Positions 1 through 64,000 of a stretch of 64,000 nt of DNA are shown piece by piece. How positions within the stretch are numbered: the first letter of the stretch is position 1; every line of letters starts with the position of its first letter. The notes under the pieces are model-generated. The model saw nothing but the letters and a program-made list of their open reading frames with translations. It searched no databases and was not told where the DNA came from. Source of the stretch: Eumeta japonica (Eukaryota > Arthropoda > Insecta > Lepidoptera > Psychidae); assembly GCA_005406025.1 (NCBI GenBank), contig BGZK01000998.1:166872-230871 (forward strand), given 5' to 3'. A program made the translations under genes and the position numbers.

Positions 1-779
1 CTCGAACCCCGCTCCTGCGCCGGTCGCATAGAGCAGCGATAGAGATTTACTCTTACATTGCGAAAAAAAAAATGCTAATGAAGATCGATAGCAAAGGTAA
101 ATAGAATTTTTTTATTTTTATTTTGCACATATCAGTCACCAATTAACATCCAAGCCGTTTTCGACTTGATTTTATTTGATTTGGTGTTTACGGAGTCGAC
201 CGGGCTTCGTGGGTGGAACTAGCCGCGTCACGACTAGTCGAAACGCTTCCCAGTGACACCGACGTAATGCCGGCACGAAATACGAACTGCATTAAGCTGC
301 ATTAAAGCGAAAGGGGCTGCGACACCTAACAATTAATATTGCTCTTTGGTCATTTAAATTTTGCATATAAATTGACAATTTTTGGCAATTTACGGGTGAC
401 ACGACATAATATAACAAAAATATGATGTAAAGGTACTGCAGTGCAAAGTGAAAATTGAAGGGTTGTACACTTACAAACACGCCTACTCATAAATCTCTAG
501 GATTTTAGCCTGTTGAAGATATTGTGGCGAATAATCCAAATTAAAAATATATGTATTTGTCATCTAATAATGTTTATATTGTTATTCATGTTTTTCTTTG
601 TTATTCAATCTTTCGTTTAGGTATTAAACTTGAACGAAACTTTATTATTATTAAAAAAAATACTGTATTATTAGTATTTACATACTTGGTAAATAAATAT
701 ACTATATTGTATAATTTTATTATTTTGTTATCTATATTGCATTTTTTATAGCAGTTTCGAGGGTCAAATGGGCATACGA
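1..779. other. AT-rich spacer, no gene seen
   Basis: The first 300 bases are mildly CpG-containing and the rest is strongly AT-rich. Short open frames on both strands have no recognisable domain or splice structure. I see no gene here. Confidence 0.5.
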
Positions 780-1036
780 ACCAACAAAAGGTAGGTGGTC
801 ACCGCCGTCCACAGATACTCGCAACCCCAATGGAGTCACTAGTTGTCGACCTCGGGACATTGATAGGGGGGGAGGCTGACGGATGGGGGAGTGGGCGCTG
901 GAGCACTGCTCACTGGACGAAACGCAAAAGCGGAAGTTGCTGCTTCACGTCTGTCTACTGCGAGTGTGTCACAGGTCGCGCGGGCCCATTATCGTGCCGC
1001 AGCACGACGCTACCACCAATGCGTATTGATTTTTGT
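780..1036 (+). repeat. Dispersed repeat, copy 1 ('caccgccgtccac' family)
   Basis: The stretch starting 'gtggtcaccgccgtccac' and 'actcgcaaccccaa' matches 34,785-34,995 ('catcgccgcccacggacac', 'actcgcaacccca'). Both copies later share 'gttgcttcac' and a 'gtgtctcagg/gtgtcacagg' block. As I recall, this motif is common in lepidopteran genomes, often next to genes or in LINE 3' regions. The 74-aa open frame inside it is not treated as a gene. Confidence 0.6.
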
Positions 1037-1107
1037 GTTCTTTTTTTTTATTAAAATTTTTTAATAAAAAAAAAGAACTGATATCAAACTGATCTCAGTT
1101 TGATATC
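1037..1107. repeat. Two adjacent perfect hairpins
   Basis: The first hairpin has 18-bp arms (1037-1054 and 1061-1078), an oligo-T/oligo-A stem bounded by gttc/gaac. The second follows after one base with 13-bp arms (1080-1092 and 1095-1107, 'gatatcaaactga' with a 2-nt loop). Both arm pairs are perfect by eye. They lie at the 3' edge of the preceding dispersed repeat and may mark the end of a MITE. No function is assigned. Confidence 0.75.
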
Positions 1108-2354
1108 CTCTATTTCGGCTTATGGCTGCCTGATAGACTAGCTAAACCGTTGGAAGTGCACTTTCAGACATAGTTCTTTCAACAGTAAAATGACCCGAAG
1201 CCTTCCATATTGGCTGTGTGTCAGACGTTTTCTATAATGCTAATTAAAAGTGCCTATGAAATTTTTATTTCAACAAATTTGATATCTGTGTACGCCGGTA
1301 GGTCACACTCTAAATTTTTAGAATTGGCTACTTAGAAACTGTAAAACAATAATACATATTTAAGTTTTATTGTTTTACAGTTTTTACGTTTCGGAAAGAA
1401 CGCCTGCTTTTTTTACGTAGTTGTATAATGAGCGTTCACCAAAAACTTTGGTCATTGAAGGGCGGGTCTCTGAATTCCCATTTTTGTTAGATAACAATAT
1501 ATAACAAGACGTAAGAATTAATATCGTTTGTTACTAATTTTAATTAATAATTTAATAAATTAAAAACTTTGTGATATTTTCTAATCGAAACGACATCCAA
1601 AGATTATTATAGCCTCATAATCCGTTTGGGTTAAATATGAAACAGCTTTATTGCATTTTTTAATCTATTATTAACTATATATTTAAATCTATTATTAACA
1701 TAAGGGAAGATAAAAATCATATATTTTGAACATTTTGGATTTTGGTGGTTGGTGTTCGCTCAAGAAATATGACCTTTATGTACGCGGTATTTCCAACCAA
1801 GCGGCCGGTAGCAACATGAACTATTTTAATTTGTTTACTTGTCAGTTACGTTCTATCAACGTATGACACCTCGTTCTGATTACACCAAATCCCTTTCCTT
1901 TTTGGTACTCTCAGAATCCTAGTCTCTTTTTCTAGACACACCTCCTCAATCTCTCTATTTTTGTATCGGGATTAAATAACATTTCATTGATTGAAATGCA
2001 CAAATAGAAATAACGTTCGCACAATCCCACGCTGAGGCCGGATGCTTCACGTGCGAAATATACCACCATCTTAAAATCATTCTGATTTATTTATGGTCTT
2101 TTCTCTTGTTATATCTTGATTTTAAGCAAAATTTAGAGCTAATGTAGGGCGTAATTTGTTGTTTGTGATGAAAACAACTGCAACCATTAAGTGTAACTGA
2201 GGTTTTCTAAACATCGACACTGTAACAAAGCGTCATCATAAATCCTTTTGTATCGACCTCTATTAGGGTTCCTGTTGTTCTGCAAGTACGTTCTGTAAAT
2301 TTTGTGAAAAATGTAATGTAAGACATTCCGTGCAGTAAATACAAGTAAGATACA
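1108..2354. other. AT-rich spacer
   Basis: Apart from the hairpin at 1336-1383, no gene or recognised repeat is visible. The only long open frame (minus strand, 2207-2404) runs into the first decayed satellite unit and is not coding. Confidence 0.5.
1336..1383. repeat. Hairpin, 17-bp arms
   Basis: The arm 'aaactgtaaaacaataa' at 1336-1352 pairs with 1367-1383 across a 14-nt AT-rich loop. It may be a terminal inverted repeat remnant of a small MITE; nothing else supports that. Confidence 0.6.
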
Positions 2355-5300
2355 GTTTCATATTTAAAATGAGCGTCACCCTCACTGCACACTAGCAGTA
2401 ACATATGGTTTTATCTTGAAAGTGCTCGTCGCCTTCGCTCTAAATTAGAGATGACATAGAGTTTCATTTTTAAAGTTCAGGTCACCCTCGCTCTAAAGTA
2501 ACAATAACATAGTTTCTTCTTTAAAGGGCACGTGACCGTCGCTCTAAAGTAGCGTTAACATAGAGTTTCCTATTTAAAGTGCAGATCGCCCTCGCTCGAA
2601 ATTAGCAATAGCATAGATCTTTAAAGTGCACATCGCCCTCGCTTTAAAGTAACAATAACATAGTTTCATCTTTAAAGGGCACGTGACCGTCGCTCTAAAG
2701 TAGCGATAACATAGAGTTTCATCTTTAAAGTGCAGGTCGCTCTCGCTCCAAATTAGCAATAGCGTAGATCTTTAAAGTGCACATCGTCCTCGCTTTAAAG
2801 TAACAATAACATAGTTTCTTCTTTAAAGGGCACGTGACCGTCGCTCTAAAGTAGCGTTAACATAGAGTTTCCTATTCAAAGTGCAGATCGCCCTCGCTCG
2901 AAATTAGCAATAACATAGATCTTCAAAGTGCACATCGCCCTCGCTTTAAAGTAACAATAACATAGTTTCTTCTTTAAAGGGCACGTGACCGTCGCTTTAA
3001 AGTAGCGATAACATGGAGTTTCCTATTCAAAGTGCAGGTCGCCCTCGCTCGAAATTAGCAATAGCATAGATCTTTAAAGTGCACATCGCCCTCGTTTTAA
3101 AGTAACAATAACATAGTTTCATCTTTAAAGGGCACCTGACCGTCGCTCTAAAGTAGCGATAACATAGAGTTTCATCTTTAAAGTGCAGGTCGCTCTCGCT
3201 CCAAATTAGCAATAGCGTAGATCTTTAAAGTGCACATCGCCCTCGCTTTAAAGTAACAATAACATAGTTTCATCTTTAAAGGGCACGTGACCGTCGCTCT
3301 AAAGTAGCGATAACATAGAGTTTCATCTTAAAGTGCAGGTCGCTCTCGCCCAAATTAGCAATAGCGTAGATCTTTAAAGTGCACATCACCCTCGCTTTAA
3401 AGTAACAATAACATAGTTTCTTCTTTAAAGGGCACGTGACCGTCGCTCTAAAGTAGCGTTAACATGGAGTTTCCTATTCAAAGTGCAGATCGCCCTCGCT
3501 CGAAATTAGCAATAGCATAGATCTTTAAAGTGCACATCGCCCTCGCTTTAAAGTAACAATAACATTGTTTCTTCTTTAAAGGGCACGTGACCGTCGCTCT
3601 AAAGTAGCGTTAACATGGAGTTTCTATTCAAAGTGCAGATCGCCCTCGCTCGAAATTAGCAATAGCATAGATCTTTAAAGTGCACATCGCCCTCGCTTTA
3701 AAGTAACAATAACATAGTTTCTTCTTTAAAGGGCACGTGACCGTCGCTTTAAAGTACCGTTAACATGGAGTTTCCTATTCAAAGTGCAGATCGCCCTCGC
3801 TCGAAATTAGCAATAGCATAGATCTTTAAAGTGCACATCGCCCTCGTTTTAAAGTAACAATAACATTGTTTCTTCTTTAAAGGGCACGTGACCGTCGCTC
3901 TAAAGTAGCGTTAACATGGAGTTTCCTATTCAAAGTGCAGATCGCCCTCGCTCGAAATTAGCAATAGCATAGATCTTTAAAGTGCACATCGCCCTCGCTT
4001 TAAAGTAACAATAATAGTTTCTTCTTTAAAGGGCACGTGACCGTCATCTAAAGTAGCGTTAACATGGAGTTTCCTATTCAAAGTGCAGATCGCCCTCGCT
4101 CGAAATTAGCAATAGCATAGATCTTTAAAGTGCACATCGCCCTCGTTTTAAAGTAACAATAACATAGTTTCATCTTTAAAGGGCACGTGACCGTCGCTCT
4201 AAAGTAGCGATAACATAGAGTTTCATCTTTAAAGTGCAGGTCGCTCTCGCTCCAAATTAGCAATAGCGTAGATCTTTAAAGTGCACATCGCCCTCGCTTT
4301 AAAGTAACAATATAGTTTCTTTAAAGGGCACGTGACCGTCGCTCTAAAGTAGCGTTAACATGGAGTTTCCTATTCAAAGTGCAGATCGCCCTCTCCAAAT
4401 TAGCAATAGCATAGATCTTTAAGGGTGCACATCGCCTCCTTTAAAGTAACAATAACATAGTTTCATCTTTAAAGGGCACGTGACCGTCGCTCTAAAGTAG
4501 CGTTAACATGGAGTTTCCTATTCAGTGCAGGTCGCCCTCGCTCGAAATTAGTAATAGCATAGATCTTTAAAGTGCACATCGCCCTCGTTTTAAAGTAACA
4601 ATAACATAGTTTCATCTTTAAAGGGCACGTGACCGTCGCTCTAAAGTAGCGATAACATAGAGTTTCATCTTTAGTGCAGGTCGCTCTCGCCAAATTAGTA
4701 ATAGCGTAGATCTTTAAAGTGCACATCGCCCTCGCTTTAAAGTAACAATAACATAGTTTCTTCTTTAAAGGGCACGTGACCGTCGCTCTAAAGTAGCGAT
4801 AACATAGAGTTTCATCTTTAGTGCAGGTCGCTCTCGCTCCAAATTAGCAATAGCATAGATCTTTAAAGTGCACATCGCCTCGTTTTAAAGTAACAATAAC
4901 ATAGTTTCATCTTTAAAGGGCACGTGACCGTCGCTCTAAAGTAGCGATAACATAGAGTTTCATCTTTAAGTGCAGGTCGCTCTCGCTCCAAATTAGCAAT
5001 AGCGTAGATCTTTAAAGTGCACATCGCCCGCTTTAAAGTAACAATAACATAGTTTCTTCTTTAAAGGCGTGACCGTCGCTCTAAAGTAGCGTTAACATGG
5101 AGTTTCCTATTCAGTGCAGATCGCTCTCGCTCCAAATTAGCAATAGCATAGATCTTTAAAGTGCATCGCCCTCGTTTTAAAGTAACAATAACATAGTTTC
5201 ATCTTTAAAGGGCACGTGACCGTCGCTCTAAAGTAGCGTTAACATGGAGTTTCCTATTCAAAGTGCAGATCGCCCTCGCTCGAAATTAGCAATAGCATAG

Positions 5301-8300
5301 ATCTTTAAAGTGCACATCGCCCTCGCTTTAAAGTAACAATAACATAGTTTCTTCTTTAAAGGGCGTGACCGTCGCTCTAAAGTAGCGTTAACATGGAGTT
5401 CCTATTCAAAGTGCAGATCGCCCTCGCTCGAAATTAGCAATAGCATAGATCTTTAAAGTGCACATCGCCCCGCTTTAAAGTAACAATAACATAGTTTCAT
5501 CTTTAAAGGGCACGTGACCGTCGCTCTAAAGTAGCGTTAACATGGAGTTTCCTATTCAGTGCAGGTCGCCCTCGCTCGAAATTAGCAATAGCATAGATCT
5601 TTAAAGTGCACATCGCCCTCGCTTTAAAGTAACAATAACATAGTTTCATCTTTAAAGGGCACGTGACCGTCGCTCTAAAGTAGCGATAACATAGAGTTTC
5701 ATCTTTAAAGTGCAGGTCGCTCTCGCTCAAATTAGTAATAGCGTAGATCTTTAAGGCACATCGCCCTCGCTTTAAAGTAACAATAACATGTTTCTTCTTT
5801 AAAGGGCACGTGACCGTCGCTCTAAAGTAGCGATAACATAGAGTTTCATCTTTAGGTGCAGGTCGCTCTCGCTCCAAATTAGCAATAGCGTAGATCTTTA
5901 AAGTGCACATCGCCCTCGCTTTAAAGTAACAATAACATAGTTTCATCTTTAAAGGGGCACGTGACCGTCGCTCTAAAGTAGCGATAACATAGAGTTTCAT
6001 CTTTAAAGTGCAGGTCGCTCTCGCTCCAAATTAGCAATAGCGTAGATCTTTAAAGTGCACATCGCCCTCGCTTTAAAGTAACAATAACATAGTTTCATCT
6101 TTAAGGGCACCTGACCGTCGCTCTAAAGTAGCGATAACATAGAGTTCATCTTAAAGTGCAGGTCGCCTCGCTCCAAATTAGCAATAGCGTAGATCTTTAA
6201 GTGCACATCGCCCTCGCTTTAAAGTAACAATAACATAGTTTCTTCTTTAAAGGGCACACCGTCGCTCTAAAGTAGCGTTAACATGGAGTTTCATCTTTAA
6301 AGTGCAGGTCGCTCTCGCTCCAAATTAGCAATAGCGTAGATCTTTAAAGTGCACATCACCCTCGCTTTAAAGTAACAATAACATAGTTTCTTCTTTAAAG
6401 GGCACGTGACCGTCGCTCTAAAGTAGCGTTAACATGGAGTTTCCTATTCAAAGTGCAGATCGCCCTCGCTCGAAATTAGCAATAGCATAGATCTTTAAAG
6501 TGCACATCGCCCTCGCTTTAAAGTAACAATAACATTGTTTCTTCTTTAAAGGGCACGTGACCGTCGCTCTAAAGTAGCGTTAACATGGAGTTTCCTATTC
6601 AAAGTGCAGATCGCCCTCGCTCGAAATTAGCAATAGCATAGATCTTTAAAGTGCACATCGCCCTCGCTTTAAAGTAACAATAACATAGTTTCTTCTTTAA
6701 AGGGCACGTGACCGTCGCTTTAAAGTACCGTTAACATGGAGTTTCCTATTCAAAGTGCAGATCGCCCTCGCTCGAAATTAGCAATAGCATAGATCTTTAA
6801 AGTGCACATCGCCCTCGTTTTAAAGTAACAATAACATTGTTTCTTCTTTAAAGGGCACGTGACCGTCGCTCTAAAGTAGCGTTAACATGGAGTTTCCTAT
6901 TCAAAGTGCAGATCGCCCTCGCTCGAAATTAGCAATAGCATAGATCTTTAAAGTGCACATCGCCCTCGCTTTAAAGTAACAATAACATAGTTTCTTCTTT
7001 AAAGGGCACGTGACCGTCGCTCTAAAGTAGCGTTAACATGGAGTTTCCTATTCAAAGTGCAGATCGCCTCGCTCGAAATTAGCAATAGCATAGATCTTTA
7101 AAGTGCACATCGCCCTCGTTTTAAGTAACAATAACATAGTTTCATCTTTAAAGGGCACGTGACCGTCGCTCTAAAGTAGCGATAACATAGTTTCATCTTT
7201 AAAGTGCAGGTCGCTCTCGCTCCAAATTAGCAATAGCGTAGATCTTTAAAGTGCACATCGCCCTCGCTTTAAAGTAACAATAACATAGTTTCTTCTTTAA
7301 AGGGCACGTGACCGTCGCTCTAAAGTAGCGTTAACATGGAGTTTCCTATTCAAAGTGCAGATCGCCCTCGCTCGAAATTAGCAATAGCATAGATCTTTAA
7401 AGTGCACATCGCCCTCGCTTTAAAGTAACAATAACATAGTTTCATCTTTAAAGGGCACGTGACCGTCGCTCTAAAGTAGCGTTAACATGGAGTTTCCTAT
7501 TCAAAGTGCAGGTCGCCCTCGCTCGAAATTAGCAATAGCATAGATCTTTAAAGTGCACATCGCCCTCGTTTTAAAGTAACAATAACATAGTTTCATCTTT
7601 AAAGGGCACGTGACCGTCGCTCTAAAGTAGCGATAACATAGAGTTTCATCTTTAGTGCAGGTCGCTCTCGCTCAAATTAGTAATAGCGTAGATCTTTAAA
7701 GTGCACATCGCCCTCGCTTTAAAGTAACAATAACATAGTTTCTTCTTTAAAGGGCGTGACCGTCGCTCTAAAGTAGCGATAACATAGAGTTTCATCTTTA
7801 AAGTGCAGGTCGCTCTCGCTCCAAATTAGCAATAGCATAGATCTTTAAAGTGCACATCGCCCTCGTTTTAAAGTAACAATAACATAGTTTCATCTTTAAA
7901 GGGCACGTGACCGTCGCTCTAAAGTAGCGATAACATAGAGTTTCATCTTTAAAGTGCAGGTCGCTCTCGCTCAAATTAGCAATAGCGTAGATCTTTAAAG
8001 TGCACATCGCCCTCGCTTTAAAGTAACAATAACATAGTTTCTTCTTTAAAGGGCACGTGACCGTCGCTCTAAAGTAGCGTTAACATGGAGTTTCCTATTC
8101 AAGTGCAGATCGCCCTCGCTCGAAATTAGCAATAGCATAGATCTTTAAAGTGCACATCGCCCTCGCTTTAAAGTAACAATAACATAGTTTCATCTTTAAA
8201 GGGCACGTGACCGTCGCTCTAAAGTAGCGTTAACATGGAGTTTCCTATTCAAAGTGCAGGTCGCCCTCGCTCGAAATTAGCAATAGCATAGATCTTTAAA

Positions 8301-11300
8301 GTGCACATCGCCCTCGCTTTAAAGTAACAATAACATAGTTTCATCTTTAAAGGGCACGTGACCGTCGCTCTAAAGTAGCGATAACATAGAGTTTCATCTT
8401 TAAAGTGCAGGTCGCTCTCGCTCCAAATTAGTAATAGCGTAGATCTTTAAAGTGCACATCGCCCTCGCTTTAAAGTAACAATAACATAGTTTCATCTTTA
8501 AAGGGCACGTGACCGTCGCTCTAAAGTAGCGTTAACATGGAGTTTCCTATTCAAAGTGCAGATCGCCCTCGCTCGAAATTAGCAATAGCATAGATCTTTA
8601 AAGTGCACATCGCCCTCGTTTTAAAGTAACAATAACATAGTTTCATCTTTAAAGGGCACGTGACCGTCGCTCTAAAGTAGCGATAACATAGAGTTTCATC
8701 TTTAAAGTGCAGGTCGCTCTCGCTCCAAATTAGCAATAGCGTAGATCTTTAAAGTGCACATCGCCCTCGCTTTAAAGTAACAATAACATAGTTTCTTCTT
8801 TAAAGGGCACGTGACCGTCGCTCTAAAGTAGCGTTAACATGGAGTTTCCTATTCAAAGTGCAGATCGCCCTCGCTCGAAATTAGCAATAGCATAGATCTT
8901 TAAAGTGCACATCGCCCTCGTTTTAAAGTAACAATAACATAGTTTCATCTTTAAAGGGCACGTGACCGTCGCTCTAAAGTAGCGATAACATAGAGTTTCA
9001 TCTTTAAAGTGCAGGTCGCTCTCGCTCAAATTAGCAATAGCGTAGATCTTTAAAGTGCACATCGCCCTCGCTTTAAAGTAACAATAACATAGTTTCTTCT
9101 TTAAAGGGCACGTGACCGTCGCTCTAAAGTAGCGTTAACATGGAGTTTCCTATTCAAAGTGCAGATCGCCCTCGCTCGAAATTAGCAATAGCATAGATCT
9201 TTAAAGTGCACATCGCCCTCGCTTTAAAGTAACAATAACATAGTTTCATCTTTAAAGGGCACGTGACCGTCGCTCTAAAGTAGCGTTAACATGGAGTTTC
9301 CTATTCAAAGTGCAGGTCGCCCTCGCTCGAAATTAGCAATAGCATAGATCTTTAAAGTGCACATCGCCCTCGTTTTAAAGTAACAATAACATAGTTTCAT
9401 CTTTAAAGGGCACGTGACCGTCGCTCTAAAGTAGCGATAACATAGAGTTTCATCTTTAAAGTGCAGGTCGCTCTCGCTCCAAATTAGTAATAGCGTAGAT
9501 CTTTAAAGTGCACATCGCCCTCGCTTTAAAGTAACAATAACATAGTTTCTTCTTTAAAGGGCACGTGACCGTCGCTCTAAAGTAGCGATAACATAGAGTT
9601 TCATCTTTAAAGTGCAGGTCGCTCTCGCTCCAAATTAGCAATAGCATAGATCTTTAAAGTGCACATCGCCCTCGTTTTAAAGTAACAATAACATAGTTTC
9701 ATCTTTAAAGGGCACGTGACCGTCGCTCTAAAGTAGCGATAACATAGAGTTTCATCTTTAAAGTGCAGGTCGCTCTCGCTCCAAATTAGCAATAGCGTAG
9801 ATCTTTAAAGTGCACATCGCCCTCGCTTTAAAGTAACAATAACATAGTTTCTTCTTTAAAGGGCACGTGACCGTCGCTCTAAAGTAGCGTTAACATGGAG
9901 TTTCCTATTCAAAGTGCAGATCGCCCTCGCTCGAAATTAGCAATAGCATAGATCTTTAAAGTGCACATCGCCCTCGCTTTAAAGTAACAATAACATAGTT
10001 TCATCTTTAAAGGGCACGTGACCGTCGCTCTAAAGTAGCGTTAACATGGAGTTTCCTATTCAAAGTGCAGGTCGCCCTCGCTCGAAATTAGCAATAGCAT
10101 AGATCTTTAAAGTGCACATCGCCCTCGCTTTAAAGTAACAATAACATAGTTTCATCTTTAAAGGGCACGTGACCGTCGCTCTAAAGTAGCGATAACATAG
10201 AGTTTCATCTTTAAAGTGCAGGTCGCTCTCGCTCCAAATTAGCAATAGCGTAGATCTTTAAAGTGCACATCGCCCTCGCTTTAAAGTAACAATAACATAG
10301 TTTCTTCTTTAAAGGGCACGTGACCGTCGCTCTAAAGTAGCGTTAACATGGAGTTTCCTATTCAAAGTGCAGATCGCCCTCGCTCGAAATTAGCAATAGC
10401 ATAGATCTTTAAAGTGCACATCGCCCTCGCTTTAAAGTAACAATAACATAGTTTCATCTTTAAAGGGCACGTGACCGTCGCTCTAAAGTAGCGATAACAT
10501 AGAGTTTCATCTTTAAAGTGCAGGTCGCTCTCGCTCCAAATTAGCAATAGCGTAGATCTTTAAAGTGCACATCGCCCTCGCTTTAAAGTAACAATAACAT
10601 AGTTTCTTCTTTAAAGGGCACGTGACCGTCGCTCTAAAGTAGCGTTAACATGGAGTTTCCTATTCAAAGTGCAGATCGCCCTCGCTCGAAATTAGCAATA
10701 GCATAGATCTTTAAAGTGCACATCGCCCTCGCTTTAAAGTAACAATAACATAGTTTCATCTTTAAAGGGCACGTGACCGTCGCTCTAAAGTAGCGTTAAC
10801 ATGGAGTTTCCTATTCAAAGTGCAGGTCGCCCTCGCTCGAAATTAGCAATAGCATAGATCTTTAAAGTGCACATCGCCCTCGTTTTAAAGTAACAATAAC
10901 ATAGTTTCATCTTTAAAGGGCACGTGACCGTCGCTCTAAAGTAGCGATAACATAGAGTTTCATCTTTAAAGTGCAGGTCGCTCTCGCTCCAAATTAGCAA
11001 TAGCGTAGATCTTTAAAGTGCACATCGCCCTCGCTTTAAAGTAACAATAACATAGTTTCTTCTTTAAAGGGCACGTGACCGTCGCTCTAAAGTAGCGTTA
11101 ACATGGAGTTTCCTATTCAAAGTGCAGATCGCCCTCGCTCGAAATTAGCAATAGCATAGATCTTTAAAGTGCACATCGCCCTCGCTTTAAAGTAACAATA
11201 ACATAGTTTCATCTTTAAAGGGCACGTGACCGTCGCTCTAAAGTAGCGTTAACATGGAGTTTCCTATTCAAAGTGCAGGTCGCCCTCGCTCGAAATTAGC

Positions 11301-14300
11301 AATAGCATAGATCTTTAAAGTGCACATCGCCCTCGTTTTAAAGTAACAATAACATAGTTTCATCTTTAAAGGGCACGTGACCGTCGCTCTAAAGTAGCGA
11401 TAACATAGAGTTTCATCTTTAAAGTGCAGGTCGCTCTCGCTCCAAATTAGCAATAGCGTAGATCTTTAAAGTGCACATCGCCCTCGCTTTAAAGTAACAA
11501 TAACATAGTTTCTTCTTTAAAGGGCACGTGACCGTCGCTCTAAAGTAGCGATAACATAGAGTTTCATCTTTAAAGTGCAGGTCGCTCTCGCTCCAAATTA
11601 GCAATAGCATAGATCTTTAAAGTGCACATCGCCCTCGTTTTAAAGTAACAATAACATAGTTTCATCTTTAAAGGGCACGTGACCGTCGCTCTAAAGTAGC
11701 GATAACATAGAGTTTCATCTTTAAAGTGCAGGTCGCTCTCGCTCCAAATTAGCAATAGCGTAGATCTTTAAAGTGCACATCGCCCTCGCTTTAAAGTAAC
11801 AATAACATAGTTTCTTCTTTAAAGGGCACGTGACCGTCGCTCTAAAGTAGCGTTAACATGGAGTTTCCTATTCAAAGTGCAGATCGCCCTCGCTCGAAAT
11901 TAGCAATAGCATAGATCTTTAAAGTGCACATCGCCCTCGCTTTAAAGTAACAATAACATAGTTTCATCTTTAAAGGGCACGTGACCGTCGCTCTAAAGTA
12001 GCGTTAACATGGAGTTTCCTATTCAAAGTGCAGGTCGCCCTCGCTCGAAATTAGCAATAGCATAGATCTTTAAAGTGCACATCGCCCTCGTTTTAAAGTA
12101 ACAATAACATAGTTTCATCTTTAAAGGGCACGTGACCGTCGCTCTAAAGTAGCGTTAACATGGAGTTTCCTATTCAAAGTGCAGATCGCCCTCGCTCGAA
12201 ATTAGCAATAGCATAGATCTTTAAAGTGCACATCGCCCTCGCTTTAAAGTAACAATAACATAGTTTCATCTTTAAAGGGCACGTGACCGTCGCTCTAAAG
12301 TAGCGTTAACATGGAGTTTCCTATTCAAAGTGCAGGTCGCCCTCGCTCGAAATTAGCAATAGCATAGATCTTTAAAGTGCACATCGCCCTCGTTTTAAAG
12401 TAACAATAACATAGTTTCATCTTTAAAGGGCACGTGACCGTCGCTCTAAAGTAGCGATAACATAGAGTTTCATCTTTAAAGTGCAGGTCGCTCTCGCTCC
12501 AAATTAGTAATAGCGTAGATCTTTAAAGTGCACATCGCCCTCGCTTTAAAGTAACAATAACATAGTTTCTTCTTTAAAGGGCACGTGACCGTCGCTCTAA
12601 AGTAGCGATAACATAGAGTTTCATCTTTAAAGTGCAGGTCGCTCTCGCTCCAAATTAGCAATAGCGTAGATCTTTAAAGTGCACATCGCCCTCGCTTTAA
12701 AGTAACAATAACATAGTTTCATCTTTAAAGGGCACGTGACCGTCGCTCTAAAGTAGCGATAACATAGAGTTTCATCTTTAAAGTGCAGGTCGCTCTCGCT
12801 CCAAATTAGCAATAGCGTAGATCTTTAAAGTGCACATCGCCCTCGCTTTAAAGTAACAATAACATAGTTTCATCTTTAAAGGGCACCTGACCGTCGCTCT
12901 AAAGTAGCGATAACATAGAGTTTCATCTTTAAAGTGCAGGTCGCTCTCGCTCCAAATTAGCAATAGCGTAGATCTTTAAAGTGCACATCGCCCTCGCTTT
13001 AAAGTAACAATAACATAGTTTCTTCTTTAAAGGGCACTTGACCGTCGCTCTAAAGTAGCGTTAACATGGAGTTTCCTATTCAAAGTGCAGGTCGCCCTCG
13101 CTCGAAATTAGCAATAGCATAGATCTTTAAAGTGCACATCGCCCTCGTTTTAAAGTAACAATAACATAGTTTCATCTTTAAAGGGCACGTGACCGTCGCT
13201 CTAAAGTAGCGATAACATAGAGTTTCGTCTTTAAAGGGCAGGTCGCTCGCTCCAAATTAGCAATAGCGTAGATCTTTAAAGTGCACATCGCCCTCGCTTT
13301 AAAGTAACAATAACATAGTTTCTTCTTTAAAGGGCACGTGACCGTCGCTCTAAAGTAGCGTTAACATGGAGTTTCCTATTCAAAGTGCAGATCGCCCTCG
13401 CTCGAAATTAGCAATAGCATAGATCTTTAAAGTGCACATCGCCCTCGTTTTAAAGTAACAATAACATAGTTTCATCTTTAAAGGGCACGTGACCGTCGCT
13501 CTAAAGTAGCGATAACATAGAGTTTCATCTTTAAAGTGCAGGTCGCTCTCGCTCAAATTAGCAATAGCGTAGATCTTTAAAGTGCACATCGCCCTCGCTT
13601 TAAAGTAACAATAACATAGTTTCTTCTTTAAAGGGCACGTGACCGTCGCTCTAAAGTAGCGATAACATAGAGTTTCATCTTTAAGTGCAGGTCGCTCTCG
13701 CTCCAAATTAGCAATAGCGTAGATCTTTAAAGTGCACATCGCCCTCGCTTTAAAGTAACAATAACATAGTTTCATCTTTAAAGGGCACGTGACCGTCGCT
13801 CTAAAGTAGCGATAACATAGAGTTTCATCTTTAAAGTGCAGGTCGCTCTCGCTCCAAATTAGCAATAGCGTAGATCTTTAAAGTGCACATCGCCCTCGCT
13901 TTAAAGTAACAATAACATAGTTTCATCTTTAAAGGGCACGTGACCGTCGCTCTAAAGTAGCGATAACATAGAGTTTCATCTTTAGTGCAGGTCGCTCTCG
14001 CTCCAAATTAGCAATAGCGTAGATCTTTAAAGTGCACATCGCCCTCGCTTTAAAGTAACAATAACATAGTTTCTTCTTTAAAGGGCACGTGACCGTCGCT
14101 CTAAAGTAGCGTTAACATGGAGTTTCCTATTCAAAGTGCAGATCGCCCTCGCTCGAAATTAGCAATAGCATAGATCTTTAAAGTGCACATCGCCCTCGCT
14201 TTAAAGTAACAATAACATAGTTTCTTCTTTAAAGGGCACGTGACCGTCGCTCTAAAGTAGCGTTAACATGGAGTTTCCTATTCAAAGTGCAGATCGCCCT

Positions 14301-15955
14301 CGCTCGAAATTAGCAATAGCATAGATCTTTAAAGTGCACATCGCCCTCGTTTTAAAGTAACAATAACATAGTTTCATCTTTAAAGGGCACGTGACCGTCG
14401 CTCTAAAGTAGCGATAACATAGAGTTTCATCTTTAAAGTGCAGGTCGCTCTCGCTCAAATTAGCAATAGCGTAGATCTTTAAAGTGCACATCGCCCTCGC
14501 TTTAAAGTAACAATAACATAGTTTCTTCTTTAAAGGGCACGTGACCGTCGCTCTAAAGTAGCGATAACATAGAGTTTCATCTTTAAAGTGCAGGTCGCTC
14601 TCGCTCCAAATTAGCAATAGCGTAGATCTTTAAAGTGCACATCGCCCTCGCTTTAAAGTAACAATAACATAGTTTCATCTTTAAAGGGCACGTGACCGTC
14701 GCTCTAAAGTAGCGATAACATAGAGTTTCATCTTTAAAGTGCAGGTCGCTCTCGCTCCAAATTAGCAATAGCGTAGATCTTTAAAGTGCACATCGCCCTC
14801 GCTTTAAAGTAACAATAACATAGTTTCATCTTTAAAGGGCACCTGACCGTCGCTCTAAAGTAGCGATAACATAGAGTTTCATCTTTAAAGTGCAGGTCGC
14901 TCTCGCTCCAAATTAGCAATAGCGTAGATCTTTAAAGTGCACATCGCCCTCGCTTTAAAGTAACAATAACATAGTTTCTTCTTTAAAGGGCACGTGACCG
15001 TCGCTCTAAAGTAGCGTTAACATGGAGTTTCCTATTCAAAGTGCAGATCGCCCTCGCTCGAAATTAGCAATAGCATAGATCTTTAAAGTGCACATCGCCC
15101 TCGCTTTAAAGTAACAATAAGATAGTTTCTTCTTTAAAGGGCACGTGACCGTCGCTCTAAAGTAGCGTTAACATGGAGTTTCCTATTCAAAGTGCAGGTC
15201 GCCCTCGCTCGAAATTAGCAATAGCATAGATCTTTAAAGTGCACATCGCCCTCGTTTTAAAGTAACAATAACATAGTTTCATCTTTAAAGGGCACGTGAC
15301 CGTCGCTCTAAAGTAGCGATAACATAGAGTTTCATCTTTAAAGTGCAGGTCGCTCTCGCTCCAAATTAGCAATAGCGTAGATCTTTAAAGTGCACATCGC
15401 CCTCGCTTTAAAGTAACAATAACATAGTTTCTTCTTTAAAGGGCACGTGACCGTCGCTCTAAAGTAGCGATAACATAGAGTTTCATCTTTAAGTGCAGGT
15501 CGCTCTCGCTCAAATTAGCAATAGCGTAGATCTTTAAAGTGCACATCGCCCTCGCTTTAAAGTAACAATAACATAGTTTCATCTTTAAAGGGCACGTGAC
15601 CGTCGCTCTAAAGTAGCGATAACATAGAGTTTCATCTTTAAAGTGCAGGTCGCTCTCGCTCCAAATTAGCAATAGCGTAGATCTTTAAAGTGCACATCGC
15701 CCTCGCTTTAAAGTAACAATAACATAGTTTCATCTTTAAATGGCACGTGACCGTCGCTCTAAAGTATCGATAACATAGAGTTTCATCTTTAAAGTGCAGG
15801 TCGCTCGCGCTCTAAATTAGCAATAGCGTAGATCTTTAAAGTGCACATCGCCCTCGCTTTAAAGTAACAATAACATAGTTTCATCTTTAAAGGGCACGTC
15901 GCCTTCGCTCTACATTAACGATACCATAGAGTTTCATCTTTGAAATGCGCGTCAC
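2355..15955 (+). repeat. 151-bp tandem satellite array, about 90 monomers
   Basis: A monomer of 151 bp repeats without interruption for about 13.6 kb. Each monomer is three diverged copies of one ancestral unit of about 50 bp. Sub-repeat A is about 47 bp (gtgcaggtcgctctcgctcc... gatcttt), B about 51 bp (gtgcacatcgccctcgcttt...) and C about 53 bp (gggcacgtgaccgtcgctct...). All three have the pattern (c)tttaaag + g/tgcac + cgctc + taacatag. Monomers fall into two main forms. One has 'ttcatctttaaagtgcagg' plus 'gcgtag'; the other has 'ttcctattcaaagtgcag' plus 'gcatag' and 'gttaacatgg'. They alternate in higher-order blocks. The centre is homogeneous and both edges are decayed, as expected for unequal exchange. 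Minus-strand open frames of 61-165 aa recur because of the repetition and shift frame with each monomer (151 is not a multiple of 3), so they are not genes. Confidence 0.95.
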
Positions 15956-16721
15956 CATGCAATTTTCAAAATGACCCCTTAATACAAATTCAAATGGCAT
16001 TTTGACGAAATAAAATTAATTCTATGGCTCTTGAATTTCATTTTCAAATGTCGTATTTACTTTTTAAATTTTGTTTATATAAGCGGCCGGTTCCGGACTT
16101 TCACGTCGGACAAACGGATATTAAGGAAAATCTTAAGCAAAAAAAATAAATATTAACGGAAATATCGTCAACTCAGACGCACAACACTCCAGGAAATAGC
16201 CGAGAACATCCAAAGCGAAAACGACAGCGGCTGTACGGCGACAGTAACGCGAAGTTTCATCTGTAAAGTGCGCGTCGCCCTCGCTCAGCCCGGGCTCATT
16301 ATACGTGTGCGCCGCGCCGTGACTTTCGCGGCTCCTCGTCGCTGCACTGTTTGTTGAAAGGCTGTAGCTAGGCTGTAGAAAAGGCTTCGTTATATTACAC
16401 ACGGGGTGTGGAGTCAAAAAAGATTCTTTCGTTGTATTTCTGATGGCGCAAAGCTTTGCCAGCTGGCGTGAAATATCGATTTCAAAAGAACTTCATTTGA
16501 ATGTTTGCATTTAATTTGCATAAATTAAACATACAGCATCTTTTGAAGTTTTGTTTACCGTATAACGGTTTTCGATAAAAAAAATATTGCATTATCGAAG
16601 TGAAACTTCATTGGCCACGGCAAAAGATCAATTTTATTGTTACTTTTACATTAATGTTACGCTCAAAATACGCTAGTATTTCATTCGTAAAGTAAAAGAA
16701 CTAATTAGGTTGTCGTAGGAC
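15956..16721. other. Spacer flanking the satellite
   Basis: AT-rich sequence with one CpG-rich block at about 16,085-16,345. A 94-aa minus-strand open frame here has no recognisable domain. An isolated satellite sub-unit lies within it and is listed separately. Confidence 0.5.
16254..16288 (+). repeat. Isolated satellite sub-unit outside the array
   Basis: A single half-unit, 'gtttcatctgtaaagtg' followed by 'cgcgtcgccctcgct', lies about 300 bp beyond the array end. Its 'gcgcgtcgcc' core resembles the decayed edge units more than the homogenised core monomers. Confidence 0.7.
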
Positions 16722-17128
16722 AACCGGTAGGAACGACGTTCCTTTAGCTCTACATTAGTTATTATTAGATAAGAAGTACAAAGAAGGAATTATAATAAAA
16801 TTGCATTTAATATATTTTTCATTTTTCTATATAATTTGATGAAAATAAGAAAAATATTGTTAATTACCATTATAAAAATATAAAGAAATATAAACTTAAT
16901 CAGTATATTCAACAGATATATGAATATATTGCTGACACGTATAACGCGCGTCTACACTGCAGTAATACAGCTATAGAGAGATATAAGCTATAAGGTAGTA
17001 GGTAAACGAAGCTAGAGGAGCAGTTCCTCCACGGCGCCAAGTACGCGTTTACCCTTCCTCTATCGTTCACGTCTCTGACTTAAAAGTGTCGGTCGGACGC
17101 TTTTTCCCGCATAGCTCCCATCCGCCAA
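16722..17128 (-). repeat. Dispersed repeat of about 410 bp, copy on minus strand
   Basis: The reverse complement of this stretch aligns along its length with 41,660-42,118. Shared blocks, in order: 'gggagcta', 'aaaaagcgtccgaccgacac', 'ctgctcctctag', 'cagcaatatattc', 'atactgattaa', 'gcaattttattat', and a terminal 'aaaggaac' followed by 'gtcgttcc'. No reading frame is kept. It is probably a SINE, a MITE or a solo LTR; the class is not determined. Confidence 0.75.
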
Positions 17129-20100
17129 ACATACGATGAGGAATTTTGTTCCAATATAAGAAAGTATATGATATACTATTCTCAAAAGAAATCATTTTTT
17201 ACGAGTTTCGTAGGATTCTAAATTAAAATATATCTGCAGTTTTAAAAGTAAAATGTCAGTCCTTTAATATTTCTTATCGGAAACTTATAGACATTAGGCT
17301 ATACACCTATACTAATGTTAACAATACTACTTGTAATGATAATATGTAAATGGTTTATCTTATCCTACATTGTATTAATAAGTCTTGAAGGTCACTTTTG
17401 TAAGAAAATCAAAGCCACAAAACAAAGAACAACAACCTTTCAATACACTTACCTTACACTGAATACGTATCACTAGCGCGTAGCATCAGCAATATCAAAG
17501 CCTACTCCCCATTATCTGTTAGGGTTATCGACTAAGGACATTCGACTCAAAATTGATTTTATTCAAAGTTATTCAGGTTTACATTTAGAGTATGTGACTT
17601 ACAGAAAGATATTTTAAATAGAAAATTATTGTTAAATCCATTTTGTATCAAGAATTATGAACATCTGAAACCGAACAAGTGATGTGTGCAAGGATCGTAC
17701 CTTGGAGAACTATGGTGTCCATCTTTCTGGGAATAAGCGTGAATCAATAAATAAGATAAAATCGGAACTAAATATTGGTGTTTTTCGTGACATATCTGTC
17801 TGTTTTAGCAAAGATCTCAGTGTTTAATATGAATGGAGCCGTCAAATGTGTTCGTTTTGACGGACGCCCGAACAGAAACAAAGCTCTCACGCTTCATGAC
17901 GGCGGCTGGAGTTTTGTTATCTCCAGAGCGAAACGAAATTCGCTACAAACCCCCGCACCGGCCGGGCAGACGTGCGGCACACGTCCCTCACACACCTCTC
18001 ACATGCCCCGAATGCGATTCTTTGGCAGCCGGTTTTTCTATGCATCATCGTCTCGACTGATACCTTAGCACTAGTACGAGTAGAAAATGGATGCAGGAGG
18101 GGAATGATTAATTTATTTTTTTTAATCGCCTAAATTAGTTGTATTTAGTAGGTTTAAGATACGAGATGTCGCTCTTTTCTCCAATCTCGAGCCTTTTGTT
18201 GACGTTGAAAACCTTTTGCGAACTGCTGACGATCAATAAGAATACAATTTAAAAAAAAAAAACAATGGCACTCCAAGAATGCCGACATACATGAAAACTT
18301 GAACAATTACGTATGTATTTATTGAATCGTCAGGAAATATGTTATTGTGCAGGAAATACTTTTAAATTAAGTATTTTTTTATTCATTGTTATTAACTACT
18401 ACTACAAAAATTATATTACAATTTTCATTTAATGCACTATTTTACATGAAAAAGAACGCATATTGTTTTACATACGAAAATTGTAATCTATTGCTTAAAA
18501 CGTAAATTCCGTTCAAGCAGTTCCGACATGAATATATATATATGTATGTTGTACGTATATACACAATATATGTTTATATTATATATAGCTATATTATCAA
18601 TGTATTTCAACTCAAACTCAACTCTCGTATAAACGGGGCCAATACAGGTAGACACTTTTATACAGAGGTGTCGGTTATGTAACGGTAACAGTGTCGCGAG
18701 TTCAATGGTTTTCCCATTTCAGAAATGCCCAACGCGTCAAAAGAAGTTATCACTTCAAAAAAAATCATGAAATCAAAAAATCATTACGATTAGCCACGCC
18801 ATATCCTCTTTGATTCTTTTTTATTAAAATCAGATCAGAAAATAACTACCCAACAAGCAAAATAAACATCAACAACTTTATATAACGTAGTTTTAAGTAG
18901 TTTATAGTCCTATATCATCAATAGTTAAGTAGACGAACTTTAACTACGTTTAATGAATTTATTTTTTCATTGTCATTACAATGAATAGTTGTAACATTGT
19001 ATAGTACATTTCTATACGTAGACCTATAGATAGACAAAATAAATAATAATATTCGTTATACTTGTGCAATTTGAATGAAAAATAAAATACCATAAAAAAA
19101 TTAATAGTAGATTAACATAAAAAGTGAAATTTATAAATCAAATAAAATATATATTTTACAACTCAGTTGGTGAGTAACTAAAATACGTTTGAAATAAACT
19201 TAGTATACGTTATTGATTTATCGCAATGTAAATAAAAGGTATAAATATGAGTCAATAGGTATATGTATGAAATAAAATAATTTTAAATTATTTGTATAAA
19301 CATTATATAATTTAATATAAAATATGATACTCAAATTGTATCGTCATTTTATTTATCTTTAACTAATTATCTCACACAATGGATCTTTATACTCATTAAT
19401 GCTCATTTGCGTGAAATGCCCTGTTAGATTTTTTTTCCATTACTTTGAATCAACATCATAATTAATTCATATTATTGAATCAATGAATTCATTAAATTCA
19501 TCTCAACCAATAATGGAACAGCTGACGAAAAATTTGAGACATGTTTTGATGATGAATATTTTTTACCTGGTCAAATGGCACTACGTTTCGCAAATAAGGG
19601 CAACTCCATGTAATAGTAAGAATATTTTATGAATATAAACATCTTCTTACATTAAAAAAAACTGTTTTCTTAATGTTGTGGATCATTCTCACATTTTATT
19701 TTAATTTCAAGTATAGAATTTTGAGCAGACGTTTACCTTAATTTTGGTTCTGACCGCTCCTTTTCTTGCCAGTATACCATAATTGATACGAGAATGAACA
19801 GAACGTGATAAATTTACAAAATGAAATTTATGTCAACCACTAAACGAACTTCTGAAAAGTTACATATTTTTATATGACGTATTATTAATTTTACACATAT
19901 ATATATATATTACGAAAGTTATAACTATGTAATAAATTTCAGAATTCATAGTTAAAAAACTAGTGTTTAATAAAATTATAATCTTATGGTTCATACTCAT
20001 AACTCCTCGTTAATGGGAAAGCTAATGTATTTAGTTTTTGATTCATTTATCGTCGGTTAATGACATTCAAGCGACTATATTATAATTTTTAGATTGTACT

Positions 20101-20164
20101 AGCAATAATAAATTTTGAATCTCAATTTATACACTTGAACATCTTATATTACTTCTATTATACT
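17129..20164. other. AT-rich spacer with one CpG-rich patch
   Basis: About 3 kb of unique-looking AT-rich sequence. A short CpG-rich patch at about 17,830-18,065 stands out and carries two overlapping open frames (97 and 75 aa) without recognisable domains. No gene is supported. Confidence 0.5.
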
Positions 20165-20280
20165 ACTATCCTTAGCAGTGATCCCACGGAGCTCAATCAC
20201 ATAGATAAAGAATAATATAAGACCCAACATGCTTCCCTTTAGCACACCATAAGAAACTTTTAGAGGATTATATGAACCAT
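20165..20280 (-). mobile_element. LINE reverse-transcriptase fragment
   Basis: On the minus strand the translation contains 'VSYGVLKGSMLGLILFFIY'. This fits the RT palm signature before the YxDD motif, usually YGVPQGS(V/I)LGPxLF.IYINDL. Only about 35 residues are recognisable, and the sequence runs into the ATT microsatellite upstream. It is a relic with no functional enzyme. The LINE clade cannot be assigned from so short a piece. Confidence 0.55.
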
Positions 20281-20312
20281 CCTCTTGTAGAGAATAATAT
20301 ATTTAGTAATAT

Positions 20313-20649
<337 letters not shown>

Positions 20650-23600
20650 TTTACAATGTAACTATTATCAATATGATTTGTTTGTCTTATAAATGTTGTT
20701 GTAGTTATAACAAATCTTTCTCAACTCAAAGCTTGAGAAGCCTAGAGCATATTTTTCTACAATCTTTTTTGCTGCGTCAAATTCGGCTACAGTACTACAT
20801 GCTCACCAAAACGCGGAGCGTGGGGTTTTAATTTGTCATAGATCATTAACAGTCGTCATTAAAGATTGAATCATCAACATTCCCAACGAGCATTGGATCA
20901 GCATCGATATCTTAAAGACACTCAATGCTAAATAAGATGAGAAAGAGCGCGCCCTACATGAGAATGACAAAAAATTTGAAAAGAATTCCATCGGGTTGCT
21001 ATCGCCGAATTTAAAATTACTTCATAAAATCAAAGAATCTAGTGCAGATTTGAAATGAAACCATCTTAACGAATTATGTGATGTATTAATTCTCTCTTCT
21101 TTTTAAAACTCGTACATATCATTATGACGTTTTGGAAAAAAGATACTAACGGTCTGCAATTGGCAACCCTGCTCGACGCTGTGATACACGGGGGATAATT
21201 ACGCCCGGGGGCTCTATTTTCACGCTACGTGCGAAAGGTTCAGATTGCTTTTTAACCTGTTTCTGAAATAAAACCCTATAAATGCGGGAAATTAAAAATT
21301 CAAAATTGTACACAAGAGTCTGAATTGTTTTACACGGCAACGTTCCCTAATTTCATAAAAATTGGATGTCCAAATCCAAAACTTCTAATTAAATGAATTT
21401 TGAAACCGCATATCTATAAATTAATTTGAACATGTAAGCAAGTGAAATAATTATTAATGTTTAAAATTCAGCTAAGTGCGAGACGAACACACGTAAATTA
21501 GTGTTTCGTAGCATACCTATTACTTATTACATGTATAAACAAATTCCAATTTTTTTAATAGCAAGTTAGCTATTTAAAAGGACTTGCTTTTATAAACCAC
21601 TGGATAAGCATGTCGTGATTGATGACAAAATAAATTCGTGTAATGACATTTATTACAGACAGTAGGGGCAAATTTTTTGATTTTATCTTAGAATGAAGTT
21701 TGTCGGAATAATAAAAATATGAAATGACAATCGACATTTCATGTTTTTGTTTAAACAAGTAAATTTAAAGAAAGAGAAATGTCTTTTTTTTTTTAAGTAA
21801 ATCGAGTGATTTCATGACCTTTAAGCTACTTTGAGTAAAAAAAGTCTTTACACTCTATCGGTTCTCCTTCAATTGTTACAATTTTCGAAAGATTAAAATA
21901 TTTAAAATCGAGATTATTTACAAACTACTAGTGTAACTTAAAAATAGTTGTATTATATATTATTTTTTTTTATCGAAAGTTCAAATAATCTTTAACAATT
22001 CAATCTACTTTAATATTAAATTATTTACCCATCACCTTTTTCTTGTCTTTACTTTTGACGCATGTATACTTTGAAGAAAAAAGTGAGGTTCTAATTCACA
22101 TCTCAGCGTCAAGACAATGTCGAAGCTTGCACACTAAAAATTCTGGATTATTTCAAGTATACACCAGATAATAATTTAAAATTTTTATTTTAATTTACCA
22201 TAAATAAACAAAAATTAACTCCTTATTTTTCATCATGGTTAATGTAATTCCTCAATTTGTTTTTCACTGAACACACACATCGGCATCGATATAATGAATT
22301 ATGACTTCAAATCATGTTTTGTCTGCATGAAATGCATGTATAAATATTTGTGTATCAGCCTTTATATGCTTAGATTTTAATTCAAGGACTTCAGGTCTTG
22401 CATCTCTTACAGACTTCAAATCTTAGTAATTCCTTATCAAGCGCGGTCATTCCTGACGAGACGCGGTCGGTCAGACCTCATCCGTGACTTCGAGGCTTAC
22501 CGCGCCTCCCCGGCTTCAAAATGTAAATTCGTAAATACCACTTAAGCAGATTCTAATCGATGTCGGAGAGTCCGAATTCGATACCGTATCCGACGACTCA
22601 AACGCGAAAATAACTTTGTAGAAGTCCAAATTTTCAGAGCTGACGGTGCTTGGCTCCTGCAAACCTTCGGCATGCTGGACTTATGACCTTAGGTTCGCAC
22701 GGTATGTCCTAGCCCGTGAGACCATAACCGCTCCACCTCCTGGCGACAGTAAAAATCGCTTATCATACTTTATCTATCAATAATGAAGACGAGTTTTCTG
22801 TCGAAAAAAAATTTCCATAGAAGTCAAAAATAACCTCGCAGTTCAGAACACTTCCGTTCAGACTGTCCACCGCATGACAAACCGTGTCCACAAAGTTTTT
22901 GAACTTATGTTGGTCACATCTGATGGGATAATTATCTTTGTCGACATTAAGATGGTGCGCTCGGTCTTTGCTGTCAAAATAAAACAGCCTCCATTAGAAA
23001 AATACCCCCGAAGAATGCCACAACGACCAATTATATGGAACAATTTTTTTTAATCGTTTTAAAGTATGTGAACTTCCACATTCATTAGTAATCTATTACA
23101 TACATGATCCCATTTTTGGAAACTTTTAAAATTAATTTGCCACTTGATGACCAATATCATCAATGAATATCAAAGTAGAGGAACCAGGCTATGTGGCTAT
23201 ATCGACTGATATCACCACGCGGCACGATCGATTTCATTGCAAATCCATCACTGTCTATCGACATTCATGCATGTAAATACTGACCAAAAATTATTACTGT
23301 AATTGTATAAGGCGAAAAACGTACTCAATATTTGATTGTCGCTGTTTAAAAATGCCTCAAGTTTTAAAAATTATTCGTCATATATTAAAATTAGAAGATC
23401 CTTCAGGGAAATAAAAGTAGTTTTCATGAAAAAATAACATTTAATTTAGATTAGAAACAAAAAGCATAAACTGTCGTACTCGATCGATAAGATATCGTTT
23501 ATACATTCACTTCATAATATTTGAACCTACCCCCGTCGTGTGTACAAAGCGAGCTACTTCGTTCGTAACACATTTTTGTAAACACTTTTTAGGTTTCGTT

Positions 23601-24069
23601 ACCTATTGCTTTCTGAGATGTCTACAAGCGGGGGCACGCAGCCGCTTGCGAAGTCCTGTAGCTTAGAACTATTACCAGAGCAATTGCAGAGGCTCCGGCG
23701 CCGCCCGCCCGCGGTGCGGTCACGTGTCCTGGAACCGTTTCAGACGAGCGGCGTAATCCTAGCTTTAATTGCAGCGGTAACGCTGCTTTAGGGCAAGATC
23801 GATACACATAGGAACAATTTATTATATTATTCCAAGCATATCGTTATAATGTTTTTTGTTTTCATACGTTCTCCGGTTTTTTCATAAAAAAAAAGGTAAA
23901 ACGAAGCTACAATTTAATATATCTATGCATTTTAAATATAATAAGTTATTAAATAAAGGTAAGTAGAAGCAATGTATGTACCGGTATTAATTACTGTTAA
24001 GGATAAAAACGCTGATAAGGCATACTCCCCCACAATCTCTTTATTTTCAGACTGAGATTTCGTTGTAAT
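20650..24069. other. Spacer with CpG-rich patches
   Basis: Mostly AT-rich. CpG-rich patches stand out at about 21,150-21,240, 22,430-22,740 and 23,520-23,815. Open frames inside them (for example 61 aa on each strand at 23,606-23,807) lack recognisable domains. I support no gene; the patches could be conserved regulatory sequence or old transposon pieces. Confidence 0.45.
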
Positions 24070-24275
24070 CGATGCGGTGATGAGATCCGGGACCAACAGC
24101 TTAATGTGTTCTCCGAGACATGGGGCGTGTTTAACGCACGAACACTCTACCGCTGTGAAGCAATTCAGAACGACATAGTTTCGTGCGTTGTACGGTAATA
24201 TAATTTGATTTGAACCCGGTACCTCCTTATTCGAAGGCGAGGCATTTAGCCACTAAAACACGAGCGCTAGTTGTA
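24070..24275 (-). repeat. tRNA-like dispersed repeat (SINE candidate)
   Basis: On the minus strand, 'ttttagtggctaaatgcc' resembles a tRNA A box and, about 30 nt on, 'ggtaccgggttcaaatc' resembles a B box. The order and spacing suit a tRNA head. The following segment ('gggaccaacagcttaatgtg' on the plus strand) resembles sequence I associate with lepidopteran repeats. It cannot fold as a proper tRNA by eye. A 10-bp inverted repeat (24,133-24,142 and 24,180-24,189, 'aacgcacgaa') lies within it. Confidence 0.45.
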
Positions 24276-24831
24276 GAAATAACGTAAGGAAGTTATTTTT
24301 ATTTCGTGTTAGAACTAAGCTTGATACATGTTTTAATGCCAATTTTAGTGAATAATATTTAAAATATTTTTTTAAGTATGTATTGCTATGGTTAATGGAT
24401 AAAAACTATAGGTAGTTTGCTTTTGTCCAAACTAGAATAAAAAGATGTGCACGTGAAAGATAGAAAAACATGAATTTCAGAAACCGTTACTCCATATAAA
24501 CAAATTCATAAAACTTTTAATGACAACACCATATACTTAAACTATCCGATTAGCCTGTATATAATACATACCTACATATAATAAAATACATACGTAATAA
24601 TTTACTAAATTTCAACATACTCTCATAATATACAAAAAATATTCTAGGATATAATATTTAAACTACACAAACAAATTAGACTGCAAAAACAAATTAAATT
24701 ACTTAGATCAAAGATATTTCAATTAAAAAAATAAACAATAAACGTATAAACAATCATAAATACTTCAGATAATTTCAGTAATTTTTTATATGCATCCTAT
24801 TCAAATTTCATTGTAGATCTCGCTTTCTATC

Positions 24832-24900
24832 CTGAATGCGGTTCTGATTTTGATTCTAATCGTGTTTCCGTTCTAGGTTCCATTCCCACGACCGAGACTA
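24832..24900 (+). repeat. Degenerate GATTCC-type hexamer run
   Basis: 'gattttgattctaatcg' and 'gtttccgttctaggttcc' show a roughly 6-bp phase of GATTCN/GTTCCN words, like the much cleaner array at 47.5-48.4 kb. Confidence 0.5.
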
Positions 24901-25884
24901 TAATCTCAAAAGGTATTAATAATTCAAAACGGAACAGAGATGGGTTTGGATTGGAGGCAAAAACGATTCGACCCGTTTAAAACGTGAGAAAAGCTCAAAA
25001 AATAAATGTGCTTAAGTTTATAATATTTCTACAACTGGAATTTAAAAACATTCAAAATTTTGATCCTTTGTAGAATGTACCGTGTTAACATATTGAAATG
25101 ATTTTTTTCTAACATTGATTTTATTCTGATGCATAACAAAAACTCGACGAATTACCTCCATTGATTCAATGCTTAAATTTGTAATTTTTTAAATTACAAA
25201 ATACCTCGATAGTCATCAAAACTTTATGTAATCTCTAAATAACAACTCGTTTCATCCTAGGTTAGATCGAATCCGAAAGATCGCATTGCTTTTCACCTTG
25301 CCAAAACCCCGTTTCTACGATTGGATGCCGCAACCGAGGGAGATTAAGGAAGTGAACGAGGATGGAACAACTCTTTTAAGAAATTCCTAGGTCAAGGAAT
25401 GTTCGTCTGTAGCTTCAAAAACGGGGCAATTCTGATTTAGCTATCCCAACTTACATAACAATCACGGAAGCGCCTCGTCACCGTAAAGAAGCCACTTCTT
25501 AAATAGAGACAATTATATTATAGGCCGATGATTATGGTGACATGGGCGCATAGCGTTATTAAATTGCCCCTAACGCCGTGAGCGCCGACAGGGGGCGCGA
25601 CAGGCGCTACACTCGACGTTCATGAATATTAACGAGTCGCACAGATCACATCTTGATGGATTTGATTAAAAATTCTCCCGTCTACGCCGCAAATCCAAAA
25701 TAGCTTTTAAAAGCTTGCACCGCTAAAATTAAATATCATTTCATTCCCCCTCGATGAATATTAAAACCTGCTTATAATATAATACATATTTGATATTTTG
25801 CGCACGGCTCAGTTTGTTTGCATATGAAATAATTCCCTTAATCTTTTAAATCTACAAAACATGCGGTTAATATCTGTCAAGCTG

Positions 25885-26075
25885 ATACTAGTTCCGATTT
25901 AAAGTTCGATTCAAGTTTCGTTCTCGATTCATGGTTCCAATTCCAGTTCTTGTCTCGATTTGCACCCGACTCCGATTCTAATCCCACTCTTAATTCCAAT
26001 CCTAATCCCTCTCAAACACGATCTCTGTCGTGCTCTCGCTTTTGATCTGGATATGATTTCGATCCAGATCCGATT
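25885..26075 (+). repeat. Degenerate GATTCC-type hexamer run
   Basis: Words such as gttccgattt, gattcaag, gttccaattccagtt and gactccgattctaatccc recur at about 6-bp spacing, ending in 'gatccagatccgattctg'. An overlapping 87-aa open frame is rich in IPLLIP-type residues for that reason and is not called. Confidence 0.6.
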
Positions 26076-29000
26076 CTGCCCTCAATTGGCAAAAAACAGA
26101 TACGTAAAACTCAGCGTTAACCATGTTTTGTTTTTGAAATGGGTTCATGGAATTAACCCCATCCAAGAAGGAAAGGTAACAGTCAATTTTTACCCACGCT
26201 TATTGCTTGCTTCAATTTGCTAATATTATCTTCGAATGGTCTCGAATTTAATGACAGGTGATGCGTCGGTGTTTTAGAAATAGTCGCCAGGAGCCATATT
26301 TTCCTCAGCGATCGCAGTTGAAAGACAACCTTCGCGTATCACATCGTAGACACAAACATGATCACTTAAATTCTGTACACCGACACGTTACAGTACTCGG
26401 ATAAGCTGCACGCTAGCTTTACAAAAGCTGCAGTTTTGAAGCGAAAGAAAATGTCGCGTCGAGTCGCGTCGTCGACTTAAAATATTCTCGCGTGAATTCC
26501 GATTTCGCTACGAAAGAAGAACTTCAATTTGTGACAAATTGACAAGCGATTTATCGACATAGAATGCTGTTTTTAAAAATGTAGATGAATAATCGATAAA
26601 AAAAATAATTATGTGAATGATAAACCCAGCTGCGTAAGAGTGAACTAAATAGATGAAGACAAGATGACGTAAAAAATCATCCATTCAAATATTTGCAGTC
26701 GGAAGTATACAAGAGAAGACAGACGCAACAGGTGAGGAAAATATGAACCTGTGGCCTCTGATTGCAAATATTTATCATATTTGATTGCATTATTATTTAC
26801 ATCCACCTGTTTCCATCCTTTTAGTACACTTTTAGACAGTTGAGTTTATTATTTTTTTATTATTTTTATCATTATACAATATTAATATATAGTTTAATCG
26901 ACGTCAGCGACAAAGTTATAAGGATCAATAATTTAATATAACATATTTATCTATAACACGACGCATCCACTGCTCACGGTTGAGAGGCACCACAATGTGC
27001 TATTCTTCCTCATTATTGCACCAAGTAACTATCGTTGGATGACTTTATTAACGTTTGGTAAGAAAAAAAGTACGCATAAAGTTTCAAACCAGTGACGTAA
27101 ATCCGTATCGGTCGAAATAAGTTTAACTGAAAACAAACGCATATGAAACGAAACCACTTTATATAGAGAAGCCGTGTCAAACTCCAATGTGGAGGAAGCG
27201 CCAGGAGGTAAACTGTTGCTCTATATACAGCAACGCCGGCGCAGCCGCAAACGGGGCGGAGGTCATGTTTTAGCATTTATGTAAATGTTCTCAAGTGAGT
27301 CTGTGAATATCAAATTAAATATTAATTCTGAAAACTGAAACCCGACTAACTGCATCCCAAAACTTCAAAGCCGTCTTCGACACACCTGCAGGGTAGTTCT
27401 GCCTTCGAGCAGCCGAACGAAATTAGTGGGCTCGCTAAACTTCGGCGCGACGTACGAAAACTTACCGTGAATATTCCAGTCTGAAGCTTTCAGACTTAAG
27501 TTGATAAGCTTCGGTCGTTTCGCTTTTAACGTAGACGTCTTTTGAGAGTTTCGTAACGAAATTAGAAAAATGAACGCTTGAAAGATCGCTTTGTTTCGCA
27601 TCCGTCTTCCTCTTCGAGCCTATTCCTCGAGAACTCTTTAAAGTGACGATTTGAAAGATATTAATTTTATATATTATTAAGCTTTCTAGCACATGCGTCT
27701 CTCAAAACGTGCCAAATTCGATTTATTTTCCAACAATGCATATATGAAATGTTTTAAATGCGTTGTCTCTCATAGATACTGCCACGGATGTTGTAGTAGC
27801 CGAGGCGAAGAAAATAAATATTTTATTTTTATAATTGTATGACTAGATACATAAATATATTATATAAAAGTTACATATTTAATAAATACCTCGTGTCAAA
27901 TCAAAAAAACACTTTCGGATAGTTATGGTGTCTGTTACCTTAAAAGTAAAATACTCGTTCATAATTTACACTAAACATATATTTCTGCGGCATTTCGTAA
28001 ATATTTTTGGTATGTGCAATTATTGGTAAACAACTAAACCTATCCGAGGATTACAAAGAAGTTCAAGTTTCAATTTCTAACATACTTTTTCTTTGTTTCT
28101 ATCAAATAACCTAAACGAGCATCATAATTTTAATCATGGATTGAAAATAAGATCGGAGCGAGAATACATAGCTGTAATTAAAATTAAATAGAATTTTTTT
28201 TCTATACTCTTACTCAGGGTGTCTGAACTTGTAATACAATAAAATACGTTAATACATTTATACATAAAAGATTTGTATCATATTTTAAACACATGTACAA
28301 AAATAAATAAAAAAAATAGGCCATGTTGTAAAATTTTAAGGATCGGTTTCCTGCGAGAGGCAGTTGTAGGTCCACGTCTAGTGCATTTTTATTGCGCGAC
28401 CCGTGACCCGTTTATTCGTAACTAAACCTTAATAGCCCTATAAAGGGTCAGATTTAAGATGGCCGCACATGAATGCTCGCCGAAATGGCCCCTCTCTAAC
28501 CTCCCTTCAAAGTTATCGTATATCCTCATGTTTATACACATATTATTACAGTTTTTCATCTACATAGGTAGCCGTTTTTTACACATATCGTTTAGTGTCT
28601 ATAGGATCGTTGGCACACTACATTTAAATAGGGATAACTTAAAAAATAATGTCGGTTATCTGAGAATACAGAGCTTCGTCAAAAACTAAATTTTACTCAA
28701 TATGGGTAGTGATATTCAATATTGAAACCTTAAAAGTAGGTTATTTTTCCCATATATTAACGAATCCATGTCGAACTATTAGTCTAGTAAAGAAAACCAT
28801 ACCTAAACATGTTAGTAATTAAGTGCATTTTTTGAAGTGAAGACTTGAGCACTTTAGACGATTTTCGAATGCGTAATATCTTATGAATTTGCGTCATTCG
28901 ACATGCTAATGTTGTATATGCGAAAATTAAAATTTTAATTCACATTATTTAATTAAACATTATTATTGTTGTGTTTAAATTAAAACCTTAGACTTTTCAA

Positions 29001-30639
29001 CAATTTTTTTCTGTTATTTCATATTCACTGGACTTGCACAACCCATCATACGTTTAAATTTGTAAATTAAGCATATAAAAAATTTATATATTCATTGTTC
29101 GGTGTGCCGTTGGATATGAAAACCAAACCTATATTAATGATTGTAATTTACAAATTATGTTATTTTATTTTTTAATATTACAACTAAATTTAAAATCCCA
29201 AAGAAAATAACACAGTTATATTACAACTTTAAGTTTTCATTTAGTAACATTCGCATTAAACACTAAACATAAGGTTTAAATCAAATCACAATTATATAAT
29301 ATATCAAGGGAACATATCAAATAATTTATCGAGTGCGCCCGCGCCCGGCCTGAATTATGGCCGGCATTAAGGACGAGCTTCATTCAAATTCATGGTTTCG
29401 CCCGGCCGGGATGTATCACCCTAACTTCTGTCCTGCGCGGCACGAGTATTATATTCAGTTTTGATCGGGATTCTCACTCGACTATGGCATTTCGTAAACT
29501 GTAGCCTGATGGGAGAATTGTGAAAATACTACATAATTACAATTTAAATATTAAATTTTAATTAAATTATTCCTACGTTTTGTGTGGGTCTTTTGTTGAG
29601 GATTTCGTTTTTAGGTTAAGCATATCTTTATTTCTATATATTAAATTCTTTTCTGCTCATTGATGATCAAAATACACCTATAGATTGTGCAGTACTTCGA
29701 TATGACTATTTTTTTCAATTTAATTGAACATTATTAAAAAACAATAAACGCACAATTGATAGTAATGTTTCTTTAATATTAAGATGAAATAGCGTTGTTG
29801 TTAAGACGCCAATTAAAAAAATACTCAGAACAATAACAGCTTATAACATCAGAAATGTAACATGTCGGGTAGCTGTGTTCATCGCATGTCTACTTAACGT
29901 GGTTATTAGGTATTCGGAAAAAATGTAAAAGTCGAAGTAGCACTGAAAAAAAAAAAATTATGAAGCTGTAAATTTTATAAGGAGATGCAGAGAAGCTTTT
30001 AGGCGATCAAAGCAATTTTTTTAATAGATGTAAATTGTTAATTTTTAGTTTTCCTGTAAAAGTTCTTTTGTTGGCCCACAGTGTATTATTTTCCAGATAT
30101 ATTAAGATTAATCAGCCTTAGAAATGTCACAATAAGCATTTCCCTTTTTTGTTTAATCCAAACCAGAACTATAAAATTTTCACCTCTGTACCTTAAAAAA
30201 TTGATTTTTGGGAACAGTAACTTATTAAGTACTACTTTTTTTATTTCCTTGAAAGCTTAAAGTGTCCCGCAAATTTTTAAGTTTTCCAGAAACTACGAGA
30301 CCATTTCTGTAAGTTTATAATTTAAAGTCGAAAATCCTAGTCGGACTTGCTGTAGAAAAAAAATCTTTTTTGTTCAACATTTTATTTATTTACATAAAAA
30401 TTGTGTAGCTGATTATTTGATGTTTCAAAAAACTCATAAGAAATCGATTGCAGAAAATAAATGCAAAAAGACCCATCCAAAAAACAATATAATAAAAATT
30501 TAAACCGACCGGGCTGCCAGTCCTCGAAAAATATGAAAGAATCCATAACCCGGGCACTATAAAAAATCGGGCAATATACATGTTACTTTCGGATACCCTT
30601 GCATGAGTGGAATTAAATTTTTTTGTTTAGTCTCCATAA

Positions 30640-30900
30640 CTCCTGCCATCCATTATAAACGACGGCTATGCGTTAGCGCATTGACGAGGGGCGTTTCTGA
30701 TACCAGATAATTATATCGCCAGATTTTGCAAATTTAATGGTCGCCATTTTAAGGGTTTCGTAGCCAAAACGGCAAAAAACGGAACTCGGAACGTCGTGTA
30801 CGTCCGTCAGTCCGCATGTCATAAACATTTTCTTAAAGAGTTACAGATGCATATAGTTGAAATTCGGAGTATAGATGTCTTGTAGTAGAGCCACCCGAAA
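30640..30900 (+). repeat. 'gggttccgta' dispersed repeat, 5' part
   Basis: The segment 'agggtttcgtagccaaaa' + 'cggcaaaaaacggaac', followed by 'gtacgtccgtcagtccgc' and 'ttgaaattcggagtatagat', fits the 5' end of a repeat family that I recall as very common in moths and butterflies. It has no coding capacity. Further pieces occur at 32.6-33.4, 38.2-38.5 and 41.2-41.5 kb. Confidence 0.6.
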
Positions 30901-30929
30901 CAGATTAAGGATTTACGACTTATAAGTAT

Positions 30930-32200
30930 TATAACATTCTTATCTAAAATAGTTGAAAAGGCGGCTTGTATACAACTCACTTCATATTTAGAAAATTACA
31001 GAATTCTGAAATTATAAACAATCCGATTTCAGAAAAGGTCACAACACTGCAACGGCCTTAATTGACGTAGCGGACAACATTTAACTACAAAGGATATGGG
31101 CAAGGGAACAATCTTGACATTGTTAGATTTCTCGAGAGCTTTTGTAATATTCACAATATATCTCTTATTTTATCAAAATTTATTTTTTATGGTTTTGATA
31201 ACTCCGTGACAAGATGGTTTGCTAGTTATCTCAGTGGTTGCTCGCAATTAATTGAAGTTCATAATATTGATGGCTCAGTCGCTTTTTCACCTGCCAAGCC
31301 TTTGACTCGCGTAGTTCCTCAAGGTTCCATTTCTGGACCGATACCTTTTGTTTTATATAGTGCGGATATCATGCATAGTATTGAACATTTTGTAAATATC
31401 ATTTATATGCCGACGATTCACAGCTTTATCTTGTCAACCTAACAAAACTTCTTTAGCCTTAAATGATATAAATCGAGATTAAAAACAGATAGCCAGTTGG
31501 TGTGAAATGAGCAGCTTAGTTTTAAATTTTCTCATTTCCGTTTCAAATACTCAAGTGAATAAAATGAATTGCTTTAATCCCACTATACAGCTGTTAGGCT
31601 TTCCGATTGAGAAAGTTTCCAAAACTCGAAACTAAGGTCTACAGATAGACGGAGTGCTCAATTTTAAAAACCATGTAGTCAAAATTTCTCATGACTGCTT
31701 GTACAGGCTATCTGTATTATATGGTATGCGCGATTACCTAAACACTGATCTTAGAATTCATGTATGTAATTCCCCCGTTCTCACTAAATTAAATTATGTT
31801 GACACAGCATTTGGAGAATGTCTTCTTGCTCGTTCTAAAAAACTTCTGCAACGTATACAAAATGCATGTGTTCACTATTGTTACCCGATTCCTCGACGAG
31901 CTCATACATTATCCTATATCAATAAAAATAGTATAACGAACATATCATCACGTCGTAGTCTACATTTTTCTACCCTTCTTTTTGAAATTATAAAAAATCA
32001 AGTACCTCGAACATTTATGTAAAAAACTCTGTTTTTCTGGTCACCAAATTCGTTTTGCTACTCGTTTGATATGTCCACGTTTTGAAATGACCGCATTTCG
32101 TGATAGTCTCCGTTAACTATTACAAATTGAAGCTCTAACTTCTCTTTCAAAAAGTTCCTAAAGGCTTATTTATTACGTGTACAAAGAAGTTTTATATAAA
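30930..32200 (+). mobile_element. CR1/jockey-like LINE reverse transcriptase, broken
   Basis: The translated pieces in order follow a non-LTR RT. First comes 'SKIVEKAAC.QLTSYLE', then a frame-shifted 'FRKGHNTATALIDVADN', then 'LTLLDFSRAF' (the motif-A region). 'FYGFDNSVTRWFASYLSG' and 'VPQGSISGPIPF' follow, then the catalytic YADD at 31,406-31,417 ('YADDSQLYLV') in a different frame. A clean 122-aa C-terminal frame at 31,654-32,022 ('FGECLLARSKKLLQRIQNAC') covers the thumb region. Several frameshifts and stops make it non-functional. It is truncated at the 5' end, with no endonuclease domain seen. The sequence stays recognisable to about 32,195 ('FKKF..AYLLRVQR'-like end). The clade call rests on the thumb-region wording and is moderate. 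Confidence 0.85.
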
Positions 32201-32644
32201 AGGTCGTTCTGAAATGAGACTATCTACAATATGATTCCTTCATTGTTCATGTAGTTCTGTTATTTATAGATAAGCGTAAGACCACATCTTATTCAGCCGC
32301 ATATACGTAATTGTATATTTCAGGCAACACTAATATTTCGAAGATTTCATTTTGTGATCGTATATGATTGTTTTGTCTTGATGCCAGCGATGCTACTCGA
32401 TTGCCACTGCGCACGATCTAGGTGTCACGGAAGATCAGCGTTGCTATTAAAACCACTACACAATTTACATACACCATTTACGCCACTACTACAATTTATG
32501 CTGAGTGACAGCTTTTTTTGATAATTGCATTATATTGTTGTAATAATTAAACTTAATGTATTAACATTTATGTATATGTACATCAGAATAAAATATTCCT
32601 TCTTTCTTTCTTGTATAAGCTTCTGCTTAGTTTGGTAGTTAAAT
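32201..32644. other. Spacer
   Basis: AT-rich sequence after the LINE 3' end. Nothing recognised. Confidence 0.4.
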
Positions 32645-33425
32645 AACAAAAATAAATATTTCTAGGGGGAGCACTCTATCCATATAACAGAAACTGAAAA
32701 AAAGTATTTTAGCAAACATCAACGTATGCAGTTATTTCGGTAGTTCTCTTAAAAACACCATAAGGTTTCTAAGCATTTTTTTTTTGAATACGTGAAGATT
32801 TTTGAAAATAATCGCTCTGAAAGTTATATAAATTTTATCCGCCTCCATTTTCTTTTAAACCGTATGTCCAAAAGATATGAAAAAACTACTAAGTTAATCC
32901 TTAATTAATTCATTTAATGAAAAATATTTTCAGCGTGGTTGGATATACCGTTTTTGAATTATTACCGAAAAACTGCGGTTCTCGACTAAAAGATGTAAGT
33001 GCCATGAAAATACGCTCTTTTGCTGGTACACTTTTTCATGTCGTATTTTTATATTTTTAAACAGTAGTAGGTAAATATTTTATCGTGTATTAACACATTT
33101 AAAATTTAATACATAATTATGTATTTAGGTAAATACATTAAAATAGTAATGCTTTACATTATAGTCATTTAATAATAATAAAATATACTTAATGTAAACT
33201 TTATATATAATATTATCCAATAATCATTTATCAAAACCCATTTATTTCCCCATTTAAATCGAAGAAAAAATGTTAGTATACATCTAACTATCCCAAATTT
33301 CACAATATAAAACTAATACAAAATTTCGTCTGTAGTGTTTTTTTTTTGTGGTAACGGCTACGGAACCTCGCACTGAACACGATCCGACATGCTCTTAGCC
33401 AATTTTCTCGAAGATAATTTTTGCT
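32645..33425 (+). repeat. 'gggttccgta' dispersed repeat, 3' part, probably with an AT-rich insertion
   Basis: 'ttgaaaataatcgctct', 'ttttaaaccgtatgtcc' and 'aaaagatatgaaaaaact' fit the middle of the family. At 33,355-33,410, 'ggctacggaacctcgcactg' followed by 'gatccgacatgctcttagcc' fits its 3' end. About 300 bp of plain AT-rich sequence separates the two blocks. Confidence 0.55.
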
Positions 33426-34784
33426 TTGAAAAAAGAGTTATCTTTAGTTCTTGTTTTTTAAGTGGTCATATGTTATTTAGTTTTATATTGCATGTGCATA
33501 TGTTCGATAAGATTTCTGTGTATATAAAGAATTATATAAATTTAAGGTCATTATTAAATAAATACTTAGTAAAAAATTGTATTATCTAATTTCTGAATAT
33601 TTAGAAGTCAAATATCCAAGGGTCTAGCATAAGCAGTTCGACTTATAACCAAGTTGTTACATTTAATAATTTTGTAATCCTGGTGGTTGCGTTTAATAAA
33701 ATTAGAAAATAGGCAGCCCTAAGTTTCTTGTTCGTTCTATTTAAAAAAAAATTCATACCAATGAAAAAATGTAAACTCAAAAAACATTATGGAATATTTT
33801 AAGTTTTATATAATGACCTACATAATAAATGCATTTTGTATTCGATTTATTATTGACTATGGTTTCATAGTGTTAGTGGCATAATATCATAACCGTAGTC
33901 TTAAAAAAAAATGAAAACATTCTAATATTACCTTTATATTTTAACCTAAGAAGTAAATAATATTCCTTGCAACGGGACGAAGATTCATCATTTGTGATTA
34001 GGTGCAGCGCAAGTTGCCTCCCAACCACAGATCGTTAGTCACAACGAAATTATTGTTAAAAATACTGCAACAATATATTAACAATATTATATATATGAAG
34101 CTCAAAAATATATAATTAAAGGGTATGAATTACCCTTTTTCGGCCTAGAAATGGCATCTATTATTATATGTTACAGTTTAACACTAAACCACATTATTGC
34201 TAAATCAGCACCAACGAATTTAATAGACATATGACTAAACGGTATTCAAGTTTAGCTAGAAATTATGATAACAACATAGCTCGAATCGAAAACTAATATA
34301 GTATTAAGATTTACCTTAAATAATTTTAGGTTTTTCTCTTAAACTTTAATTTTTTTTTCATTTTTTACATTAAATTGTTTTATAGTTTCAGAGGCGATAT
34401 AGATAACTTTTTGAATATCAAATACAAAGCCGGTTCCGCAGACTCGTATAACAGAGCCATAATCAGCAACCCCCAGGGTAATTGTAGGTTGTAAGCAATT
34501 TAAAAAGGGCTCAAAATTTAACTCCTGCACTTTGAGGCGCGGACTGTGGCTTCTATTTTCTTCGAGTCGGTATTGCAACCACAGTCAACGGCCTATTTAT
34601 CTCGAGGAAAGAAGAGCGCCGACTTTTTTGTTGCTGGAAAACGCATCCGAACGGACGAAATACCCGCAATTGACTGAATACAAAGCCAATCGGATTTTCC
34701 ACGTCAGATTGATTTTATGAGATCGTTTAATTCTTTTTTTTATAGCATTTTTGAAAAACGAACGAGCTTGTAGCTACCAGAGAT
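33426..34784. other. AT-rich spacer
   Basis: No gene recognised. The 34,510-34,720 stretch is richer in CpG and carries short open frames on both strands without domains. Confidence 0.45.
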
Positions 34785-34995
34785 AAGATTGTCATCGCCG
34801 CCCACGGACACTCGCAACCCCAGAAGAGTCATCAATGCTTTGCCGGCCCCTTTCGTAGAAATAGAATAGCTTGCGCTGTTGCATTGCGACTAAACGCAAC
34901 AGCGCAAGCTGTTGCTTCACTCTGTATTCTGTGAGAGTGTAGTGTCTCAGGTTCTATCTACACATACCGATGGACGCACTCCACCCGGATTCCTA
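34785..34995 (+). repeat. Dispersed repeat, copy 2, with an internal hairpin
   Basis: This is homologous to 780-1036. It contains a perfect 15-bp inverted repeat: 'agcttgcgctgttgc' at 34,868-34,882 pairs with 34,896-34,910 over a 13-nt loop. The hairpin is absent from copy 1, so it arose in this copy or was lost from the other. Confidence 0.65.
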
Positions 34996-36614
34996 ACCGT
35001 TGAAAACGCACCTACCCCGTGTTATTCAGCTCATGAGCATAAAATTACACGCGACTCGTACAGTTTGTACGGCGTACCCCGCTCGGCGTGGATTAACCGG
35101 AATTAATTTCAACGAGTCATAATTCGTTTAAGATGCGCGTAACTCGCGGCCCGGGGCCCGCGCTGAGCCGACTGACGAGAGAATTAAGGCTGGGAGGGAG
35201 ATTTTGACGTGATTAAGACGGCTACCAAGAATAATTCTCCAAAAAAAAAAGATATCCCTCTATGAGTGAACTCCTCACAATGACGTTAATGGCCGTCCCA
35301 TCCCGGGCCTCAGATTGATTGAAACTTAGGGAGCTCCTTTATAAATAATGCATAGTGTGCCCAATAATTAACAAAGTGACCTTTTTGTAATCAGGCTAAG
35401 TAACTGTTAATTTATTTCTTCCGGCCATAAGTTAGTCTGCTATATATTTAACCTTGAAAAGAAATGGGTCACAACGACGACATATGAGAAATTGTTAAGT
35501 TTTAAATATTTAACTCTCTAAATTGATCCGAGAAAACAACTTATTTACATTTTCTAGTTGTTAAATGTCTTTGCAGCCATGACAATTACAAGTTAAGAGG
35601 TTATTTTTTTATCCAACTCGCCGACGCAATGAAAAGTATAATACGCTCATCAGTCTATGGGACCATCTATAAATTACACAAGATATTTTTAATTGAAAAC
35701 CCCCCTCTTTGTGAAATTTGATTAGGTTTGGATAGCTCCACCTTTCGCACGCGAGATTTTTTCCATACTTTTTAACTAAACGAATATATACTCAACCTGT
35801 TCATATTACCGAACATATTCATAATCTTATACAGATATAAGTATAGTGTAAGAGTTACATAATAATGTATAAATTAATATTATACATTCGCATAGTCTTA
35901 CAGTCGATGTGAAATTTACCACTGACCCTCTATCCTATCCCTCGAATCCCTTTAAATAAGATTAAATGAAGTTTAGTAAACTCCACCTCCCATTTTGAGC
36001 TCGCTTAATTTATAAATGACCCCTATACGTATGTAAGTCCGTCCGTATGTGGCGCTCTACAGCCGAAATGCCATGTACCATATTGATTTTATTGTTTCAT
36101 CAATAACTTTGTCATATCTTCCTAAACTTTGACATTCAAATTGGCCGAATGCGCGAGACGATTCGCTTGTGGAAAATGTGAATTTTAATTGATTAGATTT
36201 ATTTCAAAATGTGTATTTATGATTTTTTTACAATTAAAGATGACGTATTTATAAAGTTTTTACAACTAAAAGTGTAAATGTTGAATTAGTAACAATTTCT
36301 AATTTAATATATCCAAAAATACTAAAACTATGAATCTTTCTTCTTCTCACATTAATTCGCGGTGAAATTAAGCAACATTTTCTCTTGACAACTGCTTAGC
36401 GTTGGTAATTTCAAACTTAAGATTTTTCTTTGGGTTTTTTTTTAACTATGAGTGAGGTCTTGTGTTTCAGACTTTAGGCGCAGTATTTTTGAAGTTAGAA
36501 GGGGAATAATTGAATTTTCTATATTTTTTTTAATTTAATTACTCTGTTGTCGATTTGCAGCACGAACGAATTTTATTTGGGTTAAGCAATTTCTTTGTGG
36601 AATTCCTGTGATTA
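34996..36614. other. Spacer with a CpG-rich, possibly conserved block
   Basis: The stretch at about 35,120-35,460 combines a GC-rich start ('gcggcccggggcccgcgc') with homeodomain-type TAATTA words ('aataattaacaaagtg'). It shows no resemblance to the repeats seen elsewhere. A regulatory element is possible but unproven. The rest is AT-rich with nothing recognised. Confidence 0.4.
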
Positions 36615-36990
36615 CATTCCAACTTCATTATCAGGACCCTAGCCCTAATCGGAGTGATGGGGTTACGTCGTTTCATTACAGCGTTCCTCTGACCAACTTC
36701 CGGCTCCATCGTCACAGACGTGAACATCATTTGGAACCAGAAAATTTGTGAAGATAAATCACACGAACACAAAATCGACGGAGTAACGTCGTTTCATTAC
36801 ACAGTTTCTGGTGCGTGCCGGCTCCATCGTGAGGTTCCTCGAGATGATCTGAAACCAGAGTACTTGTAAAAATACATGAAACGAGTGCAAATTCGACGAG
36901 AATACGTAATATCGTCACAATCTTCCCATGGCCGCCTCCGGTTCCATCGTCAGACCAGCTCGTGACATTAGACACGGATCCAGTTTTCCG
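36615..36990. repeat. Tandem repeat, period about 118-121 bp, three copies
   Basis: 'acgtcgtttcattaca' recurs at 36,665 and 36,786. 'ggctccatcgt' (or 'ggttccatcgt') recurs at 36,702, 36,820 and 36,940. 'ggaaccagaaaatttgt' recurs as 'gaaaccagagtacttgt' 118 bp later. Copies are clearly diverged. The minus strand stays open for 98 and 77 codons across it ('TSWSDDGTGGGHGKIV', 'HLEEPHDGAGTHQK'), so the repeat could come from an old coding transposon. No domain is recognised. Confidence 0.75.
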
Positions 36991-37016
36991 TTCAGGCGAG
37001 AGCATTTTCCAGGGTA

Positions 37017-37195
37017 TTGACATCTCTTGAACAGTGCCAAAAAAATTTAGAAATGCAATTATACTAAAATCGATGCATAATCCCTAAAGAACAAAAAATG
37101 CAATTTTGATTCAATTATAGTCACCCCTTGAACAGCGCTAAAAAATTTAAGAGTGCATTTAAACTGAAATCACCGCTCAGTTCAAGCAATTTTTG
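37017..37195 (+). repeat. Two direct copies of a unit of about 100 bp
   Basis: 'cttgaacagtgccaaaaaaa' at 37,026 and 'cttgaacagcgctaaaaaat' at 37,127 each lead into 'tttaagagtgca/tttagaaatgca' and 'actgaaatc/actaaaatc'. It abuts the 119-bp array, so both may belong to one degenerate element. Confidence 0.65.
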
Positions 37196-38155
37196 ACCCA
37201 GTTACGGATTAAATTGTCGAATGCGATGTTAAAAATAATTCATCGATGGCATTTGCAAAATGAATTGCTACTTTAACGGAGACAAAATCATTTTAGAGAG
37301 CTTTAAAACTTGAATCAGGGTATGTAATTAACACACTATTTGTGTTCAATTAGTGACCAATTGTTATTGCCACTTCAAAAGTTCATATTTAATATTTTAT
37401 TTGTTCAGTTAAACCGCTTCGTTAACAATTTTAGAACCACAGATGGTGATAATATATGATAATATCGCCACATAAGTTAACAAACATTTTATTTATTTTT
37501 TCTACAAGAGAGAATAAAAGAACAGACAAATAGAACTGTCGCCTATCATTTACAACTATTTTATGTGTTTCTTAATCACGATCGTAAGTTTATTGCTTGG
37601 GAGTTTGTTAATGTGTTAAGATATACGATATATCATCGTCCTATATTCAAAAAAAATATCCAAATTTCTATTCACAACCGATGAAGTGGTGAAGAGATCT
37701 TTTGGTGTGAACACTGTTTAAGCACGTTAAGCGATTTTCAAATGGTTAAAATGTAGTGAGTTCGCGACACCGTCATACTACTCAGTGACTTGTTATACAG
37801 TACATGTGAAAACTTCTTTATCTGCGTTGGGTATGATTTTTATATGAATAAAATCTTGTGATCATATGAATGGCGAGTTCGCGTCACCAACATGTAAATG
37901 TTAGCAGCATAAGTGAAAACTCTTTTGCATATGGGAAAACTATATTTTTCATTTTAATTCAATTGCAACATCATTGTTATTTTGTTTATATTAAAATGCT
38001 AACATTATACTATACAGACCTTAATTGACTTCTATTTCAAATTTAATGGGCTAGTGCAACACATCTCGTGTTTCGATTAATAAATAAACCGTATAAAAAT
38101 GTATATAATTGTTGTTCGAAGTTGCGATAGACGTACAAACTAGCCGAATTTTATT
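37196..38155. other. AT-rich spacer
   Basis: No gene. Two loose copies of 'gagttcgcgacaccgtcat / gagttcgcgtcaccaacat' followed by 'gtgaaaac' lie at about 37,760 and 37,878 and may be a short direct duplication. Confidence 0.45.
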
Positions 38156-38500
38156 AGGGTTCTATAGTTAACAAGGAACTCTAGTTGTTTCACTATGTTC
38201 GTCCATCCATCCGTCTATTTTCTGTCTGTCTATCAAAGTCTGTCAAGTCTGTCCGCAATTTAGCTCAGAGGACCATATGTACTAGAAATCTATAATTTAA
38301 CATGGGTATACTTATTAATCGCGTTGACAAAGTGGTAGAATAAAAGCGTGAAAAAAATCTATTTAGTGCACCTCCCCTAAACTTAAAGTGGGGATGATTT
38401 TTTTGGGGACGAGTTTTATCCCATGATGTGGGATATTTTTGGATAGATCTATCAAAAACATTCCAGATATGAGGCGTCTAATTTCAAACACCTCTAAAAT
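38156..38500 (+). repeat. 'gggttccgta' dispersed repeat, 5' part
   Basis: It starts 'agggttctatagttaacaag' + 'gaactct'. It continues with 'gaccatatgtactagaaatc', 'ttaacatgggtatactt', 'gttgacaaagtgg', 'taaagtggggatgattttt' and 'gatgtgggatatttttgga'. The same blocks recur at 41,215-41,480. Confidence 0.75.
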
Positions 38501-40059
38501 AATTGTCTAAAATAGTCCATAAACAAGAAAACACTTTTGACACATTTCCAACGAAACAAAAGGGTGTCTATTTGGTTTTAAAATTAAAAGATAAAAATAT
38601 AGAAAAAAAAATCCTAGCTTAATACTGTAAAAATTAAAAAGTTATAGTTAAAAACAATTTCATTGTAGAGGTGTTTGAAATTCACTCATAGTTTTGGAGG
38701 CTCATGAAATTGACAAGTTACGTTTTAGTGGGTTTTGTCATGAACAAATTTAAAAATGTGGATAGTGAAGGATGGAAGAATGCATTGTGAAGGAGTGCCA
38801 ACTTACACTTTGATTAAGAATGTTTATTACAAGTATTTGCAAAGTTTTAAAAGTTATGGTTTTTATTACTGTCTAATCTAGATAGATAGTTTAAGTTTAA
38901 TAATTATTCCAATCTTAACAATTTGTTTTTGGTTTATGTTTGGTTCTGGTGATGTCGGTTTTTATGTGCAAATTAAATATTATTTCTTGTTGTTTCTTTT
39001 TTCAATCAGCTACAGATTTCAGACGCACGAAATACTTTCTTCAAATCCTCCTTCACGTAGATCACATTCTCATATTTTCATCGTCTTCTGTTTCTTGAAA
39101 TTGCATTCTGTCTTGGATATTTTTATAATCCTCCGAAATTTCTAAATCGTTGTCGAAGTACTTGGTCGATAATTTTAAAACATCTTGTAGTTTTTTTTAT
39201 ACTGTTATATTTTCGTTAGAATAAATTCCGGTTGTATCATAGAATTTTTTTATTTATCTTTGTAATAACCTTCTTTTCACCTATTATAATTCATCTCGCC
39301 TTATACCAAACAATTATTTGTATTTGTTCACGACAAAAGAAAAACCTTTACTTTTCATGAATGGAAAATGCCAACTGGTTGTCGGTTTAATTACTGATCC
39401 ATAACTTTTTTCCAGTCATACACTTAAATTGAAGCAACATTTGTGCAAATCGCACTTTCTTCCAATACAGATGAATAAACTTCAGGTGAAATTATGACTT
39501 CCTTATTACTTAAAGTTTCTCAGTTTTGGCGAATACTCTGTCAGGAAGAAAGAACAAGTGTCCCACAACAGGGAATATTAATTCTACTTTTTTATGTGTA
39601 TTGGAGCCTCAGAACAATGCCACTTTCCAAGCATTGCAACCATTCCTGTCGGTTGGCAATCATGGCCACCACACGGCCACAACAACCATCAGATATTATT
39701 CTTACAATTTAATGCGTTTATCGAATACATGTTGCTGTAAAAAATAATAAAGTGCGCTTAAATTTCGTTACTTCCCTTGGCATGCGATGTCTAATCCGGT
39801 AATATGATTAAACATTGTCATTCGTCAATTTTGTTTCGACTTACTTAATGAGTACTATGAAAAAATTATAAAAATTGAATTGTCGATACTCTGACCGAAA
39901 TACACTGACTGGTCAGGCAATTTCGGTAAGGCTTGGTTTTTTTTTTTGACAATCAAATGTAACTATTTAAATATTCTCGTTTTGGTCTTGGAGGATTTTA
40001 TAAAATAATTTATATTTTTATTGACACACTATAGTATCTATTACCTATCCCGAATCCAG
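38501..40059. other. AT-rich spacer
   Basis: No gene recognised. Overlapping open frames of 72 and 73 aa at 39,494-39,747 have no recognisable domain and no splice support. Confidence 0.45.
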
Positions 40060-40211
40060 TTTCTGGTTAAAGGTTGCACGAATACCGGCTGGCTCTACAC
40101 TCCCGTCACTCCTAATCCAAGCTAGAACCTACACTCCCCCCGATATTTACGCTCCCTTCGGTGTATCGGGACTTGTCCCTTTCAGTCATTGCGACTGGCT
40201 GAAGGTTGAGC

Positions 40212-40266
<55 letters not shown>
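40060..40266 (+). mobile_element. Possible LINE 3' end with a (GAT)n tail
   Basis: A GC-richer block ('ggctctacactcccgtcac', 'cggtgtatcgggacttgtcc') ends directly in a pure (GAT)n run at 40,212-40,266. Several insect LINE families end in short ATG/GAT-type repeats instead of poly-A. That reading fits but is not proven: no RT sequence lies upstream. The poly-Ser minus-strand open frame is an artefact. Confidence 0.4.
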
Positions 40267-40267
<1 letters not shown>

Positions 40268-41214
40268 GAGACGATGAATTCTTTTTGCAATCATCGGTTC
40301 ATTCTTTTTAGATGTATTAGTTTCAAATTTTACGCTCATCTATTGCATTACATGTCGAACAAACGTCTGTTCTGGGTGACCCGAACCCAATATTGCAATA
40401 TGATTCTCCTAACAAACTTTGTTTAACTTGAAAGTCTTCATCACGAGCCTTGTTATGAAAGCGCTACATTTTACGTATGTTAAATTCCGAAGAAAGATAC
40501 AGTGTTCGTATGTTTTTCGATCGGCAAAAATGGCTTTCCTGTCTTTTAAATTACTCTATAGACCATTGTACTGATATTCCTTTTGTTTCAAATTTTTCGT
40601 TTCTTATATCACCTCCTCTACTTTCTACTGTCATGTCATAAAAAGGCTGATTTCAAACTCCTTGAATACGATATTTTTTAATTGAAAATGCTCTAGTAAA
40701 CGTTTTTGACACACAAGAATTTTTGTTATGAGTATAGATATCAGAGCCACCTATGCTATCATCTAAAACTTTTCGATGCAGTTATCCGACGAAATATCGA
40801 TTGATATAGTTTTAATTGTGCGCCCTTTGTCTGCGGCGCGCGGGCGCCGTAGGGCGATCCGTCAGCCGGCCCCCGGGACGCCGTATCTGCGCGGCCGCGC
40901 TGGGCAAACACAATAAAACTTTCCTCTCCGCGTCCGCCGATGCGGGATTTTTCTCAGTTTTACGAGTCGACCGACGTAAAGTTTCTTATTTCCTTTCGAC
41001 AGCGATGACGCTTATCTTGCGGTGTGGCGTCGCGCGACCTTATGACGTGTATGTTTTTATGGGATTTTTGTAGTAGAGCGGTCTAACTATTAGTGCATAA
41101 TGTCGCGCCATGCGAACATGCGTTCGATCGAATGGTGCCGCTTATGAAAACGAGTGAAACCGTTGACTAACCACGGGATAACTGATCTTTATCATAGACA
41201 GCAGAGGATACTAT
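40267..41214. other. Spacer with a CpG-rich island
   Basis: An 85-aa open frame (40,816-41,073) lies in a CpG-rich island at about 40,815-41,170 ('gtctgcggcgcgcgggcgcc'). It has no recognised domain. The island contrasts sharply with the AT-rich surroundings and could be a promoter or 5' exon, but nothing decides it. Confidence 0.4.
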
Positions 41215-41480
41215 TTAATTTAACTTTTTTTACGTCTATTTAACCGTTCGGGACTTAGCTTATGTACTAAAAGGCTATAATTTGGCATGGATATTAATTA
41301 TGTCGACAAAGTGACAAGATAAAATCTTGAAAAAAAATTTTAGTGGGCTTCCCCTACAAGTAAAATGGGGATGATTTTTTTTTCTTGTTTACCCCATAGT
41401 GTGGGCCCGTTATCGTTGGATAGATCATTTAAAAACATTACAGATAAATCATTTTTCGATTCAGGAAACCATTTGCAAAA
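41215..41480 (+). repeat. 'gggttccgta' dispersed repeat, second copy
   Basis: 'cttatgtactaaaaggctat', 'ataatttggcatggat', 'tgtcgacaaagtgacaag', 'gtaaaatggggatgattttt' and 'accccatagtgtgggc' align in order with 38,270-38,480. It lacks the first 100 bases of that copy. Confidence 0.75.
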
Positions 41481-41659
41481 TATTAAGCTTTAAAGTGCTA
41501 ATTTATGATTGAATAAAGGCCGCATGTGGGGCTGGACGTTTTTCTTCCTGGTATTTACTTCCATTATCTTTATGCATTGTTGTTAAGAAGTGTATACCCC
41601 TACTTTTAAAATAAAGTAATTTTGTCATTATTATTTTATGATTGAAACGAAGATCCTTA
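41481..41659. other. Spacer
   Basis: Short AT-rich stretch between two dispersed repeats. Nothing seen. Confidence 0.4.
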
Positions 41660-42118
41660 TCGCGCGTTCACGGGTGGGAGCTACACGGTAAAAAGTGTCC
41701 GACCGACACTTTAGAGACGGAGAAACGAAAAGAGGGAGAGAGTAAACCTGTACTTTGCACCGAGGAGCGACTGCTGCTCTAGATTAATTTACTGTTTTTT
41801 ACCTTATATCTGTATACAGGTAATTCTACAGTATAGACGTGCGGCGTGTATGTCAACTTTATACGTATATATGTGTATACACTAAAGGCACATATTTCTG
41901 TAGTGTACATGTGCAATGTACTTGACAGCAGTATATTCGTATTGAATGTACTGATTAATTTTGTAATTTGTTTATGTTTTTATAACAATTATTAAAAATC
42001 AATTTTTTATAATCATGACTTTATAAACAAAAAAATATATTGAGTACAATTTTATTACCATTCATTCGTTGTTTCCTATTTAATATTACATAATGTATAA
42101 TGAAAGGAACTTCGTTCC
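41660..42118 (+). repeat. Dispersed repeat of about 450 bp, copy on plus strand
   Basis: This is the partner of 16,722-17,128 in opposite orientation. Shared blocks include 'gggagcta', 'aaaaagtgtccgaccgacac', 'gctgctctag', 'cagcagtatattc', 'tgtactgattaa', 'acaattttattac' and terminal 'aaaggaac' + 'ttcgttcc'. Microsatellite-like TA/TG words in the middle differ in length between copies. Confidence 0.75.
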
Positions 42119-42754
42119 AATTTCATTCTTTATTTTATATTTTTCTTCACTTTGCTTTTTCGCGTGGATCCGGACACAACGGAGAACACCCCTTAAATCT
42201 CACCCAGAGCGCTGGCAGTGCTAAGACCTGTGCACCCTACAGGCGTACCATTGTACAGCGATTTTTGCATTTATTGTATGAATATAAATACAATTCATTC
42301 TGAACTATGAACAATGTGTAACATACACAGATATGTAATATATCATGTTATAGATCCGATTGTCTGTAAGTAACTACTGTATAAAAGTAGATATATTTTG
42401 AATTCAATAAGAGCTATATTTTAATGCATTTACATGAAATTAGTTAATTACCCAAACATATCAATCACATTATCAATAAAAACCGAGCGAATTAACCATA
42501 GATATAGTATATGTCTGGCTTTAGATTAACGCTCTATATACTCTACATGTGAACTTCTACATTGTTTGTTAGACGAATACTCTAAACATAAATGTATGGA
42601 TGAATGACATTTATTTTACTATTAATTACCTTTAATATGATAGAGATGTGGAATGGAGAGTGAATGCGGGAAATAAAGTGAATGGGCCCTTGCTTGCTAT
42701 TATGAATAGGACAAGCGTCTCACGATAAATGTGTTTAATTGTCCATATGGGCCC
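42119..42754. other. Spacer
   Basis: Mostly AT-rich. A GC-richer piece at 42,155-42,262 ('cgcgtggatccggacacaac') may be a fragment of another repeat. No gene. Confidence 0.4.
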
Positions 42755-43245
42755 TGATTTCTACGCTAATGTATGACAGTGAAAGCTAGTAGAAGAAAAA
42801 TAAGAATAAGATCGATGCAGTGGAGATGCGATCTCTGCGTAGTTTGTGTGAAGTGTCTCAGAAAGATGGATGTAGAAACAATGATGTCGGTGCGGTGTGG
42901 TTTTAAGGAAGATGTAATAACTAGAGTAGAAAGGTGTATGTTGCTGGCAACATACCCCTCTAGATGGCAATGGCCATCTGGGTAGGATGAGTGGAAGTAA
43001 ATTAACAAAACAAATTTATAGGGTGAATGTGTGTAATAGAAAGGGCAACAGGACAACATGCAGACCATATTGATTACATATTGAAAAAGGGTCAAATTTT
43101 AAGCATCCGAAACCAACGAACTTGCGTGAAAAGATTAATGGATGTCAGTAAAGTAAGAGAGATATGCAGAGATATGAAGAGATATACCATGTGGAAATCT
43201 ATAGCCTCTGTCTACCCTTCTGGGAAATATGCGTGAGTTTATATT
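42755..43245 (+). mobile_element. 3'-terminal fragment of a LINE (endonuclease-RT protein C-terminus)
   Basis: Plus-strand translation gives 'VKASRRKIRIRSMQWRCDL' and 'FKEDVITRVERCML', then in other frames 'SGSKLTKQIYRVNVCN' and 'DHIDYILKKGQ'. It ends 'KRLMDVSKVREIC', 'WKSIASVYPSGKYA' and a stop. This order fits the C-terminal tail of a LINE ORF2 that I recall as abundant in Lepidoptera. Frameshifts separate the pieces. The RT domain itself is missing, so this is a 5'-truncated dead copy. The same 3' end recurs at 45,883-46,030. Confidence 0.75.
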
Positions 43246-44079
43246 ATGTTATGTGTATATGTGTTATTAGTTACTTTTTAATCGATAAATAATAAATATG
43301 AGAACACAGAAATTATGGAGTGATAATTTTATTTTAGTAGATAAAAAAAATGAAAATAAAGAAGAAAGCTATAGATAAAAAACAAAAGCTTACTGAAAAC
43401 TATTTACATAAAATTTTCGTAACCATCGTTCTTAAAGTGTTATAATAGTTATATTATAAAGCTCTAAGAATGATTGTTACGAAAACCAACTAAAGATGTG
43501 TCGACTACCTTATCAACTTCATCTACTTCATCAACTACCTCAACGTAAACTGTTTTAAGTGCGACAATTTCCGATTGCAGTTTTCGGTTGAACGACGTGT
43601 TTGACAATATATTTTTTTAATAGCTTGTCACGTGTATCCAGGCAACCCCGTCGGTATGCTGTCTCCTTATACACATTTTCGGTGAGTTCGTTTGAAGAAA
43701 AAAAAATCGAAGCATTTATCGGCAAGAGAAGGATGCGATCTGGAAGGACGGGCGACGCAATCTGTCGCGGCCGCCGTCGTCGATCATTGTCACTTTACAG
43801 CGGTAAAAAACAAGTTTGTCAGATTGCACCCTAGTTGGGTTAGCCATGATTTCTACATAGACAATTAAGTCTCTTCCTATAATATTAAAACGAACCACGT
43901 CTTTTGAAATGTTTCGATAAATAGTAACCTAAATAATAATTGTTGGTATTATCTTAATTTTTAACATTGATCTCAGAAATTTTAACATTAATTTCTTTGT
44001 ATTTTATAATTTCAAAAATTGATATGTATAAAATCATATACCATAATTTTATCGGCAGATCAGATTAATCCTGACTGCA
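43246..44079. other. Spacer with a CpG-rich patch
   Basis: AT-rich except for about 43,615-43,830 ('gacgcaatctgtcgcggccg'). The 77-aa open frame there is basic and low in recognisable features. No gene called. Confidence 0.4.
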
Positions 44080-44285
44080 TCCTCGCTCTCGATTCCAATC
44101 CCGATCTCGTTCTCATCCTAATCTTGCCTTCAACTTGATCCGGATCCGCTCTCAATTTTCATCTCAGTCTCGCTCTCGATTTCACTCTAGTCCCACCCTC
44201 AATACCGAGTTGCTTCCCATTTTCGGTTACAATCACAATACTGCTCTTTTTTCAGTTTCCGTTCCCGCTCTTGTTTCCAATGTTT
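44080..44285 (+). repeat. Degenerate GATTCC/GATCCC hexamer run
   Basis: Words such as 'ctctcgattccaatcccgat', 'gatccggatccgctctc' and 'tttccgttcccgctcttg' keep a rough 6-bp phase. It looks like a decayed relative of the 47.5-48.4 kb array. Confidence 0.65.
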
Positions 44286-44739
44286 TATTTACGCATATAA
44301 TATAGATTGGCTATGAGATGTCGAGTTCTAACCACAGCAGATTATTACCATACTAAACTCAAATTTATCGGTTATAGATTTTTGATAATATGTCGTTTTA
44401 AATAATATGAAAGCTCTTTACAAACAACTCGTGCATAAACAACATTTAATGTATTGTGTAATATATATTTCAAGAAATTGTTTGGCTTACATTATTGCCA
44501 GAACGAAGAATAGACAAAAGACGATGCCAGTACCGTCAAGATGAATTGTGGTACCGAGAGACCATTTAAGTACGCTAAAATGCGTACAAGACCGCACGGC
44601 GACTGCTTCAAACGATCTCATCCCAAGTCCGACTTTTAAAATCAGCTCGGGTAAAACTGGTGTCTGAGATCTCAGGAGTTCGAAAAAACAAAAGATTTCA
44701 GTATAAATAATTTTGGTTTACTTCAAAGCGCGTAGAAAT
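44286..44739. other. Spacer
   Basis: AT-rich; its last 150 bp may belong to the decayed LINE that follows. Nothing firm. Confidence 0.35.
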
Positions 44740-45530
44740 GCGGACTATGTCATATGAAATACCCATCTCGATTACCACCTTGTTCTCTAAAATGATGGAA
44801 TTGATAATTAACCGTCAGTACACTTTTATGAGTGGGCTCTCAGCTCAGGATTTTCTTACTTAATTAAGCCACCGTTGAGCGTAAGTAGTCGAAAGCAAAG
44901 AGGTCACTTTTTCTGTAATATTTGATGCGACAAACTCTGACAGACTGGAAATTAAGTGGTGGATTGGCGATTCCCTCACAGACCGGAGCGTCAAAGTCAT
45001 AATTGACGATTCATACTTTGGATTCTAAGCTCATAAAGGATGGTGTTTTTCAAAACAGTGTATATTGCCCCCTACTGTGCAATAATAATATTCACTCTGC
45101 ATATTAATGATTTACTGAAAACCAATACCGTTCGTAGCTATGCAGATGACAATGTTGTGGACGCATTATATTCGAACCACACTAATATTTCTCGCGACCG
45201 TGATAATGAGTGCCGTAACCAACTTATGTCTAAAATCGAGACAGCCTTACAGCAATTCTTGGAATAGGATAGACTATCTCTAAACCAAGTTGAACATTGA
45301 GTATCTCGAATCGTCGGCGACCTTGTAGTATACCGCTAACTCGATCCTTTAATTTTAGGAAGGATTTACAGCATCTCTGTGCATGCTTTATCGCATATAC
45401 TATAGGAAGTACTTTAAAAACTTATTGAACTCTATTCCTGTTGTTGATTGCCGTCATCATTCGATCTCTGTAGTACCATAATAGTTACCTAAGCGACTGG
45501 TATAGACTAACGTATAATCAATCACCTGCT
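44740..45530 (+). mobile_element. Decayed jockey-superfamily-like LINE RT
   Basis: Recognisable pieces in order: 'LFSKMMELIINRQ', 'VVESKEVTFSVIFD' (motif-A region), 'DSLTDRSVKVIIDDS', 'TLHINDLLKTNT', then the catalytic YADD at 45,139-45,150 ('SYADDNVVDALY'). A thumb/C-terminal block follows, 'LLNSIPVVDCRHHSI'. Stops and frameshifts interrupt all of it. It has no 5' part and no endonuclease. The wording differs from the LINE at 30.9-32.2 kb, so a different family is likely. Confidence 0.75.
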
Positions 45531-45533
45531 ATA

Positions 45534-45882
45534 CGAGAGGCGTTTAATAAAAAGTGAAATCCAGTATGTTATCGGTTTTATTAAATTTTATTTGATATTT
45601 CAGAATAGTCACTTTTTACCATAATACATTTGACATATCTTTTTTCTAAGTTTAAAATTCCTTTCTTAGAAGAACTTGTCATCCTGAGCACCTGAAAGCT
45701 CCTATATTGCAGGTACTAGTGCTTCATCGTCTTTGAATCTCTGTTCTTTAAGATCCTTCAACTTTGGACAAAGATAAAAATCACTAGAGGCAAGCTTGGG
45801 TGAATAAGGAGGATGCTCAAATAACTCGTATCCAGCATCTCTAATTGCGGCCATAGCCTTTCCAGAACCAAATTGGTGGAAT
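45534..45882 (-). mobile_element. Mariner-family transposase 3' stub
   Basis: The minus-strand frame contains 'AAIRDAGYELFEHPPYSPK' then 'LASSDFYLCPKLKDL'. This is the segment around the third catalytic Asp of mariner transposases (usually HPPYSPDLAPSDFYLFP). The first two catalytic residues are missing. After a stop, C-terminal residues ('KKDMSNVLW') lead to 'cgagaggcgtttaataaaaa' at 45,534, which may be the terminal inverted repeat. The upstream break coincides with the start of a LINE 3' fragment. Confidence 0.75.
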
Positions 45883-46030
45883 ATTAAAAAAAGGTCTAAT
45901 TTAAAGCTCACGAAACCGACGACCCGGCAAGAAAAGATTGATGTATCTCAGTGAAGCAAAAGAAAGATCGTGCCGTGTGGAAATCTGTAGTCTGTGTTTA
46001 CGCTTTCCGGAAATAGACGTGATTTTATAA
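45883..46030 (+). mobile_element. LINE 3' end, second copy of the 42.8-kb family
   Basis: 'aaaaaaaggtctaatttaaa', 'cgaaaccgacgacccg', 'gaaaagattgatgt' and 'gtgtggaaatctgtag' align with 43,085-43,240, including the terminal sequence coding 'WKS' and the aliphatic/aromatic tail. Frames are broken. Confidence 0.7.
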
Positions 46031-47529
46031 TTGTATCAACAATAATATTACAATTTTTGAACACTACAAAACTACTAAATAATGAGATAATAGCGAGACT
46101 TCTCAATTTTACAAAAAGCGTGAAAAAAACGTCAATGGTCACCGTCCCTTTGAACAATCCACACCAAGTCCGGACGCTTGGACAACCTAGTGTTAGCCCG
46201 CCGCGTTAACTTCTTGCCTCCTTAATATTTGTTGGACAACGGTTTTGTGACAAACGATCGCCGCCAAATTTATCGCCTTTTAGAAGTTGGCGTTCAAACA
46301 ATATGCTTCGGTCGGTTGCTGGGTTTAATAGTCAATTTGTTATGTCTTTTATCTAAATATCATTTTATTTTTTAAGAGAAATTAGCGACCGTTTAAAATA
46401 CACGTAATACAATTTAGAAAAAGTGCAGACAATTTCTATGTGTACCAGATAGTCCAATAAAATCTCCAATTAAACATGATCTCACCAGTTTTGGCGCAAT
46501 ATATAAACATATGTTCGTAATTACATAAATAATGATAATATAAAAGAAATTTTAATTTAAATTGGCGGGAAAGAGATGAAAAAAATAAAAAAAAGGGTTG
46601 AAAAACGCGTTTTTTCAAAATAACTCAATAACGGTGAGAAATATACAAAAAAAGTTTGAAATAAAAAGTGAAATAAAATCTCTGTATCTCAAAAAGTATT
46701 AATATTTCCGATTTGGTGCCAAAGACTTTTTTGTAGGAAATTGAATTTCCTACAAGTTTGTCATTTACAATTTTTCTTTAGCTAGTGTTGTTTACGAGAT
46801 AAATCCAAAAAAACGCGAATTTTATGAAAAAATTAGGTTTAGGGGGCCGTACTACCCCGCAGGTGCAAGTTATGACTTTACCGCAATGGAGACTTTTGTA
46901 GAGCGTTCAATTCTAAGGAATACCTAATTACGGGTGAGATAATCCCATTAAATGCCTCTGAGTTATAAAATTTAAAAGAAAAAAAATCAAGTTTTACATG
47001 TATTTTAAATGGGAAATCTTTACACGCCTTGGTCTAGTACTTAATATTAATATTAAGGGCTCAAACTTTCAGGGAATTTTTTATGATACTTCCAATAAAA
47101 TTTCACCATGGGACAGAAAAAAAATAGTTCAAAAAAAACGCACCCTAATTTCGATGTAGTATTTTCCGGTGTAGTATCGGAAATATTCTTAACTATGATT
47201 CAAGAAAATCTTTTCAGCCGTTTGAACTTCATCAACCCTTTTCCATTTGATGAATGGATATAAGCATCTTCCAAATAAAGTCGAGTGGAAATTTAATATT
47301 CTGTATTCGGTATTTAATACGGAATTCAGTAACTTTGAACTAATGTTACACCATCATCACCTGGAATTTGCAGCATACTCAAATCCCGCACCACCTTACA
47401 GCAGGGGCATTGCGTTTGGTATCATCGGAGTGATCTAAATAAATAGTATAGATTATAGATAGACCAGCTTACGTCCACGGCTCCGCCTGTGGGTGTACAA
47501 AATTAATTTCTTTATCTTGCGTATAGGGC
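46031..47529. other. Spacer, partly an A-rich dispersed repeat
   Basis: The stretch 46,615-47,010 reads like an old dispersed repeat. It has a perfect 12-bp inverted repeat at 46,731-46,742 and 46,744-46,755 ('ttgtaggaaatt') and the block 'agggggccgtactacccc'. A 63-aa plus-strand frame at 47,247-47,438 has unrepetitive composition but no recognised domain or clear splice sites. It is not called. Confidence 0.4.
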
Positions 47530-48420
47530 GATCACGCTCTCAACCATGATCCCGCTCGCTATACCGTTGTCGATCCCGATCTTAAACCTGATCCTGATCC
47601 CGATCACGATCTTTACCCCGATCCCGATCCGGATCCCAGACTTTGATCCCGATCCTAATCCCGATCCTGATCGATCCTGATCCCGAACCTAATCCGATCC
47701 TGATCCCGATCATTATCCCGATCCCGATCTTTACCCAATCCCGATCCGGATCCCAGACTGATCCCGATCCTTATCCTGATTCCGATCCCGCTCCCGATCC
47801 ACTCCCGATCCCGATCGATCTTTACCCGATCCCGTTCCGGATCCCAGACTTTGATCCCGATCCTTATCCGATCCGATCCCGATCTTTACCCCGATCCTGA
47901 TCCCGATCCCCATCCTTATCCTGATCCTTATCCTGATCCCAATCCCGATCCTGAACCTGAACCTGATCCTGATCTTGATCCTTATCCTGATCCCGATCCT
48001 GATCCCGATCCCGATCTCGATCCCGATCCCTTTCCCAATCCCGATCCTGCTCTTGATCCCAATCCCAATCCTGATCCCGATCCCGATCTTGATTATTTTC
48101 CTGATCCTGATCCTGATCTTGATCCTTATCCTGATCCCGATCCTGATACCGATCCTGATCCCGATCCTTATCCTGATCCTGATCCTTATCCTGATCCCGA
48201 TCCCAATCCCGATCCTGATCCTGCTCCTGAAGCCAATCCCGATCCTGATCCCGATCCCGATCTTGATTATTTTCCTGGTCCTGATTCTGATCTTGATCTT
48301 TATCCTTATCCCGATCCCAAACCCGATCTGATCCTGATCCCGGTCCTGATCCCGATCCCAAACCCGACCTGACCCTGATCCTGATCCCGATCCTCTCCCG
48401 GTCCCACTCTCGATCCCAAT
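47530..48420 (+). repeat. Hexanucleotide array (GATCCC / GATCCT)n
   Basis: About 890 bp of imperfect 6-bp units, mostly gatccc, gatcct, gatctt, aatccc and ttatcct. The core (47,870-48,380) keeps the 6-bp phase almost perfectly. Because 6 is a multiple of 3, all frames stay open: 173 aa of Asp-Pro on the plus strand, 165 aa of Asp/Gln/Arg on the minus strand, 118 aa of Ile-Pro in another frame. There is no start context, splice site or flanking gene to suggest translation. Confidence 0.95.
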
Positions 48421-48864
48421 CGCGGTTCCACTTTCGAAAATCTAAGTTTCATCGGATGTCATTATTTTAGAGTCCTTAAAATCTTTTCTGATCATTTTCA
48501 AAGAAGTATTTGTGTCGATGTGTATTAATTTCACTGCATTGGGACTTCTTGAAAATTTGACATCAATCCATTACAAAGATATTGAGAAATCTCAAAAAAA
48601 AACTACTCTTTCTATTTTTTAAGTGAAAACTTCTTTAGTGAAGTAGGATGGGGTGCATTTCAAAAGTATTCGTGACCGACAAAGTCACATGACGTGGTAT
48701 ATCATGCGTCATCTAAATTGTGTTCTTATATGACTTATTTTAAACAGTCAAATGTATGATTAATGTTCAATAAAAAGTGAGTATAAAATATATTAATATT
48801 TTCATTAATGTTTAAACATACTTGTAGAGACAATAATTTATTGTTTCTTATTCTAGTTACTATA
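48421..48864. other. Spacer
   Basis: AT-rich. No gene or repeat recognised. Confidence 0.4.
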
Positions 48865-49076
48865 AGCTTATTCAGTGGCGGCGCTAGGCGTCGGCGACGT
48901 CGGCGACCGCCGACGGCCTCGCGCCTGAAGGAGCCTCGCAAACAAAAAAGTTATGCCTACAAGTTATTAAAAAGAGGCCTCGCAAAAAGTTTTGCCTACA
49001 AGTTATTAAAAAGAGGCTTCGCAAACCTGATGTCGCCGACGTCCACGAGTGGTGTAGCGCCGCCACTGAGCTTATT
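48865..49076. mobile_element. hAT-type MITE, 196 bp, with 8-bp target duplications
   Basis: The element 48,873-49,068 starts 'cagtggcggcgcta' and ends with its reverse complement 'tagcgccgccactg'. It is flanked by identical 8-bp repeats 'agcttatt' (48,865-48,872 and 49,069-49,076). Eight-bp duplications and CAGxG ends are typical of hAT transposons. The interior has two near-identical units of about 40 bp ('cctcgcaaa...gttattaaaaagagg') plus a partial third. No transposase is encoded, so it would depend on one in trans. Overlapping open frames of 60-93 aa are incidental. Confidence 0.9.
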
Positions 49077-49250
49077 GTATCGTTTTTAAAACATAATCAA
49101 ATGAGCGATAGCTTGAATATTGTTGATGTGAGTGATAATGATGCAGAGAATGAAGCTAAAACATAATAATATAAGGTTACAAAAGCCCAGTATTAAATAG
49201 CCAGGATCGAATAATTTCGTCGCGTATCGTCTGCATGAGAGCAAGTGGCT

Positions 49251-49306
49251 TATTACTGTTATTAAATTCTATTATTGTTTTATAATAGAATTTAGTAACA
49301 GTAATA
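49251..49306. repeat. Hairpin, 25-bp arms
   Basis: Arm 49,251-49,275 ('tattactgttattaaattc' + 'tattat') pairs with 49,282-49,306, one mismatch, 6-nt loop. It is AT-rich and may be a small palindromic MITE. Confidence 0.7.
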
Positions 49307-49363
49307 TTTATTATTAATTCAACTATTATTGTATATTTTTATATTTCTAACAATCAGTCGAAG

Positions 49364-49602
49364 TAAAAAGTGAAAAATCATTCTTTTTTTTCCTTTTTGA
49401 AATTGTAATTTTAATATGAGCTGAAAAAAAATAATGAACAATGACGAAAAATACTAGTATTATTGTGGAAAAAGCGTGGGGCGCTTTAAGCCACATTTTT
49501 CATATATAGAGCAACCTACACTTTTTCTACAATAATACTAGTAGTTTTCGTCATTGTTCATTATTTTTTCAGCTTATATTAAGAATTATTTTTCACTTTT
49601 TA
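49364..49602. mobile_element. Foldback (long inverted repeat) element
   Basis: Inner arms of about 60 bp (49,419-49,480 and 49,515-49,575) pair at roughly 90% by eye, including 'aataatgaacaatgacgaaa' and 'tactagtattattgt'. Outer blocks 'aaaaagtgaaaaatcattct' and its partner near 49,582-49,602 extend the pairing. The loop is about 34 nt. The left arm has about 28 extra bases. No coding capacity; a MITE or foldback element is the likely class. Confidence 0.8.
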
Positions 49603-51309
49603 GGTTGATATGCTTTAAAAGCGTGTTTTCTAATTTTTTTAAACTATATTTTTATCTTTTTCTTTTATGTTCATTCTGTCTAATTGTTTATGTAATTAAT
49701 ATTATATATGTTACCTGGCGGCTAATTCCCACTATTTTTTAAGGAATACAAACACTCATTGCTGCCAATACAAGGTTATGTACCATCTGATGTCATGCTC
49801 ACATATCCCTAGAATTAATCGCATTGTTTGGGTTTTTGTTATATTTTAGGCAATCGCATATTTTTTATTGTGTTTATACATTTTCCGTCGCTTCTGGAAG
49901 AAAGTTTTATTCCTTAGTAGTGCCTAGAATCAGCCGCCGGGTAGTAGGAACATCATTGTTCACATATATTCCAATTTTCAATAACAATGTTCTCGCTGTG
50001 ATGTCTATTCGAACTTAGTCAATAAGCGTGAATGTATCACGCTTATTAAATTATTGATTGACTGCAGCAGCAGTTCGCTAGGATATCGCTTGTCGAAGTT
50101 ATCACCTCGGTAGCTCAAATAGGTCTGAATTAAAGTAAGGGGCATCTATCCGCTTATATAGAAAAAATGAAGGAATGATCTAGAATCGTCTAGTGTAGAA
50201 CAACTGAGAAGCATCAATCTTTTGTTGCGACGATAGTGAAGCGGCAAACATCAAAGGCTTTGATGTTTGCCACATCACTCTTTGATGATTGCCGCCACTC
50301 GGATTGCTTGCTCCCTTGATTCCGTGAGTATGAGTAAGTCGTGTAATATTTTTTTTATTGGATTTTTCAAAATGTCCCGCGGGCCGGATCAAATCTTACA
50401 GGGCCGGATGCGGCCCACGGGCCGGTTGTTGCCCACATATGGTTTACGCAGTCAATAAATAGACTTCATCGTTTAGGCACAATAATTTTGTAATCTATCA
50501 ATAATTTCTTCGAGATTCGCTTTGAAAGCTTTTGAAAGATGCTTTTATATAATAGAAATTTTATGTTATCCACCAATATTTTTGTTGTTTCTGCAACCAA
50601 ATTAGGAATTACAGGTATTTATAAGCTCAAAATATTAAACTAAATTATTGAAAAAAAATTTATGATTTTCAACTTTCAACTGAAATAAATATTTTCAACT
50701 TTATTTACTTTATTTTTTATCCCAAAGTTAAATTATTTGTTTTTTAAATGAAAAATAAATAGTACTATCAGAACTTATATCGAAATAATCTTCACAAAAA
50801 CACATTTTTGATTGCGTCATTACAAGTACCGTATCCACGCGTGCAATCTGAAGCTATACTCTCCTGCTATTTGCCGAACATGGATAAATAGCTTTTTATG
50901 CGTCTGATTGTAGTACTTGTACACTGAGACACCACACAACATTTATAAAACTTAGAATGCGAAAAAACTTATGCGAAAAATGAAATTAAAATGATATAAC
51001 AATAAAACTTTATTGTTTATATATGCATACTATATGTATATATTATGCAGTTGCCTTAAGAGGGTAGAATTGCAGATAAAAAGACAAAACAACAGGCAAT
51101 ATATCTGGTGTCTGTATGTTTATTACACTTCCATGACTAAATCACTAACCAGTTTGGTAAAATTTGCTAGAGAGATAGCTTGTATCCTGAAGTAGGCATC
51201 TATTTCATTTTATTGCAGAATATGACATCAGAAGATACAAGCTTTAAAAAAAAACAATAAATAAACCACAATAATGCAAAATGCTTTCACACATAGAAAG
51301 TTAACATCT
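49603..51309. other. Spacer with hairpins and a GC-rich repeat-like piece
   Basis: No gene. An 11-bp-arm hairpin sits at 50,021-50,047 ('aataagcgtga'), and a 14-bp-arm near-palindrome at 50,243-50,271. The GC-rich piece at 50,368-50,436 ('gccggatgcggcccacgggc') resembles sequence I recall from ends of hAT elements. Its partner end is not visible. Confidence 0.4.
50243..50271. repeat. Near-perfect palindrome, 14-bp arms
   Basis: 'ggcaaacatcaaag' is followed after one base by its exact reverse complement. A looser copy of one arm ('ctttgatgattgcc') lies about 10 bp downstream. Confidence 0.75.
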
Positions 51310-51425
51310 TCAGTTTGCCCAAATCGAAACTGTGACCTATAACAGAATTGGAATAGAAAACAGAACCAATATAACAATAGAGAATGGAACCAGGGCCAGA
51401 ATCAATAGCAAATCAAATTGAATCA
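51310..51425 (-). repeat. Degenerate hexamer run, minus orientation
   Basis: 'agaattggaatagaaaacag', 'gagaatggaaccagggcc' and 'agaatcaatagc' are reverse-complement GATTCC-type words at about 6-bp phase. A similar short run lies at 52,530-52,580. Confidence 0.5.
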
Positions 51426-51639
51426 AAAATAGTTTTATTTCATAGGTAATAGAATTATACCTACAATATGTCATTGACATATTGTTTTCAAAATTAATAT
51501 TACCGCCCATTCCAAATGCTAATTCACCTAAAGAAGAATAGACAAGAAACTCAAGGGGTGTTCTTTTTTACTCATCGATACAAAGAATTGTGTAGTTAAT
51601 AATTGAATACAACACTTAGAAAAAAACAAGAAACAACCT
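51426..51639. other. Spacer
   Basis: AT-rich, nothing seen. Confidence 0.35.
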
Positions 51640-52515
51640 GGAAGCCAAGCAGTTCAATCCCATGGGCTTTTTTCATTAAAATATTCAGACATCATATAAT
51701 AGCCATCACCATATAAATTCTGTTTAATGAAAAGTTTAAATTCATAAAAAGACAAATTTTGAATTTCATGTGGGATTTCATTATAAAAATGCATACATTA
51801 CCTCTTAAATGATTTACTAACTTTTCTTATGCGGGTTTTATGAGCAGCTGTAACAATAACACTAGACATGAATTTCGTGTTATTGTTATTCATATCGCTC
51901 ATTTTTTGGTACAATTCTATATTTTTCTTGATATATACCAGGTCTTCATATATGTATTGTGTCATTGCAGTTAAAATAGGAATTTCTTTAAAAATTTATC
52001 TAAAATGCTTTTCATCTCAAATTATAAATGGCATGAACAGCTCACTTCTTCAGCACAAAAATTGTGTTAATATCAGCTCCATGATTCCATAATAAAATTC
52101 CATAGGTCATGAGAATATGAAAGGCGCTGTAATAAACTAACATCACGGTGCTTTCATCATCAGTAAGTCACCATATTATTTTCATTTCATAAACTTTGGA
52201 ACTTAGCCTTTTCACCAGTCTCGTAATATGAGAATTCCAATGAAATTTAGCATCTAAAGTGAGACCTAGAAATAAAGTTGTGTCCACAATATCTATTATT
52301 TCATTCTTCAACATTTTGTTTGGACTACTCAGTTTAGCACTAGTCAAGGAAAATTTAACAAGTTTTGTTTTCCTCTCATTAAGATTATTAATACTAAACC
52401 ACTCAATTACTTCAAGAGATGGTACTGTTTACTTTGTCAAAAGGTGGTTGCTGCTTATTAATCCTAAAAAGTATCTTCAGCAAACAGTACAATCCCATGC
52501 CTATCTTTAACAAAC
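51640..52515 (-). mobile_element. Decayed LINE reverse transcriptase, 3' half
   Basis: Minus-strand translation gives 'IVLFAEDT' (at the YADD position, first Asp changed to Glu). Then come 'VIEWFSINNLNERKTKLVKF', 'TTLFLGLTLDAKFHWNSHIT' and 'ILLWNHGADINTIFVLKK', with a decayed C-terminus beyond. This is the standard order of palm end and thumb in jockey/CR1-type LINEs. The catalytic change, stops and frameshifts make it dead. Plus-strand open frames across the region (74 and 83 aa) are shadows. Confidence 0.8.
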
Positions 52516-53861
52516 ACAAAAAGCTTATCCGAGATTGGAATCAGAGACATTACTGGGATCCAAATCGAAACTGAGGTTAAGATGCAACTAATAACAAAAT
52601 GATCAATGATGATGAAATTTATTCTATATCTAGATAGGTAAAAATGCAGACGTGTACAATTCAGGCATACTATCCAACAAAAAAGGTAGACAAAGATCTA
52701 TCGGACCAACTGGTTACTAATAATAACAATTATGTTTTAATCACACGCTCATGAGTTTCCAAATTTACTCTGAATGTTTTTTTTTTTCACATTTTTATTG
52801 ACCTTGTAGTTCATAAGAAAACTATTTATGAGAAGTGGTAAATAAAATCATATAAATAAAATTACACAGATATTAACACAAGACTTTTAGAATAAAACTC
52901 GATGAAATAAAAATCATGTTTATAGTTGCGCTTCCTCAATTTTAAGCTCTTAATTTTCCCCATTTCAATAAACAAAATGCTAATAATCATTATTTGATTG
53001 TTTTTCTGCAAAAACTTCGTCATCATGAAGTCTTGAACCTGGATTGGGCATAAATGTGTGTTGTAGATCAGCAATTTCCAAAGTAGATATATGAGCATGT
53101 ATTTATATGGGGGGTAATCACTTTATATTATTTAGGTAAAAATCAGCCCGACAATACTGAATCTCAATCTTAGCTTTAACTACTTGCTAATAAACAATGT
53201 ACTGATCAATGGTACAATAAAATGTGACTGTGTTATAAACATATGAGTATTTGGGTCAAAATTGGGGCAAACTAATCAATAGATATACTTTTCAATGTAT
53301 TTACTTATGTGATTATATTGCATGAGTCATGAATCAGCTCTACCTATATAGATTCGGTTACTTGCTTATTGCTGCTTAAATGACACAACTTCATAAAGAT
53401 TTTTTTTTGTACTTTGTAATGTTCTGCATCCTTATAAGATTGTATAATTTCTTCAAAAATAATTACTTATTTTACATAAATATGTGAGAAAACATATTAT
53501 TCCTATTTATGATTAAATGTTTGTGATAATTAATTTCAATTGAAATGAGAATTTGTGAATAAAATAAAAGAATGGTGCAATAAACCATTTTAATTTTACA
53601 AATAAACAAATTCAAGATGGTTACATAAAACATGGCATTCATTTTTCATACATTTGTCTAGTAAGTCATGAATGCTTATCAGAGATCTCTTCCACTCATC
53701 TTCATACCTATTTAGAATTTCTAACTTACATACAATAAATTAAATTATATCCTCATTTAATTTAGTGAGTTTTGTAAGCATAATTTTCTTGGATTTCTTG
53801 GGCTGTTGAGATCCTTCATATATCTTCTTACCATTATTACCAAATTTCTCTCCTTTAGAAA
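52516..53861. other. AT-rich spacer, possibly the 3' region of MADF gene A
   Basis: The part next to the gene (53,640-53,861) looks protein-like in another minus-strand frame; see findings. The remainder is AT-rich with short hexamer words at 52,530-52,580 and nothing else recognised. Confidence 0.4.
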
Positions 53862-54718
53862 TTAATTTAGTGTAAAGAGTGTCGAAATAGTGCTGATGTA
53901 GTCTGAAGTGTCATCCTCAAAATCTTCGAATTTCTTGGATGACTTTGATGTATGACGCCTTCCTTTTTTCATTTTGGTGACACTTTTTGGGTCAGTTTTA
54001 TGTGATTTTTTTACTTTATTGGATCCATGCATATCTCTTAATTCTTCAGCCTGCAAAATAATTAAATATGAAATTAGATCTCTTTATAATAACAAAAGTA
54101 GGTATACAGCTATTGTAATTATAAATTATAGCCAATAGAACAATTTCAATAAAATTTAATACGAACTATGCTTTCCAAAGCAATGACAAGCAATTATGAT
54201 TTCATTCAATAAGCATTATAACTTTGACATGTTTACACATCAATACAGATTTTTTCATAGCAAATATCTTTGTATCTTTGATATTTACAATCCAAAAATA
54301 TATTTTTTCGTTTTTATTTATAATTTTTTTTGCAAATGCTTTGTTGAAGCAAATCAGTACAAAAATATTGTTTCACCTTCATACAAAGCGTTCTGTGAGT
54401 ACTGGGTAAGTCCTTCAAGTGTTTATCCATTTCCTTGAACCACACTGGAGAGGGTTTATATATTTCACCAGAACGGGCTTTTTGTAACATTTTATAAGTT
54501 TCTTTCAAATATATTAAATTCAGCTCTTTTAATTTTTTCAAAATTTCTTTAATAGTTAAAGTTTTTGATGTGGCAGCTTCAAATTCTGCTATAACATCTG
54601 CATATGCCGCTTCCCGTATGAAATTCAAGGAATAAACTGGGTTTGCTGGGTCCCAGAGAACATCGCGTTTAAAATAGATTTTAACGAATTTTAACGTGAG
54701 AGCATTAGTCCACTTCAT
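53862..54718 (-). CDS. MADF-domain protein A (two exons)
   Basis: Predicted 176-aa protein from exon 1 (54,718-54,377, 114 codons) and exon 2 (54,050-53,862), with a 326-bp intron. The intron has a donor 'gaag|gtgaaa' and an acceptor 'ttttgcag|gctgaa', phase 0. The ATG has a good insect context ('ttcaaaATGaag'). Residues about 8-90 form a MADF domain (Adf-1/Myb-SANT-like) with spaced Trp/Leu landmarks: 'KWTNALTLKFVKIYFK', 'VLWDPANPVYS', 'TYKMLQKARSG' and 'PSPVWFKEMDK'. Exon 2 encodes a Lys-rich then Asp/Glu-rich tail. MADF proteins usually bind DNA or chromatin, so a nuclear role is inferred, not shown. It is paralogous to the gene at 61,940 and oriented head to head with it. The C-terminal end is uncertain because protein-like sequence continues in a different frame past the stop, so a frameshift, another exon or decay are possible. 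Confidence 0.8.
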
Positions 54719-55727
54719 TTTGAACCTTTATTAGGCGAGCAAAAAATAAGATGAAACAAATTTAAACAAAATTAAAGGACGCAGAATAAAATATTATGTA
54801 CCTTTACGCGCTTTATTTTGTTTAGTTAAATAAAAAATTCAAGATTAAATGAAAGCCGATTGTCTTTAGATTTTAAATGAAAGAGCACAGAAGCACAAAT
54901 TCATCACAGGAATCTAAAATTCGATATTAATTTCACAACAAACAGCGCCACAGACGTTCTTAACAAAGTAAATACCAGCCATATTGATATAGTATAGCTC
55001 AAAGAAGTATCGATTTTCCAAATCAATACTTAGTGTTCAGTTCGGTATTGAGCTTTTCTCTATCAACACATCTAAAAGATATATGTATAGAGACATTGAT
55101 TTGATTTTAAAATTTCAATAGTTAAAATTTGGAGCCAGTAAAATTTTCCCTTCTTCAAAAAAAAAATAAATACCTGCTTAGATAAGTAATACATTAAGTT
55201 GTTCGTTATTACAATTTCGTTGCAAAAAATTCATTCTAGTCATTATAGACTATTTTCTAAGTGACCGATAGTATTCACTGCATTAAATAAAAAATCAGTT
55301 ACAGCAGTGGAGAAAACCGTCAACAAAATTTTAAGCTGATTTGGAATTTCACCAAGAATTCAAACGAATTGAAAAAAGAGCTATGAATCCTTTTTCATAA
55401 CCTTTTAATACAAAATGTCATGGTGCACATTTCTTTATAATATAAATGATTTTACATATATATATAATTAGATTATTTAATTTTTCTATAATATTTACCA
55501 AATGCAAATAATTTAGTAAAAGTATATAAATCATTAGTATCACCATCTTAACGAAAATATGCATTAAAACCATTTTCTTAATAAGCACTATTTCTTACGT
55601 AAGTTTTTAACTTTCCCCTTTTCACAACTTTGGATAGTTAGTTGTTTTATTCCGATTTTCGAAAATCGAAATTTGAAATTTCAGAGTCTTAGGAATCTAT
55701 TTCAGTTTCTGACCATTTTCTGCGTAA
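54719..55727. other. Spacer upstream of MADF gene A
   Basis: AT-rich. It would contain the promoter of gene A; no TATA box or initiator can be fixed by eye. No gene. Confidence 0.4.
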
Positions 55728-55730
55728 TGT

Positions 55731-55767
<37 letters not shown>
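55728..55767. repeat. (GT)n microsatellite at the LINE 3' end
   Basis: A run of about 40 bp of GT with one AT interruption. On the minus strand it is (CA)n directly following the poly-A end of the R1-type LINE. Confidence 0.97.
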
Positions 55768-55768
<1 letters not shown>

Positions 55769-57199
55769 TTTTTTTTTTGTAGAGGAGGAAATACATTTGC
55801 GTATTCAACAGGCTTAGATGTTTCGGAATGTTGGACTCAAGATATACCGACTAAAACCTCCCCTTCCTCCAGCCTCTAATCCCCGCGAAAACCGCCGTTA
55901 GGCATTACTTCGCGGGGGGAGGATCTAGTTGCCGCTCTTCCTTCTGGTAGCTAAGGTGTTATTCTTCCTTCCTTCTAGTTGCTGTCTCTTGCTCTTCTTC
56001 TTTCGATGGAACACAAGTCCGTAAGGACTTCTGTAGCAAACGTGCTAGTAGCGTTACAGGTTGCTTTTGTTGACAACATTGCTTCTACGAGAGTCTCTGG
56101 TTGGATTCTCTGGTTTAAGATTGTCTCCAATTCATCACGCTACAAGTTAAAACGGGGGCACACGAAAAACACGTGCTCCGCGTCTTCTGGTTTTCCTGGG
56201 CAGGACGGGCACTCCGGTGAATCATCGCGCTTGAAGCGGTGGAGATACGCTCGGAAGCAGCCATATCCTGACAGCATCTGTGTCAGATAATAGTTGACTT
56301 CACCATGGTTACGGTTCAGCCAAACGTCAATCTGGGGTATGAGACGATGCGTCCATCTACCCTTCTTTCCAGCATCCCACTGTAGCTGCCATTGGCATAT
56401 ACTATTCTGCCGTTCTTCCTTGTTGATGACCTCGTTCGTTGGTAAAGAGTCTGTCTTTTCTCAGCTAGAACTCTAAGGGGTAGAATTCCAGAAATGACAC
56501 ACAGTGCTTCCTTGGATATTGTGCGGAAGGCGCTGACTACTCTCAAAGCACTCAGTCGATAAACTGGTGCAGCTTTTCTCCACGCTTCTTGGATCCCTAG
56601 CGCGTCTGACCAAATGGATATTCTGTATGTGAGCACTGACGAGACCACTGATGACAACAGTAGTCTTTTGCTTTGCTTAGGTCCTACGACGTTAGGCATC
56701 AATCGTGCTAGGCTAGCTCTTACTCTATCTTAGGCAGTGCTCACGTGTTCGACTGACTATTTGAAGTTGAGCCGGGCATCAATCATCACTCCCAGATCTC
56801 GCATATATGGTTGTGAAGTGATTTCTTGCTCTCCGACTTGCAACTTAATAGTTTCTGCCTTCTTTCTACTGATGATGAACACTGCCTCGGTCTTGTGTTT
56901 AGCTAGTTGTAAGTTCACCGTTTTCATCCACTGGCTGATTCGTTCGAAAGCCTTGTTGAAGGCCAAATTTATTTCGTCGAGATGCTTCGCGACTCTTATT
57001 ACCGCTACATCATCAGCATATACCACGAGTTTGACTTTTTTTGGCAATGGTACTTTCAGTAGGCCATCATACATGATGTTCCATAACAAAGGACCAAGAA
57101 CCGAACCTTGAGGTACCCTACCAGTTATCTTGTATTCTTTTAGGTCTTTTTCTGTGTCATACTTCAATACCCTATTTGTAAAGTAGCTTGCCACCACCC
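55768..57199 (-). mobile_element. R1-clade LINE, 5'-truncated, broken ORF2
   Basis: Minus strand, 5' to 3': 'VVASYFTNRVLKYD', 'GRVPQGSVLGPLLWNIMYDG' and YADD at 57,020-57,009 ('VVYADDVAVI'). Then come 'NLQLAKHKTEAVFI' and 'RDLGVMIDARLNF', followed by two in-frame stops. The same frame goes on with 'LARLMPNVVGPKQSKRLLL' to 56,316. A +1 shift then gives 'VWLNRNHGEVNYYLTQMLSG' and a Cys/His cluster 'CPSCPGKPEDAEHVFFVCP'. This C-terminal zinc-knuckle arrangement is typical of R1-clade ORF2. The 5' two thirds are missing (no endonuclease, RT fingers absent). The element ends in an A-run (55,768-55,778 as T on plus). It is flanked on both sides by (CA)n. Plus-strand frames of 60-124 aa here are shadows. 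Confidence 0.9.
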
Positions 57200-57256
57200 T
57201 GTGTGTGTGTATGTGTGTGTGGGAGTGTGTGTGTGTGTGTGTGGGAGGATGTGTGT
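57200..57256. repeat. (GT)n microsatellite at the LINE 5' junction
   Basis: Interrupted (GT)n ('gtgtgtgtgtatgtgtgtgt', 'gggagtgtgtgtgtg'). On the minus strand the (CA)n ends exactly where LINE-coding sequence begins. Confidence 0.95.
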
Positions 57257-58024
57257 TGTATGTAAACCTCTCATAAACTATTGGACGAATCAACTGATCG
57301 AAAAGAATCCACTCAACACAGACATTTTTAAACTTTAAACTAATTTAGCCTAGTAAATTTTGAGGAATGTAAAAAATAAAGTTTTAAAAGAATATTTTGT
57401 TAAAATAACTCTTAGACTACTCTATCGATCAATGCCAACATGCAATCAGCTGTTTTCTCCAACTACTTGCATCGACTATCGCATATTCTAAAAAATTGGT
57501 TTACTTGTTCAAAAGAAATTGTAGACAAATTAAAAAAAATTGTTTTTTTCCGATACTTTGTAAGCTGCTATACCGAACATTTTATTCCAGTTATATATTA
57601 GTCTAATTATTCTTTTTAGAACCCAACTTTGATCGTTGTTAAGTGCATTAAAATTAATTGATTTGATTTACAGATATTGTTGGAGAAAAATTTTTCAAAA
57701 AGTATTTTCTTATAATATTTTTAAATTATTCTACCATTAAATTCTAAAACGTAACCATTTGTTTCCTTTAAAAAATAGCGATGAACATTCAAAATTGCAC
57801 TAAAATTGGTTGGTTCGTTCAAGAATTATAATTAGCAAAGAATTAGAAAAAAAGAGGTTTTCTTAAGTATAGATGGATTAATGATTGATACTCGGTCATC
57901 TTTTTTACTTAAATAATCGTATTGAATGCTATAAAATAGATAAAGATCGAAAAGCGCGTTGAAAAGATATCGTAGTTGAAAAGTAAAAGAAAAACGTTTT
58001 ATTAATTTATATATTTTTTTATTT
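57257..58024. other. AT-rich spacer
   Basis: Two loosely related lines ('aaaaattggtttacttgttc' near 57,490 and 'aaaattggttggttcgttca' near 57,803) suggest an old dispersed repeat. No gene. Confidence 0.4.
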
Positions 58025-58965
58025 CTCCCCTTACGAGGGAAAGGAGGCAAAAACCTATTATGGGCAATCCGTGCGCCCATGCGCACGGGGTATGACCGAC
58101 ACGCACGGACGGAGCAACCAGAAAGCACAGACGGGTGCCAACGGCGCGAAATGTCGTTTGAAACCCTTCCGGATTATCATGACATAATTGCGTTTTAAGT
58201 GAAAAAGATGCCCCGGGAAGAGGATTTATAAGTAAATAAATATTTATTACAATGTATTATAAATTAACTCACAGACGACGCTCGTGGGCATACGATGGGA
58301 CGGGTCAGCGAAAACCGCGAAAGGCGGTTAAAAACTATCGGTTCTGGTTAAGGGCTATAAATCGTAAAATCACGGAATTTTAATTTAAAAATGACCTATA
58401 ATCGTTACGTAAAAACTTAATGCAACATTATTGACATTAAATCGGAATTGGATCAGATACCAATAACAGAGATCGACCGCTGACTGTCGACGCTCGAGCT
58501 TAATCCCCCCCACCAAATTAAATTGCTGCTAGTCTGATTAATGCAAGTCGCTCTCACATAGTGAATGAAGACGTTTAGCGTGTAAAACACGAGAAATAAC
58601 CAAAAAGCAATCGGATATTGAAAGCGTGACCTAGCGGGAGTGCACCCTAGGCTCAGAATCCGGGCGTTGGCTCGAGGTGCAGGAGGCACAGTAAGCCAGA
58701 GTAAACACTTGGAACGAACGCACGTAACTTGACTGCCGCCGCTGTGAAAACTACGCGATACCGCACACAGTCATAACCGCACGGAGCACAACACCCATAA
58801 CACGGTTCGAAGGACCACTGCACACACAGTTGCACACTATACTAAGCGGAGTCCAGTAGATTGGACCAAAGGCGAACGATCGCGAAAACAAACCAAGCGG
58901 AACTGAACCTATTATTCTATACCACATGGATTCGATCATGCATCTTTGTGCAAATATTCATAATC
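58025..58965. other. GC-richer block of unknown nature
   Basis: About 900 bp of CpG-containing sequence, unlike its AT-rich flanks ('catgcgcacggggtatgacc', 'tgtcgacgctcgagcttaat', 'gttatgggtgttgtgctcc' on the minus strand). Minus-strand open frames of 60-98 aa show no domain. It could be a 5' UTR or LTR of a retroelement, or a host promoter region. Confidence 0.4.
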
Positions 58966-60982
58966 TCCTTTTTTAGAACAACTTTACCTAAGAATTTATC
59001 ATTCAAGTAGCTGCTTCTGAAAAAAATAGCTTAGAACGTGTTCTAAGCATTTACGATGTTCCAACAGATGTCAGGTGTCACGCAGCGTCCATCTAGCTAG
59101 CGTCCAGCAAGTCAGTTTGGCACTTGTGCTCGTACGTATCGCTGTCTAAGGGCCATGCATGCCCACGTCAGTCGTTAAACTTCCAAGGCCGTTTAGATAT
59201 TTTGTTATAAATATTACGTTTACGACATTGATGTTTTTGAAACTTATATTTTATGTAATTAATATTGAAGTGTTTAATAACTCTGCTATTAAATATGCAA
59301 ACGTGATTTATTGTGAAGTCGTTTGCAGAGGTAATATTGTTGCGGCTCCAAGGCTTTATAGTGAAACGTAACCTGACAGTCAACAACCTGCGAGTCTACA
59401 AATAATATTGCGTAGTATGTATGGTTTACGCGATAATTATATAATTATAACAGTAAATTTCACTTACTTTTGAGAGCAGGATAAAAACTTATTTCAGGAT
59501 AAAAACAGATCCAAAACTTATTTATTGTATTTGCTTTTCTGTGGAACCTAAGTTCCAATATTTAACCTTGATGGTTATGTTTCATATCGAATCGCGCTGG
59601 ATTTGTTCCATCATCATCATCAAAAAGCCACGACCGCAGAATGACTTCATTTCGAAAATTTTAATTATTTCGAGAGTCGCTGGCAATAAATTAAAGTTGC
59701 AGGTAGACTTTCACAATTCTCGTCTAAGAAGAGTTGTCTTATAAATGCAAAGTCATTAGAGAAATATGGGTTCTCTGAGGGAGAATAGGATTTAACCTCT
59801 ACTTAACACAATCGTACCAACTGTTTTAGATAGCAATGGATAAAGGCACTCATATTATTATATTATATTTTGAATCTTTACGTTATAGCTAAAAATATTT
59901 TGAATAAAACATTTTACCAATTTAATAGATATTAAATTTTTAATTTTTAGTTTTCAGTTTGAACGTTCAAAAGTGAGTTTTATAACATTTTATCTGAATA
60001 AAATTGGCTTTGATTTTAATTATTTGTTCGCCGGCCCTTATTATCAGTAAATATAATAGATATCTACTATTCAACTATATAAATACTTATGCCATCATTG
60101 TTTTATATCAAATATTTAATTAAGTTGATTCTAGCTTTGATGCAATTCTAAATTTTGTTCTGTAGCTTGATGCAAAATCCTGAATGTAAGAGTCAGATTA
60201 TTGCCTTTTTGTATATTTTTATACGAGAAAATATATTTAGTAGCAATATTTTGTTGAAAATGTTTCTAATTTAGGTAAGTAGTTAAAATGTTTTCGAGGT
60301 ATATTTTGTGATCGTCTAAATGTTGTTATTTATCCAAATGGCCGTTGGGCATTTAAATTAGATAACGGCCTTCGAATTATTTGGCACAGGACGGCCGTGA
60401 ACTATATGTGGTGTTTATTGCTCGTTCGGTTAACAATACTTCGTTCAACTATTTGGCACACTCAAGGTCGAAATCTAATCTAAAAATAAATGGCAATGAA
60501 ATATGTGGTATATTTTATTTTCAATGTGTATATGTTCCGAATCAAGCTTGTTTCATAATAAATGTGAATTAAAAATGTAAAAAATAAATATAAAATACAC
60601 ATTGTGCTAGTTTTTCTCCTTCGTATATTTCAGAACCAGTAATACTTATGTATCCAGTATTTGCAATTAATTGCAACAACAAAATTCTTTCTGTGCTTAC
60701 ATTCTGTAGTGCTGGATGCAGTATAACGCACAAATCTTTGTTGCTGATTGCCTGCAAATTATTCTATATGTATCCCCGACTCCTTTTCTTCTCCCCTGCG
60801 TTCCTTTTTTATTCGCATACCCTTTCCGTGATTATTTTTAGCGGCAAAGTTTCGTGCATTGTATGTAATTAGTTTCGTACATAATTTATTATAGTATTAC
60901 TACAATTATATTTTTTTTCTACTTACAAACCGATTTGTAACATTCTGTAATATAATAACATGTATAACAAAATGTTATCAAC
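58966..60982. other. AT-rich spacer
   Basis: No gene. A 20-bp palindrome lies at 59,029-59,048 ('gcttagaacgtgttctaagc'). Open frames of 60-74 aa lack domains. Confidence 0.45.
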
Positions 60983-61025
60983 CGGCCGAGTGCGATTCGC
61001 ACTGGAGTAAAAAGGGATCCTAACT
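60983..61025. repeat. Terminal fragment of a 'gggttccgta'-like repeat
   Basis: 'aaccggccgagtgcgattcg' followed by 'cactggagtaaaaagggatcc' resembles the outer end of the same or a related dispersed repeat (aaccggccaag...gggttccgta). Only about 40 bp are recognisable. Confidence 0.4.
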
Positions 61026-61129
61026 AATAAATTATTATATTAACTGTTAATTTTGTTAATTACTATTTTGCAATTCCTGTAAGAATATAAAGGCTTAATG
61101 TTTTTTGACGTGACAACGTCTTAAATTAG

Positions 61130-61390
61130 GTTGCGGCTGGGAGTCACTTTGAAAAAGTGTAACGCTCGGTAACGTAACGATGAGTCACCGAACGAGAGAG
61201 AGGCCCGCCGAATGCCTTGCGTCTCTCTCCCACTCAACTATGATCGGTCTGCCGCGCGCGCAGCACTAGAGAATTAGTGCATAGCTTGCAAATGTATTGC
61301 AAGTTATTGTATGTATATTTGTATATAAATACGTATGTATGTGTAAAGGTAAAAATAAAATTTTGTTAATATGAAATTCAGTGCGAGATT
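61130..61390 (+). repeat. GC-rich dispersed repeat candidate
   Basis: 'gtgtaacgctcggtaacg', 'gaacgagagagaggcccg' and 'agcactagagaattagtgc' form a GC-rich head followed by an AT/TG-rich tail. The layout resembles the 16.7/41.7-kb family ('gggag', 'aaaaagtgt', GA-rich block, 'aaaattttgttaat'). It may be a third, diverged copy or a separate family. Confidence 0.4.
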
Positions 61391-61939
61391 CTTTGTATAA
61401 ATTAATGTTTTAAATATAATTCTTTGTATAAATAAATGTTTTAAATTGTTACTATTATTTCATCCTTCTTCCTACTATACGAATGAATATTCACATTAAA
61501 ATGATTTTACCATTCAAAGTCGTTGTCACGTAAAACTTTCGCCCGTATACCGACTTTACAGGCAACCAAATTTTTTTTTGTAAATTTTGAGTAAGGGCCT
61601 TTTTTTCAATTTCATGCTTTAAAATTAATTAGGGTTATTGGTTTCGGAGATAAATGGAGAATGTATTTGTAAATAATAAAAAAATATATATTTTTTTTTT
61701 ATTTGCTGTATTTGAAACATAATTTGGCAAAGCCTGACCGATTTCACAGCAGCAAAGATTTGTATGTTGTACCTACGATTGACAAGTATGATCACTCTGT
61801 AGCATAACATAAAAAACTAAGATGTCAAAAACGTATAATTCAAATGACAGAAGTAAAGCAGTTGTCAACATCGGTTGTTTGAAAATTATTTTTATTTAGA
61901 AATTCAATTTTTTATTTCCGAGGATAGATAATAGTTAAA
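61391..61939. other. Upstream region of MADF gene B
   Basis: AT-rich. It should hold the promoter and 5' UTR of the plus-strand MADF gene; I cannot place a TATA box or start site with confidence. Confidence 0.4.
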
Positions 61940-64000
61940 ATGAAATGGAGCGAGGCTGTCACGCTAGAATTTGTAAAAATCTATCTTAAACATGAATGTC
62001 TATGGAATCCTTTAAACGCTTCATATAAATTAAAGCTTGTAAGAGAAAAAGCTTATTCAGATATAATATCAGAATTTAAGACTTCCACATCGAAATCACT
62101 GACAATGCCAGAAGTTAAAAGCAAAATAAAAAATCTGAGATCAACCTATATGCAAGAAGTTCACAAAATTTTACGGAAATCTACTCCTAACTTGATATAT
62201 CAACCTTCACTGGTATGGTTTGAAGAAATGGATAAGTGCTTAAAAAATGTACCCTCCAATCATGTTTCATTTTATAAAGAGGTAAAATTAATGTATTTTC
62301 AGCACATTATTTCAAGTTAAGCACAATGAAGATCCTGATAAGTAAAACGATAATCAAAATTTTCAAAAGATATTTGTTTAACTTCAACATTTTAGTAACA
62401 TAATAATTTACTTTATAGCTATTGCATCTCATAATAACTAAATTAATATTATTGTATTGGGATATAAATAAGTTCTCGCTGTTTCGTCAAAGATGGCAGT
62501 AGCAGTACCCCGTTCATGGAATTTCGAATGGTAACACACATGCACTTGATCAAGACCGATGTCAGAGACTAACAGAACTTGGAAAAACATTACAAGTAGA
62601 TGAGTCAACTGTTTCAAAATGTTTAAAAGTTTTAGGGATAATCCAGAAGCAAAGACATCGGGTACCATACGAATTGAAGCTGAGAGACATCGAATGGCGT
62701 TTTCTCATATATGAACTACTGCCGTTGAATGGCAGAAAAGAAAAGGATTTTACACCGCATCATGACTGGTGATGAAAAGTGGATACACTACGATAATCTA
62801 AAGCGTAGAAAATTGTGGGGTAAACCCGGCCATGCATCATTTGGTGGGATCAGCAAGACCGAATGAGACTATCACGGGGGATCAATATCGAGTTCAATTA
62901 ATGCTTTTAAGTTAATCCTTAAAAGAAAAACAGCCACTATACAAGCAGAGACATGGCAAAGTGCTACTTGACAATGCTCGGCCTCATGTTGCAAAACCAG
63001 TGAAAACCTACCTGGAAATGCTTCAATGGGAAGTACTACCCCACTGGCCGCATTCACCTGACATAGACCCTTCTGATTTTTACCTATTCCATTCAATGAC
63101 ACATGGTCTAATTGATTAGCACTTTCATTCTTATGAAGAAGCTAAAAAATAGATTGATTCTTGGATAGCCTCAAAAGACATGTCGTTTTTCCGACGCGGA
63201 ATTCATATACTGCCAGAAAGGGGTCGCTAGTGATGGGCAATAATTTAAATAAAGCTTTATTTTATAAAAGAAACAGCAAGAACTTATTCAACCCGATATT
63301 ATATAAAATATTCATGTAATATTATTTGTAAAGAAATATGTTTTATTTAGGTATACATAGAATTTGTTTTACTTGGTTTCTGACCTAGCACAATTTTTGA
63401 ATTATTCTCATCTAATGATCAGATCTAAACCTTAATCTCTATTAAATGTGGTTAGCATGGATTCCTATTCCAATCTGACAATGTGAAAAGCATAATAATG
63501 ATATGTGATACACTCCCTTAACTGACAAGACGCCACATTCATTCACTATCAATGACTTTTTCTGATGATTAGTTATTACTATTTCTTATTATAAAAATTG
63601 TACCTATTGACATTTCCTTGTTTTAAAAAGAGTTCTAAAAAAGTAGAAACAATTATTAATTGATTTTAAAACTAGCAACCATGATCATATATTATAAATT
63701 GTATTAAGAACAGACAGTAAAATTTGTGAATTCTTATTGATTTTGCCCAAATTTGCCTACAGTAATGTCACAAATGTTAAACTATTTTACAGGCCCAGGA
63801 ATCAAGAGAGGTAGATTCATCATGTCAAATTTGGGTTGATACAGAATCATCTATTATTGAAGAGTCTCATCCAGATCCTCTGATCTCACAGTCAGATGAA
63901 GAGATGGAGGAAACGCTCAAATCTGAATCAGAAAGTATTCATAGAGTAAAAAGGGAACGATTAGGTTCTTCAGTATCACCCTATAAAATTAAAAAGAAAA
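61940..64000 (+). CDS. MADF-domain protein B (two exons seen, runs off window)
   Basis: Exon 1 is 61,940-62,281 (114 codons). Donor 'aaagag|gtaaaatt' at 62,282, acceptor 'attttacag|gcccag' with exon 2 from 63,793, phase 0, open to the end of the window. Start context 'gttaaaATGaaa' is good. Residues about 8-90 form a MADF domain: 'KWSEAVTLEFVKIYLKHE', 'CLWNPLNASYK', 'IKNLRSTYMQEVHKILRK' and 'PSLVWFEEMDKCL'. Exon 2 gives a Ser/Glu-rich acidic stretch ('DTESSIIEESHPDPLISQS') then a basic run ('RVKRERLGS', 'YKIKKK'). It is likely a nuclear DNA-binding protein by family, targets unknown. The intron (1,511 bp) carries a dead mariner. About half of the exon 1 residues match gene A, with identical exon length and intron phase. 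If unspliced, translation would stop 12 codons into the intron. Confidence 0.88.
62457..63296 (+). mobile_element. Mariner (DD34D) with internal deletions, inside a host intron
   Basis: It is bounded by TA on both sides (62,455-62,456 and 63,297-63,298). Inverted ends of about 28 bp match: 'ataagttctcgctgtttc' at the left, the reverse complement of 'gaaacagcaagaacttat' at the right. Coding pieces in order: a helix-turn-helix ('VDESTVSKCLKVLG'), 'RIMTGDEKWIHYDNLKRRK' (first catalytic Asp, codon 62,771), 'VLLDNARPHVAK' (second Asp, codon 62,970) and 'HSPDIDPSDFYLF' (third Asp, codon 63,075). Exactly 34 residues separate the second and third Asp. The N-terminus and the block between the first and second Asp are partly deleted, with frameshifts and at least three stops. 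At 840 bp against about 1.3 kb for intact copies, it cannot make transposase. The wording suggests the irritans group. Confidence 0.93.

What the first reader, a model, noticed from the sequence alone, without database searches (positions are those of the whole stretch)
2355..15955. 151-bp satellite is itself a fused trimer of a unit of about 50 bp
Each monomer splits into A (about 47 bp), B (about 51 bp) and C (about 53 bp), all sharing the same skeleton (tttaaag, g/tgcac, cgctc, a/ttag, aacatag). A short ancestral repeat was fused into a trimer and then amplified as one 151-bp unit. The family matches nothing I recognise and may be undescribed.
Basis: seen in the sequence. Interest (0 to 1): 0.75.

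Follow-up and report, generated by a model that had tools for sequence, protein, structure and literature searches.

The report
Bagworm moth satellite from shorter repeat
This is a 13.6-kb tandem repeat, very probably from a bagworm moth, whose 151-base unit is three diverged copies of an older repeat of about 53 bases, with probable leftovers of that older repeat at both edges; it is a clear example of a well-known way satellites grow.

Summary
The window carries about 90 head-to-tail copies of a 151-bp unit (2469-15948). The unit is a fused trimer of A = 51, B = 53 and C = 47 bp, 79-84% identical where aligned: 7.5-10.3 s.d. above dinucleotide shuffles, and 0 of 1000 other 151-bp segments of the window are as self-similar. 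The left edge holds full-length units spaced exactly 53 bp, the right edge holds a hybrid and a cut unit, and a part-unit lies apart at 16253-16286. These look like remnants of the repeat from which the trimer arose, though only one alignment column separates them from A, B and C. Inside, two subtypes differ at seven fully linked sites and multi-monomer blocks are duplicated, as unequal exchange would give. All 192 residues of the predicted Eumeta protein EVAR_57980_1 are found in the window; its last 89 are satellite, so that gene model is probably an artefact. No function is shown. The searches made found no description in print; dispersal in the genome could not be tested. Verdict: real, a new family of a known kind, lowish interest.

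The parts
2469..15948 (+). 151-bp satellite array, about 90 copies, each monomer = A (51) + B (53) + C (47)
   Evidence: TRF; consensus and subunit alignment; 272 subunit hits on the + strand in 2300-16300, of whose 271 spacings 220 are 51, 53 or 47
2363..2415 (+). edge unit L1, 53 bp, unfused type, diverged (37 of 51 to A, 37 of 53 to B, 34 of 47 to C)
   Evidence: nhmmer 15.8 bits
2416..2468 (+). edge unit L2, 53 bp, unfused type; stands where a C unit would be but lacks C's 6-bp deletion
   Evidence: 53-bp spacing at 2337/2390/2443
2469..2519 (+). junction unit L3: first half without A's private bases (columns 13, 25), second half A-like (column 33 and the 2-bp gap)
2337..2362 (+). tentative tail of a still older unit (L0)
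   Evidence: inside the 69-nt direct repeat spaced 53 bp; alone it is not significant, E = 13
15886..15938 (+). right junction unit R1: B-like start, then not B at columns 15, 16 and 19, with one A-private and one C-private base further on
   Evidence: 45.2 bits; state table
15939..15960 (+). truncated edge unit R2 with GCGCGTC
16253..16286 (+). separate part-unit spanning a unit junction (last 9 bases of one unit plus 25 bases of the next), about 290 bp beyond the array
   Evidence: 27 nt 85% identical to 15930-15956; E = 0.00013 with a profile of A, B, C, L1, L2 and R1 on the array-masked window
16157..16366 (-). exon-like piece of EVAR_57980_1 (70 of 70 aa identical), overlapping the isolated part-unit

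Best explanation
A local 53-bp tandem repeat lay here first. Three neighbouring copies diverged, A and C losing 2 and 6 bp, and became one exchange unit. Unequal exchange between register-shifted copies then amplified that 151-bp trimer to about 90 copies and homogenised it in multi-monomer blocks. Units at the edges escaped homogenisation and keep the older 53-bp form. Shown: the trimeric unit, the 53-bp spaced left-edge units, the hybrid junction units, two linked subtypes and long block duplications (as assembled). Inferred: unequal crossing-over (rather than rolling-circle amplification or replication slippage) as the process, and the order of events. No cellular function is shown; neutral turnover is the default.
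For: Trimer similarity far above controls. Left edge spaced 53 and 53; L2 lacks C's deletion. At column 11 A, B and C share A while L1, L2, R2 and the isolated copy have G, T, G, G. L1 is further from A, B and C (70-73%) than these are from each other (79-84%). L3 and R1 are hybrids at the array boundaries. Subtype sites 94, 102, 104, 107, 122 and 130 agree with site 87 in every one of 71-74 scorable monomers, while sites 49, 117 and 145 agree in 55, 63 and 70 of 74, as recombination among subtypes would leave. Blocks of 1165 bp (lag 13 monomers), 862 bp (lag 5) and 754 bp (lag 20) repeat with at most 2 mismatches. Monomer identity at lag 20 exceeds the family-wise 95% limit over 30 lags (0.979 vs 0.971; 1000 permutations).
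Against: Only one column (11) separates A, B and C from the unfused edge units, these do not agree among themselves there, and I chose which units to count as unfused. L2 is no further from A, B and C (77-81%) than B is from C (79%) by more than two points. Edge units could be decayed trimer copies whose deletions never spread. The assembly is from about 6.56 Gb of nanopore reads (N50 15 kb) for a ~724 Mb genome (PMC6488591, passages), so copy number, block duplications and small indels may partly be assembly artefacts. Of 30 lags only lag 20 passes the family-wise limit.
Confidence: 0.75

Rival explanations
1. The edge units are ordinary trimer monomers that decayed at the array ends, and the trimer itself came from elsewhere (for example by insertion of an extrachromosomal circle).
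For: Array ends are expected to diverge under unequal exchange; R1 starts clearly B-like, and L2 is about as close to B (43 of 53) as B is to C (37 of 47).
Against: The left-edge repeat is spaced exactly 53 bp and L2 lacks the 6-bp C deletion in the C place; R2 and the isolated copy share GCGCGTC, absent from the A, B and C consensus.
Confidence: 0.15
2. The array is part of, or was spread by, a mobile element (as in Helentron-type carriers of satellite-like arrays).
For: Such carriers are reported in oyster (PMC7492417, seen in the search listing only). The ORF 16157-16357 (+), which overlaps the isolated part-unit, has a weak resemblance to a Tc1/Tc3-type transposase helix-turn-helix domain (PF01498, E = 0.071, 13.8 bits against a cut-off of 31.5), and a dispersed repeat copy lies at 16730-17159.
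Against: No similarity between left and right flanks at E 1e-4; the Pfam match is below its cut-off, was one of 10 ORFs scanned, and found no solved relative. The one protein found with the array and right-flank ORFs is from this same locus, but those searches are limited by length and shared words.
Confidence: 0.1
3. The array has a function, for example as regulatory or heterochromatin-forming DNA; unit B carries the E-box core CACGTG (80 copies in the array).
For: 80 CACGTG in the 13.6-kb array against 6 in the other ~50 kb of the window.
Against: The motif is not specially conserved: its 6-base window ranks 83 of 146 from the most conserved, so its number follows from copy number.
Confidence: 0.05

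Closest known systems
Mouse major satellite (234 bp, four 58-60 bp sub-repeats; PMC8122249, passage)
   Same: A longer monomer built of diverged copies of a ~50-60 bp repeat and amplified as one unit.
   Different: Trimer, not tetramer; a 13.6-kb array in a moth contig; no sequence relation was tested; [quoted passage not shown]
Alpha-satellite higher-order arrays with monomeric edges (edge monomers mentioned in PMC8122249, passage; layout otherwise recalled)
   Same: Homogenised multi-unit repeat in the centre, older-looking single units at the edges.
   Different: Small scale, ~53-bp base unit, no sign of a centromere role; Lepidoptera are holocentric.
Small satellite clusters in lepidopteran euchromatin (Crambidae, PMC8042265, passages)
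   Same: Small satellite array in a moth, in DNA that also holds retroelement and MADF-domain ORFs.
   Different: That paper's main text has 0 occurrences of 'subrepeat', 'subunit' and 'higher order'; the sequences were not compared, as none is held.

Membership tests
Satellite DNA (tandem array of a repeat over 100 bp) | Head-to-tail array of many near-identical units | tested here: met
   89.8 copies, 94% matches; mean pairwise identity 96% among 74 monomers
Satellite DNA (tandem array of a repeat over 100 bp) | High abundance in the genome, many loci | not testable with these tools
   Own-genome search did not complete; only this locus was seen
Complex satellite made by merging shorter repeats | Monomer splits into diverged copies of one shorter unit | tested here: met
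Complex satellite made by merging shorter repeats | Shorter ancestral repeat exists outside the fused unit | tested here: inconclusive
   53-bp spaced left edge, R2 and isolated part-unit are there; that they are ancestral rather than decayed rests on L2's lack of the C deletion and one column
Regular higher-order repeat array | One fixed multi-monomer period through the array | tested here: not met
   Only local blocks; lags 5, 7, 12, 20 and 25 raised singly, only 20 family-wise
Mobile-element-borne array | Element ends or element proteins flanking the array | tested here: inconclusive
   No flank-to-flank similarity; 10 of 21 listed flank ORFs scanned in Pfam, 0 above a curated cut-off, one weak Tc3-type transposase match at 16157-16357; target-site duplications not tested
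Any previously named lepidopteran satellite | Sequence match to a named family | not tested
   No satellite library is held; a 15-base core string occurs in 0 of 5.39 million papers

The most novel reading that the evidence does not exclude
This locus preserves a satellite at its birthplace: the unfused 53-bp parent repeat, the boundary junctions and the amplified trimer all lie in one 14-kb stretch, so the steps from minisatellite to a 151-bp, nucleosome-sized satellite can be read in order. It may be the only locus of the family.
Probability: 0.4. Interest if true: 0.45.

Novelty: new member of a known kind. Interest (0 to 1): 0.32.

Why it matters
Satellites are usually caught after their origin has been erased. 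Here the probable parent repeat still flanks the product, which would give a polarised record of fusion, amplification and homogenisation in a moth, a group in which satellite DNA has been studied in detail in only about a dozen species (PMC10257491, passage). It also shows a predicted public protein that is partly satellite. The kind of event itself is textbook.

Tried and rejected
A further split of the unit into ~23 + ~30 bp halves: weak lag peaks at 23, 28 and 30, but half-to-half alignment is poor (shuffle p = 0.01, 0.12, 0.38 for A, B, C); not claimed.

A regular higher-order repeat: not found, only local blocks. A megablast self-search for blocks listed nothing; I replaced it by the ungapped diagonal count, which keeps the longest run per lag.

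Site 49 in A is linked neither fully to B of its own monomer (55 of 74) nor to B of the one before (21 of 68), so no better cutting phase was found.

A protein-coding role: minus-strand ORFs up to 175 aa run across frames because 151 is not a multiple of 3; the only homologue found is the gene model at this same locus, and a shorter query had no candidate. RNA: no Rfam match at gathering scores.

Relatives elsewhere: three scans of viral contigs gave one single match and an 18-base scan of prokaryote genomes four single matches (my own estimate of chance for 257 Gb is about 7). I took these as chance and did not look into L001-L005. Phages: none.

Function through the E-box in B: copy number explains it.

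Full report
What is there. One tandem array occupies 2469-15948, period 151, 89.8 copies. Cutting it at a fixed anchor gave 83 anchors and 82 intervals; 74 intervals of 130-160 bp were aligned and 8 others left out. These 74 monomers are on average 96% identical, and 116 of 151 columns are invariant.

Is the monomer a trimer? Yes. Autocorrelation shows secondary peaks at 51, 98, 53, 47, 100 and 104, the spacings expected of units of 51, 53 and 47 bp. A/B agree at 43 of 51, A/C at 39 of 47 and B/C at 37 of 47 aligned positions, with z of 10.3, 8.7 and 7.5 against dinucleotide shuffles. None of 1000 segments of equal length from elsewhere in the window comes near the internal score (33.5 against at most 21); the array and seven other tandem-repeat stretches were excluded from these, three short ones were not. 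A lacks 2 bp and C 6 bp near the unit's 3' end.

Edges. Beyond the trimer array the repeat goes on in another form. On the left, a 69-nt direct repeat recurs at 53-bp steps (2337, 2390, 2443; copies 65% and 71% identical to the first), and L1 and L2 are full 53-bp units; L2 stands where a C unit is due, yet has no C deletion. L3 combines a first half without A's private bases and a second half with A's column-33 base and gap. On the right, R1 begins like B, then departs from B at columns 15, 16 and 19 and carries one A-private and one C-private base; R2 is cut short. A part-unit at 16253-16286, about 290 bp further on, is 85% identical over 27 nt to the right edge, E = 0.00013 with a profile of A, B, C, L1, L2 and R1 on the array-masked window. 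No other place in the masked window scores better than E = 5 with that profile. At column 11 A, B and C carry A; L1, L2, R2 and the isolated copy carry G, T, G, G. L3 and R1 carry A there and were left out as hybrids. This is the only such column, L2 is about as close to A, B and C (77-81%) as B is to C (79%), and L1 is further off (70-73%). So the polarity is suggestive, not proven. A possible older tail at 2337-2362 is not significant alone (E = 13).

Inside the array. Two subtypes, here called Y and x, differ at seven sites that are fully linked: 94, 102, 104, 107, 122 and 130 agree with site 87 in all scorable monomers (71-74). Sites 145, 117 and 49 agree in 70, 63 and 55 of 74; the A site 49 also does not follow the B of the monomer before (21 of 68). 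Exchange has thus reshuffled the subtypes. Judged by the other units, Y keeps the older base at 49, 87, 94, 102, 104, 107 and probably 117, and x at 122 and 145, so neither subtype is simply the parent. Blocks up to 1165 bp recur with at most 2 mismatches, the five longest starting between 9.0 and 10.4 kb. Identity is raised at lags of 5, 7, 12, 20 and 25 monomers (permutation p at most 0.017 each, 30 lags tested), but only lag 20 passes the family-wise limit. There is no fixed higher-order period.

Whose DNA. All its 192 residues lie in the window: 33 at 18048-17950, 70 at 16366-16157 and the last 89 at three identical places in the array. The window is therefore very probably from the bagworm genome published as Eumeta variegata (PMC6488591; passages seen), on the contig of 230,871 bp that one search lists; that the EVAR tag belongs to that assembly is my inference. 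The protein's last part is satellite, so the model is probably a prediction artefact; the gene prediction used cDNA mapping, so transcription through the edge is not excluded. A search with the right-flank ORF found only the same protein.

Flanks. Left and right flank show no similarity to each other. Of 21 stop-to-stop ORFs listed near the array (12 of 50 aa or more on the left, 9 of 60 aa or more on the right) 10 were scanned against Pfam; none passed a curated cut-off, three gave weak matches. One of these, a Tc3-type transposase domain at E = 0.071, falls on 16157-16357, between the array edge and the isolated part-unit and over it. It is at chance level by itself and found no solved relative, but it would explain the interruption as a decayed transposon inserted in the array's edge; I leave it as a lead.

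How it most likely works. Unequal exchange among 53-bp repeats made a diverged trimer the unit of exchange; it spread to ~90 copies, and the edges escaped. The review PMC8122249 (passages) states that complex satellites grow by merging shorter motifs, gives the mouse major satellite (234 bp of four 58-60 bp units), and describes Smith's unequal-crossover model. No function needs to be assumed. The E-box core in B is numerous but not specially conserved.

Limits. The own-genome search did not complete, so genome-wide copy number, other loci and relatives are untested. The assembly rests on ~6.56 Gb of nanopore reads polished with short reads; small indels in runs of A (columns 108-109) and the exact copy number should be checked on reads. 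Literature searches by sequence string and by topic gave no description of this family in their listings, which show at most 20 papers each; of the papers I saw passages of PMC6488591, PMC8042265, PMC8122249 and PMC10257491 only.

Noticed in passing
window 8856-9122, 13383-13649, 14285-14551, 16157-16366, 17950-18048 (minus): Public protein EVAR_57980_1 is made of two flank pieces plus 89 residues of translated satellite (three identical places): probably a false gene model.
   Followed up: yes
window 16157-16357 (plus): ORF with a weak, below-cut-off resemblance to a Tc3-type transposase domain, in the interruption at the array's right edge.
   Followed up: partly
window 47572-48394: Long degenerate array of GATCCN-type hexamers, open in several frames on both strands (DP-, IP/IL-, RI- and DQ-rich translations), strong GC skew.
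   Followed up: no
window 16730-17159 and 41636-42118: Inverted dispersed repeat pair of ~430 bp, 71-73% identical, one copy just right of the array.
   Followed up: no
window 54314-54727 (minus) and 61928-62320 (plus): Two MADF-domain ORFs in opposite orientation, 66% identical DNA over 309 aligned bases: a diverged pair.
   Followed up: partly
window 56757-57344 (minus): Reverse-transcriptase fragment (Pfam RVT_1) of a retroelement.
   Followed up: partly
window 20317-20647: ATT trinucleotide run of about 110 copies.
   Followed up: no
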